Positions 1 to 64,000 of a stretch of DNA of 64,000 nt are shown one piece after another. A program made the position numbers and the translations under genes. The notes beneath the pieces are model-generated. The model made no database searches, was not told where the DNA came from, and worked only from the letters and a program-made list of their open reading frames with translations. Each line of letters opens with the position of its first letter. Position 1 is the stretch's first letter. Location of the stretch: NCBI GenBank assembly GCA_019054805.1, contig JAHQIY010000017.1:1302001-1366000 (forward strand). Reading direction: 5' to 3'. This DNA is from Brachionus manjavacas (taxonomy: Eukaryota > Rotifera > Eurotatoria > Ploima > Brachionidae).

Positions 1-106
1 GATCGTGCTCTCTGACACCCATTAGACCTGGTAAACCGTATGCTGGACCCGGTGTGCTGTACATGGCCGAAATCGGACCTCTAGGCACTGTTGGCGTATA
101 AACCAT
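1..106 (-). CDS. ODF3/CIMAP-like sperm-tail protein, 5' exon (partial)
   Basis: The minus strand opens with an ATG at 106 and stays open to the window edge. The reading includes PRGPISAMYSTPGPAYGLPG. Outer dense fibre protein 3 (ODF3/CIMAP) and its relatives have the N-terminal pattern RGPI-A-YS-PGP-Y and further STPGP repeats, so the match is specific even though only about 35 residues are visible. Family members lie in or on ciliary and sperm-tail microtubules. The rest of the gene lies outside the window. Between 107 and 1156 there is only AT-rich intergenic sequence, which should hold its promoter. Confidence 0.75.
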   Translation of the reverse strand, partial: MVYTPTVPRGPISAMYSTPGPAYGLPGLMGVREHD

Positions 107-1156
107 CTTTTATGCTTGCTCACAATCTAAAACAAAATTTTGAATCGAAAATTTTGAGCTTAAAATAAAAAAGCTTTAAAACTAAATCTCTTTTGTGGTA
201 ACGAGAAAGTAAAAAATTGCTTAACAACAGAGCTCAATTAGCAAACTAATAGGTAACCTTTGAAAGTAGTTTTAGTAGTTTTAAAAATTAAAATATTTAT
301 TAATAAAATTTAATCGACTTTTTATCATATCTATTAATTAAATTAAAAATAAAAAAATTCTTATCTTAATATATTTTTTTTTAAAAAATTCTAATTTTTA
401 TTTTTTGATTTTATGTGATTTAATTCCTAAATTTATAAAATTGGAACTAAATTTATTAGGTGTTCAACAATCACGAACCTTCTAGAAAGCAACAGTTGCA
501 TAACATTTTTTAACATGTAAAACAAATCCCCTAATTAAATAGAATTTGATTAAATTTAATCTAAAAATAATTTTTTGGACTTTTGCTTTAAAACTTATTA
601 AAATTCTAAACCCGAAAATAAATTTATATTTTAAATTTGCCACTTTTGGTTGAAATTTATGGTTCTCTTGTTTTGTTCAGTTCGTTCTATGTTTTAGTGT
701 GTATGTGTTGACGTTGACGACTTGCCAAGCAACTTATTTAGTAAATTGTGCTAATACTTGGAAAATAATTCTTCTATTACCACCTTTAGTATACACAGTT
801 ACTTAATTTTTGGATCTAATAAGAAAGCAATTCAAAGCTCTATGTACAAGCACATTTGTTTCAAAATCTAGAAGGTCTTTTATTGCCAAGGTTTTCGAAA
901 ATCAGGTGTTTGAGAATTTAATTTATGCAATTACTTAGCAGCCAAACAAATCTTCTGGTTGCCGTGGCACTTTTGACAAAAAATTAAACAATTTAAATCC
1001 TCAAAGAATCGAGTTGGGAAAATTAGTTTTTCTAATTGTAATAATTTTTTCCTCTTGAAAATTAAACAAATCATATATTAAAATAAATACATTAAATATA
1101 ATAATTTATTGACTAAAAATTAATATTTGACAATTTGAAAAAAAATTCGAAAAAAG

Positions 1157-1531
1157 TCAATTTCTTGTCCTTTGAAGTTGAGCTCTATAGGTTTTATTTT
1201 TTTTTATTGAATTAAAATCTTGGTAAACAGTAACAATGCCAAAAAAACTAACTTTTTTTTTTGGGTGCTGTTTTTCACATTTAATGTTACACTCAAAAAT
1301 TGACTCATTTGAGACCGACATTGCCTTTTTGGGTTTAGGCGGAAGTTTAGAAGAAACTTGGACTATTTTTAAATCGTTTTTATTTTCTTGGCGCATTCGT
1401 AATTTTGAATTTTCTTGTATATTTTGTGTTTTCAAGATGAAATGTTGGACCGAAGATACTTTTGGATTCACTAACTTTTCAGCTTTTGATGATTTTTGGA
1501 ACATTTTTAAATCAGAAGTTTTAATCTCCAT
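1157..1531 (-). CDS. Small basic protein with a PP1-docking-like motif
   Basis: Single-exon ORF of 124 residues starting MEIKTSDLKM. It is Lys-rich and has no signal peptide or membrane segment. Near residues 90-103 it reads KKKVSFFGIVTVYQDF. KVSF fits the RVxF docking motif for protein phosphatase 1, and the KKVxFxxxVTVY arrangement resembles the PP1-binding core of PPP1R15/GADD34-type regulators. No other domain is recognisable. The reverse frame is also open for about 100 codons, so coding status rests on the motif and length. It could be a chance ORF or the last exon of a larger gene. Confidence 0.4.
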   Translation of the reverse strand: MEIKTSDLKMFQKSSKAEKLVNPKVSSVQHFILKTQNIQENSKLRMRQENKNDLKIVQVSSKLPPKPKKAMSVSNESIFECNIKCEKQHPKKKVSFFGIVTVYQDFNSIKKNKTYRAQLQRTRN

Positions 1532-2730
1532 TATTTGACTACTTTATGAAATTTAATACTTATTTATTTTTTATTTAATTGATGAAATATGATTTGCTTC
1601 ATTAGTTGTTTTTTATTTTATAGTAAAATTCCTATTTAAAAAAATTCGCAAATTTATTTCAATGAGAAAAGAAGAGATATGTTTTGATATCTCTTTTAAA
1701 AAACAATTTAGATATTTTGTCAATTTTTGTTTAGAATTTTACGAGGCGTACCAACTAAATTAATAAAGTAATAAAAAGCAATCAGCATTAAATTTAGTTC
1801 AATAAGTCGGTACAAGGATATCTTTATTTTTTAATATTTTAAAAATTTAAAAAACACTTAAATACAATATAATTATATTTCGATATAACATATATTTCGG
1901 GTTTTGTTTAATTTTTTTTTAATCATTCTACCTCTGATAATATTTTTTTTATTATTTTAGACTTATAATTCATAAATATTTTTCTAAATTAACACTCAAA
2001 GGATATTTTTGCTTCTTTTATCTCTTAATTATTTTTGTAAGTTGTTTTTTTAGACTTTTAAAACAAATTGTAATATTTTTTTGTTTCATTAAATTAAAAT
2101 AATCCTTAACTGAATTTTATTATTTTTCTATGAAAAATAATTAATCAACCAAATTTTTGTTAAAAAACAGCGCAGCTTTTAATGAAATTTCAAAATTAGT
2201 ATGTTTTAGGAATAATTTTGGACCAAAAGTTCTTATATTCAAGTGTTTACCCTCGGATTTTTAAAATATTTTTCAAATCAAGAGCTAATGAATACAAGTT
2301 TGGATAGGCTTTTTTCTTAAATCAAGTTTTTTATTCAAATGCTTATGAATTTATATCCATTTTATTCATTTTTTAAAGAGGGTTAAAATTTGAAATTTCT
2401 TTAAAGTAAAATTTCCAAAAATTATCCTCGTTCAACAATAAATATTAAATTTAAATAATATTTTAAGCAAACAAATTCTAATTCAACTTTTTTTAGTTCA
2501 AAATTAAGTGGATTCTAATTATTATTTTATTTCAAATTAACCTTAATAAAATAACTTCAATTTTGTTAAATTTTTAAATTTGATATTTTTTAACGCTAAT
2601 ATTTTGAATTGTGTTTTCTTTTAATTCTAAATATTATTAAATATTTATAAATAAATGGACTCTTTCATCCCAGTTAAAGTTGATCTGACTTTAAGTTTCT
2701 TTTATTTAACTGAATGATAATTGACAAATT

Positions 2731-4444
2731 TTACATAATAGCACATGCCTCTGAAAAATCTTCATCGTCAAGTTTGGTCAAATGCGTTCCAATAGTCTTA
2801 TTTTTATTGCGATTAGCCTCGTTTATGTAAGATTTCTTAACAATTTTTTGTTTTTGGTTGACTTTAGTTTTAACAATCGAACCAGTTTTATAGGCCTTAT
2901 TTAAACTTTGGGTCTTGGTTTCATTTGACTTGCTAAAAACCCTTAGCAAATATTTCATGTTGGCATTTTTTTTATAACAAGTTGGCACCAAGACATATCT
3001 CCCAGGAGATAAATCAAATTTTCGATTCAATTCTCTCTTATAAACATATTCGCCTGAATTGCCAAAAAATTTCAAGTTTGAATCAGTTAAAACTGGATCA
3101 TTATTCAACAGAGTATAAATGTGAAATCCTAACGCCTCTCTAGAACCTTTAAGTTTGCCAATTTTTTCCCGAATCCTCAGTGTATCTGTTTGCATTAGAG
3201 AAATTACCACTGAGTCAGTTTGACTACAGTTAATCAAATACTTTGGATTTGAGAAAAAGCTTTCTTTTCCTGAATTAATAGAGCCGCCAGCACTCAATCC
3301 AGCTTTCCATTCACCTTTGAACTGTTCACAGTGCCATTCTTTGCATTCAGGTTCATTTATAAAAGGATTATTGTGCACAAAATCTAGATTATTAAAAAAC
3401 TTTAAAAAATCTTCAAACGAAATATAAAATTGTCCATTATTATTGACAGATATCAAATTGAGTTTGTTCTTAATATTTTCTGGCACATCATTCCATTCTT
3501 GTGAGTTCCAAGCCCATCTACCAGTCCAAGATATTTCATGACCCCATGGATTCCTCAATCTTGTTTTAAATTTTAATAGAAAAAATTTAAAAAAATCTAA
3601 ATCTACTTTATCAGACGAGTTTTTGATTTATTAGATAAACTTTCAAACTCAACAGCATCCAAAACAGCGTAAGTATGACCAGTTCTTAGTTTATTTTCTA
3701 AAATAAGTTCTGATTTTTCATCTTTAGGAAGATCAATGGCACATCCAGCCATTGATTTGCAATCAAGAAATTTAACAGCATCAATCCATAATTGATCCTG
3801 GTCTAATATAGTTTTTAAATTAAAATTTTGATGAAGTCCACCTGTCAGGTCAGTAAGAGAATCATTTATTTCACCACTTATCAGATTAAAATAGCATCTA
3901 TTTAATTTTGCATATGCCTTTTCCAACAGGGGTCCATACATTTCATTTGGGTGTTTTAAATTTCGACAAAAAACAAGTTTGTCATTTTTCACTGGAAGTC
4001 GATCATCGACCACTACTTGAACCCATTCACCGAAATGCCAAAACTGAAACATGAATATGGCAGCATAATTTGTAGTGAAATTTTGTTCTTTTGGGACTAT
4101 TCTGTTAAAAAAGTCTTGGCTAGTTGAAATTTCTGTAATACCGGAAATTAGCCAGCTTAAAAAAATTAAAGTTATTTTAAAAATTTTGTTTGTTTTATTT
4201 GTTAATACCAGTCACCAAGCTCGCCTTGATTTATAAACCAAGATGGATTTTCTTCAACTAGAAAAATTGGATCTGAGAAAAGTACGAATGGACGCTTCCA
4301 GCTGTAGCCATCACCATCGTTTGTTTTGTTTGAAATTGAAAACTTGTTTGCCGGAAATGTGTTATCTTCGAATAAAATTTTATTCTGCAAACAATTTTTT
4401 TTTAATTCATTATAATTTTGATTAAGGAATAATTTTGCTGTCAT
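2731..4444 (-). CDS. Calpain-family cysteine protease (atypical, no EF-hand domain)
   Basis: Three exons: 4444-4209, 4155-3607 and 3559-2731, joined at GT/AG sites, giving about 537 residues. Calpains are intracellular Ca2+-regulated cysteine proteases. The N-terminus has the family landmarks WKRP and NQGELGD. The first splice rebuilds GDCW with catalytic Cys79. RTGHTYAV supplies His239, and the second splice rebuilds RLIKLRNPWG with Asn265, so the triad is complete. The region after about residue 400 corresponds to the C2-like domain. It ends in a Lys-rich tail (about 450-530) rather than a penta-EF-hand domain, so it is an atypical calpain. The N-terminal anchor before Cys79 is shorter than in classical calpains (Cys near 105). 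Intergenic DNA on both sides (1532-2730, 4445-6046) is AT-rich with no other gene seen. Confidence 0.9.
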
Positions 4445-5492
4445 TTCTAAAATTTAAAAATAATTTAAATTCTTCTTAATTCGTTTTTGTTTCTATTTCC
4501 ATAGTAATAATGTAACAAATATACATGTAAAATCATTAAAATAAAAAGATAATATTTTTTAATTACTAACTAATTATCTAAATTTTTATCTATTTTTATT
4601 CGTTTGCTCACAAATATATGAATTTTTTGATAAAATTACTTGTTCTAAAATTTCGAATTTTTAAAAAGTTATGAGTTTTTTCCGCTTTTGGAGACGGTGA
4701 AGTTGACAGCAATTTTTTAAAAGTAAAGAATTCGTGAAAACTGAAATCGTGAATTCATTAAAAATTCATAGCTTAATTAAAAAAATAAATTTTAAAATTA
4801 GAATAATTAATTGCATAAGTAAAAATATTTTACACCATTAATAATATAAAGAGTATCTAAAAAAGTTAATTTGTCATACTTATTTATTTATTAATGTATC
4901 TAAAATTATTTATTCTAAATATTTTGAATATGTTTTGTGTTCTGTTAAGTATATTAATGTTTAAAAGAATCTAAAAATAAAAATTAAACAATTATCAGAA
5001 AATTTAAATTGAATTTTAAATAAATAAGTTAATTTTTTGTTGCACTTTATGTTGATCGAAAAAATTAAAGAATTAAGTTAATAAATTTTGAATAAACTTG
5101 TTTAATGTATATTTTTATTTTTTGGATTCAATAAGCATTCTTTAGAATAAAATTTTTTTCTGTTTAATAAAAAATAGCTTTTAAAGATACATTCAATTCA
5201 ATATTAAGATCCAAATGAGATTACTAATGCATTCTCAAAGAGTAAAAATATATTTTATGGATTCTTTTTTATTTAATCGAATCTAATTAGAGAAAAATAA
5301 TAAAAAAAACAGAAAATAATATAATATAATATAAGTTACAACAAGCTAGCAAGCTAGACTTGCGAAGATGGGAAACAGTAGGATCCCATCTATGGTAACT
5401 GTGGTAAAAATAATAAAAACTCAATTTTTTATTTTTAAAACCATAAAATTAGTTCTGTAAAATTATTAGATAGCTGATTTAGCTCCTAATAA

Positions 5493-5595
5493 AAAAGCAG
5501 AAACTAGATAAAAAATATGCAAAAATTACATGGATTCTATTTTATTTTTTAAAATAATGCAATTTTTGCATATTTTTTATCTAGTTTCTGCTTTT
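5493..5595. repeat. Perfect 35-bp inverted repeat with 33-nt loop
   Basis: Arm 1 is 5493-5527 and arm 2 is 5561-5595. They are exact reverse complements over 35 nt (arm 2 begins AATTTTTGCATATTTTTTAT) and the loop is AT-rich. It lies between the calpain and the secreted acidic protein gene. It could be a young foldback element or a hairpin RNA precursor. Confidence 0.9.
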
Positions 5596-6046
5596 AAAAA
5601 CATAAATGCTTTATTAACTAATGTAGATCTACGATGATTAACCATTTTTGATTCAACAAAACTTTTATTGGATTGAATTGTGGTCTGGGTTTACCAAAAA
5701 AAAAAAAAAAATTTTCTTTTTATAGTCTCTTCAGCTTCGATTTATATTCACTTGATAACTAATTTAAAATTCTTTTTATTTTAAAAAACATATAAAAGTT
5801 GATCGATTATTGAGCATAAAATCTATCATATTTTTAGTAAAGAAAAATAGAAAAAAATTTTTTATCAATTGACTGAAAATTAGCAAATTAGTCAAGCATT
5901 CTCTACACAGTCCGGGTATTTTTTTAATTTAAATAAAAAAAAATTTTATTTTGTTTTTCAGGGTTGAAAAAATTCCTAAAGCTATAGAATTTTTTTATTA
6001 AAAAACGTTAACAACTAAAAAATAACAAAAAACAATAAAATCAGAC

Positions 6047-7189
6047 TCAATAATGATGATAGTCAACATTGTACTCATAGTGCATTGGGTGGGTACCTTG
6101 GTAGTAATCAACCATCAGTTCAGAGTTTGGAGCTGAGTATTCTTCGTATTCGGAGTCCTGAAAGTTAAAAACAGAAGGCCTCCAAGCATTTAAAACAACT
6201 TCATTTTCCACTGGAGCTTCCTCAGAAACCTCAGTGGTTTCTAAAGTATCTTGTTCGGTATTGTCGCTTTCAAAATTCTCCTCTGTTTCTTCAAGTTCAT
6301 TTTCCGATTCGGTCTGGTCATCCAAAATATCTTCAACTGAAATATTTTCAGCTTCAAGCGATTCATTTAGTGAACTATTGGTGCTAAGAGGAACTGTTGT
6401 TGTTACTGGCACCACCGTGGTTTCACCAGTTGAATTAGTTTCATTTTGGGACTTGTTCTTAGTTGCATTCACTCGGCCTGATACCAATTCGGTCAATTTT
6501 TCTGACAGCATCTCCACTTTTTCACTAAACAAATTCATTTTGCTTTCCAACTCGGTCTTTTCTTGTCTCACCTGAGAAAACAAATCACCTTCCATTGACT
6601 TCAGCTTGGATTCTAAATTTTTCAGAATCAATACATTCAAAGCATTCAGCAATTTTTGTGCTTCATTCATTTTGGTCTCAATGCTGTGGAAAGACAAGTC
6701 TACTCGGTTGTTGACCATTAGTTCAACGCTTTTGAGAATATTTTCCAAATGCTGTTCGGCCAACGATGTCTTTTTCTGGATGTAAGTTTGGGCGCCGATG
6801 GTTTCTGTCCTTAAGTTAGAAATGGCTGTTTCGTACATTAGCTTGAGATCGTTTAATTTTTGTTCAAAGTTTTCGGCACTAACTTCCGCTACGGGAGTAC
6901 TAAGTTGTTCATACGAGTCTTCTTGTTCATCTTCATTCTCTTCTTGGTCATCCTCGTCTTGGAAAAAGCTTTTCTGATTGCCGGTGAGGCCCAATCTGAG
7001 TGGAATAGGAATCACATCCAAAGGATTTACTTCACTTGCGCTCACCAATGCATCCGATCCACGCAGGAGACTTAGCATGTCACGTTTTTCCCTGTGGTTA
7101 GCATTTTTTAAAACAAAGCCATTTGTACCAAGCAAAAGTGATAGTGCTTGGCTCAATAGTAAAAATTTAGCAATATTTGTTCGAATCAT
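6047..7189 (-). CDS. Secreted acidic coiled-coil protein, family not recognised
   Basis: Intronless ORF of 380 residues. A hydrophobic signal peptide (about 1-25, FLLLSQALSLLLG) is followed by a dibasic site in NHREKRDM that fits propeptide cleavage. Residues 75-100 are an acidic run (DEDDQEENEDEQEDS). Residues about 105-240 have heptad-like Leu spacing typical of a coiled coil. Residues 250-330 are Thr/Ser/Glu-rich. The C-terminus is Tyr/His-rich and ends VDYHHY. Several NxS/T sequons (NKS, NETNST, NSS, NES, NIS) suit an extracellular glycoprotein. I recognise no family. A structural, matrix or gland product is possible but unproven. Confidence 0.7.
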   Translation of the reverse strand: MIRTNIAKFLLLSQALSLLLGTNGFVLKNANHREKRDMLSLLRGSDALVSASEVNPLDVIPIPLRLGLTGNQKSFFQDEDDQEENEDEQEDSYEQLSTPVAEVSAENFEQKLNDLKLMYETAISNLRTETIGAQTYIQKKTSLAEQHLENILKSVELMVNNRVDLSFHSIETKMNEAQKLLNALNVLILKNLESKLKSMEGDLFSQVRQEKTELESKMNLFSEKVEMLSEKLTELVSGRVNATKNKSQNETNSTGETTVVPVTTTVPLSTNSSLNESLEAENISVEDILDDQTESENELEETEENFESDNTEQDTLETTEVSEEAPVENEVVLNAWRPSVFNFQDSEYEEYSAPNSELMVDYYQGTHPMHYEYNVDYHHY

Positions 7190-9940
7190 TTTAAATTCTT
7201 TGAAAATTTAAAAGGCTTAAATAAAGTAAATGAATGCTAATAGTTTAAGCTTTAAAGTAAAATGCTTTTTTTTGGCTTGCTAGAGACCTTGTTTTTCAAA
7301 TGTTATACAACTACAGATATAGCTTTGGTTTTTGATCAAAGAAAAACAAAGAGTATCTTATTTGTTTGAATGCAGAGCTTGTTTATAGATTTTTAGATCG
7401 CTTCAAGCTTTGACCTAAGATCCGCTCTTTTTAATAATTAATGATAAAAGTTAAATTGTATTTTATTTTTTTATCGGCAAAATTTAAAAGTTTTATTAAA
7501 TATCTAATTAAAATAAAAATTTTAAAAAATGTGAATTTAATTTTATTTTTTAAATTTAGCACTCTACATGTATTGTTAAATTTGAGTGTTTGAAAATGAA
7601 AAATTTACTTTTTTTGTTCAATTGAATTGTTAAATTATTATATCAAAGTTTAAGTTAATTTAAGTTCTAAATATCGAAAAGTCTTCGATTTAGCATAATT
7701 TCTGATAAGAAAATTTTCAATTTAATTTAAATGCTTGATCTAGAATTGATAAAGTTTATGTTTGGTTTTTTTTAAATGTTTTGATTTTATTTTCAACATT
7801 TTTGGACATCTTATCTCAGTGCACGGTTCCCAAAAAACTGCATCTTTGATCATTATTTCGAAAACTAATGATGTTATTAAATATTATCCAAATTTCAAAT
7901 TATTTTAAACTAAATTATCTCTTCATCTTCTCTCTTCCAGTGTAGTTTTACAAGCTTTTTAGAAAAAAATTGCTAGAACAAATTATTATTTCTATTGATT
8001 AAGTAAGTAATCACTCTTGTATTTCAATTCATCTATTTTAATATTTTTTTGCTATATTGTATTCGTTTTAATTTTCATTAAATTTTACTTTAATATTTAA
8101 CTTTATTTTATGAAGTTAAGATTTATTTAAAGTAACTTTAGCTTGTCAAAAGTTTAAAAAAATTTCAAATAAATGGTTTAAAATTTTTATCTGATTTATT
8201 TAGTTGACATTTAAAACGGAAGCAAAATTAATGTTTTAGTTTTTGAAAAATTACTTTAAAAATTATCAACACAGAAAGAGAAGCTCTTTATCAAGTGATA
8301 GAGGCTATTGCAAATGTCTTAAGGGACTGATTAACACTTCATTTATTTAAATTCATTAAAAATGATTAATTTTAAAAAAAGTTAATAAATTACATTGTTA
8401 ATTTACGAAAATAATAGAAAAGTTAAAATTTTTGTATAGGCCAAAAACGAAAAAGAGGTCATCGAGCAAAAACAAGGCCTGTATTACAACATCAAACAAA
8501 TGAATATCTTCGGAAGATTTGAACTTTAAAATGAATCAAGATACAATTATACTAGAGACAAAACTATGTAATGTTAAAATACAATACATTTAACAATACA
8601 AAAAGTAAAATTGCAAAGTAAAATTTTAAAAAGAAATTTGACCAAAAATTTTACTTTACCTTCATATTATGCATTTTATAAATCTTTATTAAAAAAAGAA
8701 AAATTTAATTCTTCTAAAAAATCTCAAAAAATGGTTCTATTTCGGCCTTTTAATATTTTATTTTTTTAAATTTTGTACGTAAATTTACGCAAAATATCGG
8801 AAAATTTTAAAAAAATTAGTACAAAATAAGTACAATATAGAAAAAAATGTAAGAGTCAAAATGTTTAATTTTTTGGTTTTGAATTACAAAATGTATCTCC
8901 TGTTGAAATAACATTGAAAAAGAGTGATGTTTCAAATATTTTTTTCAGTTTCGCATTAAAAAATAATTTTGAGTTTATTTTGCAAGCTTTTTCATATTTA
9001 AATTAAAATTTTTTTGAAACTACCAAATGTATTTGTAAATATTAAAACTCGAGAAGTCTTTAAAACTTCTATTTGATTAAAATGAAAAAAGGTTGCTTTT
9101 TAATCTTTTATTGTAAAATTTCATGTTATTATGAAAATAATATTAATTGATTCCAACAAAAAATTCGGCATCTAAAGATAAAATTAGTGAAAAACATTAT
9201 AAAATTTTTGCTTGATCTAAATAACTTCTCAGGTATTTATGTTAGTATTTTATTAATGCTGTTTAGTAAATGTTTTCACTAATTTGATATTATGGACAAA
9301 TAAATCCAAACCAACTCTTGGTATATTCAACAAATACCTTCTTACCCATGTTTAAATATTCTTAACTTACACCAAATGCTCTAAAGGTGTGATTTTAAAC
9401 TTAAGTCCGCATTAAAATATGATGCAGCATTGAAGCTAGAAATTTTTTTGAAAAATAAAAATTATTTTGAATTTTAGATTTGATCCAGCGCTATCAATTG
9501 AATTAAAATATAGAATGTGTAATTCTTTTAAAAGAAATCAAAAACAAAATAAGACAAAAAAATTCTTTGAAAATTTTTTTTGTCCCCAAGATTTAAGCTT
9601 TAAATAAAAGTTTTACAAAACTGGGAATTAGACTTTTAATTTTTTTTAATTTTAAGTATATTTTTTAAATAGAAAAAAATATAAGACCATATTTTAGAGT
9701 GATATTTACTCAAAATATTATATAAATTTAAATAATGATTTGCTTATTAAATATGATACCAATAAACTTAATAAAATCTATTAAAATCTTAAACGCTTAC
9801 TATAAAAAACTTTAATTTTTAAATCCACTGTTTCCGTGACAACTCTTTATATTATGCATTAATAATAACAATTAACCAACTTTCTTATTTATTGATATTC
9901 AGAAGGTTTATAATATTTGTTTTAAGACTATTTTTTAAAA
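7190..9940. other. AT-rich intergenic stretch with one weak exon candidate
   Basis: No confident gene. A strong splice donor (GTAAGTAA) lies near 8003. Two possible coding pieces, 8275-8315 and 8440-8529 (+), would join in frame and end in a stop, but no start exon was found. The rest is low-complexity A/T. Confidence 0.4.
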
Positions 9941-10960
9941 ATGAATAAAACAAGATTTAACGAGGCTACCAAAGACCCCGACGATTTGATACAAAAATTA
10001 GATGACAAAAACAAGGAAGACTTTGGATACTATCTCTTAAGATCAAACTATAAAGTAAAAATCTAAACAAAAATAGAAAAAGCATTAATGCTTTGAATAC
10101 TTTGATTGCAGAGGGTCAAACCTCATAGCAAGTATACCCAGGAAGGCGCCCGACCAAGAAGTCCTAATGTTCCTTATTCTAATTTAAGAGAAGAAATATT
10201 ACCAAACATTCCGAGAGTAAAAATTTATTTTTTTTAATAAAATTTTTTTAACAATATTTAATTAAGCACAGTGAGTCGATGTTCAGACAAACAACCAGAG
10301 CAGCACCAACAGGGGAAGAGAAGCCAGCAGATGAGAGAATCTTTATTCAAAGATGTAGCGATACTTGTAACCAACACTTAATTAGAGGAATGAGTGCATC
10401 TCAGCCATATTGCTACATTACCAAAGATCCATATAGTAAATTATTATTACCTCCAGAGTATACTAAAAGCAAATATGGTGCATATCCTACTTGGGGTCCA
10501 GATGAGCCAGGTTGGTTCAGTTAATAAAATAAAATTCAATTCCAAAATTTAAAGATCGAATTTTTAAGGATTTAGAACTCGATCACATTTTGTAGCTGAG
10601 CCTGCTGAAAAGTTTGTAAATATTGACATGTACAAACGGCCTTTGACCAACCAGTCTGGTCAAATAATATTCGACTATGGAAGACCAAACAATGGCTATT
10701 ATTTACAGAGGCACCAATGTGAGTTACATTTTTCAATAAAATTTTGAATGTAAAATTTTTACTTTTAAGATGACAACACTTGGTTCAATAGTTCACTAAA
10801 ACTGAATCAAACTGACATTTTGAAAAATATTAGACCAAAGACAAAGGCAGAATATAGATCATTAGATGAAATAAATAAGTCTGTGGTCAGATCAAAGACG
10901 GCTGAATGGCCACATCGAAGCGAGTATACAGGAAAATTTGCTCTTGAAGAAAAATGCTGA
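9941..10960 (+). CDS. Five-exon protein, possibly an axonemal microtubule-inner protein
   Basis: Exons 9941-10054, 10112-10216, 10276-10510, 10569-10718 and 10770-10960 splice in frame to about 264 residues starting MNKTRFNEATKDPDD. The third acceptor must be the AG at 10274-10275, because the upstream CACAG would give an immediate stop. The protein is polar and lacks a signal peptide, membrane segment or repeat. It is rich in Tyr, Pro and Trp turns such as YGAYPTWGPDEPGF, DYGRPNNGYY, YDNTWF and TAEWPHRSEY. These short aromatic-proline stretches, and the loose extended look, resemble sperm and ciliary microtubule inner proteins, but I cannot name a family. The gene model is well supported by four phase-consistent introns; the role is inference. 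Confidence 0.75.
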
Positions 10961-11117
10961 ACCATTAATTTTATTATACTGAAAAAAATTTCTTTTTAGC
11001 TTTATTAAGGAAATTTTTATAAAAAAATTCAAAAAAGTTTTTATTTTATTTAAAGATTTGTCACCGTTTATTTATTCTTTATCCTTTGTATTTCTAAAAT
11101 TCCGTGATTTTTATCGG

Positions 11118-11378
11118 TTTTGTGAAATTCAGTACAATATGATAAAAAGAACATAAAAAAGTTAAAAAAAATTAAATAAGCTTAAATTAGCTCTGTGAAT
11201 GCAATATAGTGCAGCATTCAAAATTGCATCAAATATCAAGGTATGCTAAATTTGCAGTGTTTAGCAAAATGCAGAGTTTAAGTTGCATTCTCTGAACTAA
11301 TTTAAACTTTTAGATAAAATGTTATTCAATTTTTTCACATTTTTTTCTGTTCTTTTGTACTGAACTTCACAAAAACTT
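11118..11378. repeat. Degenerate foldback / MITE-like element
   Basis: The ends are imperfect reverse complements over about 100 nt. TTTTGTGAAATTCAGTAC on the left pairs with GTACTGAACTTCACAAAA on the right, and an inner pair runs AATTAGCTCTGTGAATGCAA versus TTGCATTCTCTGAACTAATT. No coding capacity is seen. It fits a non-autonomous DNA transposon relic downstream of the five-exon gene. Confidence 0.6.
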
Positions 11379-12315
11379 TATTCCTAGCAATTTGAATTTT
11401 AAAACCTTTAAATAGTCATTTAGACCATTTTCAAGTGCCCATATCTCGGCCCATGACCTAATGAGAAAATATTTCCAAAAATTTTAAAATAATTTAAAAT
11501 ATGGAGTCAATAGATTTATTAAAAATTTGGAAATCAGAGTTGACAGTTGAATTGTAAAATTTTGTTTTAAAATAAAATACTTGAAGAAATCAAAAGGTTT
11601 TCATGCTGGAGGCAAAAGAAGGTTGATGTTTTTCTAATATACAATAGACAAATTTGATGTAGATTTGCAATTCGTGTAATTACTCCAAAGGGAAATATTA
11701 GATTTTTTTATCGGAGCATATTTTTTTTTAATTTACGATTTTTAAAAATATTTAATAATGAAAAAAGGTTTTTTAATGATAGAAAAATATTTTTTTTTTT
11801 ACCAAAAAAGTCATATTTTGAATAAAATTATTTGGAAAAATAAAGCAAACAATAAAAACTTATTCAAACATTTTTTCAAAATTTTGTTTATTTTCAGAAT
11901 CTATAATAAAAAATTGGGTAATGGGTATTTTTAATATAAGGACAAGATTCGATTTTACTGGAATAGCGCGCATTTTTCAGATAAAAATTTCTTTTTTTTT
12001 TTGAAAATATACAAATACATTTTTTGATCTGTTATCAATCAAACCATAAATAAAATCTAGCATGTATTTTTATTAAATAATAAGGGTAATTAATGTTTTG
12101 TTTATCATTACGAGACTTTATGTATTTTTCTAGTTGAAAAAGCTGTAAAAAAGGAAACCTTATGAAACATTATAGAAAATAAAAAATAAAAAAAAATTAA
12201 AAATTAAAAGCTATAATTTAAGAAAAAGAAAACTTTCCATAAAACAAACCATAATTTGGTTATTTTTATTTAAACAAGTTGGAATTAAAAATTCCAATGT
12301 GATCGGTTCATTAAT

Positions 12316-12370
12316 TTTTGTGATCCTAGTATGGATTTATAAATGAAAGATCCATACTAGGATCACAAAA
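12316..12370. repeat. Perfect 21-bp palindrome arms, 13-nt loop
   Basis: Arm 12316-12336 reads TTTTGTGATCCTAGTATGG plus AT, and arm 12350-12370 is its exact reverse complement. The composition is less AT-rich than the surroundings, so chance is unlikely. The rest of 10961-13247 holds no gene that I can see. Confidence 0.85.
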
Positions 12371-13247
12371 CAATGAAACGTTTTGTATTAAGTGCAAAAA
12401 GGACACTTAAGTGTCCTCGATAAAAAAGAGAATGCTCAGATTCAATGGAAATATAAAATCAAAAGCTTTCATAACTTTTAACTTCATTTTTTTGCATACT
12501 GTATTTAATATAAAAATATTTTGTTATAAATTAAATTTTATGAAAATTCAATTAAAAATGTAAATATTTAACAAATTAATATTAAAAATTTCTATAAGTT
12601 TTTTTCAAATCTTGGATAGTTGAATTAAGTGTCAGTTAATTGTTAAAAAATAGGAAAAATTCATATTTATTAAAATTTTAAATATTAATAATTACTTTAA
12701 TTTTTTTTTAAAAATTTCATCCATGCCATTTACCTGTTTAAGTTCTTCTGATACTTCTCATTTAGTTAGTTTAAGGGTGAGAATTTTTCTTTGATATAGT
12801 AAGCGCTTTTTAACTAAAAAGAAGCCAAAAATTATCTGGAACTAAGTTTGGTGAATAAAATTTTATAGGGATTTCTTGTTTTTTTTTGAACATTAAGTCT
12901 AGCGTGGTCATAAAAATTTAAAAATTTTGGTTACCGGTTTTTAGTCCGGTATAAAGAATTGAGTCAGAACTACATAAAGTCCATTGAAATTTTTGAATAC
13001 TCGAAATGAATGGAAAAATATCAGAAAGAAATTTAAACATTTGTTAAATTGTAAAAGATATTTTGAAATGAAATAAAATTTGCATTTGCAATCGAACGCA
13101 TTCAAATATAAACTAACACATGAATATGAAAATTTACTTTTTTTTTCATTAATTTTTTTTTAAATAAAATTTACATGTGCTCAATAGATTTTTACAAAAA
13201 AGAAATTAATAAAAATATTAATTGTTTAGACCGATTTCGATACAAAA

Positions 13248-15480
13248 ATGGGCAAAATGAAAAAGAAGTATGAGAGTGGTGCGGCCACGGCTTTTATACC
13301 ACGAAACCAAGCCATCAAAAAGCTTCAACTTACCATTGCTGATTTCAGGTAAAATAGACAAATTTTTTAATTAAATTGTTTAGAAATCTTATTTTGTCTC
13401 AAAAGACGATTGTGTATACTTAAAGGAGTATATCCAGTTGAGCCCAAAAATAAAAAAAAAGTTAACAAAGGCAGATCAGGCAATAGGACATTCTACTTTG
13501 CCAAGGACATAAACTACCTGGCTAGTGATCCAATTATTAATAAATTCAGAGAATTTAAAGTAAATCAATCTTTTTATTTCTTTACTGAGAAATTAATTAA
13601 ATTATTTAAGGTTTATGTGAAACGACTTAAGCGAGCTAAGGGCAGGCGCGATGTAAAAGCGCTGGGTCGATTAAGAGCCAATAAGCCAAGCTATAAAATC
13701 GATCACATTGTCAAAGAAAGATATCCCACATTCACAGACGCCATTCGTGATCTTGACGATTGTCTGTCATTAATATTCCTGTTTTCCGTGTTGCCCAAAT
13801 CCAAACGAGTCTACGTTGAAAGAGTCCAACTAGCTAAGAAATTGTCACGTAAATTTAAATTTTTTTTTAAACTTTTTCATTTAATATTTATTAAATTAGT
13901 TGAATTTATGCACTATTTAATTGCTTCTAAATCTCTGAGAAAATGCTTCATTTCAATTAAAGGCTACTATTTCCAGGCAGAAATCAAGGGCCAAAAAATA
14001 ACATGGGTCATGCCTCATAAACTTGCTTATCAAGTAATCACCGACAAAAAATTGGATAAATTTTTAATTTTTTTCCAAGTGCCCAGATGATGTTGATTTT
14101 CGAATTATGTCAACTTTTGTCGAGTTCTATTCAGTAATGCTTGGATTTGTTAATTTCAAGTCTTACCAAGACATTGGTCTTATTTATCCACCTAAGGTAG
14201 TCAAATAAAAAATTTATTTATTTTTTTTTAATTTATTTTCCAGCTTTCAATCACTAAAACTGATACTAAAGCCAATGATGACGAATATGACTTGTCTGAT
14301 TTGAATGATGAAGTAAAAGTTAAATTTTTTTATTTTTTTTAATTAAAAAAAATTTATAACTCAAGTATTTGGCATCATTGAACTGTGATGCTATAAAAAT
14401 AAATCAAAATCAGGATGAGAGCCAAGGTGATGAGTTTCCACTGGTAAAAAAATAAATAAATGAAAATTTAGATATAAGTCTTTTTAACTCTAGGTTGATG
14501 AAGAAAATCCGGAACAAATTGAAAAAGAAAAAATCGAGGAGGATAATTTGAATAAATTAAAGGTATTATTCAAAGGGTTGAAATTTTTTCTGAACCGTGA
14601 GGTGCCACGAGAGCCTTTTGTTTTGGCGATTCGATCATTTTCAGGCGAAGTTTCATGGGACAAAACAAGTGCACTGGGTTCAACTTACCAAGAAAATGAT
14701 GAAACCATAACTCATCAAATAATTGATCGTCCATTAGTTGGAAAAACTTATTTGAACCGAGCATATGTGCAACCTCAATGGGTTTTTGATTGCATTAATG
14801 AGAATATTTTGCTTCCAGTGGATGATTATCTTCCAGGTGCTGTTCTCCCACCTCATTTATCACCATTTGTAGACACCAATGAGCACGGATATATACCTCC
14901 AGAAAAACAAAAGTTAATCAAGTTGAAACTTGGTATTACTGACACTGAGGATAAAATAACGCCAGAAGATCCAGCTGAAAAAGAAGAGCAAAATGTGGAC
15001 AAAAAGGAAAAAAAAATTGTGCCAAAAACAGAGGCCAAGATAAACAAAAAAGAAGAGACAAAGATGACTAAGAAAAAACCATCGAAAAACTCGGATAGCG
15101 AAGATGAGAGCGAAGAAAGTGAAGAGGAGGAAATAAATGACATGAAGGTTGATTTAGATTCGCCGGACGAAGAACAAGAATCTGATGAAGAGTCCGGTGA
15201 GCCCGAAGAGGAAGAAAAAACACAACCGGATAAAGACAAAAAGCCAATGATAGCAGTTGTAAAGGCACAACCGAAAAAAGAAAATGTCAACCTGATACTG
15301 AAAAGACAAGTGGACGAGGAAAGAAAACTGAGCGAGATGATGATACCTAAAAAGAATAAACGATTGTATGATAAAATAATGAAGTCCAAAAAGAAAAAGA
15401 ATCAAGAAGTTGAAAAATTAAAGCAGAAAAGAAAAATTTATGACGAAAATCAAGTTAAAAATGCAAAAAAAATTAAATAA
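13248..15480 (+). CDS. PES1: Pescadillo homologue (60S ribosome biogenesis, PeBoW complex)
   Basis: Eight exons: 13248-13348, 13406-13559, 13611-13848, 13900-14033, 14080-14196, 14244-14312, 14366-14443 and 14494-15480, all in phase, about 625 residues. Pescadillo acts in the nucleolus with BOP1 and WDR12 in pre-rRNA processing of the large subunit. The N-terminal domain is clear: [70 protein letters not shown] and [14 protein letters not shown] domain follows at about 320-410 (FEGLKFFLN-type start, [33 protein letters not shown]). Residues about 440-530 are strongly acidic, and the Lys-rich tail suits nucleolar targeting. Introns are only about 45-60 bp. The last exon has a ~140-residue reverse-strand shadow ORF that is not a gene. 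Confidence 0.96.
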
Positions 15481-17644
15481 AATTTTTCGAATAAATAAAA
15501 TAAAATTTAAAGTTACAATTTTTTTTTATTGGAAAAATTAGATTTTTTTTAATTTTTAATTTTATTTTAATAGCTGAGGAAAAAACGAAAATTGACCAAA
15601 AAATTTTTATCAGCATTTAAGTCTCTGGTTTCCAACAAATCTCTTTAGAATAGTTATCAGTATTTTCAGAATATCAAAAAAATTTAATGCAAAGCACCTG
15701 TGTCCTAAAAAAGACCAAAAAATGCATTTTTTTGATCAAAAATAGTGTTTTTTATTTCGAAAAAACGTGTTCTTTTACTTGGAAAAAACGTGAAAATGTG
15801 CCAGAAAAATAAAAATTTTTTAATAAAATTCTATTATTTTTTATTTTGCTTGATTTCAAAAAAAATTTATCAAAAATATGACAATATCAGGTGCCAAAAA
15901 AAAATTTGGACTGCTAAGATGCAAAATATAGTAAGACTAGTTTTAATATTTTTATTTAAAATATGTCTAGTTTCCGAATCTATTATAAAAATTAATGGGG
16001 TAACGCAAATTTTGAATTTTTTTTTCAAAAAATTCGGTTCAAAAAGTGTTTATTATTGCTATTAATGATTTTTCTAAAACTAAGGCTTTGAAAATATTTT
16101 TACCTAAAAAATTCAATATTAAATTATTGTACAAAAATTTAAATCGTAAATATAATTTTTTGTTATCAATATAAGATATTTTAAACTTTGATTAAAAAAT
16201 ATTTCAAGCCAGATAAAATTGCTCCTAAATTCCCATATCATAGAAAAATCACTAAAATAATTTTATTTTCTAAACCAAGAAATGTTTGAAGTCTTTCTAT
16301 TTTAAAAAGATTTATATGCATAACTATTAATGAAAATTATTAGCAACTAAAGGACGGAGGATTTTTTTCGACCCTTTTTGGTTCTTCTTATGCTTTTTCT
16401 CAATAAATTTAGTCTTTTTTGAAAATTTTGATTCAATTAAATCTACACAAGCCAAAAAATATTTCAATATTAAATTTAATTTTAATATATTATATATTTA
16501 TTTTAATAATATTTATTTTATTATTTTTTTTGCAAAAAAAAAATTTACGTCAAGTCGGAAGAGGAGTGTTTAATTAAAAATAAATTGCAAATTTTAAAAT
16601 TTTTTAAGACCAAGCTAATTGTGGTTTCGATTCAAAGCAATATATTTGACGGGTATATATTTTATATCGAATTTTAATAATTGAATTTAATAAAGGAAAA
16701 ATTTAATAAAGGAATTTTTTTTTCTTATATTTTTTACCAATTTTTCTTAAAAATAGATATCATCTTTTTATTTAATGAAATAGATTTTAATTTTTTTATT
16801 TAAAAAATATTTTTTTTAGTTCATTGCATGGTAAAAAAAATCGGCTTTCGAAAACTAAAAATTTTTCTTTGATGGTTTGTTGTATAGATTACTTCTTCCA
16901 AGCCAAGGCTTAGTTCTTAATTTTTGTTTTATTCCCTAAAGTATCTAACTAAATTCTATATTATATTCACATGCTGTTTAGATTATTTGTAAAAGATTAA
17001 TGCCTAAAGAAATATTTAAAATAAAAATTATTTTTTGATTGAGCTTAAAATTAAAAAAATCTAACTTTACTCACATGCCGTATGTCGGTCCCTAGTTCGA
17101 CATCAAAAAATAGAAGTGTGGTTACAGCCTCACTATGTAGCCTTATGCTAATCTAAAGAATGGCTGTATTACGGGTACTTTGATCTATGGATCTTTGTCC
17201 TAATTCTTTCATATGAGAGTGCCGACAAACATCCAGTATGGAACCTTAACAGAGCGAGACCTTGTTTTTCAGCTGACCCTCTTTGGATAGCTGTTACTTT
17301 AGAAGTGGTTTAGTTTAGACATTCTTTTGTCGCTTGGAGTTATTGAAAGGGGATCACGAATTTTTAATTTTTAATTTTGATGAACACAAAATTTATCAGC
17401 CCGTATTTGAGTTTGCTAAGAAACTTTTTTTTTCTCAAAATTTGTGGCCATTTTTACTAAATAAATTTTTCTCAACTTATTTCTGACCGTGACCATTAGA
17501 TCACGAAATTTTTAAGTCCCGAATAGAATTAATTTGAGAAAATTAATTAATTATTAATAAGAATTGGATACAAGACCAAAAATCATACTTTTTATTACAA
17601 TAATATTTTATTACAGAATAATGAATAAATCTTTTGAATTTTAA
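15481..17644. other. Intergenic AT-rich DNA with a GC-richer relic near 17,070-17,350
   Basis: Mostly low-complexity A/T. The segment about 17,070-17,350 stands out by higher GC. Its minus strand reads fragments such as KELGQRSIDQSTRNTAIL with stops, vaguely like the C-terminal part of a LINE polyprotein. I treat it as a possible decayed element, not a gene. Confidence 0.35.
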
Positions 17645-18928
17645 CTACAAAATTGGATATGATGACTCAGTAGCAACTCCGCAAAGATTATCGTTTCCTT
17701 TCGCTATTCTCATGTAGCCTTGAGTTCCCCAACTACTTCCTTTATTAAATTATTAGTTTAATTGAATTTTGTTTAAGATAAAAACATCTGTTTAATTACC
17801 CCAAGAATTCCTTAAAAGCCAATACGAGTTGTTACCCTCTAGACCGTATCCTACGAGTACTACTGCATGATTTAAACTTTTGAATTCATTTTTGCATTCG
17901 GTGTCAGAATAAATTCCTGACGAGTAAAACTGAAATGTAGGTAAGCTGGCATCAATAGCAACAGATATTGGACCAATTGTAGCAACTGCCTGTTCCAATG
18001 CTTGTTCGTCACCTTGTGGAATTCTAGCAAAGCTAGATATTTGAATCTTCGACTTGTCATTTGACCGGTATCTGCATCTACCACTCTTGAAAAATATTAA
18101 GTAATCTTATTTAATTAAATTAATAAATAATTTACATTTCCTGAATATGAATAGACTTTTTCGCTATTTAGGCCATTATTTTGCACAATATATCTAAAAG
18201 CATTGTTCATATAGCCTCCATTGCATCCATTATTTCCAAATGGAATCGAACAATCAATTAATTGTTGCTCTGACAATGGCACAATAAGCCCTGTTTTCCT
18301 GGCATTTAAAGCTTCTATTACACCAGTTGTCTAAATTTTATTTTGAAAAGTTGATTTTAAATTTAGACTAAAAATGTTATCTTTTACCGCAAATGCCCAG
18401 CAAGATCTAAGAAAAAATTAAAATGATTAATGATTTATTGGAATTAAAAAAAAAGTACCAACCCGCATTTTCCCTGATCTTTTATCGGAGTTGTCAGCCC
18501 GCGCCAATCTTGAAAGATTTAAAATTTTATTTTAATTTTGATAAAAATTAACTTGATGATTTACCAACAGAGCTTGGATTTTTGTGGGATGCATTGTGAG
18601 GAAATACTTCGGCTTTTTGGCTGGGCCAAAACAGACCATGATCAAATCCATTTTCAAGAATACTGAACTCATGCGATGTCATGTCTGCAAACTGGTTTAC
18701 GGCCAATCTATAGCTCACCTCACCAATGTCAGCTTTGGCATTGTGTTTTTCAATAAATTCAAGATTTGACTTGAATATCTGAAATCTAAGAGCTTCGTCT
18801 AATCTATTCGAATATCGGCGTCTATTCGATAGCTTAAATCCGTTCCATTTAGTTGCCAATTGCTGGGCTGTAAGAGCTAATGAAGTATTTATCACAAATA
18901 ATAAAATTGCTACACTAATTAAATACAT
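17645..18928 (-). CDS. Cathepsin L-like secreted/lysosomal cysteine protease
   Basis: Six exons: 18928-18565, 18508-18463, 18406-18388, 18330-18136, 18085-17800 and 17739-17645, giving about 334 residues, normal for papain-family C1A preproenzymes. A signal peptide (about 1-19, ending TSLAL) precedes an I29 pro-inhibitor domain with ERFNIN/GNFD-type landmarks (RFQIFKSNLEFIEKHN, LAVNQFADMTSHEF). The mature domain begins near SSVDWRGL. Catalytic Cys139 is in QGKCGSCWAFA, His281 in LNHAVVLVGYG and Asn301 in RNSWGSSWGTQGY; GCNGGYM is also present. The 19-nt third exon carries the catalytic Cys codon. An Ala-rather-than-typical S2 pocket was not assessed. A TATA-like TTATAAAG lies about 25 bp upstream of the ATG region near 18,955. 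Confidence 0.93.
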
Positions 18929-19259
18929 TTTTGTTAAATGAAAATTGTGATTTATAAAGTCAAATTTATATTAAACAAATCCAGTCTAAAACGACCGGAT
19001 AGATTTCGCCCAGAATCGAGATATAATGGACTAAGATGAAAATTTTTGGATCGTTTTGTACTTATTTGGTTTAGTACAATTTCAAGAGAGTTTATTTTAA
19101 TTTTTTGTTGTTGTTGGAATTAAAGTGTCATCTAAAATTTATTAAAAGAATTAAAATTGGAAAAATTTTTAAGAATTTTTTTAAAAAAAATAAACTTTTT
19201 GATCCAAAATTTTGTTTATTTTCAAAAAAAATGATAAAAAAATTTAAAAACATAACTTT

Positions 19260-19687
19260 CTATATCAACTGATGATGGGCTAGCTCGGCCATTTTTTCCA
19301 CTTCTTTAACCCACTTTAGGAGACAAGCAATCGGCTGAGACACTGTGAGCACCGATTCATAATTAAAACTTTCCATTGAAGTAAATATTTTCAGTTTTTT
19401 TAGAGTTGTGTTGTCCACACTTTGGACATCAAAGTTTTGCAAAATTTCAATCAAATGAGGGTCAGCTAGGAAATTAATAAAATTGAAAAAGAAAATGATT
19501 TAATTTTTTAATAATCATTACCTAATAAACGTCTTGTCTGTGTGATAGTGGGCTCTTTTCGGAGTAGAATAAGGACTGATTCAAGAACATATGCAATTAT
19601 TCTTGGTGGATTTGCATGAGCTTTGATCTCAGTTATTTTTAGTTTGTCGATTGATTTGAATTCGTCTAAGATAGTATTGATAGTCAT
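19260..19687 (-). CDS. Orphan gene: isolated dynein heavy-chain stalk segment
   Basis: Exon 19687-19522 begins at an ATG, and exon 19465-19260 ends at a stop; together they give 123 residues. The reading KITEIKAHANPPRIIAYVL...ILLRKEPTITQTRRLLADPHLIEILQNFD followed by LKKLKIF and LLKWVKEVEKMA matches the conserved segment of dynein heavy chains around the start of the stalk (EVKAFANPP, ILLGKKPTW, LKKIRKYI, LCLWVRAM). No motor or tail parts were found in the flanking several kilobases. It therefore looks like a truncated paralogue or a decayed copy rather than a working motor. The spliced frame is intact, which favours recent origin or expression. An upstream 5'UTR exon is possible because an AG acceptor lies just before the ATG. 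Confidence 0.7.
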
Positions 19688-21497
19688 TATGTTCTATGAA
19701 AAATAAAATATAGAAAAATATAAAATTTGACCCTCAATTTCAATATTTTGTATTGATATATAAGAAATATATGTTACGACCTTTGAAGGATTTGGATTTT
19801 TGCTTCATAATCAAGCTATCATATGTTGTTAGTAAAATGAGATAAATTTCTATGATCCTTTTAAATTATTTCGAATTTTAGCTCTAGAGCAAATAAGGTC
19901 ATATCATTACTTTTTAAAATGTTTACTTTGAATTAAGTCTTTTTGTCACATTCAAGTAAAATTAATAATATATTGAAAAATAACTTCAAAAAAATGTTTT
20001 ATTATATAACTGGGATTTAAATGTTTGGTGACGCAATCAAAATTTTTTAAAGATTATCAAGCTTTTGCTTTAAAAGAACAAATTAAAATTACAGTCATCT
20101 TGAAAATAAAAATTTTTTTTTTCAATTAAAAGAAATGTGAAATTTTGAGTATGTAAAGAAAGCATTAAAGAAATCTAAAAAAAAAGTGTCTTATGAATAC
20201 ATGTATTTAAATTTTATTGATATTTTTTAAATTTTAACCCAAGTTTCAGAATCAAGTCCTAAATTATAAAATATGCTTTAGATTTATTATTTTAATAATG
20301 ATTCATCATTAACAAAATATTTCTAATCTTAAATATAAAATTTAAAATACAGAGTTGTTTAAAAGTTACAAGTCTCAAGTCAAGTCCAAGTGCAGACTTT
20401 TTTTTTCTTCAAAAGTCCTTCAAATTTAAATGACTTTAATTTTTTTTAATTAAACTGAGTCAAATAAATAAATATTTAATTTTTTTATATTTTAAAAAAC
20501 GGATTTAAAAAAATCATTTCAAAAGGTTCGATGGTGATTTAGATTCATGCGAAAATAAAAATATTGAATATTGAGAAGAAGAAAAATTCAAGCTCGACTT
20601 GAATGCAAAAAGATAATAAAAGATAATTAAAGTAAATCACATGAAGTAGATGCATCTATCTCTAGATGTTAAGTAAAAGTAAAATTTAAAATAAATTAAT
20701 TTGTTTCCTAATCACATTTTTGATGATCATGCAATTTTTATCAAATCTATTGCTGAAAAAAATTTTGTGACTGAAAATAATCTTTTCATCACTTCATCGA
20801 TCTGTACAGACACAACTGGGCAATTTTAAAAACAGTTGGTCAAAAGTGTTTTTTTTTTTGAGAAAAATTGATTAATTTTGATTAAAAAAAATACCAATTT
20901 CCCTAAATATTATTCCGACACTGCGATTTCGAATTGTGTGAAAAAGTAGAACTACCAGATTAAAGACTATTTTTTTAAAATCAAAATTTATGAACCATGA
21001 ATTTAAATTTTATCAAATAAATGATTAAAATTTTTTTTTATCCCAGATATAATACATATTTTTTTAATTTAGAATCAGAGTTGTTTATAAGTAAAAGTCA
21101 GACTTAAAAATTTGAGACAAACTTTAATAGTTGCAAGAATTTCGAAAAAATAAATACTTAAAAAAAACTTGTTTATTAAGGGAAATTGATATTTTTTTTA
21201 ATCAAAATTAACACTGCAATTTCGACCACAAATTTGAATTTTGTATATCAAATAAAAAATTTTATAAAAACTGTTCTATAAGATCAAAAGATCATTTATC
21301 TTGAAATAAATGAAAATTTTTTTAGTCTTCAAAATTTCTTAATGATTTATTGCTTTTTTTTAATTTCGAGACATTGGGCTTATCTAATTTTTTGAGCAGG
21401 AAAACAATTTTGCTATATGACTTAATTGGTTTTCAAGATTAAGAAAATTAATTTTGATGTTTCGGACCTTCTAATACTATTTATTTAAAAAAAATTA
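19688..21497. other. Intergenic DNA with copies of a dispersed TIR repeat and a foldback
   Basis: A repeat end CAGAGTTGTTTAAAAGT starts near 20,349, and a related end lies near 21,074. Segments around 20,850-20,930 and 21,175-21,225 are inverted copies of each other, sharing GGGAAATTG-TATTTTTTT-AATCAAAATTAA. No gene is seen. Confidence 0.5.
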
Positions 21498-22730
21498 TTA
21501 AATTTGAAAAGATATAAGAGTAAAAATAGTGGTAAACCCAGTGGCCAAAATATTCTCAAACATCAATTCTCTATTTTTTACATTTTCAATAAAATTCTTG
21601 TTCGAATCTGTTCTATAATCAGGCAAGTAATCAACACCGATTTCACCATAGCCAAAAAAACCCACTAACGGAACACTGGGAAACTCTTTTAAGAACAAAT
21701 TTGATTCAAAGTTTTTTTGATGATGATAATCCTTGCCGCGTCCACAACAACTAACCTGAAATGCCAGACACCTCTCTCTGTTCGAATAAACACCACTCTT
21801 TTTCATCAAGTCAATTTTCTCGTTCCATACATCGCTAAACTCTTGCTGGGTAGGCTCGCGAACCACAATTTGAGATACTTTACACTTGAAATCAACATTT
21901 GAGATTAAGGACAAAAAAACCAACTTAGTTCTTTGTCCAGAACAATCGTCCATTCTCTTTACTATTCCTCCGGTGCAAGCAAAACTTTTTTTTACATTTT
22001 TTTCCAATTTGAGTTTTCTAATCTGGTTCAAATTGTCCAACAAGGGGATTAATTTAGAATCCGAATATCCGTCCACTAATAACAGCAAAAATCTAATCTC
22101 TTCATTTTTTTTCACGCCCAAAAAGCTGTCCAAATCTTGCTCAGTCTTTAGTTCTGGCAAATTTGTTTTGAAATAGACCGGCTTAAATTCGAACCTATAA
22201 TTGGCATTTTCTGGAACAAATACACCACTGACAGCAGGCTGTTCACAATCGGACTCGATTTCGAGACCACCATTTTTATTTGAGCCGATGATCCCGTCTC
22301 CAACTATGAAAAGCTTTGGCAAATTCAAAGACAACTTGTTTTTTAACAGGCTTGAAATGGTAGCTCTTTTCTTGCCAGTTTTCAAGCGCTTTGATTTTTG
22401 ATAGTCAGAGTTGTGAGCAGATTGATTTGAAGCAAGCAAAGAGTCCAAGTTGGCAGGCTGGTTGAGAAAAAACAAACTCAAAGCTGGCTTGCACCAAATT
22501 TTCTCCAATTCCGAGCTGATCTTTTCATCAAAATCTTGGATTTTATCACAGTTGTCTTTTGAAAGATAGATCAATGCTTGCGGGTAGCACTGACGCTGCT
22601 TGATTACTTCTTGGACCATGCTGTTCCATTTTTTGCAAACCCTCATGCACCCAAGTAGACATTTGCTTGGCAAATAAGAGAACACCTTAAGCAGTACTAA
22701 ATCATCCAAATTTTCGTATGACGATTCCAT
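21498..22730 (-). CDS. FBXO22: F-box and FIST-domain protein, FBXO22-like
   Basis: Intronless ORF of 410 residues. An F-box is at about 5-45 (ENLDDLVLLKVFSYLPSKCL, then CKKWNSMV), which would bind SKP1 in an SCF ubiquitin ligase. The C-terminal half carries FIST-like sequence. CLAFQVSCCGRGKDYH and FPSVPLVGFFGYGEIGVDYL correspond to the human FBXO22 blocks FMFACVGRGFQYY and FPSVPLFGFFGNGEIGCD. Length is close to human FBXO22 (403 residues). The family targets KDM4 demethylases and other substrates in vertebrates; substrates here are unknown. It is divergent from the SELENOT-like gene, with only about 200 bp between the two start codons. Confidence 0.85.
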   Translation of the reverse strand: MESSYENLDDLVLLKVFSYLPSKCLLGCMRVCKKWNSMVQEVIKQRQCYPQALIYLSKDNCDKIQDFDEKISSELEKIWCKPALSLFFLNQPANLDSLLASNQSAHNSDYQKSKRLKTGKKRATISSLLKNKLSLNLPKLFIVGDGIIGSNKNGGLEIESDCEQPAVSGVFVPENANYRFEFKPVYFKTNLPELKTEQDLDSFLGVKKNEEIRFLLLLVDGYSDSKLIPLLDNLNQIRKLKLEKNVKKSFACTGGIVKRMDDCSGQRTKLVFLSLISNVDFKCKVSQIVVREPTQQEFSDVWNEKIDLMKKSGVYSNRERCLAFQVSCCGRGKDYHHQKNFESNLFLKEFPSVPLVGFFGYGEIGVDYLPDYRTDSNKNFIENVKNRELMFENILATGFTTIFTLISFQI

Positions 22731-22931
22731 ATTTTATCAAATGACCATTTTAATTCTACTTATTTATGTGAATTAATTTTAAGAAATAATTTTCAACTTA
22801 ATTTAATCTTAGCTGGCAATCGATTTTTGCATTTGCATTTAGCAAAATAATTTAAAATTTGGTTAATTTATGTTTAGTGAGACTTTATAAAATAAAAGTC
22901 TGAACAAAATAAACTTTTTGATCAAAAAAAA
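22731..22931. promoter_or_regulatory. Shared divergent promoter region (FBXO22-like / SELENOT-like)
   Basis: The two start codons face away from each other across 201 bp of AT-rich DNA, so both promoters must lie here or overlap. A TTTATAAAATAAAAG stretch near 22,884-22,898 could act as TATA box for the plus-strand gene. No other element was recognised. Confidence 0.5.
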
Positions 22932-23785
22932 ATGGTCGAAGGATTTAGAGTAAATTTGGTAATGTTGTGTTTCCTAGTGCTGGCGTTGTCGGTAAAGGAT
23001 CTGCTTTTGATAAGCCCTAGTACAGTCGAGCAGGCAAAATCGGAATCGGCCTCTGTTGAACCAGCGCCCAATGTTCAGACTGAGGCGACGGAGCAAGCCG
23101 AGGCCGACAACGAGTCGGAAAGCTTCGACACAAATTTCGGTGAAGAAGATGTGCAGAAAAAAATACCCTCACTTAAAATGAAAAGCAACCAGCAAACAAT
23201 TAAATTTCTTTACTGGTAATTATTTTTTTAAATGGAAAAAAATTAAAGTTTTAAAAATTTTTATTCAAGTTTTTCATGCGGGTACAAAAATGCTTTCGAA
23301 CAGTACTCTCAGTTGATCCAGTCAAGATTTCCGGACATAAGCATAGCTGGTGAGAACTACTCGCCCGGAACCCATCGTTTAATTATGGCTCAGGCTTTGA
23401 GCGTTCTAAAGATGATCCTAATCGGCTTTATCATATCGGGCTCTAGTCCGTTCGCCTACTTTAACATGGCCCCGCCCAGTATGTTCACTTGGGCTACCCA
23501 AAATAAAGTACGATTTAATTTAATAGAAAAAAAATTTAATTTTTTTTCATTTTTTAGTTTTATTCTTGTATTATGATTTTTTTTCTCTCAAATGCTATTG
23601 AGACAAGCTTGATTAGTAGTGGTGCGTTTGAGATCTATCTAAATGGCATTCAAATTTGGTCCAAGCTGGAGAGTGACAGAATGCCACACGAGAAAGAGTT
23701 GATGCAAATTTTAGACATGAATTTTAATTTTGAATCGGAAAAAAACTCCGCATTCGGTACTGGAAATGCAAACGGAAAATTCTAA
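22932..23785 (+). CDS. SELENOT: Selenoprotein T homologue with Cys in place of Sec
   Basis: Exons 22932-23215, 23270-23507 and 23558-23785 give about 249 residues. SELENOT is an ER-membrane thioredoxin-like oxidoreductase. The protein starts with a hydrophobic leader (LVMLCFLVLALSVKDLLLI), then an acidic linker. Family blocks follow: GYKNAFEQYSQLIQSRFPDI, ENYSPGTHR, MILIGFIISGSSPF, FFLSNAIE, SSGAFEI and WSKLESDRMP. The first splice joins TG|T, producing the redox motif C95-F-S-C98-G-Y. Vertebrate SELENOT has CVSUGY with selenocysteine at the second position; here a TGC Cys codon is used, so no SECIS is needed. The acidic linker before the thioredoxin fold is longer than in vertebrates. Confidence 0.92.
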
Positions 23786-23895
23786 GAGATTTTTATTGTT
23801 TTTTTTTTTGTTTTTAATAAAATTTATTTAAATAAAATGGAATTAAAATATTTTAAATTATTTTAAATGAATGAAAAAGACGTGTCTTTTTCATC

Positions 23896-24546
23896 TTATT
23901 CACAAATCAATTCATTGAAAACAGTGGTTTTAGAGTAACAATCAGGTGACGATTTTCTATTCTTTATTGCTTTGAGTATTTTAATATCATCTTCATCTAA
24001 TTCCTCGATAATAGGTTTACTCTTTTTATTACTACTTGGAATAAACTCGCTTATTTCTTTAGCCTTTAAAGAATCGACAACAATTACACAAACAATTGGT
24101 TGGTTGCATTGTGGATGACTATTTACTCTATCATTGGCATTTCTTTGACTTTGGTTCTGGCTGGAATTTTGCATTCTATCATCAGAATTTGAATTGGAAT
24201 TGTTGAAGTTAGAATTATTGTTTTGATTGTTGAAATTAGAGTTATTGGGCATGTTATTTTGGTTATTAACATTTGGATTATTGCTCATATTATTTTGGTT
24301 ATTAAAATTAGGATTCCTTGGCACATTGTTTTGGTTATTGAAATTGGAGTTTGGCAAATTGTTGGAGTTAAAATTATTAGGATTATTGAAGCCTGGTCCA
24401 TTGTTTTGTCCAAAATTTTGACTTGAGTTGAAATTGGAAGAAGGAGGTGGCACATTTTGATTCGGATTAGAGTTGGGTCCATTGAAGCTACGCTGGTCAT
24501 TTGAGCCACGATCTGACTTCTTTCTCTTGGATTTTAAAGCTCCCAT
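23896..24546 (-). CDS. Met-Gly cluster protein A: Asn-rich, predicted N-myristoylated
   Basis: Intronless, 216 residues. The N-terminus MGALKSKRKKSDRGS has Gly2, Ser6 and Lys7, the N-myristoyltransferase rule, plus a polybasic patch that would help hold it to membranes. Residues about 20-135 are Asn/Gln-rich with imperfect NNQNNMPNNSNFNNQ repeats. The C-terminal third is more ordered in look: PIVCVIVVDSLKAKEISEFI, then an acidic stretch and an end in NELICE. A TATA-like GTATAAAAG lies about 60 bp upstream of the ATG. It is the first of seven same-strand genes with this type of N-terminus. Function unknown. Confidence 0.72.
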   Translation of the reverse strand: MGALKSKRKKSDRGSNDQRSFNGPNSNPNQNVPPPSSNFNSSQNFGQNNGPGFNNPNNFNSNNLPNSNFNNQNNVPRNPNFNNQNNMSNNPNVNNQNNMPNNSNFNNQNNNSNFNNSNSNSDDRMQNSSQNQSQRNANDRVNSHPQCNQPIVCVIVVDSLKAKEISEFIPSSNKKSKPIIEELDEDDIKILKAIKNRKSSPDCYSKTTVFNELICE

Positions 24547-25230
24547 TGTATTTTAGTAATAAATTTCAAAACTCTCATCTGTTTTTTCGGATGTCGTCGC
24601 TTTTATACTCATTAGTCATTACTCTATGTTTATAAACTTGACAAAACGATTCAAGCATCAATGCTTACATCACAAAATATGCATTTTAATTAAAAGGCTT
24701 TGATTTTAGAAGAGTATAGATTGCATAAGTTGGATACATTTTAAATGATACAAATGGTAACTGGTGGTTGTTTAAAATTTATTCTATTTGTTTATAATAA
24801 ATTAGCCTTGTGTAGAAAGTTTATGGTAAAACATCTTGGTAAATGTGTTCATTGGCATTTAAATTGTAAATACTTGGCTCTTTTTTTTTAATTAGTTTTT
24901 TTCAGCTCAATTATAGCTAGCAATTCTGTCATTTTCGTGGGCAAATTTTAATTACGCTGTCCCAAAAAAAAATTGCTTAAAATTTTTCCTATTTAAAATA
25001 TTTTTTTAAACAAGTAATATTGATAATCAATGACAATTGTTTTTTTCTTAATGACAAACATATATTTTGCTCAATTTTTCTTTATGATGAATACACAAAA
25101 TTGATGAAAAATATAAACTTAATTTTTAAATTTGTTTTATTTATTGATAAAAAATTTTAAAAAAAAATTTAAAAATGCATCATTTAGGCTAAAAGATTTT
25201 AATAAGTGATCTATTCTGTTGTTTTAGACT

Positions 25231-25656
25231 TCAGTAAACCAAGTCTTTACAAACGTGAATTTTTTTATATTGTCTTGGCGGAGGTACAGATGGCGCCGTG
25301 TAAACAATTGGCGGAAGTGGCTTAGGTGGTGGAATAGCTACACAGACGACTTGAGATCCTGGTGGTATATTTCGATGATGGAAAGGTGGAACATCTGGGG
25401 GAGGTCCGTAGGGTCCGTAAGAATCCGGTTGTCCATATGGGTTAGGTCCATAATTTGGTGGAGGATTTCGGCCTGGGGGTGGATAATTCGATGATCCATA
25501 TGATCCTGGAGGTGGTGGTGGCGGATAATTCGAATTTGGTGGATGGTTGGAATTTGGTGGATAGTTGGGATTTGGTGGATAGTTGGAATTTGGTGGGTAG
25601 TTTGGTGGTGGAGCTGATGCTGCTTTCTTCTTTTTCTTGGAACTTCTCAAACCCAT
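25231..25656 (-). CDS. Met-Gly cluster protein B: Pro/Tyr-rich, predicted N-myristoylated
   Basis: Intronless, 141 residues. MGLRSSKKKKKAASA has Gly2, Ser6, Lys7 and five consecutive Lys. It is followed by NYPPNSNYPPNPNYPP-type repeats (about 18-70) and a Pro-rich body. A short block QVVCVAIPPPKP (about 105-116) resembles PIVCVIVVD in protein A, the only internal similarity I could see between them. It ends CKDLVY. An AG acceptor just before the ATG leaves room for a 5'UTR intron. Function unknown. DNA between it and protein A (24,547-25,230) is non-coding. Confidence 0.7.
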   Translation of the reverse strand: MGLRSSKKKKKAASAPPPNYPPNSNYPPNPNYPPNSNHPPNSNYPPPPPPGSYGSSNYPPPGRNPPPNYGPNPYGQPDSYGPYGPPPDVPPFHHRNIPPGSQVVCVAIPPPKPLPPIVYTAPSVPPPRQYKKIHVCKDLVY

Positions 25657-27839
25657 TTCTAATTATCTAAAAGAAATACAAAATGATATATTTTTCTATT
25701 TTGAAAAACTTAACTTGACAGAATCATTAGATGTGAAACGTTTAAATAGTATATTGCAGTAATTGAATTTTACCTGAAACGCTAGTTCTCTTTCTAGTAT
25801 GATGTTTGATTATTTAAACACTTTCATTCATGCAAAAAAATACAATTAAGATCTAAATATTTCAGTTGAGCATTATGCCCAGGTTTATGCTGTAGATTCT
25901 CCTGTCGCTACATTTCTTTTATTCATTTTAACAATGAGTCGATTTTTAAACATACAATTAAAGTTTTGGATTTTTTTATTCTTTCATTATTTATTTTTTG
26001 TATATATATATATATATATATATACAAAAATTAGGTTTTTTTAAATGGATCAAACAAATTCCTGTACAGAAAATTTTGTTCAATTTGTAATAAATTCTTT
26101 TACAAAAAAGATAATTTTTTTTTCGAATAAAAAAGGCAATTTTTTAATTATTTTATGTGTCCATTATATTTTTTAAATTTAACTAAAGCTATAATATTAA
26201 AATAGAATTGACGGTTTTAAAAAAATTTAATTAAAATCTTTACAAGTTATTATTTGATTTTTTTAAGACATTTTTTTTCAATTATTCTTTTAATTGAAAC
26301 AATTTGTTACTAATATTTTCTGGTTACTTAAATAAAAAAATAAAATTAATTTATTTTAGCAATTGGAGGAACTAGTCGATTCATTTAGGCTATTGTTAAG
26401 TCTCAAACACATAAAAAGCAGGAAAAAGTTTACCATAAAGATAATTAAAAAAAATTTCTTAATTAAAAATAAAAAAAAATTTAAATCTATTTTAACAATT
26501 AAAGTACACTCGAATATAATTGATAAAATTTTTGAAATTAAGTTTATGGTTAAAACTAAAGTTTAAATTAATGCAATTTAATTGTAATGATTTTCTATTC
26601 TCATAGTGTTTTGCGGACTTGAATATGGGTGATGCATTCTGCAAAAAAAGTTTTAGTCTTAAATTTTGTTTTTTTTTAGATTATTATTCTGCTTGTGTCA
26701 ATTATTCTCAAAAAAATTAGAAAAGTTTTTTAATAAATATCCTTATTTTCTTTTTAAAACTTTTATTTAATAACCCAGATTTTTAAGGACACTTTAAATG
26801 TTATACACAAGTTAGGTACCATAGAATTCCAGCTTAAAGCTGAGGTTAAGGCTAAATTTTGTTGATAAGTGCTATCAAACGAACCTTCCATATTTTGTCT
26901 GTTTTTAGATTCCTATTATTTACGATCATAGTTGAAATAATCTCAATTTTTTTGTTCTAAATATTTTTATTTTTTCCCATCTTATTAACAAACTCTAACC
27001 AAATTACCTGCTTATATTTTTTAATATTGAAAAATTCCTCAGCATTTGGTTTCCTGTTTTTTTTTTTAGGTTTACTAAACTAATAAATTTTTTAAGAGAT
27101 GAGCTTCCAAGGTTGTTCCGAAACAAGGCCTTTGTCTTTCATATTTTTTTTATTAAGTTCTTTTTATAATCCTTTTTTTTTTTCAACTTTTTTTGTATCA
27201 AAATAAAAGATTAAAATTAGATAAAATTAAAAACAAATTTGAGAATACGAGATAGTGGAGTAATAAATGGTTGATAGAATGAGGACAATAATTTAATAGA
27301 AGAACTTTGAAGGGTTTGGAGAAGGTAAGTTTTTTAAATCTTTGCTGGATTGTTTCTAAGTTATAAAGAATTGAATATTTGAGAGATGGAGAGAAAATTT
27401 TGGTATTATTCTAAGAGCATTTGTTTGAGTAGACTATAATAGCTATAATAACAGTTTAATTTATATTTTCTTTAATTAAATTTTTCAAAAAATTAATCAA
27501 ATAAGTTCGCATCCAAACTCACATACTAATCTTTTAAGATGGCGAAGATTTTATCTCTCAAACAACCATTGTATCTCTGAAAAGTATTTTACAAATATTA
27601 TTTTTTTTTAATTTCTTTATCATTTTAACCCTGCTATTCAAATTTCCTAAAAAATATATTTTTCTTAAAAATATTTTTATTATTATTAAAAATTTAATAC
27701 AACTTGGCTTCAAAAACTTTAAAAAGTTAGAAAATTCTGTAAGATTGACTTATTCAAAAACAAACTAGATAACATATTGAGTGACTAATATTGCTTACAG
27801 TCTGATTAATCCAGACTTCACGCATAAGCGTAGCAATTA

Positions 27840-27876
<37 letters not shown>

Positions 27877-28255
27877 GATAAAAAATCGATAAGAAATAAA
27901 TCAGATTATAAATTCCTTTAAGTTAATTAAAAATTCATTTGTATATGAGTAATAAATGTTTTTTCAATTTTTTTATTGTCGAAAATAGAGAATTGAACAA
28001 TTTTTTTACCTAAAAAAAATATTATGATGCTAATAGGATCTAATTAAATTTAATTAATAAAAATATATAAAACCTCTAGAGTATTTTAAATAATTTTAAA
28101 ATTTAAATCTAAGTTAAAAGAATGTAGATAAATTACATTAAATAAATATGTGTAGAAAAGCCTGTGGCTTTAAATTTAATTATCTATTTTTAAAATTAAA
28201 CTGCCATCTAAAATTAAGTTAACATTGTTAAGACGTTTATTGATAGTTTATTTAA
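25657..28255. other. Non-coding AT-rich stretch with microsatellites
   Basis: A (TA)n tract at 26,001-26,026 and an (ATT)n tract at 27,842-27,875, the latter just after a GC-richer segment (CTTCACGCATAAGCGTAGC) that looks like a retroelement 3' end. No gene is supported. Confidence 0.5.
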
Positions 28256-28711
28256 CTAGAAAAAATTTCCAATTGGCATTACAGGAGAGAAGTCACAAGG
28301 ATTTGACCACGCTGAGCCCATTGATCCAAATTCAAAACTATTACACCCGTATCCATAGCCGAAGTTATTAAATGAGTTCCATGCATTCCAGTCAATCACT
28401 GGAAAAGAAGCCATAGGCATGAATCCAATAGGTGATATGAAAGGATCATCTTGTAATCGACAGCCTCTGTAATTCCTGTTTCCAAAATCATCATCCAAAT
28501 CAGAATCAGAATCATAATCTTCATATTTTGACTTTCTTGGGCCCGGTCGAGGGTATCTTGAATACGGATCTTGGGGATTATACCTTGAATACGGATCTTG
28601 GGGATTGTGTCTTGAATTGGGGTCTTTAGGATATAAAGGAGGTGATAAGGGCCCTGGAGGTGGTGGAGGTGATTTGGGCACTTTTTTTCTTCTGGAAACC
28701 TTAGAACCCAT
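28256..28711 (-). CDS. Met-Gly cluster protein C: Pro/Asp-rich, predicted N-myristoylated
   Basis: Intronless, 151 residues. MGSKVSRRKKVPKSP has Gly2, Ser6, Arg7 and a basic patch, then a polyproline run. Tandem repeats of about nine residues (NPQDPYSRY) sit at about 35-55. An acidic Asp/Ser stretch (YDSDSDLDDDF, about 66-76) follows. The C-terminal half is rich in Phe, Tyr, Trp, Gly and Asn (FGYGYGCNSFEFGSMGSAW). The N-terminus is very close to that of protein E (MGSRVSRKKS), so these two are likely recent paralogues. TATA-like CTATTTAAGC lies about 45 bp upstream. Function unknown. Confidence 0.72.
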   Translation of the reverse strand: MGSKVSRRKKVPKSPPPPPGPLSPPLYPKDPNSRHNPQDPYSRYNPQDPYSRYPRPGPRKSKYEDYDSDSDLDDDFGNRNYRGCRLQDDPFISPIGFMPMASFPVIDWNAWNSFNNFGYGYGCNSFEFGSMGSAWSNPCDFSPVMPIGNFF

Positions 28712-30380
28712 GATGCTGTTTATTTTCTTCGATTTTGCTTGGTATTGCTTAAATAGAGTTTCAGCTGTGACTAAAAGAATCTAGAAATAAAATTTTTATA
28801 ATGGGAAAAAGCACTTGCGTTTTCATATTCGACTCAATCAAATCGAATTTATTTAGGTAAAGATAATTTTTTTATATAATTTTGTCTTTTAATGCAATAT
28901 TTGCTCATCGAAAGATTCAATTTATTTTTTATATTCTGGTTTTTTCTAAGCATGACTTACCAAATAAATCAAGTTTAGGTTCTGGTTTATTTTTTGATTC
29001 GAAAATAAATTAATAAATATTGATTGAGCTTAATTTTTTTTTATTTGGAATAAGTATATCTCATATTCAAATAAATTTAAATTTTTGAATTTATAATTTT
29101 CGATTGCCAATTATTGAGAAAAGATGTATAAGGCCGAATAGTTCGAAAATTAAATACGAAAAATCAGTCGAAATTGTGAGAATAACTTCTTCAAAAGATT
29201 AAAAGTAATGATAATTTTTTTACTTTAATACTGATTTAATAAGATTGATTTTTAGATTTTTTTTATAAAGAATTAAATACATAATTAGTCAGCAGTATTG
29301 AAACATGCCATTCAAAAATTAGCACCTTTCAAATCTTCGAATAGATTTTAATGATTAATTAGCAAAAAGATTTTCACATTTAATTTTTTAAATTTCATAG
29401 GAAAAATTACGGTTCGTTGAATTTTGCAGGCTAACTCAATATTTTCATCTCAACATTTTCTCTTTTAATTATTAAATATTTTTTTAAATTAAAAATATTC
29501 TCTTTTTCTAAAATCATTAAAAAATTTTATTTCTTTAATTTAAATTTCTTAAAATGTATTTAAATAAGCAAAAGAATAATCTGAAATTGATCTATTAAAG
29601 GTTTGTAAAGGTTTTCCCATTTCTGATTAATTATGTTAAGTCTTGAATTACAGCACTTTATTATATAAACTTCTTTTGGGTACTTAATAATCAAGTTTTC
29701 AAGATTTCCTATTTTATTTTAAAAAAAAGTAGCCAAATCATGGCAAATTGAAGTCTATGATCAAATTTCAAATCAAAATTTTTAGTTTTTGGTTTAAAAA
29801 AAAGGTTTTTTATCTATTTTTTAAATTTAAAATTTTTAATTTTTGTTAAACATGATTTGTTTAATCTTTAATTAGGAAAAAATTATATGAAATTTTATCT
29901 GAATTTATAATTTTTAATTTTGCAATACAAAATTTAACTTTTTTTCACTGTAATATATTTTGATTAATATTAAAAAATCATTTTATGCCATAATTTGGAT
30001 GCTTTAATGTGGATTTTAAATTTGTGTTTAAAATTTTCAAATTAATATTTTACAAAAATCAATTAAAGATCAATTGGGAAAAAAATTTTTTTTTTTACTA
30101 AATTAAGATAATAAACATTTTTTGTTAAATAAAAAATATTTTAAAAAAGCTCATTTCATATTTGTTATTAAGATTCTAATCTATTAAGTTTTTATCATGT
30201 GATCATGATCATGAACTTGTTATAAATCAGTCTGTCTTGCCAAATTCTATCAGTAGCTAGTATATGTCGAAATGCTAATAACATATATTTTTGAGGGCAC
30301 TGAGTTTGAGAAGTTTTTTTAGGGATCAAAGTTATACTTTTTTTTATTTTTTTTATTTCAAAATTTTATTTTACAATATT

Positions 30381-30420
<40 letters not shown>

Positions 30421-32280
30421 AAAATTACAAAGCTAAAAAGAGTCTTTCTTATTAACTTTTCTAAAAATAAATTCAAGGTAAAAATTTATAAAAATTTAAT
30501 TTTTTCTTTTTTATTCTTGAAATTACATCTTTACACAATTCATATTAAATAGATGATTTTTTCAAATAGAGTTTCTTTTAGTATATTTTTTAACATTAGG
30601 TGGTAAATTCTAATAATAAAAAAATAAATAAAGTATAATAAGTAATTGCATTGCAGATTTCACAATTTTTTAAGCTCCAAAAAACAAATTTTTAAATCTT
30701 AAAAAAGAGGATCCGCGTGTAATCTTGCATATGATAAAATTACGCATTTAAAATATTTTGAGCATTTTTGAAATTTTGAAATTTGATCATTTACAATTAC
30801 ACATTATTAATCAGAGCAAATTTTACTTTGCTACCATATCTTATTTAATTAAACCAGAGTTGCTTAAAAGTCACAAGTCTCAAGTCAAGTCCAAGTCCGA
30901 ACTTTTTTTTCAAAAATCCGGTTTTGAATTTTATTTTATTTGTTTCACGATAAATATAATAACTAGCAAAAATTCTTTAAGCATTTTAAGATAATAAATT
31001 GTCTTAATCTTGATGACTCGACGTTCCGGGATTCCAAAATCTCCGGTTTTAAAAATTATTCAAAAAAATCTTCCTATTCTTCTATGAAAAGTAATTATTC
31101 AACTATTTTTCACGTTCAATGAATTTGAAGGGACAGATGAAATTTCTTTCGTTTCAGGAAATGATAATTTTGCGGTCCCAGGTGGTTAATATGGAAGCCA
31201 AGCGAGTGTTGGACTTTTTAGAAAAAAATAAAAAGTCCGGACTTGGACTTTTTTTTAATGATTTGGACTTTAATTTGGGACTGTTAAACAACTCTGAATC
31301 CAACAAAACCTAGTTGAAGACTAAAAGTTGTGGCTAAGATATTTTCAAAGATTTTCCCTTTGTCTATATCTAAATACCCAAAAAAGTCGTAGCCGAAGTT
31401 GAAAGTATGTCAGAGCAAATTATTAAAATAAAATTTTATTCCAGATTGTCCAAAGATGGACAAATTTTCACAGTCAATGCCAACAGCATGCATTGAAATT
31501 TTTAGTCGATGAGGGCAAGTAATGATAAGAAGAAATAAAAGAATAGAAATTCTATCAAAAAATAGGGAGCAAGATTGGTAAGTGAAAGTAAGAAATCATT
31601 AACTGCATGGCGCTTGCTTGCCCTTTTTTCAAAAAGTAAGTTTGGTTTAAGTGGAACAAGAAAAAGATCCTAATGACTCTTTACAATAGAATTTCAGACA
31701 TTATTAAAAGCAAATTAATTAGTAGTTTTTATTTTTTATAAAGTTATTTTTCACTATTAAAAAAAATAAATCATTTTAATCGTCATTTTTGTTTTGAAAT
31801 GATTTATTTCAAAGTTGCAATTTTGTTTTTAATAAAGGTATATTTGAATGACCAAAAATATTTTGCTAGTTTTTGGTAAATTTTTTTTGTTTTCTAAATT
31901 TTAAGGAAAAATAACATCATTTCAAAATGTGCCAAAAATAAGTTCTCATTTAAAACTTTAAAAAAATCCAAACGAAACCATCAAAGTCCAAATATCAAAC
32001 GATAATGGGGCATTATTAACAGATCATTTAAAAATTTTCAATTTAATATCAGATTAACTGAGCCTTTGCAAATGATAACAAGCAAATTAATTTCTCAAAA
32101 TAATTTAATATGAATTCAAAGTGACTCAATAAATATGAATTTTAACAAGTTGTAAAAATTTTTGTTCATCTAGTTTATTTAACATTGGACAAAAAAAATT
32201 AAAAAAAGATTTTACTGTTTAATATTTAAAATATTTTCTCATAATTAATAATTAATAAAAATTGATAATTTTTTTCAACC
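28712..32280. other. Long non-coding stretch
   Basis: No gene supported. It contains a (TA)n tract at about 30,384-30,418 and a full-length dispersed TIR element at 30,855-31,297 (listed separately). The short ORFs within 30.7-31.3 kb are parts of that element. Confidence 0.5.
30855..31297. mobile_element. Non-autonomous TIR element (MITE-like), full length
   Basis: The left end CAGAGTTGCTTAAAAGTCAC and the right end, whose reverse complement begins TTCAGAGTTGTTTAACAGTC, are matching terminal inverted repeats. Both are followed by AAGTCCAAGTC-type subrepeats. About 440 bp, with no transposase. Related ends occur near 20,349, 21,074 and 61,559, so the family is dispersed in this genome. A clear target-site duplication was not seen. 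Confidence 0.75.
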
Positions 32281-33354
32281 TCATTGTTCGACTTCTATTG
32301 TTATTTCATTGTTTACAGCTTTTGGTACCCGAATACTAGATATCATATACTTGGCAGTATTGAGCGGATTTTCCCTATTGTTAAACACCTTAAAATGTAA
32401 TTCATCGACAACTTTTTTCGGTCTCACTGGCTTAGCATAAAAAGTGGTTGGATATTTTTTTTTATTATATCTAGCCAAGACGTGACTTTTCTGAGCTACC
32501 TTAGTAGGTTCAGGTTGAGCTTGATCAAATTTTATATCAGGTATATCCACCCGCTTAAAAGGTTTTAAATTTAGTTTTTTAAGCTTTGGTGGCTTAATTT
32601 TTTCTAACGGAGACTTAGGCTCTTTAAAATCTGATTGTTCTGAATGAGACTTATTGGGTTCATTGCTCATAGCGTTGGATGTCGAATGATGAGAAGATGC
32701 TGGATCATCTTCTGGATTCCAATAAGTGTTTTTCATAATCTGAGCATCTCTGTTTGTCAAATATCTGGGGCGATTTGGATCGACGAAAAATTCAGGATTA
32801 TTCTCGGCCAAAAATTCACCATCAACAAACGGGTCAAAAGCTCTTCTCCGCCTAACTCTTCTTCTTGGTCTCCTGCGCATCCTTCGATAGTTATTCATGC
32901 GATCAATATTCGGATTCATTATTGGCCTTGGGCCTTCATGATCAATGTAACGAGGGTCCGGATGCTGAAACGGATCCTGTGGGTAACCTTCTGGGGGAAA
33001 GCTGATGTGCTCATTGTATCCATTATCATGCGGACTTGGATAATGGTTATTCATTTGATTATTTTGGTTAAAGTTGTTATGTGGATTAAAATGATTGTTA
33101 TTATGGTGATTGTGGTGGTTGTGGTGGTTGTGGTGATTGTGGTGATTGTGGTGATTGTGGTGATTGTGATTATTTGCTCTGTGGTTCCAATGATTATGAT
33201 GTCCGTGGTTGTGACGATTTAGGTTAAATTGATTTTGATTGCTCATGTGATCGTTGTGTCCATGGTTGTTGTAATTGTTATAATTTTGATTCTGAAATAG
33301 ATTATTGGGAAATGGGGTGGAACTTTCACCTGATTTGGATTTTTTTCCGCCCAT
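32281..33354 (-). CDS. Met-Gly cluster protein D: His/Asn-repeat, Arg-rich, predicted N-myristoylated
   Basis: Intronless, 357 residues, the largest of the set. MGGKKSKSGESST has Gly2, Ser6 and Lys7. Residues about 30-105 are Asn/His-rich, with seven or more uninterrupted NHH triplets at about 62-90, a plausible Zn/Cu/Ni-binding tract. An Arg-rich block at about 155-172 (RRMRRRPRRRVRRRR) follows. The C-terminal part (about 235-357) is less repetitive: Lys/Pro-rich, then a beta-like ending ITIEVEQ. TATA-like GTTTATAAAG lies about 100 bp upstream. Function unknown. The plus-strand frame through the repeat is only a shadow. Confidence 0.72.
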   Translation of the reverse strand: MGGKKSKSGESSTPFPNNLFQNQNYNNYNNHGHNDHMSNQNQFNLNRHNHGHHNHWNHRANNHNHHNHHNHHNHHNHHNHHNHHNNNHFNPHNNFNQNNQMNNHYPSPHDNGYNEHISFPPEGYPQDPFQHPDPRYIDHEGPRPIMNPNIDRMNNYRRMRRRPRRRVRRRRAFDPFVDGEFLAENNPEFFVDPNRPRYLTNRDAQIMKNTYWNPEDDPASSHHSTSNAMSNEPNKSHSEQSDFKEPKSPLEKIKPPKLKKLNLKPFKRVDIPDIKFDQAQPEPTKVAQKSHVLARYNKKKYPTTFYAKPVRPKKVVDELHFKVFNNRENPLNTAKYMISSIRVPKAVNNEITIEVEQ

Positions 33355-36289
33355 TTTTAAAATTTATTTTTACGAAAGAAAAAAAATTAGTTGTAAAACA
33401 TATTTAAATCATTTTAAGAAAGTTATTTTTGTAAAAATATATTCTTTATAAACACATATTGTTTTGTCAAATAAGCTAATAGCTCTGGCTCGAATTAGTT
33501 CTTTTATAAAGAAGCTAATATTATGCGTCATATTTCAAGCGTGGAAAATATGCCAACTTTGGTACTATGTTTGTTTGATTTAGAGAATTAAATTTCTTCA
33601 ATATTGAATATTTTTTAATACTTTATAAAAATATAAATTGTGATGTAATAATCACTGAATGCTTGTAAACTAGCCTCTTTCTTACTTTAAAAATAAAAAT
33701 TTAAATTTCTAATTTTATTTTATTTATTTGTAATATCAAAAATTATTTAAACTACTTCCTAACTTTGGTTCCTCTAAATTAAGAGTATATCATAAAATCT
33801 TTTTTTGGTCAATAATTTAAAAAAATCTTAAAAAAACTGTAATTTATTAAAATTTACGGTTTTTCAAATAAATAAACAAAAAAATTAAGCATTTTTTGCA
33901 TACCATAATTCCAATTCAGCATTTGTTTTAAACTTTTTAATAATATCAAGATTATAAATTAAATTAAATTAAATGAAAATATTCTTTATTCTTATATAAA
34001 TCAGCTGATTCAAATCTAATCTAAATGCAAAAAAAAATACAAACATTTAATTTTTGATGAGAATTTTTTCTTGTTTTAGATAATTCTCTGTTTACTTTTT
34101 AGGTAATAATCTTTTTTTGTTAAATACCATTTTAGTAAAAGATTTTTTTTTAATTTTTAAATAAATTTATATACAAAAGACAATTATCTACTAAAAACAT
34201 TAAATGAGTACAATTTTTAATCAAACCCTAACCTCTTCTCGTTTTTAAGTTTTAAATATTTAAGTAAATTTATTAATAAAACATTTACTTATTAAAGCTT
34301 TTTAAGTATTCTTTTTTTAGATTTAAATCTGGCAAATTGTATTTGAATACCAAATTCTCATGATCACGCTCAAAATTATCAAAAAAAGATTTTTAAGAAT
34401 TTTAAACCAAAAAATAAAGAGAAGCAGAGATACATGTGTAGCAAATCATGTTAAACTACACCATGGTATTGTGAAATTTTTGCAGAGGACCGCATAAATG
34501 AAAGATTAAAATTGAATGTTTTCTTTGAAAATATGGTCCTGAAGTAAAATTCAAAATTTTTAATACATCTTTTGAGTGATAATTTCTGAGCGTGATTATG
34601 AAAATTTGATAATTATTGTAATTTACCTTAAATTTTAATGTTTTTTAAATATTCTTTTGAATAAAAGGCTTTAGATGACATTAATAAAAATAATAATAAA
34701 AATCCAACTTTAAAAAAATGTTAATTTTGCATTACAATTATTATTAAAATTTTAGATAAATTTCATGGGTGGTAAAATGTCTGACCCAATGCTCAAATAT
34801 TTAACGACTGTTCATTTTCAGAATTAAAATGATTTTTACTTCGAAAAGACAATAAAAAAACTAAAAAATTCCTTTGTAAAGTCATGTGATTTAATAAAAG
34901 AAGCTCTGCATCAGGTAGATAGATCCAAAGGAAATCTAGCTTCATTTACAAAAACATTGAAAGTTTGTCTTTTTCATTTGGAGAACAAAAAATAAAATTT
35001 TGACAAAAAAATAAAATTATAATCATAATTTTACAGTTATTTTTTAATTTTTTTCCAATTTTTTGAATTTTAAATTGGCAATTTATTATATTACAAATTA
35101 TTCGAAATTTATTCAAAACAAAGATTAGAATTTTTAATGTAAATTGAACTGACTTTACAGAGAAAAGAAAATTTTCTTTTAAAAGTATTTTTTAAAAGTC
35201 ATCATCTCAATACAAAATTAGTTTTTTAAATAAGAAATTTTAACCCTTATTTATGGTTTTGTTATATTTGTCGAAATTTTATAGAAAAACTTATGAATAC
35301 TTTTTCTGAAATAAAATTTGGAATATTTATTTTTAAATAAACTTAATTCATATACAGGTGTCAAACCTCAGTAAAAGGGATAAAAATTATCAATCATTGA
35401 TAATTATATAAGTATTTAGTATATAATTTAATTAAGAAAAATTTTTTTATTCAAATTTCCATTAAAATCGATTATGGCTCAATATAGATAATATAATATA
35501 AGATTTAAAAAAATTGATTTATTCTAATTCATGATATAATCATGATTATTAATGATATTTTTCCACTTCTAAAATGTTTATCTATTTATTTAAATATTAT
35601 CTAGGGTTTTAGTCCAAAAAGCATACGAAAAAAAAGTCTTCGCCTATAGCGGCTTTTTGATGAAAAAAAGCATGTTTCTTAAAAGAAAAGCTTATATGAA
35701 TTTAGCAATTTATTACACTAGAAAAAAATTAACTAAAAAGGTATTTTTAATTTTTTTTTAAATATTTATTTGAAACCTTTTATTGTTTAATTGGTGTATT
35801 AAATTTAGTGTCTTTTTTTTATATCGCCAGGTTTGACGTAATCCTAAAAAAAATTATTTTTTTTTAAATGCATGATTGATAAAATATCAAAAAAAAAGAT
35901 TTAACAACTATTGCAAAGCAAATACTTGCTGACAAATGTTAATTATTATTTTATTCATTAAACGCCATTTCCATATCTTTTGATATTAAAAAAGCTAATA
36001 AAATTTAAAATAAAAAAGCAAAATATAAAGTTCAATTTGTTTTATTTAGTCTTGTCCTATTCATTTTATTGAATCTAATTTATAAAATAAAAAATCATTT
36101 TTTACATAATTCATAGCGTATAAATTAAGGAAAAATGATAATTATAAAAATTTAATAGCCGCTTGTTATTAAAATTAGTTTTTTAAAAATTTTGTTTAAT
36201 TAAACTATTTATTCAACTAAAAATAATTTATTTTAATAAAAAAAGAGAGTTTTATATTGAGGATATTTTTGGATTTGACTGAGATTTTT
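33355..36289. other. Non-coding AT-rich stretch
   Basis: No gene supported. The only notable stretch, about 35,610-35,740, is open on the plus strand (reading KKVFAYSGFLMKKSMF) between possible splice sites, but without start or partner exons. Confidence 0.4.
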
Positions 36290-36703
36290 TTAGAGAGGAA
36301 CCATAGATTGATTCAAAAAATCTCTATTATAATCATATCCATAATAATTCATAAAACTAGAATCGAACATGTAGGGGTTTTGGTTATAATTTTGATTAAA
36401 ATTTTGATTAAAATTTTGACCAAAGTTTGGTTGTTCGTCACAAACAACTCGACATCTCCTATTTGGTCGTCTTCTGTGTCTCCTAGGAATCTCATCCTCA
36501 CTACTTGAATAGTCACTCTCATAAGGATGCCTGTTTCGGTGTCTAGGGTTATTACCATGATAACGATCTAAGTGGTCATCGTAGCCAAAATGATCGTGTC
36601 TGCCGCCTGGTCTACGGCCTGGAGGTGGTGGTAATGGCGCTGGAGGCAATGGTGGTGGTGGTGGTGGCGGAGTTGATTTCTTTCTTGAGACTCTACTACC
36701 CAT
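36290..36703 (-). CDS. Met-Gly cluster protein E: Pro/His/Arg-rich, predicted N-myristoylated
   Basis: Intronless, 137 residues. MGSRVSRKKSTPPPP has Gly2, Ser6, Arg7, nearly the same as protein C, then a polyproline run. A Gly/Arg/His segment (about 28-60), an acidic DYSSSEDE (about 63-72), an Arg block (PRRHRRRPNRRCR), four FNQN-type repeats (about 95-108) and a Tyr/Phe-rich end (NYYGYDYNRDF) follow. Layout parallels protein C: polyPro, acidic Ser/Asp, aromatic tail. TATA box TATATAAAG lies about 57 bp upstream. Function unknown. Confidence 0.72.
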   Translation of the reverse strand: MGSRVSRKKSTPPPPPPPLPPAPLPPPPGRRPGGRHDHFGYDDHLDRYHGNNPRHRNRHPYESDYSSSEDEIPRRHRRRPNRRCRVVCDEQPNFGQNFNQNFNQNYNQNPYMFDSSFMNYYGYDYNRDFLNQSMVPL

Positions 36704-37200
36704 TTTTATTTCTTTTCAATAATTCGATGCGATTCATTTTTTTCGTTGATTCTTTATATACTATTTTTTTATTTAATGAATTTTGTTGATTCAATCAGCA
36801 TTTCTACAATTTCAATAGAAATTAAAATAAAAAGATGAGTCGTCGATTGTTTCAACAGCGTATTCATTTCAAATATCCTATTCACAATGTTTTAATGTCT
36901 AAAATAAAATTGAATGCATTTTGTTCCATTAAAATTGAATTTGAAAATTCCTCAAGCGGAACTCCAAATAATTTTACTTAAATTTTAGTGAATCCTATTT
37001 GGTGTCTTTCAGGATTTAAAACAATAAATTTTCCAGAAACATGAATTTTATTAAGAAAAAAAAATATAAAAAAAAAAGAAGAAAAAAATCATAAAAGACT
37101 TGGTTTTTAAGTGTAAAATCCCTTCGCAGTTTTAATGAATCTTTTTTTAAAAAAAAATTTACACATTCTTTTTTAAAAAATTTTTTAACTTGAGAGTTAA

Positions 37201-37872
37201 CTATTCAAAGGGTGGACAAAGTGTCTCTGTGCATGCTGTTGTACAGGCTGGTTGACAAATGGGAACAAATACTGGATTTAAAAGATTGTAAGAGTTAATG
37301 GCATCTAAAGCCAGAAATGTTGGGTCGACTAAAGGCGAATACATTGGTTCAAATGTTGGCAAACAAGCTGGCATACAATTAGAACTACAAATTGAGCAGC
37401 AAAAAGGTCTACAGGATGGTCTACATGAAGGCCCACAACAAGGATCACATCCTGGATTGCAGCAAGGATCGCATCCAGGACCACAGCCTGGTCTACATTC
37501 TGGGCAACAACAAGGATCGCACTCTGGACCACATCCTGGTCTACATTCCGGACAGCAGCAAGGGCCGCATCCCGGACCGCAATCTGGTCCACATGAAGGA
37601 CCACAGCCAGGTCCACAACTAGGTCCACAAGAAGGACCACAGCCAGGTCCACAACTAGGTCCACAAGAAGGACCACAGCTGGGTCCACAACTAGGTCCAC
37701 AAGAAGGACCACATCTGGGTGCACACGAACGGTCCATTGGACCGCAAGATCTATCACGAAAAGGAGGTGGACCGACCTCTTCTCTGACAGGAAAGCAGCC
37801 ACGCTCATCACAATAGGTTCCCGATACAGGAATTGTCGGTAATCTTCTTGGCCTTGTTGGTCTAGTACCCAT
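37201..37872 (-). CDS. Met-Gly cluster protein F: CGP-repeat Cys-rich, predicted N-myristoylated
   Basis: Intronless, 223 residues from the ATG at 37,872; the frame stays open two codons further upstream but that adds no Met. MGTRPTRPRRLP has Gly2, Thr6 and Arg7. Residues about 50-165 are CGPSC/CGPGC/CGPCC tetrapeptide arrays, with Cys about every fourth residue and occasional Arg, Asp or Glu. The end is Cys-rich (QPACTTACTETLCPPFE). Cys-Gly-Pro arrays are the hallmark of Drosophila Mst(3)CGP sperm-tail proteins and occur in mammalian ODF1, where disulfides stiffen the flagellum; a metal-binding or cuticle role is equally possible. TATA-like CTATAAATAA lies about 60 bp upstream. Confidence 0.72.
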   Translation of the reverse strand: MGTRPTRPRRLPTIPVSGTYCDERGCFPVREEVGPPPFRDRSCGPMDRSCAPRCGPSCGPSCGPSCGPSCGPSCGPGCGPSCGPSCGPGCGPSCGPDCGPGCGPCCCPECRPGCGPECDPCCCPECRPGCGPGCDPCCNPGCDPCCGPSCRPSCRPFCCSICSSNCMPACLPTFEPMYSPLVDPTFLALDAINSYNLLNPVFVPICQPACTTACTETLCPPFE

Positions 37873-38233
37873 TACCAATTTAGAATTGATTTCTTAAGAA
37901 ATTTTTTGCTCGATGACATATATTATTTATAGTCTTTCATGAAAAATTTCACTTTGTATACAATTCTGGTATTTTTGTATATAACTTTTTTAGATGTTTA
38001 CAAATTTTTTGTAGTCATTAAATATATTTTTAAATTGATAAAATGTCGCTATATTTAAGCCAAAGAATTCTTATTTAGAATAATTGATTTATTTTGAATT
38101 TTTGTCAAGTGGTGTGATTGTATCTTTAATCAGCCTTTACTGAGTTTGTTTTGTAATAGATTAAAGTTAATTATTAATTAAGCAGTGTTGAAATTTTATT
38201 AAAATTTAATTGTACAAAATGAGAGAAAAAAAT

Positions 38234-39053
38234 CTAATAGACATAAGGTTTTAGCGAAGTAGCTATGTTTTCAATTGGGGTGGTATATGGATCGTATTCA
38301 TCTAGCGGTCCAAATGGTAAATGCTGATCAATTCGTCTAACTGGGCGCGGTTCTGGTCTCATAAATTCTCTTTTTTCTGGCTGAGGTTTAGTGCGACAAT
38401 ATCCGAGCAGAAAATCGTCGAAATTTAGCAAACCATCCATGTCTCTGTCCATAATGGAAAATGCTCTTCGACTGGTTTCAAAATCATGCTGGTACATGTT
38501 CTGAAATTGCTGAAAGTCCATTCTTCCATCAGGTCCACAATTTTTATCGTAAATGCTTCGCACAAAATTTACCTCTTCAGCGGTGACTGTATACTCTTCA
38601 TTTTCTTCATCTCTCGTGCCACAGGGAACACGATAGGCATCTAAAAACAAATAAAATAAAATAAAATTGTCTTTTTTGTTAATCACCTTGAGGAATTCTG
38701 GCTTGATTGTAAGGAGGAAATTGAAGACCCTGTCTTCGGTATTCCTCAATTTCTGTTGGAGTTAAGGGCATTACATTCGGATTGTGGTTTATTTTGTTAA
38801 GTTGTGGAACTCTGTTTTGAGCAAAGTGGGGATTTTGGTAGACTGAATTAATGGGAAAAGATGAGTTATTTGAAGGTGTTGGATAATTGTTAGAAAATTG
38901 CTGATCATATTGCATATCATTTTGATACGGCCATTCATTTTGATACTGATTACCCTGGCTCTGAAATTTCGGATTAGATTGGACTGGAAAATTATGGTTA
39001 TTTGGCGATGGTGGTGTTCTGTTGTTGTAAACTTTGCTCGATCCCGAACCCAT
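38234..39053 (-). CDS. Met-Gly cluster protein G: EF-hand, predicted N-myristoylated
   Basis: Two exons, 39053-38687 and 38640-38234, about 257 residues; the only cluster gene with a coding intron. The ATG at 39,053 is chosen over the upstream in-frame hydrophobic extension because it begins MGSGSSKVYNN (Gly2, Ser6, Lys7) and has TATA-like TTTATAAAC about 60 bp ahead. Residues 10-90 are Asn/Gln/Pro-rich, like proteins A and D. The C-terminal half has two EF-hand loops, DKNCGPDGRMDF (weaker) and DRDMDGLLNFDDF (canonical Asp1, Asp3, Asp5, acidic 12), so it should bind Ca2+. The combination recalls Ca2+-myristoyl switch proteins, but the long N-terminal low-complexity arm is unusual. Ends LKPYVY. 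Confidence 0.78.
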
Positions 39054-42000
39054 AGTCAATTTTTTTTTAAAAAACTTGTTTGTTATGGTTTTTGAGAATA
39101 TGAAGTTTATAAAAATGACAATTATAGCTTCTTTTAATGAAAGCATATATTTTAAATTTAGAAGCTATTTTGTCACAATTTATAATTTAAGTTTTTTTCT
39201 ATTTTATTAAAATTCGTAATAGAGTAAAATAGCTTCTAGCAATTAAAATCGTGGCTAGATGCGACAGAGCATGATAATTAATTATTATTTAAAATTTCAA
39301 AACTTTTTCGTTAAAAAATCTTATTTTTCCTTCAAGTTTTATTTTATAAAAGATAATTAAATTTTTTTATTTTTTTGAAATCTTTTAGTGTTTTTTTTCT
39401 GAATTGATGGCTAGTTTTAATAAATCAATATTTTAACATTGCCATTTAGAATATCTTTGATCAAAATTCAAATAGAAGATTGATAAACAGCTAAATAGGT
39501 CTGGAATTTTTTGAAAAGTGAAGTAAAGAGCAATGATGTGAGAGTAATTTGTATGAAAGTAATAAAATCTGGTCAAAAGGTGCTTTAAATATGACTAACC
39601 AGCAAAAACATTTCTGTTGATTTTTTTTAATTATAAAATTATTTTTTTAAATAATTTCTTCAAAACAGAAAAATCTAATTTGATCCTTTACTAAAAATGA
39701 AAATTAAAAATTTATTTACAACGGTGATTTCTTTTTTTATTTTTTTAACCTTATTTTTAAGCGATATAATTCAAAATATTTAAACTTTTAATTTTTAATT
39801 TTCATTTTTAAATGCAGAGTTAGGTTAGATTTTTCGATTTTTGATCCGGCGTTATTAAAGGTATTTTGAATTTAAAAAAAAGGGAACTTTTTTTACAAAG
39901 GATCGATGGTCACTTATGCATTCACCAAAACAATGGTATTACAACAATGTTGTTTACACTAGGAAAAATTTTAACAAAACATGATACAAACCATTATAAA
40001 AATTTAAAAAATAATTGTCATTTTTATTGTAATTTTAAAAATAAAAAGACAAATAAAAATATTTCAAGCTTTTACGTCAAATTTCGAAATTGCCTCAAAA
40101 ATTTTTGTAAATTTTATTTAAAATTGAATGATCATTTTAACCCAAATTACTAAAATTATATTGTAACGAGTTGATGTTTTATTAATTTTTATTTTTTAAT
40201 TTAATTAGTTTCAAAGTATAATGTAAGTAGATATAAATTATATTGCTACTTGAAGAAATAAAGGAGATTATTTTTTTTTTATAAGACAATATTTTAATTC
40301 GTTGTGAATTAAAGAATTTTTAAAAAAAGTAATTTTTTATTTTTGAAAATTCTAAAATTTATCAAAATTTTATTGACTTAAACAAACAAATCCAATTTCT
40401 GTCAATGTCCTCTAATAGATTCTTTAACTAATATGGAGTTTCGGAATAAACTTAATTTTGAAAAAAAATTCTGGCAATTCAAAGCTAAGAAATTTTTAAA
40501 AGAATCTTATTCAATTCTTATTTTTCTCTTGAACCATCTATTTAACAGGAAATTATAAAGTTTTGACCAAGTTGCAAATAAACACATTTTTAAACAATTT
40601 TTTCATCTAAAGTCGAAAATTGGTTCTGTAAATTGTATAAGCTGACAGATACACTCAATGTGTCACCTTAATCCAGCTTAAAATCAATATGACTGCATTT
40701 TTTTGAATTTTTGCAGATACTGGAATTAGGCGATACAATGAATGTTTAAAATTGATCAAATTCAAAATTCAATCTAAAATTTTACTTTTCCAGATCTTAA
40801 AAAGTTAAAATAATTGAAAAAGTTTTTTAAGCTGTAAACGAGATTAAAACATTTAAGATAACAGTTTAAGACTCTAAGATTTCTTCCCCAGTCTATCTAT
40901 CCTTAAAAGTGCCCGGAGACAATCTGAAAGTTTTATAATTAATTTAATAAATTATAAATTTATAAAATTAGATTTATTTAACTCAATTAAATTTGTTCAT
41001 TACCAAATCATTACATAAATATGATCTAAAATGAAGATACATGAAGTTGTGAAATTCAAAATAATTTTAAATATTTCATTATTTGATAAATTAAAATTAA
41101 AGATTAAAAATTATTTTCAAAAAAATTGAACAATAGTCCAACATACTATGCTGCAATTATTTTTTGTCCAAAATAATTTTTTCCATGAGCTAAATAGAAC
41201 ATTGCCATTTGATTAATGGCAATATGTAGTATGTTGGACTATTGTTCCATTTTTTTGAAAATAATTCTTAATCTTTAATTTTAATTTATCAAAAAGGATA
41301 TTTTTTTTCAAATTGTTCAAAGTTCGTTTTAAAGAAGAAACATTTTTTTTTAAATTCCAAACTTTTCTAGTCCTGAAAATTTGAATCTCAAGTCCTTTTT
41401 CTTTAAACAAGTATGCCCAGTGTGATATATTAAAACGCAATTAATCAAGTAGATGATTAATTGAAAATTTCAAGATTTTTTGCTGTAATTTAATTCTCTG
41501 TGCGAGATTTAGTGGTCAAGCTTAATTGTCCTAGATATTTTTGCTTTAAATAAATTCTTAAAATTTAAAAAGCTTTTTAAAAGTTTAGAGTTCATAATTA
41601 ATCATAATTAAACATATTTTATTATGGATTCAAATTTTTTAAATGGTGGAAGCAACTTGAAAAAAAAACAAACTCAATGAATTCTAGGATTGACCTGAAA
41701 AAAAATGACTCAAATTTTCAAATTTACACTTAAAAAAAGCTAGACTTGACAATTTTGAAACTAACTCAATTTTCGATGATAAAATTCTTTTTCAATTTAC
41801 CCATTTTTTGTCAATTGAGCTTAACTGAATTAATATTGAAAAATTAATTTTTTTTCAATTAGAATTTTGAATTCAGCAAAGGAGTTAAATGATTATTTTT
41901 TTTCCATAGTGCAACCTTTCACCAATTTGTTTCTTCAATTAATGTGTAAAATTTTTGCTTCATTCGGCCAACATACTTGTTACTTTAAATTTAAAATATT

Positions 42001-42861
42001 ATTTTTTTTTTTCCCATTCTCTTACGATGCATAGAAAATTAAAGAAGGATTTCTGATCAGATTTAAAAACTTGGCGGATATTTATATTTCCTTGATTAAA
42101 ACATTCCGATGGTACGATTTAACATTCGGAAATTGACAGCTCGCACATAAAGCTTTGGCAAGGTCTAGGAAATAAATTGATTCACAATTATTCCAATTAA
42201 AACATTTTCTCTAGAATAATTGTAAATTCGATAATTCTCAAATTTAAGCAGACTTTTTTTCAAATATCAAGGTGAACATTAAGCATGTTTATTTACAAAT
42301 GCACTTACCTTCTTTTAATAATCACAATCGAACTGCTTAAACATGTCGCTTTTTGAATTTAACAAAAAAGTCTCTTCTTAAACAAATATTTTCAAAGCTA
42401 AAAGCCTTAACAAAATTTATTTAAAAAAAAATTATTTTAGTCATAGAGCTTTTGTTTTGGCAATATGTAGTAAACAAATCCTCTGTTAATTTAAATAGAA
42501 AAATTCAAATGCCCATTTAGCTAATTTTGAATAAAATTTGGATTTTTTTCCAAAGCAAAAGTGCTCTTCACCAAATTCTTGTTCAAAAATTTTAATATTT
42601 AAATTTTTTTACTTCTAATTTTTCCAGCTCCAAAAAAATTAGTTCTTTTTTTTCCTATCATGGGTAACAAATATCCAAAATGAGTGACTTCAGTTCCACA
42701 GTCGTAGCTTAATTTTTCAGCAGAAACAAAAAAAAGTAATTAAAAAATGACATGAATAAAGTTTTTTTTAATTTTGTTTAATTTAATTTAATCTAAAATT
42801 TACATACTGTCGTGTTCTAAAAGCCTCTTAATGAAATCTATTGTTTTAGCTTTAGGTAAAT
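39054..42861. other. Non-coding AT-rich stretch
   Basis: No gene supported. A 95-codon ORF at 39,866-40,153 is Asn/Lys/Phe-rich as expected of AT-rich noise. A near-perfect foldback lies at 41,082-41,293 (listed separately). Confidence 0.5.
41082..41293. repeat. Foldback element, ~67-nt near-perfect arms
   Basis: Left arm 41,082-41,148 and right arm 41,227-41,293 are reverse complements with about two or three mismatches; both contain CAATAGTCCAACATACTA or its complement. The loop of about 78 nt includes a smaller inner pair. No coding capacity; MITE or hairpin RNA locus. Confidence 0.8.
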
Positions 42862-43866
42862 ATGAGCGTATCGGTTGCTTTAGTTAGAGAAAGCTTAAAT
42901 ACAGGTAACACCTCAGGAACTAGTGCCAAATCCAAAACAATAAATTCAAAAAAAGCAGCAAGAGAAGCAAGAACAGAAGCAAGAAATTTTTCCAATGTGA
43001 CGGCCAATTTGTTGAGCAAAAACTTTTTGACTAATGGTAACAAACTGCTCAATAATCGACAAGAAAACGAGCAATTATCATTTTTTCTAAATAATAATAA
43101 AAATAATAATAATAATAAAAATTTTATTACTGAAATGTCATCCAGCCTAACAACCGATATTAATTTAGTTGATAACGATGGCAACAAATCAACAATAATG
43201 GATAGAAATTTGTACGCAGGTAGAAACGAAGAGATCCGGGCAACAGCCAATTTGTCACAGCAAAAACGCATATCAGCAATACCTGTACCTGTGTCAAGAA
43301 ACTCCGATTTGAATGGAAATGATCGAAAAAGTTATTTAAACCAAGCAAACAGCATTAATAATCAATCAATATCGTCGACAGGAGCAACGAGAAAACTCGA
43401 CGAAATATCAAGTCAATCGGTGTTCTACAGCACACAGACAAAACCAGCCGCGCTCTTGCCAAATTCGCCAGAGTCTATAATGACCGATGTGAAGAAGGGG
43501 CACAAGCGGAGCAGCAGTCTCGCTAGTTCTGATGAAGCTAGGCCCATTTTTAGTAAGTCGTTGGCGAACAAAATCGCCAATGCCAGAAATAATTACCAGT
43601 CACTAACAAACAGGAATTTAAATAGTCTCAAGCCAAAAGATGAGCCGGCCAAGAATGGTCCCTCGGGACTTCAAAAGCCCAACTCTAAGCTGCCCGTGCT
43701 GGGCAAGCAAACTGCTCCGAACAAACTTACCAGCGAAAGTTCACTGAGCATTAATAGACAAAGAGACAGTCTAAAGCCCATTCAATCAACTGTTAGTAGT
43801 CTAAGCACCAAAAGCTCCAAGCTAACTGCTATTCCGCTCCAGTCTAATCCAAATAAAACAAAGTAA
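42862..43866 (+). CDS. Disordered Ser/Asn/Lys-rich protein, family not recognised
   Basis: Intronless, 334 residues, starting MSVSVALVRESLNT. The ATG is the first after an in-frame TAG, so the start is firm unless it is spliced. The protein is basic and low in hydrophobic residues with no domain, signal or membrane segment. It has an Asn run at about 74-84 (NNNKNNNNNKN), a basophilic-kinase-like site KKGHKRSSSLASS (about 211-223), and Ser/Pro/Lys-rich sequence to the end. Such composition is common in microtubule-associated or scaffold proteins, but nothing specific supports this. GC is higher than the flanks and AATAAA follows about 150 bp downstream, supporting a real gene. Confidence 0.65.
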   Translation: MSVSVALVRESLNTGNTSGTSAKSKTINSKKAAREARTEARNFSNVTANLLSKNFLTNGNKLLNNRQENEQLSFFLNNNKNNNNNKNFITEMSSSLTTDINLVDNDGNKSTIMDRNLYAGRNEEIRATANLSQQKRISAIPVPVSRNSDLNGNDRKSYLNQANSINNQSISSTGATRKLDEISSQSVFYSTQTKPAALLPNSPESIMTDVKKGHKRSSSLASSDEARPIFSKSLANKIANARNNYQSLTNRNLNSLKPKDEPAKNGPSGLQKPNSKLPVLGKQTAPNKLTSESSLSINRQRDSLKPIQSTVSSLSTKSSKLTAIPLQSNPNKTK

Positions 43867-45644
43867 AAAATACTTATTCAAAATTTTATTATTCCAGATA
43901 ACTGTAAATTAAACTTAAAAGCTTTATATTATTTAACTTCAAATAAGATATACGTTTTATTATGTAACATGTGTAATTTGATCAAGTTTTAGATGAGTTT
44001 TTTTCAAATAAATAATTTTGCTAGAATTTTTTTTTTTAATTTGTTCTGGATAGGGTACCGATGTTGCATCTTCCAAGGGTATCGATATTCTATCGGAAAT
44101 ATCTTACAGTAAATTAAATGACAATTTTTTGTTAAAAGCTTCAAAAGAGAAATAATATTTGAAGATCATTTAAAGAAAATGCATAAGAAAATATTTGAAA
44201 AGCGAATAAAATAAAGATAATTATGTTTATTCAATAATTTAAATTTAACCATTTTAAGATTTATTTAATCAATTATTTTAATTATTTAGATCAAATATTT
44301 TTTATTTTCATTCAAAAAAAATTTAAAATGCTTGCTTACAAACAAAATAATTTTTTAAATATAAAATTGCTCAGGTTCATGCGGAAACTACTTGATAGTC
44401 ACAGCTTTGAAAGCTGCGTTTCTAGTCCCATTTTAGCTTGAGTTTACTCCATTTTTGACAATAATTTTTCAAACTTGGAAACATATTTCAAAACATGTGA
44501 TTTTAGTAATTTTGAGATCATTTGAATAGGAGACAAGCTAAAAAAGAAAGAAAAGTTAAAAAAACAAAAAATTTTATCTTTGTAAACTGTATTTGGAAAA
44601 AATAAATTCTTATGCATATTCAAATAGGATATTATTTGTCAAATTAATTTGAATAAACTTTAAAAATTTTAAAGAATTTAAATAATATAAAAAATATCAT
44701 CTATCGATTTTGGTTATCGATCAAGCAATTCACTAAAATAAAAAATAGAATAAACCATTTTATGGGGAAGAGTCATTGACCTGCATACCTATTGATTATT
44801 AAAAATAAAATGTTTTTGCCGACGAAGGGACATTTGATGCCGATAGTCGGTCCTCGAAGAATTGGGAGACATAAAAAAAGCTCCTTAAACAAATAGAGAC
44901 TGTAGAACTTAATCGTAAAAAAATTAAGACTCAGATGGGAAGGACATGTGCGGCTAATAGTGGAAACACTTTTCATTTCCTTTTGATGATATTTTAACCT
45001 GAAAGGTAAGAGAAGGAAGTCCTGTGAAAAAACTGGGTACATGAGCCGAGGGATTGGGAAACATGACGCATCAAAATCTCGTTCCCAACCTCAAAAAGAT
45101 GATAACAAGGGCCCTTATTATTATAAATATTATTTTTATATTTTTTTTTTTGTCACCACTCATTAATCAACCAATTTCATAGAATTTTGCATGGTTCGAT
45201 TCTGAATAAAGAGTTTCTAAAAATTATAGGGACTTTTGTTACCATAATTACTTGAATTATTAAAATGAAAATAATCTCAATGAATAAAGGGAGACTAAAA
45301 GAGTTTTCAAAAAAACTTAACCATTTTAAGATGAAAACTTTTTTTGAATCAAAGTCAAAAAAGGATTTTAAAAACTCTAAATTTTGATTAATATATTTGA
45401 AGTTTTTAAAAATCATCAGTTAAAAGAAGAGTATCTTGGTGATTTATATGTTGATGGAGATAATAAGTTAACAATTCTATCATTTTTTAACGACTTTATC
45501 AAAGCCTTTAAAAAGATAGATTCTAATTATCTTGTTTTAAAACTGTTTAATTATGGCACAGAAAATGAAACCATTATCATTTTAACAAATAAAAAATTGT
45601 AAAAATTATATTGTTTAATTAACATAATAATAAATCAATCTCTG
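43867..45644. other. Intergenic DNA with a LINE relic
   Basis: About 44,780-45,110 (+) reads KLRLRWEGHVRL and, after stops, GKRRKSCEKTGY. These are the conserved LRW-GHV-R and GKRxxGRPxxRW blocks at the C-terminus of LINE polyproteins, so this is a decayed non-LTR retrotransposon 3' part. A 72-codon ORF at 45,384-45,602 (+, containing KEEYLGDLYVDGDNKLTIL) looks protein-like but has no recognisable family. Confidence 0.6.
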
Positions 45645-48245
45645 GAAGCTCGTTTTTATTTTTCAAATTTAAAAATTTAGCAAAATTATTTTCCACTTTC
45701 ATAGAAACACAAGTATTTTTTAAGATTTGAATTTAAAAATATTTAGAAAATTATTAGAGAAATAAATATTGATTAAAAAAATTAAAAAAAAATCCTAGTT
45801 GAGTTTTATTTTAAAACTTGAATAAAGTATCTTAAGAAAATTAAATGAAAAATAAAAAAATATTTGTAAAACAAATTCTCTATATTAAAATCTTTATTCA
45901 TCAAAAAGAATAAGTAAAATCAATGAAATGCTTTGACCATGATTTATTTTAAAACTTGAATTAAGTATCTGAGCGAAATCTAAATGATAAATAATTCAAA
46001 TGAAAACAATCAAAATGAAGAATAAAAAAATTATTTGTAAAACAAATTCTTTATATTAAAATCTTTATTCTTCAAAAAGAATAAATAAAATCAATGAAAA
46101 AAAAAATTTTTTTAATGAGACGAAATTGTTTGTTGAATCCAATCCATGAAAGAATAGACATTAGTATAGACTCCATTACCTTGAAAATTTTGTTAATTTG
46201 AATAATAATTTTGGAAAAAATAATAAATTAGTTAATTTACCGTCACATGATGGACCGCCAAAGCTGACAATACCAGCCAAAACATATTTTGATCCTTCTT
46301 TGGTTACCAATGGACCACCACTGTCTCCCTTTTTATGAATTTTGAGATTAGACAATATTCATTCTAAGCATTCAAAAATTTACTTGACAAGAATCTCTAA
46401 CACTTGACCTGTCGGTGTTTCCAGCACTGAAATTTAATTTTTATTAGCAAAAAAAAATCTAATTTTGGATTCTTCTTTTAATCAATAAAATTTTAATCAA
46501 TTTAAATTTTATCAATTTTAATTTAATCAATTTAATTTTAATCAATCTTAATTTTGGATTTTTGACTTTTGAACAAAAGTGCTAGTAATACTTGGATTAA
46601 AACAAAGGTCTTACCAGAATTGCGATTGATCCAATCTGTAAAAGTAGCATTCAGAATTAGATCTAATTGGAACAGCTACTTGTTGTAATTTATTTGCAGT
46701 ACTGGCATAATCTAAAACCATTGAAATGTGCATTTAGAATTAAAATCATAAATTTTAATCCTACCTCCAACTTTTCCCTAAAAATAATAAAAAAAAATTT
46801 TAAATTTAACAAAAAGAAAAATCTTTATTTTATTTGATTACCCATCCAGTAACCATTGCAACTCGACCAGGATCAGCAACTGGACTATAAGGAAGACAAA
46901 CTGGTTGGATTTTGTCAGTGAATGTAACTGGTCTATCAAGCTTTAATAAAGCTATGTCGTTTTTAAGGTCGCCATTTCTGTTGTAATCAGGATGCTGAAA
47001 AATTCTAATTATTAAAAATATTTTCAATTATTTTTTTGTTCCATGATATTACAGAATAAAATTCAGCAACTGAATATCCCGAATCAGAATATAATCTGCC
47101 TAAATCATGAGTGCCAAGATAAACTTTCATATTATTTCTTAATTGTTCAATTACAATCAATTAGTTCTTTTTTTAGACAAAAATTCTTGTTAAAGTATAC
47201 CCATTGATGCAATGAGCTGCGGTAATGAGCCACTGTTCATTCAACAACGAAGCTCCACACATTGTTGAACCATCAGTGAGAAAAGCTTGCCACGGCCACG
47301 AATTTGGTACTGCTTCGACACCACCAACAATTCTCATCTCGGAGTCTTGTGGTTGAATGGCTGCTACTCCGCACTCTAAAATTAATTTAACAAAATTTAC
47401 AAAAATAAAGGAACTTTTCTACACTGAATATATTTATTTAGAAGCTAACTCAGTGATGAAGATGCTGAAGTCAATGGAGGCTGGGGGCTGCCAGTGGTAG
47501 CTGTAGTTGTCAATGGTGGAGCTTGAGTTGATGGTGCAGATGAATCATCAAAACTCAATGTCATATCTGTCACAATTGAACCATACGGAGCATTGACAAT
47601 AAGATTAACTATCAAGAAGTAGGAGTCATATCTTAAACCAGAAGCACCAGTTTGGCAAAAGTCGAATATTGGTTGTCTAAATTGATTGGTAACTACAATA
47701 TTAGCCTTGGCACAGTCAAGAGCATTATTAGCGAAAATTAACGACAGAGTCTGTTCAAAAAGTGATTATTTTAATGATTCGAATTAAATACTAAACATTA
47801 CTCTTTTAACATGGAATGCTCCCAAGTGAAATTCTCTGCCTATTAGGAAAAAAATGATTTTTTTTAAAGAAAATTATATTTCTGTTTTTACATGCTGGCA
47901 TCATAGGGCTAAAGTTAATTGAATATTTAGCGGCATCGGAGTAGGAACCACTAAAGACGCAATCACCATTGGCTTTTGCCAAAAAAGATATCAATAAAAT
48001 TCCAATCAAACTTTTGATCATTCTTAACTTTGGATGATTTAAAGCTTAACATTGTCATCTATATTTATATTCAAAAGTTATGATCACATTGTTGGTGAAA
48101 TTTGATCTTGAGCTCAAGAATCCTATCAATAGACAAAAAAGTTGCATCATGGTTGAATTTTTATTTACAAAATATCAATTTTCTTAGGTTTTCATTCGAT
48201 TTACTACATTATCTCATTCATTTAGCTTAAATTTGATGTTTCCAA
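45645..48245. repeat. Left arm of ~2.6-kb inverted duplication
   Basis: Reverse complement of 51,397-53,993. It includes the whole CUB-trypsin gene, about 220 bp of promoter and about 450 bp of 3' flank. Exons, introns and promoter look identical or nearly so; scattered differences and short indels appear in the 3' flank. The outer boundary is blurred, and the inner boundary is sharp at the sequence TTGGAAACATCAAA. Confidence 0.9.
46112..48021 (-). CDS. CUB-like domain/trypsin serine protease, copy 1
   Basis: Mirror copy of the plus-strand gene at 51,621-53,526, with the same 11-exon structure and about 396 residues. Exon 1 (48021 down to about 47,892) encodes signal peptide [23 protein letters not shown]-like N-terminal domain, a Ser/Thr/Pro linker, and a S1 protease domain starting [16 protein letters not shown] follow. 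His is in WLITAAHC, Asp in [11 protein letters not shown], and Ser in SCQGDSGGP with Asp six residues before it, so it should cut after Lys/Arg. The exon 46,830-46,991 protein is identical to that of copy 2. The genomic span is 4 bp longer than copy 2, so the copies are not strictly identical. Confidence 0.92.
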
Positions 48246-48365
48246 TAACGTGTCAAATGTTTATTCAAGAATTTAAAATGAATAAAAAAAAACTAATTTA
48301 TAAAAAATTTATTACATTTATTTAAGGCGATTAATTAAAGTCATTTTGTTTTTAATAATACCACA

Positions 48366-48914
48366 TTAAACTTTGCTTTGAGTAATCCATGTATTCAAAC
48401 TATGATTTCTAAACATGCCAGTCTTTCCCAAATGCTTAAAAATAAATTTTTTAATAAAAATTTAATTTTAATTTTAAATCTTCTACTTCGGTGAATGAGG
48501 ACGACTTGGAATGATACTCGGCGGGCATAGTGTGCACATTCGGTCTTTTAGAGCCGTAGTCCATGTTTGATGTTTTGTACAATGGATTGATTACCTTTTC
48601 CGAATAACCCTTCATAATGTCTTGAAAAAATAAGTTAAAAATCTAATAATATATTGTTTGAATATTACCCTCAGATTCGTCTACGAATATTTTAGAGCTA
48701 AATGCTGCAGGTGGGTTTACACATGAAAAAACTGGATTACCTGGAAGATGACAAACTTGTCTGCTTGGGATATTCTCTAGTTACAGAAAATTAATCCAGT
48801 AATTTCACGCATATCTAAGGATAATAATCAAACCTTTCGATACATACCTGGATTATCAAATCTTTCTGGTAAATTTTTGGTTCGGTAAAAATCACTTGTT
48901 CGTTCCGAGCTCAT
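48366..48914 (-). CDS. PIERCE1/2-like microtubule inner protein
   Basis: Four small exons, 48914-48848, 48776-48669, 48620-48487 and 48434-48366, give 125 residues. The sequence reads TSDFYRTKNLPERFDNP, then YKTSNMDYGSKRPNVHTMP, and ends GKTGMFRNHSLNTW. Human PIERCE1 (C9orf116) has TSDYYR, LPERFNNP, YRTSNQTYGSRAPTVHEMP and AGMFQNNTLN in the same order. PIERCE proteins lie inside ciliary doublet microtubules and link to outer dynein arm docking in motile cilia. An insertion of about 30 residues between the NP and GY blocks is lineage-specific. The gene sits in the spacer of the inverted duplication, about 350 bp from the trypsin copy 1 start, and is single-copy here. Confidence 0.85.
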
Positions 48915-51396
48915 TTTAGAATCCTCTTATTTTTCAATTAGTTAAAATTACAAAATAATTAAAATAAAATTTTTATTTTCAATCCTGTTTAATATGAATT
49001 TTTTTATCACCATGGAAATTAATATTAAAAGTCAAAATTATTTTGTTATTCTGAGTTTGTTTGGGAAATCAAGGTTCGGCAAAATTTTTGTCTTAAAACG
49101 TAGTTTGACATCAACAATTGGTATCGTTGGTATCAAACTACGCTTGGCAATCCATGAATTTAACCATAATCAATCTTAAAGTTCAAGGTTAAGGCGCTTT
49201 CAAGTTTATGACCAATTTCTGATGCTCAAAATGATTAAATCAAGTTTTAATTATGAAATAAATTCCAATTTTTCAATATAATTAATGCAGAGGTGCATTA
49301 TTTGATTTAACATTCTATATTTAAAAAGCTCAAAAGCAGCAAAAAATTAATATAGGTATGGTCAATCCTTTATTTCAAGAAAAGAGAATTGAAAATGATT
49401 TCAGATCGAAAATCTTGAAAAAATATTACCGCAAAATCGACTCAAGTAACACATTTGAATAAATATATACAGCAGGTTCTACACCCAAATTTCAGATAAA
49501 TTATTTGGTATATTTTGTGCAGATGCACATTACAACCTTTGAAATACACATGAAATTTTGGAGTTTTTGGTGTAAAAAAACTCAAAAAAAATCTAAGATT
49601 TTGCATTTTAGATGGTTTAATCAGTTTAGCCATTTTATTGATGAAAAGTAAAATTAAAAGCTTAATTTATCTCCTCTTTCATATTCCTCCCTAAAAAAGT
49701 CAATCAGTTTTCTTTTTATCAAAGTTTTTGTTTTCAATTTAAGTTTTTACTTTCAAAGTTATCCAAAAATCTTAAGTTAACTTTTAAAATTGATTTATCG
49801 GATTGATCAGGTTGATTGTCAAATCGACCAGCTTCACTGAAAAAAATGTTCTGCTTCTACTCTTGAGCTTAAAATTGCTACTAATTTTAAAAAATATCAA
49901 ACAAATTAGGAAAATGAAACACATTCTTTTTTCAATTTGATTTCGTTCCCAGTCAATTAAAATTTGATTTAGCTTCGATGAGGAGAGAGCAGATTCATAA
50001 TGTTTCATCGATGAAAAACATAAATTTCATCGGTTTTTCATATATTCATATACTTTAATTTTATTTTTTATTTTGATTTTGATTTTTTTTAATTTATTCT
50101 GAAGGAGCTCTAGTTCGGTACAGAAAACAAATAAATAAATAATAAATAAAAATAATAATATATTTAAATAAATTTTTTATATCGAGTTAAAATAAATATA
50201 GAAGTTATTTTTTTTAATAGTTAATTCTTTAATTGAATTTAATGTTTATGATAAAAATACAAAAAATACAAAAGTCAAATGAACATGTTAAAAAAAAAAT
50301 AATCTCATAAAAAAACAGAAAATCTTCACTGATTCCTCAATGGAAAATTATTTTGGTTTTGACTGGGTTGATGTTATTTTTTGCTCTGAAATAAACGTTT
50401 TAAATTAATTGATCTCTTTTTGGTCTTGTTATTAAATTCATCGGTCTCACTTTGAGAATTTCAGCTAGACCTCGCTATAGATTCTAAACCTTTTTATCCC
50501 GTCAAACTTTTTATTTTGATTTTGATTTTGATGATAAAATTGATACTTTCAGAAAGCTGTTCTTGCTCATCTAATTTAGTAAAAACAATCCCTTTTATGC
50601 TTTAGTCCTTTTTTAAAATATTGTTTTCAAATTAAGTGGTACCCATTGGAAGCCTCCATCAGAAGGTCTTGTAAGATTCAAAGAAATCTTCTATTCAACA
50701 ACATAAATAACCAGAAGGGTTTATTATGTTGTTGGATGTGTCGGACTGTAAGAAGTCACGAGTCCCTCGAACAGTTTTCTAGGCTCGTTTTTGTTTACTT
50801 TCTTCATCAACGACATGCCTGATATAGTAAGCTACGCCATCAAAAGCTTTGCGGACGACAGCAATCTTATTGTCACAAATCGTAATATCAACAACCTGGC
50901 ATTGCTGCAACAGGAACTTGAGGCACTCACTGATTTAGTCCACAGCTTGGCAAATGCTGTTCAACACTGAAAATGTAAAAGTAATGGAATTCAGCAGATC
51001 CATCCATAACAAGTACTCGGACATAAGCCTCTGCATGGATATGACGAGGTCAGTACTTAATCAAACTAGTGCTGAAAACGACATGAGTCACCTTTTGGGA
51101 AAATTTCAAGTTTTCCAGCAATATCAAATAAATCGAGTAATAACAAGTCTGTTGATTAAGCTTGAAACTTGTTCACAATTATTATTTCATTTAAAAATTT
51201 AAATTTCATTTTTAAAGATTAAGTGTATAAATTCAAGAAAAAAATTCAAATTAAAAAAAAATTCAAAACATTAATTTAAATTATTAAATAAATTTAATAA
51301 TTTATTTAATTTATTATTAAATAAATTTATTTATTTTTCTGAATAAATTTAATTTTAACAAATTATTAAAAATTTAAGCCACAAGATAGGCACATT
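48915..51396. other. Spacer of the inverted duplication, with a reverse-transcriptase relic
   Basis: Non-coding apart from about 50,740-51,090 (+). There the frames read FFINDMPDIVSYAIKSFADDSN, then, after a frameshift, WQMLFNTENVKVMEFSRS. This is the FINDLPD / FADD / K-KVM-F region of a jockey/CR1-type LINE reverse transcriptase. Stops and a frameshift show it is dead. Nothing else is supported. Confidence 0.7.
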
Positions 51397-53993
51397 TTGG
51401 AAACATCAAATTTAAGCTAAATGAATGAGATAATGTAGTAAATCGAATGAAAACCTAAGAAAATTGATATTTTGTAAATAAAAATTCAACCATGATGCAA
51501 CTTTTTTGTCTATTGATAGGATTCTTGAGCTCAAGATCAAATTTCACCAACAATGTGATCATAACTTTTGAATATAAATATAGATGACAATGTTAAGCTT
51601 TAAATCATCCAAAGTTAAGAATGATCAAAAGTTTGATTGGAATTTTATTGATATCTTTTTTGGCAAAAGCCAATGGTGATTGCGTCTTTAGTGGTTCCTA
51701 CTCCGATGCCGCTAAATATTCAATTAACTTTAGCCCTATGATGCCAGCATGTAAAAACAGAAATATAATTTTCTTTAAAAAAAATCATTTTTTTTCCTAA
51801 TAGGCAGAGAATTTCACTTGGGAGCATTCCATGTTAAAAGAGTAATGTTTAGTATTTAATTCGAATCATTAAAATAATCACTTTTTGAACAGACTCTGTC
51901 GTTAATTTTCGCTAATAATGCTCTTGACTGTGCCAAGGCTAATATTGTAGTTACCAATCAATTTAGACAACCAATATTCGACTTTTGCCAAACTGGTGCT
52001 TCTGGTTTAAGATATGACTCCTACTTCTTGATAGTTAATCTTATTGTCAATGCTCCGTATGGTTCAATTGTGACAGATATGACATTGAGTTTTGATGATT
52101 CATCTGCACCATCAACTCAAGCTCCACCATTGACAACTACAGCTACCACTGGCAGCCCCCAGCCTCCATTGACTTCAGCATCTTCATCACTGAGTTAGCT
52201 TCTAAATAAATATATTCAGTGTAGAAAAGTTCCTTTATTTTTGTAAATTTTGTTAAATTAATTTTAGAGTGCGGAGTAGCAGCCATTCAACCACAAGACT
52301 CCGAGATGAGAATTGTTGGTGGTGTCGAAGCAGTACCAAATTCGTGGCCGTGGCAAGCTTTTCTCACTGATGGTTCAACAATGTGTGGAGCTTCGTTGTT
52401 GAATGAACAGTGGCTCATTACCGCAGCTCATTGCATCAATGGGTATACTTTAACAAGAATTTTTGTCTAAAAAAGAACTAATTGATTGTAATTGAACAAT
52501 TAAGAAATAATATGAAAGTTTATCTTGGCACTCATGATTTAGGCAGATTATATTCTGATTCGGGATATTCAGTTGCTGAATTTTATTCTGTAATATCATG
52601 GAACAAAAAATAATTGAAAATATTTTTAATAATTAGAATTTTTCAGCATCCTGATTACAACAGAAATGGCGACCTTAAAAACGACATAGCTTTATTAAAG
52701 CTTGATAGACCAGTTACATTCACTGACAAAATCCAACCAGTTTGTCTTCCTTATAGTCCAGTTGCTGATCCTGGTCGAGTTGCAATGGTTACTGGATGGG
52801 TAATCAAATAAAATAAAGATTTTTCTTTTTGTTAAATTTAAAATTTTTTTATTATTTTTAGGGAAAAGTTGGAGGTAGGATTAAAATTTATGATTTTAAT
52901 TCTAAATGCACATTTCAATGGTTTTAGATTATGCCAGTACTGCAAATAAATTACAACAAGTAGCTGTTCCAATTAGATCTAATTCTGAATGCTACTTTTA
53001 CAGATTGGATCAATCGCAATTCTGGTAAGACCTTTGTTTTAATCCAAGTATTACTAGCACTTTTGTTCAAAAGTCAAAAATCCAAAATTAAGATTGATTA
53101 AAATTAAATTGATTAAATTAAAATTGATAAAATTTAAATTGATTAAAATTTTATTGATTAAAAGAAGAATCCAAAATTAGATTTTTTTTGCTAATAAAAA
53201 TTAAATTTCAGTGCTGGAAACACCGACAGGTCAAGTGTTAGAGATTCTTGTCAAGTAAATTTTTGAATGCTTAGAATGAATATTGTCTAATCTCAAAATT
53301 CATAAAAAGGGAGACAGTGGTGGTCCATTGGTAACCAAAGAAGGATCAAAATATGTTTTGGCTGGTATTGTCAGCTTTGGCGGTCCATCATGTGACGGTA
53401 AATTAACTAATTTATTATTTTTTCCAAAATTATTATTCAAATTAACAAAATTTTCAAGGTAATGGAGTCTATACTAATGTCTATTCTTTCATGGATTGGA
53501 TTCAACAAACAATTTCGTCTCATTAAAAAAATTTTTTTTTTCATTGATTTTATTTATTCTTTTTGAAGAATAAAGATTTTAATATAAAGAATTTGTTTTA
53601 CAAATATTTTTTTATTTTTCATTTTGATTGTTTTAATTTGATTTATTTATCATTTAGATTTCGTTCAGATACTTAATTCAAGTTTTAAAATAAATCATGG
53701 TCAAAGCATTTCATTGATTTTACTTATTCTTTTTGATGAATAAAGATTTTAATATAGAGAATTTGTTTTACAAATATTTTTTTATTTTTCATTTAATTTT
53801 CTTAAGATACTTTATTCAAGTTTTAAAATAAAACTCAACTAGGATTTTTTTTTAATATTTTTAATCAATATTTATTTCTCTATTAATTTTTTAAATATTT
53901 TTAAATTCAAATCTTAAAAAATACTTGTGTTTCTATGAAATTGGAAAATAATTCAGCTAAATTTTCAAATTTGAAAAATATAAACGATCATGA
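51397..53993. repeat. Right arm of ~2.6-kb inverted duplication
   Basis: Reverse complement of 45,645-48,245. The 3' flank of this arm also contains direct repeats: the unit starting TTCATTGATTTTA.TTATTC occurs near 53,538, 53,708 and, in part, 53,998. Confidence 0.9.
51621..53526 (+). CDS. CUB-like domain/trypsin serine protease, copy 2
   Basis: Eleven exons: 51621-51750, 51804-51841, 51893-52193, 52268-52442, 52505-52589, 52647-52799, 52862-52874 (13 nt), 52928-53024, 53212-53254, 53310-53397, 53459-53526; about 396 residues. Signal peptide about 1-19; CUB-like domain about 20-130 with four Cys (DCVFSG, PACREF, LDCAK, FDFCQTG); S/T/P linker; protease from Ile172 (EMR|IVGG). Triad His211, Asp256, Ser348; Asp342 at the base of the S1 pocket gives trypsin-like Lys/Arg specificity. 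Secreted, probably digestive or hatching/egg-envelope type; the exact role is unknown. TATA-like TATAAATA at 51,573-51,580. Faces away from copy 1 across the spacer. Confidence 0.93.
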
Positions 53994-54624
53994 TTAGAGC
54001 ATTTCATTGATTTTACTTATTCTTTTTGAAGAATAAAAAAATTTAAAGTGTATTCTAAATTTTTTTTAAAATAATTACTTCATCCCTTTTTATCTAATCC
54101 TCATATATTAAGTAATAATGATCGAAACGTTAAATTTTGTTTAAAACTTATATATTTTTCTAGTTCAATCATTGAATCTATAGTAATTACTAAAAACTGT
54201 GTTTTTTAAATTAAAAAGTTATTTTATGATTGAAAGGAATGTTTTAAAAATTAAAAAAATAATTAATAAATTTTAAGATTTTAATTAATATTTTGTTAAC
54301 AAAATTGAATTCTTAATTAGAACTAATTTTTCGGGACAATTTATTTGAAACTTATCTTCGTTTTACTTATTAACTAATATCAACTCTCAAAAAACATTTA
54401 AAATTTATCAAAAAGTATACCCTAAAAAAGAACTCAAAAACGAATGTTATTTTTTTTTCATTAAATTCAAAATTTTTTAAAGAAATGTCTTGTTACAAAA
54501 ATAATTTATTTTTTTTATTAATTCCCGCTTTAAATGTTAATTTAAAAAAAAAATATTTAATTTGAATTGTTTTTTCCTATGTCATTGTAATAAATTTTAG
54601 TATTAAATTGATTAAACCACAAGA

Positions 54625-57600
54625 ATGTCGATGAATGAATTTTTGCAGTTAAAATGCGCCTTTGGAATTGATACCAATTTCGAACACAATTTTGGATTTA
54701 CAAACAATAATACCATATTTTATCTAGCCGGAAGTAATTTTATGACATATAATTTGGAAAATATGAAGCATCGCATTGTCTCTTTTAAATGTTCAGGCCG
54801 AATCAAGTTCGTCAAAATTACCACTGACTCTAAATTTTCCATAATGGTTGATTTCGACCAGAAAAACAGCATTATTTTAATTTTAGATTTATTTGATGCT
54901 GATAGAAAAAAGCCAATTTGGAAATCAAGCATAATCGAAAATGATCTAGTCTCAATAAGTGTCTCTAACGACCAAGAATTGATTGCTTGTGTCACAAAAA
55001 ATTGGAACCTGGTTATATTCTCATTCCAAAAGCTACGAATTCTAGATCAGCTCAAAGTAGTGTCAGCCCAAATGGCAGAATCAACTGTAGAAAATGTGTC
55101 TTTTTTTCCAAATGAAAACAAAAGACTTTTAATTCTTGGCAATAAATTAATAAAAATATTTTTATACACGAAAAAAGGCTTAAAAATAATTTACAGTCTA
55201 GATTGTGATTTTTTTCTTCTTAACACTTGTTGGTTGAACAAAACTGAAGTGGTAAGCTATGACAAATTTGCCAATTTATTTCTAATTGAGCCCAAGCAGA
55301 ATCTAATACGAACAATAATTCTTAAAAATTTGACCCCAAGCGACGAGTCTCAAGTGAATCTGATCAAAAAAAAATCCGAACTATCCATGGCCTACTCACT
55401 GGCCAACTCTAGCATAGACTCAAAAAAATTGGACAAAGCATCCATAGACATGCATGAGCCAGGCTCAAAAACAATTCTAAAATTTTCCAGACTCGACTCC
55501 AATTTTCGACACAGAACCCATTCCATTTACCAAATTAACTCTGCCACAATCAAATGCCTAGTTTGTGCCCGCAAGGGCTTTTTCATGTGCTTTCAAAACG
55601 ATGACCGCATCTTTTACTATGAGAATAGCAAAAATGTCTACACATTTTACCAACAGTGTGTCATGCGGCTTAAAAAATATGAAAAATACAAACTTGTTGA
55701 CAAAAATTTCAAAGAAATCATCCTGAATGTACAAATCAACCAAGCCCAGAGTTATTTGGTGGTGTTGACTAGTAGAAAAATGGTATATCAATGTGATTTG
55801 AGTGATTTTTTTGCCAATGGCTACAAAGAGATAGAACTTGAGCCGGTCATGGACAGTTATTTTTGCGACTCTGTAATCGGCATTGACTATTGTGTGCGAA
55901 AATCCCTCATTGCCATTTGCACCTCTGATAGATGGCTAATTCTTTGGAACTATGACACTAATTCTGTTGAGTTGAAGCAAAATTTCGATGAAGAATTGCT
56001 AACTGTGGCTTTTCATCCATCGGGACTGTATCTCATTCTATCAGGTACCAATAGTCTCAAGTATATGTCCATCTACTTGGAGTGGTGCAAAGTAGTCCAT
56101 GTTCTGAATGTGCACTCTTGTAAAAATTGCATTTTTTCCAATGGTGGTCATCTGTTCGCCCTGATCCACGGCACCATAATTCAAGTCTATTCTTCTGTTA
56201 AGTACAATGAAATAGGCTCGATAAAGTCCCAGGACATGGGCAAAATAAAGCAACTACGCTTTAGCAACGACGATCACTACTTGCTGTGTTGTTCCATGGC
56301 CGGAATAATCAGAATTTGGAACTCTCAGAGTCTGAACTTGATCACCGAGATAACAACCAAGGGTCTGAGCTACATTGGACTCGATCTACATCCCAACCAA
56401 GAGTGGCTATTTTTGATCAGCACCGAGAAAAACATCAGACAATTTCAAATTATTGTATCCGAAGAGCACCGCAAGTTAATCAAACCGAATGCTGAGCCAA
56501 TACTTGTTCAAAAATTTTCAACCAAACCTGACGAAAATGTAACATGCATTGAAATAAGCAAATCGGGCAAGATTTTGTGCATTGGCACCAATAAAGGTTG
56601 TCTAAGAGTGTATTCGCTGTTTAACCCTGAAGATTATCATGATTACAGAGCCCACTACGGCTCCGTAAACAAGATCTGTATTTCTTTTGGCGATGAGTGC
56701 TTGGTCAGTTGTGCAGATGATGGTTCAGTTGTTTTCTGGAATATTTCTAACAGGTTCAAGGACTCGTTTTCCGAGCTTGTTCAATTGAACGAAGAAATAC
56801 TGATTGACAAGGACGAGTATAGAAAAAAGTCCAAGATTATCGAGTCCTATGAGGACAAGCTCAAAGAGTCCAAGATAGAAACTAATTTTAAACTAAGAAT
56901 GAAAGAGCTCAAGTTTAACATCAAAAAAAGAGAGCTAAAATCTCGCTTTAATAATCAAATGATTGATTTGATGGACAAGATAGAAGCTTTAAAAATAGAG
57001 GGTCACATTAAAATGGAACAATTTAATCTAGACTTTGAAGAACTGATAGTTCTGCATATGAATGAATATCAACGCGTTCAAGATCTTTATGAGAACAAAA
57101 TTTTGTTCGAGGAAAAAAAAAATACCGAGCTGGATTTTAAAATTCAAAATTTAAAGCAAGAAATCGAGCTTAATCGGAGCAATTTTGATAATTTGAAAAA
57201 TTCTCTCCAAATAATGGAGTATGATAATTTGGAAGAAAAATTGGTACAAATTAGGCAAGAGTATGAAAGTGAATTTTTAAATTATGACAATTTAATTGAC
57301 AATTTGATTAAATTTGGTCACGATTTTGAAAATCAAATCGAAGGTGAAGTCAACAAAGAGAAAATGGCTTTTGAGACCGAAGTTCTAAAGCTAGTTTCGG
57401 ATGCTCAAGCGGTCAGAAGCTATGTGTCCGTGCTAGCCTCTGAATTTGCCACTTGTAAAAATTTGGTCAAAAACTTTATCCAAAATGGCTATAAGCCTGA
57501 ACATGAAATAATTGAGCTGAAAAATCAAATCAAAAACTTGGAGCACACCGAAATTGGACTAAAACAAGAAATAAATGATAAAGAACTAAGTGTTAAAAGT

Positions 57601-57861
57601 TGTGATCTGGAGATAAAAAATTTGAGTGCTGAATGTGAAAATTTGTTGCTTGTTAATTCAGACTTGGAGGTGAGGATAAAAAATTTAACCCAAAGCTTGC
57701 TGGAACCGGTCAAATATGAAAATAAACAACTGAACATAGTCATTGACGAAATTAGAAATGAAATAAAACAAAAAAAAGTTGAACTAAACAAGCTGAAACA
57801 TGATAATTTACAGTTTAAAATTAAAAATAGACTGCGAAAAAATAAAAAATTATCTTACTAA
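54625..57861 (+). CDS. CFAP57: CFAP57/WDR65-like ciliary WD-repeat coiled-coil protein
   Basis: Intronless, 1078 residues (human CFAP57 is about 1,250). It begins MSMNEFLQLKCAFGIDTN with a block NTIFYLAGSNFMTYNLE, like the CFAP57 start (YIFGLKG, TIIYPSGHNVVLYN). Residues about 1-710 form WD repeats (for example WLILWNYDTN, AGIIRIWNSQ, DDGSVVFWNIS). From about 730 to 1075 the protein is a long Lys/Glu-rich coiled coil (RKKSKIIESYEDKLKESKIE). CFAP57 belongs to inner dynein arm g/d docking and the base-plate region of motile axonemes. It is the longest gene here, and the absence of introns is odd in a window where most genes are split. The DNA between trypsin copy 2 and this gene is AT-rich and non-coding. 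Confidence 0.88.
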   Translation: MSMNEFLQLKCAFGIDTNFEHNFGFTNNNTIFYLAGSNFMTYNLENMKHRIVSFKCSGRIKFVKITTDSKFSIMVDFDQKNSIILILDLFDADRKKPIWKSSIIENDLVSISVSNDQELIACVTKNWNLVIFSFQKLRILDQLKVVSAQMAESTVENVSFFPNENKRLLILGNKLIKIFLYTKKGLKIIYSLDCDFFLLNTCWLNKTEVVSYDKFANLFLIEPKQNLIRTIILKNLTPSDESQVNLIKKKSELSMAYSLANSSIDSKKLDKASIDMHEPGSKTILKFSRLDSNFRHRTHSIYQINSATIKCLVCARKGFFMCFQNDDRIFYYENSKNVYTFYQQCVMRLKKYEKYKLVDKNFKEIILNVQINQAQSYLVVLTSRKMVYQCDLSDFFANGYKEIELEPVMDSYFCDSVIGIDYCVRKSLIAICTSDRWLILWNYDTNSVELKQNFDEELLTVAFHPSGLYLILSGTNSLKYMSIYLEWCKVVHVLNVHSCKNCIFSNGGHLFALIHGTIIQVYSSVKYNEIGSIKSQDMGKIKQLRFSNDDHYLLCCSMAGIIRIWNSQSLNLITEITTKGLSYIGLDLHPNQEWLFLISTEKNIRQFQIIVSEEHRKLIKPNAEPILVQKFSTKPDENVTCIEISKSGKILCIGTNKGCLRVYSLFNPEDYHDYRAHYGSVNKICISFGDECLVSCADDGSVVFWNISNRFKDSFSELVQLNEEILIDKDEYRKKSKIIESYEDKLKESKIETNFKLRMKELKFNIKKRELKSRFNNQMIDLMDKIEALKIEGHIKMEQFNLDFEELIVLHMNEYQRVQDLYENKILFEEKKNTELDFKIQNLKQEIELNRSNFDNLKNSLQIMEYDNLEEKLVQIRQEYESEFLNYDNLIDNLIKFGHDFENQIEGEVNKEKMAFETEVLKLVSDAQAVRSYVSVLASEFATCKNLVKNFIQNGYKPEHEIIELKNQIKNLEHTEIGLKQEINDKELSVKSCDLEIKNLSAECENLLLVNSDLEVRIKNLTQSLLEPVKYENKQLNIVIDEIRNEIKQKKVELNKLKHDNLQFKIKNRLRKNKKLSY

Positions 57862-57953
57862 TCCCAATTTTTAAATATTTTAATAAAATTTTAAAAATAG
57901 TTTCAAATAATATTTTTTTTCATTCAACAATAAAAAAAAGAGAGAGAGAGAAA

Positions 57954-58746
57954 ATGTTCAAAATGATTTTTAACTTGTTAATCATAAGTTGGATACCAAA
58001 TTTGGTCGAATTGAACAGAAAAGAAAATGTAAATATTTAATTTCCGGTAATTTAATTTCTAAAAAATTATTTATTTTTTATACAAAGGTGACCTATTGCA
58101 CTCCAATTGGTCCGTGTCCTTCAGATAAGTGCTGCCAGCCGATTGCCAAAGGTCTATGTAAGAAATCAAAGCTAAAAGATAAAATTTCAATTTAAATTAA
58201 ATTAAGTTTCTGATATTGGAACTTGTGAGTCTCTTGCCACAGATGGAGACCCGTGTGATATAAATTGTCCATGCAGCCAAGGCTTCAAATGTCAATTGAA
58301 CCCCTTGTGTCCAAAATGCAGCGCTGTATGCATGCGAGACTCGGTCATAGAAAAGTTAAGTGCTGTCTTAAATAATGGATGCTTCGGAAAGTGTAATGAA
58401 TTCAATCATCTTTGTAGGCTAAATAAAATTTTTGTTTGAATATTTTTTAATTTCCTTTTAAGTTAAGCCGAAGCCTAGGATTCGAAAAGAAGGTGAATTG
58501 TGCAACGAAGATAACAAGTGTGCCCATGGAATGCACTGTGCTCCGAATATTTTATGCAAACAATGTGATCACATTTGCATGCATGAAGATTTGGTCAAGC
58601 CACTACTGCTTTATTTCCAGAAAGGATGTGCTAACAATTGTATAGGTCAAGCAAGAGGTGTACCCAAAATTCTTGTCTCTAAATTCGATCCAAATAAAGT
58701 CATTCAGGATACCAAAGGTCTTGTGGTTTTTCCCGAGTTCCATTGA
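57954..58746 (+). CDS. Secreted Cys-rich repeat protein, family not recognised
   Basis: Four exons, 57954-58028, 58088-58157, 58207-58413 and 58463-58746, give about 211 residues. The N-terminus MFKMIFNLLIISWIPNLVEL is a signal peptide. Two similar Cys modules follow: CESLATDGDPCDINCPCSQG...CQLNPLCPKCSAVCMRD and later CNEDNKCAHGMHCAPNILC with CKQCDHICMHED, each ended by a short segment with GC-KC or GC-NC. Cys spacing resembles dickkopf/prokineticin-like or small disulfide folds, but I cannot assign one. It is secreted or extracellular by inference. The start is immediately after CFAP57 (about 90 bp) in the same direction. A copy of its 3' end lies 1 kb downstream at 59,748-59,888. Confidence 0.75.
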
Positions 58747-58922
58747 ATAAAAAATTTATTAAAAAATAATTTGAGGTGTTTTTTATTTATTTAATAAAAA
58801 AAAATATTTGATAGATGTTCATTTTATTTATAATTCATTCAAAATATAGTTCTTTTCTTTCGGTAAAAAAATGTCTTTTTTAATTGTGAAAAACGTCAAA
58901 TCCCGATTAATCTTTTGTTCAT

Positions 58923-59403
58923 TTACCAAGCTGGTATGCGTCTAAATACACAAATTCTGAATATTGTAACAATTTCGGTTGTTAATGGTACGAAGCAACA
59001 AATTCCAAATATGATCCAGATCAAATCGCTGCATGATCTACCGAACAAAAGGAATAGAGATGCGATAAAACCAGAAAAATGGAACGAAGCACTTAGGAAA
59101 TTTTGAAAATTTGAATAAAGACTTAAGCCAAATATTAAAGAAATAATTTCGAAACTAGTAAAACCAATGATAAATGATAAAGCTATAATGAATTGATCAT
59201 CTTTGAGTTTAAGTTCTTCTTCATTGGAAATAAATGAGCATCCTTTAACATTCCATTGCTATCAAAAATAGAATTAAAAGATTTATTAATTTGCTTAATA
59301 GAAAAAAGCTTACTCGGTACATCAAGATTATTGAGGTTATGATGATGTGAAGGATTATTGATAAAAAACGCAACGGGACACTGAGAGGTACTTTGAAAGC
59401 CAT
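58923..59403 (-). CDS. TMEM107: TMEM107, ciliary transition-zone membrane protein
   Basis: Two exons, 59403-59314 and 59258-58923, give 141 residues (human 140). Starts MAFKVPLSVPLRFLSIIL. Four hydrophobic segments lie at about 9-29, 54-75, 85-105 and 112-132. Conserved points are the N-terminal SRFL-like block, FTSFEIISLIFGLSLYSNFQNFLS (human ELAGFLSGVSMFNSTQSLIS), a His followed by S/A-rich helix, and WIIFGICCFVPLTTEI (human WYIFVFCSALPAVTEM). TMEM107 recruits other MKS-module proteins at the transition zone and is mutated in Joubert/Meckel-type ciliopathies in humans. It is convergent with the Cys-rich gene (stops about 176 bp apart). Confidence 0.88.
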
Positions 59404-59747
59404 TTAAAAAAAAATGATATCTTAATAAAAGTTTAATTATAGTAAATTAAAAAATTTTAATTCAAAATTTAACGGGTCATTTAAAGTGAATACACTTTAA
59501 AATGTCAAAATTCAAATTTTGCTTTTTAATTTAAAATTAAGGTTGCCAATGCCAATAAAATTTATGATACAGTCAAAAAAATTGGCTTAGCTTCTTTTTG
59601 AATTTGAGTATTTGGAAAATTAGGCAAAGAATGTAGCTAAGTATTTTTTAGAATAAAAACAAATGTTAAATTATATAAGAAAAAATTTAAAAATAATAGG
59701 GAAAACAGGAATAATAATCAAAAAAATCAATTAAATTTCTGGAATAT

Positions 59748-59888
59748 AAATTCGATCCAAATAAAGTCATTCAGGATACCAAAGGTCTTATGGTTTTTCC
59801 CGAGATCCATTGAATAAAAAATTTATTAAAAAATAATTTTAGGTGTTATTTATTTATTTAATTTGAAAAAAAAAATTATTTGATAGAT
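59748..59888 (+). pseudogene. Duplicated 3' end of the Cys-rich secreted gene
   Basis: About 140 bp nearly identical to 58,681-58,816, covering the last ~22 codons, the stop and the poly(A)-signal region. It shows a handful of substitutions and small indels. No upstream exons are present, so this is a fragment, not a gene. Confidence 0.85.
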
Positions 59889-60164
59889 TAATTAATTCTT
59901 AAATTGCAAAATGAATCTAGTACTATTTTTTTTGACGGCTAAAATCGATATCATAAAACTTGAATAAAATACCATAAATTTTTTATAAATAAAAAGAATA
60001 AATATAAATATAAATATAAATAAAACTATAAAATAAAAAGAAAATACAATATTTTCAGCTTATTGACAGTGTTTCTTAAAAAAAATGATAACTGATTTAA
60101 AGCAAAGTACCAAAAATTTTTGTCTTTGAAGCTTTTTAGTTGATACAAAAATTATAAAACAATG

Positions 60165-60450
60165 ATCCTATGGCCTGCCACAGAAGATAGTCAACTTGAT
60201 AAAACTCTTCTATGAGAAATTCGAGTGTAGCGTGATTCTGGAGAATGAAAAATCTGAGACAAAGACAAAGGTGCGTTCTCTCTCCGACACTATTCCTAAT
60301 ACTGATTGACTATGTCATGAAGAAAACAATTGCCAGTGCGAGGGGTTTACAATGGGGATTAACAGCAAAGCTTGAAGACTTAGACTTTGCGGACGATCTG
60401 CTGCTAATATCTAATACAGAATAGACTTGCCAAAACTGAAGAATACTTTT
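60165..60450 (+). mobile_element. LINE reverse-transcriptase relic
   Basis: In different frames it reads LPQKIVNLIKLFYEKFECSV, then IDYVMKKTIASARGLQWGLT, then LEDLDFADDLLLISNTE. This is the order of the reverse-transcriptase palm of LINE elements (VLSP-LF motif region, GIQW, LDFADD). Frameshifts and stops make it non-functional. Confidence 0.8.
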
Positions 60451-60879
60451 GCTAGACTCCGATCAGCATGGAAATCAAAAGTAATGATCCTATGCTCCAC
60501 AAGGAGTGAATAAGGAAAAAAAATTCTTTTTTTTTATCTAAAGGAAAATTAGTTCGAGACAAAATGAAATTTGAAAAATAATAAATAGTTTTTAAAATGT
60601 CTAGTTCAGTATGTATTTGAAAAAAAATCAGTATTTTTAAAAAACAAAAAATTAAGTTAATTTTGTTCAATTTTTGTGGTATTCGAACTAAATTTCTCTT
60701 GTATTTTTTGAACACTTTGTTTTCATCTTAAAACATTATTACAAACTATAAATATATTATTCAATTCACAATTAATTAAAAAAATTTAAAAATTAAGTAA
60801 TTCATACTATTACAATACGTTTTTTTCTTATCAACATTACATAACATACAGTATGCAAAAGCCACTACTAATAAAAAAC

Positions 60880-61270
60880 TAAACTCAATTAAGGAATTAT
60901 TCTTTCTCTCAGAACCATTCAAAATACAATTTTTTAAGACATTCATTTTGACTATTGTCTATCACTAGCCATCTACTTCTCTAAACCTGCTTTTCAATCT
61001 CTATCTAATTCTTATTATATTTCGCTTTTCAAATTGTTCCATTTCAAAGCCCAAGTTAATTATGCTATCGATTTAAATTTAGTTAATAACGATCCGGAAA
61101 TTCTGGGTCTTTACGCATTTCAACAAAGATTAATCATTAAGCTTTGCTGTTTTTCCTTCAAGATTTTTAAAAACCCAGAATCGCCCAAAAATCAACTCAT
61201 AGCGAACGAATTTCTTAACAAACCATATAGTTTGAGAAATAGCAATAAACTTTACACTCCGGGGAGTTAA
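60880..61270 (+). mobile_element. LINE reverse-transcriptase C-terminal relic
   Basis: One frame reads NSIKELFFLSEPFKIQFFKT and after a single frameshift DYCLSLAIYF, continuing open to the stop at 61,270 through FQQRLIIKLCCFSFKIF and YSLRNSNKL. This pattern (FFKTFIL-DYC...RL...F-FK...LRN) is the post-palm end of jockey/CR1-like elements common in invertebrates. Relatively fresh: only one clear frameshift over about 125 codons. Confidence 0.7.
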
Positions 61271-62506
61271 GGGCTCAATTGGTCTGGCGAATTATCATTT
61301 TCTTATTTTTTTCTAAATTTATCAATTCTTTTTCACTAAACGACTTTGATTTAAGTTTAACTTTATTCAAAAAAAGAAAAAGAAATAATGGGAATTTATA
61401 TTTTTTTGGGTTTATCAATATTTTAAAAAAAATAAATTTTTTTGTGCATGCATGAAGTAAAGCCCCGAGAAATTTGTTTCTAGAAAAAATTAAAAGTCCT
61501 TCTTTTAAAAATATTTAATTTCAGATTCAAAAAATATTCAAAAAGTGTTTTAGTTAAAAGCACAGTTGTTTAAAAATCCCAAATTAAAGTCCAAGTCATT
61601 AAATCAGGCTTTAAATATAAAAAAAAATTATATAATAATGAGTTGTCTAATGAATATAGATTTGCTAAATTACTAGAATTTTCTTGCAATTTTAGTTAAA
61701 AAGTCTTCATATTCATTGAATGCATATTCATCGAGTCATTAAGATTAACCCAATTTATAATTTTATTAATAAAAAAAATGTCCGGACTTGTACTAGACTT
61801 AAGACTACTTTTTCTTTTAAAAGTTTTTCTCAGCCAAAAATTAATCTAGTTCAAAATGATTTTTAAATTTTTGATTAAAATTAGGTATTAAAAACAGTGC
61901 AACTTGTTAATAATTCAAAAAGAAACATAAAATATATGCCAAAAATTGAAAATATAAAAATAAAAAATAAAAAAAAAAGTAAATAAATATGTATATTTTT
62001 TTGAAATAAAAATTAACTAAAAAAAAACAAACATTTTTGATCTAAAGAATAATTTACAGATACAAAATTCAAAACTGTAAGTTCAATTATCGGGAAATAA
62101 AATTTAATGCTTCCAAGTTAATTTGTTGATATTTGAAAAATTTTTAATATTGAAATGATCTGAAAAAATTGATTAAGTCTCAGTTTTTCAAATTTTGATT
62201 AAAATAAAATTAAAGGGTAATAATATTTTTGATTATCGATGAAAATATGGAAGGAAGACTCAATTAAATGAATGTAAAATTTTTAAATAAAAAATTGTGA
62301 GAAAATTTTTCATTTTATAGCTAGTTGGCCCAAAAAATTTTGTTTAAATTTTTTTCTAACTTTTATTATAACAATAATATTCTTTTATTATAATTTTTTT
62401 ATAAATTTAAAGATAATAATTTAAAAACAGGTTTATTATTTAATATATAAAATTTTTTATTCCTTTAACAATGAATTTAAAAATAACCGCGCAATTAGGA
62501 TGAAAA

Positions 62507-63706
62507 TTATTCTATGGGAAATAATATATCTTGATACTCTTCCTTTAAGCTATGCTTTTTGGTTGTTTCATAACCAAGCGTTATCAATATTGAATACATA
62601 CAAGAATAGGACAATCGAGCAGTTAGTCCACGATAGAACAAACGATATCCATCTTCTCTCCATAGATTTCTCAAAACTTGCAGCGAAGATTCCCTTTTTT
62701 TATTAACCTAGAAGACATAAAATAAATAGACTAATTTATTTCTTATTTTTTCATCATGTACCTGCATTCTTGCTCTCATACAATCCAAAGGATTCGTCAG
62801 TGTATTCGCCGACAGACTACTTAGCGGTCCGCAAATGCACTGTATCAGCAAAACCGGCATTTTTTCGGGCATATGCGGCCCTATGTGAGCTAGATGAATT
62901 TTTTTCAAAAAAAATTAAAAAATCTCAAATCACTTATTTTTATCTACCTTGGTAAAAATAATAGAATGGCCACCACAATGCCGAGTTAATTGACACCAGC
63001 GATGTGGACAAAAAGTACCCGCGGTAAAATCCCCGCAATTTTTCATTTTTATAAATTTCGTTGCTTATGTATCTAGCTATCACTAAATTGGAAGAATTTC
63101 TGAGCTTTTCGGGCACACTTATTCGATCAAAATCTTTGAATTTGCTCGGCTTCACACAGGTGCCACCTTTTTGACCGACTAGCATCATATGCTGGGATAC
63201 TATGTCTATGGGAACAGAAAGCATTTGTGCAAAAACTGCCCCTGATGCTCCGCCAACAAAAGCGGTCAGGTAGCGGTTACTAGTGAAATTGGAAATTAAT
63301 TGACGGGTTTTCTTGAAAAAATACATTAATTTTTATTAATAATAAAAAAACAAATAAATTAAAATTTTCTAATTACTTCATATGAAGTTATGTAGAATAC
63401 ATGTGGTATTAATTGGAAACTATTTATTACAAAACCTTTGTACAGTGCCAAAAAGCCTTCATATTTGATGACTGTTTTTAGAGCATTAAAAGTTCCGGTG
63501 TATAAAGAACCTCTGGTTTGAACCTGGAGACGTGTACGGACTAGGGTCAATGGATACAAAATTGTTCGTATTGTGAACATGTTGACTACTGTCAGAGGAA
63601 AATAGCGTTTTTTGTCTATCATTTGCCATTGTATGTCGTTTATTCGTTGTCTTCTTACAACAGACTCTTTTTTGCTGCTTAAGGACCCTTCGTTGGTCAC
63701 GATCAT
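62507..63706 (-). CDS. SLC25A44: Mitochondrial carrier, SLC25A44-like (branched-chain amino acid transport)
   Basis: Four exons, 63706-63377, 63311-62948, 62889-62762 and 62707-62507, give about 340 residues. Three carrier signatures are visible: PLTLVRTRLQ, PIDIVSQHMM and PLDCMRARMQ, each opening a two-helix repeat. The first block IQWQMIDKKRYFPLTVVNM and FYRGYFLSTSLVSINSALWWPFYYFY match SLC25A44 (IEWEHLDKKKFY, GFYRGYVASLLTYIPNSAVWWPFYHFY). The second signature keeps the Gln-His variant (VSQH) typical of SLC25A44. The family carries branched-chain amino acids across the inner mitochondrial membrane. The N-terminal 20-residue extension is Ser/Lys/Arg-rich. The ORF at 62,500-62,706 on the plus strand is only a shadow. 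Confidence 0.92.
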
Positions 63707-64000
63707 TTATTTTTCTTTGGCTTTTAGTGAGTCTGTCTTAAGCTCTGGTTCAGTGTGCTATGATACGAAGCTAAAAATGACTAGTTTAATTGACATAATT
63801 TTAAAACTTAAAAACTAATCATGTTGTCTTTAAAAAAAAATTGTGGAAATTATATAAATTTTTTTTTATTTTGGTTGATCATAATAATAAGTATACAATA
63901 TTTTTTTGTTAGTACTTTAAACCTTCGGTGTATAGACTCTCATTATTTTTAAATTTGAGCAAAAAATAAAATATTTCAAACTAATTTATTTAATTTTTGT
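63707..64000. other. Promoter side of the SLC25A44-like gene
   Basis: AT-rich DNA upstream of the carrier start. No gene seen to the window end. Confidence 0.4.

Follow-up and report, generated by a model that had tools for sequence, protein, structure and literature searches.

Why should seven neighbouring genes encode proteins that begin alike and continue quite differently? The question is raised by a stretch of the Brachionus manjavacas genome, 64,000 nucleotides in length and referred to here as the window, in which seven adjacent minus-strand genes (g1 to g7) encode MG-x3-[ST]-[KR] proteins (Table 1). A preliminary description had placed seven such genes here, intronless and with no unrelated gene between them, and each MG start was recovered at its place. 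As predicted reading frames, the array and its N-terminal tag are clearly demonstrated. Apart from frames overlapping g4 and g6, the interval contains no further ORF of at least 120 aa, and six of the seven have a single coding exon; the description was wrong in this respect for g7 alone, which has a predicted 46-base intron and runs on to 38234. In g2 a stretch resembling a 3' splice site stops 10 bases short of the ATG, allowing for trans-splicing or for a first exon without coding sequence. One comparative study reports single-exon genes to be rare in four B. plicatilis complex species, with counts of 257 of 11,050, 323 of 12,085, 460 of 12,484 and 12 of 12,547 genes, but gives 4,321 of 15,628 for B. 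calyciflorus (PMC6555955).

Table 1. Predicted features of the array, in window coordinates; the higher coordinate of each gene is its MG start, from which TATAAA offsets are counted
Feature	Position	Strand	Description
g1	23896..24546	-	216 aa, MGALKSKRKKS, Asn-rich (27% N), single exon
g2	25231..25656	-	141 aa, MGLRSSKKKKK, Pro/Tyr repeats (32% P), single coding exon
g3	28256..28711	-	151 aa, MGSKVSRRKK, Pro-rich, then acidic, then Tyr/Gly/Asn, single exon
g4	32281..33354	-	357 aa, MGGKKSK, His-Asn repeats, internal Arg-rich patch, Lys/Pro-rich tail, single exon
g5	36290..36703	-	137 aa, MGSRVSRKK, poly-Pro, then Arg-rich, then Asn/Tyr, single exon
g6	37201..37872	-	223 aa, MGTRPTRPRR, CGP repeats, single exon
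g7	38234..39053	-	257 aa, two exons, MGSGSSK, Asn/Pro/Gln-rich first half, then EF-hand region; start uncertain
g7 intron	38641..38686	-	46 bases, GT...AG, predicted splice join
TATAAA of g1	24602..24607	-	-61; second at -88
TATAAA of g3	28795..28800	-	-89
TATAAA of g4	33445..33450	-	-96
TATAAA of g5	36753..36758	-	-55
TATAAA of g6	37926..37931	-	-59
TATAAA of g7	39106..39111	-	-58; second at -131

The claim that such a run cannot be chance is borne out by several counts, which place it far beyond random expectation. Across 264 kb (the window and 100 kb on either side), the seven are the only ATG frames of at least 60 aa with Gly2, Ser/Thr6 and Lys/Arg7, a combination with an expected per-gene rate of 0.00056 from local residue use; within the window, all ATGGG frames of at least 20 aa with Ser/Thr6 and Lys/Arg7 belong to them. 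On both strands of the 264 kb there are 84 first-ATG ORFs of at least 100 aa, six of which have MG starts, and these six are g1 to g6. They occupy nine of the 84 position ranks, the remaining three being taken by frames that overlap g4 and g6, and the probability of six random frames falling within nine ranks is ~1e-5. Genome-wide, in-frame MG-x3-[ST]-[KR]3 is found at 36 sites or more (36 among 100 of the 101 matches), four of them in the array; such a grouping of four of the 36 inside 12.2 kb arose in none of 5000 uniform random placements. A nine-residue frame at 3517 on the minus strand also matches the residue rule, presumably by chance.

Signals typical of gene boundaries accompany the frames. 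TATAAA is located at -55 to -96 in six of the seven genes, g2 being the exception, compared with 8.4% of random 80-base stretches and five of 64 ORF starts outside the cluster, and AATAAA occurs no more than 200 bases from the stop in all seven, compared with 48% of random 200-base stretches. A search for a common upstream motif across the array found nothing clear beyond TATA. The top upstream 8-mer is itself TATA-like (p 1.5e-5) and was matched or exceeded by two of 40 random sets, so that a promoter motif common to the array is borderline at most and lends no support to co-expression.

The common start is of the kind recognised by N-myristoyltransferase. When read from their MG starts, all seven proteins fit the PROSITE PS00008 pattern, G-{EDRKHPFYW}-x2-[STAGCN]-{P}, and the prediction suggested earlier thus holds throughout, provided that the uncertain start of g7 is right. 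A polybasic stretch of Lys/Arg at 7-10, which had been ascribed to most of the proteins, is strong in g1, g2, g3, g5 and g6, and weak in g4 and g7. No 19-residue hydropathy window in the seven exceeds a mean of 1.36 from the MG starts, in keeping with low-complexity proteins of cytosolic character (g7 only with its MG start). The enzyme itself is encoded in the genome (PF01233 at C9:122723-123202, E 1.9e-74), and from its presence and the pattern we infer that the array proteins would be myristoylated and membrane-anchored. The picture of a common N-terminus on diverging bodies agrees with the comparison of g3 and g5, in which codons 2-9 show only synonymous changes and exchanges of Lys and Arg, whereas the bodies differ widely.

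The start of g7 deserves separate treatment. The MG codon at 39053 is preceded in frame by an ATG at 39146, which would add 31 residues, among them a hydrophobic stretch (19-residue mean 1.58). Each candidate ATG has its own upstream TATAAA, at -131 and -58 from 39053. The MG start is likely, not certain; were the upstream ATG used, g7 would not be myristoylated. Exon 1 gave no Pfam match and no EF-hand, and the EF-hands previously reported reduce to one above the Pfam cut-off, in exon 2. The solved relatives nearest to this region are calsenilin, NCS-1 and calcineurin B (E 0.002-0.007), the NCS-1 match being weak and spanning ~60 residues. Together with the MGSGSSK start, this recalls the neuronal calcium sensors, proteins with four EF-hands over ~190 residues; g7 differs from them in having one EF-hand that passes Pfam and, ahead of the EF-hand region, ~120 residues of Asn/Pro/Gln-rich sequence.

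Tandem duplication had been proposed for the whole array, and it is likely for g3 and g5, suggested for g1 and g2, and for g4, g6 and g7 presumed from place and N-terminus only. The whole-length score of g3 against g5 was above that of all 1000 shuffles, including shuffles within 15-residue blocks. With the first 12 residues removed, the score was reached by 43 of 1000 block shuffles, and after the poly-proline by 57 plain and 128 block shuffles out of 1000 each, so that similarity past the N-terminus and poly-proline appears borderline or absent. An initial view of the two as clear paralogues along their bodies, based on plain shuffles (z 7.7; 4.9 without the first 12 residues), was weakened by these stricter shuffles, and a search of the genome with the g5 protein at E<=1 returned g5 alone and not g3. 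For g1 and g2, 14 of 15 bases are identical in codons 6-10; the genome search with g2 (E<=1) found no match except g2. DNA repeats across the cluster (the 20 largest of 44 families) are AT-rich or lie inside genes, with no long duplicated units among them.

Three further low-complexity genes of the same kind are found on other contigs, at C14:1242541 and C14:1312196 and as three copies on C20, with bodies rich in Cys/Pro, Gly/Tyr/Met or Pro/Met. A 50-kb stretch at C5:737-787 kb contains five weak relatives of the C20 gene. An apparent second cluster of two pattern matches at C10:893.7-900.6 kb was rejected, as both frames stop within 30 codons. Weak matches of g6 on C1 and C2 were likewise set aside as apparently of another build: the C1 match is the frame of a Gly-Pro-Ser repeat protein, and the C2 locus holds no complete ATG ORF of 80 aa.

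Taken together, the array probably encodes membrane-anchored disordered proteins, in which confidence is lowered by the uncertain start of g7 and the weaker body similarity of g3 and g5. TATA-driven, mostly single-exon genes would yield cytosolic proteins that are substrates of N-myristoyltransferase; Met1 would be removed and myristate attached to Gly2, and myristate with the Lys/Arg at 7-10 would hold each protein on the inner side of the plasma membrane. The disordered bodies, whether rich in Asn, Pro/Tyr, His, Arg or Cys-Gly-Pro or bearing a Ca-binding EF-hand, would extend into the cytosol, where they may cross-link or condense into a layer beneath the membrane. Such a layer might be the skeleton that lies within the syncytial epidermis and is known as the intracytoplasmic lamina, an identification that is tentative and more doubtful than not. 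The statement as a whole, of inner-leaflet-anchored disordered proteins that arose partly by tandem duplication and perhaps build this lamina, is a possibility that falls somewhat short of probable.

The lamina is suggested by rotifer anatomy and by the likeness of the array to vertebrate cornified-envelope gene clusters. In rotifers and acanthocephalans it serves as the intracellular skeleton, and to our knowledge none of its proteins has been identified at the gene level; among the titles listed for the rotifer lorica, lamina or keratin none reports lamina genes, and among those listed for myristoylated low-complexity gene clusters in rotifers none is on the subject. Parts of one article place an intracytoplasmic lamina within the syncytial integument of the monogonont male body epidermis (PMC13403294). 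Another rotifer study calls the lorica chitin-containing (PMC5333405), a description that a purely intracellular protein skeleton fits poorly.

The vertebrate clusters in question form the epidermal differentiation complex. In the sections of one account on which we draw, its genes have a single coding exon, are mostly preceded by TATA and in many cases carry a common N-terminal motif; the encoded bodies are Gly-, Pro- or Cys-biased with one His-rich member, and the EF-hand members carry a disordered segment (PMC10801484). So far as that account goes, the array resembles the complex in a short common N-terminal motif on diverse repeat-rich bodies, a His-rich member and an EF-hand member with a low-complexity segment, to which may be added clustering, a single coding exon (6/7), TATAAA (6/7) and biased repeats. 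The motif given there, QCKQPCxPP (PMC10801484), is absent from the array N-termini, which bear a myristoylation signal instead. The EF-hand of g7 is on the C-terminal side, whereas the fused-type genes of the complex have an N-terminal S100 domain, and the array numbers seven genes as against 46 in humans and 102 in chicken. The comparison is one of likeness, with no homology claimed. Keratin-associated proteins are Cys-rich cytosolic structural proteins; g6 is similar to them in its CGP repeats, 20% Cys (45 residues) and want of a signal-peptide-like stretch, and, with homology compared by Pfam alone, differs from them in its myristoylation N-terminus. It is conceivable, though rather unlikely, that the array is an independently evolved, lineage-specific rotifer counterpart of the complex, in which the common lipid tag brings disordered products to the apical membrane, on its inner side, for assembly and cross-linking into the intracytoplasmic lamina.

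The main rival to the lamina is a use in sperm or cilia. TATA-driven, small single-exon genes could form a sperm or testis structural cluster, encoding male-specific accessory proteins with an anchor in the spermatid or flagellar membrane. The composition of g6 is the point in its favour, since CGP repeats recall fly testis proteins, notably the sperm-tail family Mst(3)CGP; the sole Pfam hint for g6 is CFAP143, which at E 0.47 is not significant, and the fly proteins Mst84D and Mst87F appear in papers alongside sperm terms. CGP repeats run throughout the fly family but are found in one of the seven array genes and in none of the other six, and we know of no myristoylation tag on the fly proteins. 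A sperm cluster is unlikely. The same low probability attaches to the view that these are structural proteins, myristoylated and anchored identically, but with their place in ciliated or glandular organs (corona cilia, mastax, pedal glands): the sequence evidence is the same and names no tissue, and nothing specific opposes them. The lamina is preferred over these organs because it is an intracellular layer close to the membrane.

Less structural roles fare worse. The N-termini of MARCKS, MARCKS-like and BASP1 proteins also read MGxxxS[KR] with a basic patch, there too on a disordered body, and the array might on this ground encode PIP2-binding regulators of signalling or cortical actin that Ca or phosphorylation would detach from the membrane, g7 acting as the Ca sensor, as its calsenilin-like region would allow. 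However, neither g1-g6 nor either g7 exon matches a MARCKS or BASP1 family in Pfam at E<=1 (g1 gave no Pfam match of any kind), the Asn-, Pro-, His- and Cys-Gly-Pro-rich bodies contain no visible effector domain, and a run of seven structurally dissimilar genes is unlike a signalling family, making this reading improbable. Finally, although repeats can open several frames, as with the antisense frames of 192 and 172 aa over g4 and g6, it is very improbable that the frames are chance or artefact, since one in 14,650 ATGs opened 100 codons in random sequence of local composition and the common N-terminus and TATA placement point to genes.

Were the array and its relatives on other contigs to encode the proteins of the intracytoplasmic lamina, the lorica would be opened to genetics, in an animal in which, according to the relevant part of one report, CRISPR works (PMC10395877). 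A lipid-tagged, disordered intracellular skin armour would, if true, be directly comparable with the vertebrate cornified envelope, and under the reading as a counterpart of the epidermal differentiation complex myristoylation would serve as the address by which an exoskeleton could form inside the cell at its membrane. Even without the lamina, one lipid-anchor tag kept on very different bodies would indicate selection on the address label rather than on the cargo.

Each of the seven neighbouring minus-strand genes g1–g7 opens with Gly2, Ser/Thr6 and Lys/Arg7, and all seven frames described earlier were recovered at their MG starts. A 23-base pattern made from the mlh3 guide and repair template published for Brachionus manjavacas (PMC10395877) has exactly one match in the genome, free of mismatches, and its reversed control has none; the organism is accordingly taken as this monogonont rotifer or a near-identical member of the plicatilis complex. 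In 264 kb (27.5% G+C) around the window, C17:1302001–1366000, no other ATG-initiated frame of at least 60 aa combines these residues. Only six of the 84 first-ATG frames of at least 100 aa on both strands of this region begin with MG, all being g1–g6, and these occupy a span of nine frame ranks, the other three being taken by frames that overlap g4 and g6; the probability that six random frames fall within such a span is ~1e-5. The pattern MG-x3-[ST]-[KR]3 occurs at 101 sites in the genome (114.17 Mb, 61 contigs), and is in frame in 36 among the 100 listed. Among these 36, four are g1, g2, g3 and g5, and four sites fell within 12.2 kb in 0/5000 uniform random placements, so that the run is, as first supposed, beyond chance. 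All seven N-termini, taken from the MG starts, match a PROSITE-type myristoylation pattern, bearing out the earlier reading of the tag, and a gene for N-myristoyltransferase (NMT) is present in the genome. Basic patches are weak in g4 and g7.

Features of the array and of related loci. Bare numbers are window positions; C denotes contigs of this genome; TATAAA positions are relative to the MG start.
Feature	Position	Strand	N-terminus	TATAAA	Lys/Arg, residues 3–15	Character
g1	24546 (MG)	−	MGALKSK	−61	6	Asn foremost, 27%
g2	25656 (MG)	−	MGLRSSK		6	Pro foremost, 32%
g3	28711 (MG)	−	MGSKVSR	−89	6	Pro/Ser foremost
g4	33354 (MG)	−	MGGKKSK	−96	3	Asn, then His and Pro
g5	36703 (MG)	−	MGSRVSR	−55	4	Pro/Arg foremost
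g6	37872 (MG)	−	MGTRPTR	−59	4	Pro/Cys foremost; 45 Cys, 20%; CGP repeats
g7	39053 (MG)	−	MGSGSSK	−58	2	Pro/Asn foremost
g7 predicted intron	38686–38641	−				46 bases, GT-AG
Antisense, g4	32644–33222	+				192 aa
Antisense, g6	37298–37816	+				172 aa
Upstream frame, g5	~36698–36740	−
Upstream frame, g6	~37871–37920	−
Left neighbour	22932–23785	+				convergent
Short frame	C14:1242541					61 aa, Cys/Pro-rich
Short frame	C14:1312196					74 aa, Gly/Tyr/Met-rich
C20 copy	C20:157234–157455	−
C20 copy	C20:161579–161800	+				74 aa, Pro/Met-rich, single-exon
C20 copy	C20:163878–164099	+
C5 relatives	C5:737154–786670					five, 71–95 aa
Open frame	C1:10420780					200 codons
EF-hand-like frame (by eye)	C10:214616
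Repeat frame	C1:4909532–4912537 (locus L040 532–3537)	−				1001 aa

Evidence that the frames are genes includes TATAAA upstream of six of them, a motif found in 8.4% of random 80-base stretches and at 5/64 starts of ORFs of at least 120 aa outside the cluster; g2 has TATTTAA at −92 instead. AATAAA follows the stop within 200 bases in all seven genes (background 48%), and just 1/14,650 ATGs in random sequence of local composition opens 100 codons. Genes g1–g6 have a single coding exon, and single-exon genes are rare in annotated plicatilis complex genomes (12 to 460 per ~11,000–12,500 in four species), by counts given in PMC6555955; the same source lists 4,321/15,628 for B. calyciflorus, where they are hence not rare. 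As a splice-acceptor-like stretch lies 10 bases upstream of the g2 ATG, a non-coding first exon is possible there. An upstream motif beyond TATA common to the genes is borderline at best, being equalled by 2/40 random sets. The antisense frames over g4 and g6 are probably a by-product of repeat codons. Short upstream frames of g5 and g6, whose stops by eye overlap or touch the main start, are maybe meaningless, because they lie close to the likely transcription start. The left neighbour resembles, by eye, a selenoprotein T relative, with the redox motif reading Cys-x-x-Cys after removal of a short intron.

The bodies are of low complexity and mostly hydrophilic, with mean hydropathies of −1.60 to −0.15; no 19-residue window exceeds 1.36 from the MG starts, so a signal peptide or membrane helix is unlikely. 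Pfam returned no family match for g1–g6, with one non-significant hint in g6. For g7, the frame and EF-hand region of the preliminary description stand, with a predicted intron added and the MG start left uncertain. Its second exon carries a Pfam EF-hand (E 6.1e-6, above the cut-off) and is weakly similar to calsenilin, NCS-1 and calcineurin B; its first exon has no Pfam match. An in-frame ATG at 39146 would extend the protein by 31 residues, including a hydrophobic stretch, and each candidate ATG has an upstream TATAAA, the upper one 38 bases above 39146. Were 39146 used, g7 would be no myristoylation substrate; an alternative product with a signal-like N-terminus is possible.

The tag and array of the first interpretation hold in outline, and tandem duplication with a constrained N-terminus is less directly shown than it supposed. 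Whole-length g3–g5 similarity exceeds 1000/1000 shuffles, including those within 15-residue blocks. Without the first 12 residues it exceeds 1000/1000 plain shuffles, the score being reached by 43/1000 block shuffles, and after the poly-proline it is reached by 57/1000 plain and 128/1000 block shuffles; the likeness therefore lies mainly in the N-terminus and poly-proline, and the bodies resemble each other distantly at best. When the genome was searched with g5, g3 was not returned at E<=1. Over codons 2–9, all g3/g5 differences are synonymous or Lys/Arg, as would be expected under selection on that stretch. Across codons 6–10, g1 and g2 are identical at 14/15 bases, and Ser6 is TCC in all of g1–g4, a codon that encodes 11.6% of the serines in long frames of the region. 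Other similarity in the pairs g1–g4, g1–g2, g1–g7, g2–g4 and g2–g3 may be compositional, and the 20 largest repeat families include no long duplicated DNA. Duplication under N-terminal constraint is thus likely in the case of two pairs; for the other genes it is an inference.

Outside the array, 25 of the 32 in-frame MG-x3-[ST]-[KR]3 sites among the matches listed were read. Three are complete short low-complexity frames, two on C14 and one on C20; the C14 frames, ~70 kb apart, are apparently unrelated. The C1 frame at 10420780 is open and not low-complexity, the C10 site resembles by eye an EF-hand protein interrupted by an intron, and the remaining 20 stop early; first exons may be among these. 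The 74-aa C20 frame, MGSLCSKKKKCC, is present in three copies of 99–100% identity, lying in either orientation; genes of this kind have multiplied here recently. Its five weak relatives on C5 (E 0.002–0.008, open frames within 50 kb) are possibly another array; they do not match MG-x3-[ST]-[KR]3 among the genome-wide matches listed. Two of the three short C14/C20 proteins carry a Cys among residues 1–6, which suggests added palmitoylation. The C1 repeat frame, with a Cys-rich start and long Gly-Pro-Ser repeats, was rejected as a g6-type gene because its repeat build differs.

The array resembles the vertebrate epidermal differentiation complex, as outlined in PMC10801484, in single coding exons, TATA boxes, a shared short N-terminus, Pro/Gly/Cys bias, a His-rich member and an EF-hand member with a disordered part (here g7). 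The resemblance is close in design and is a likeness without membership, since the N-terminal motif of that complex is absent from g1–g7.

In the mechanism we propose, Gly2 of the g1–g7 proteins would be myristoylated, and myristate and basic residues would anchor them at the inner leaflet, while presumably disordered bodies would build a layer via Cys cross-links, Pro/Tyr and His-rich contacts, and Ca binding. The CGP repeats of g6 also hint at sperm-tail proteins, which suggests an alternative reading of the array. The place preferred here for the layer is the intracytoplasmic lamina. Older work reportedly found a disulfide-rich keratin-like protein in the lorica lamina. The monogonont syncytial integument contains an intracytoplasmic lamina, as described in PMC13403294; the description of the lorica as chitin-containing in PMC5333405 counts against the proposal, as do the borderline promoter motif, the weak patches of g4 and g7, and the uncertain g7 start. 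On the lamina reading, the array supplies specific candidates, open to test, for an animal skeleton of which little is known.
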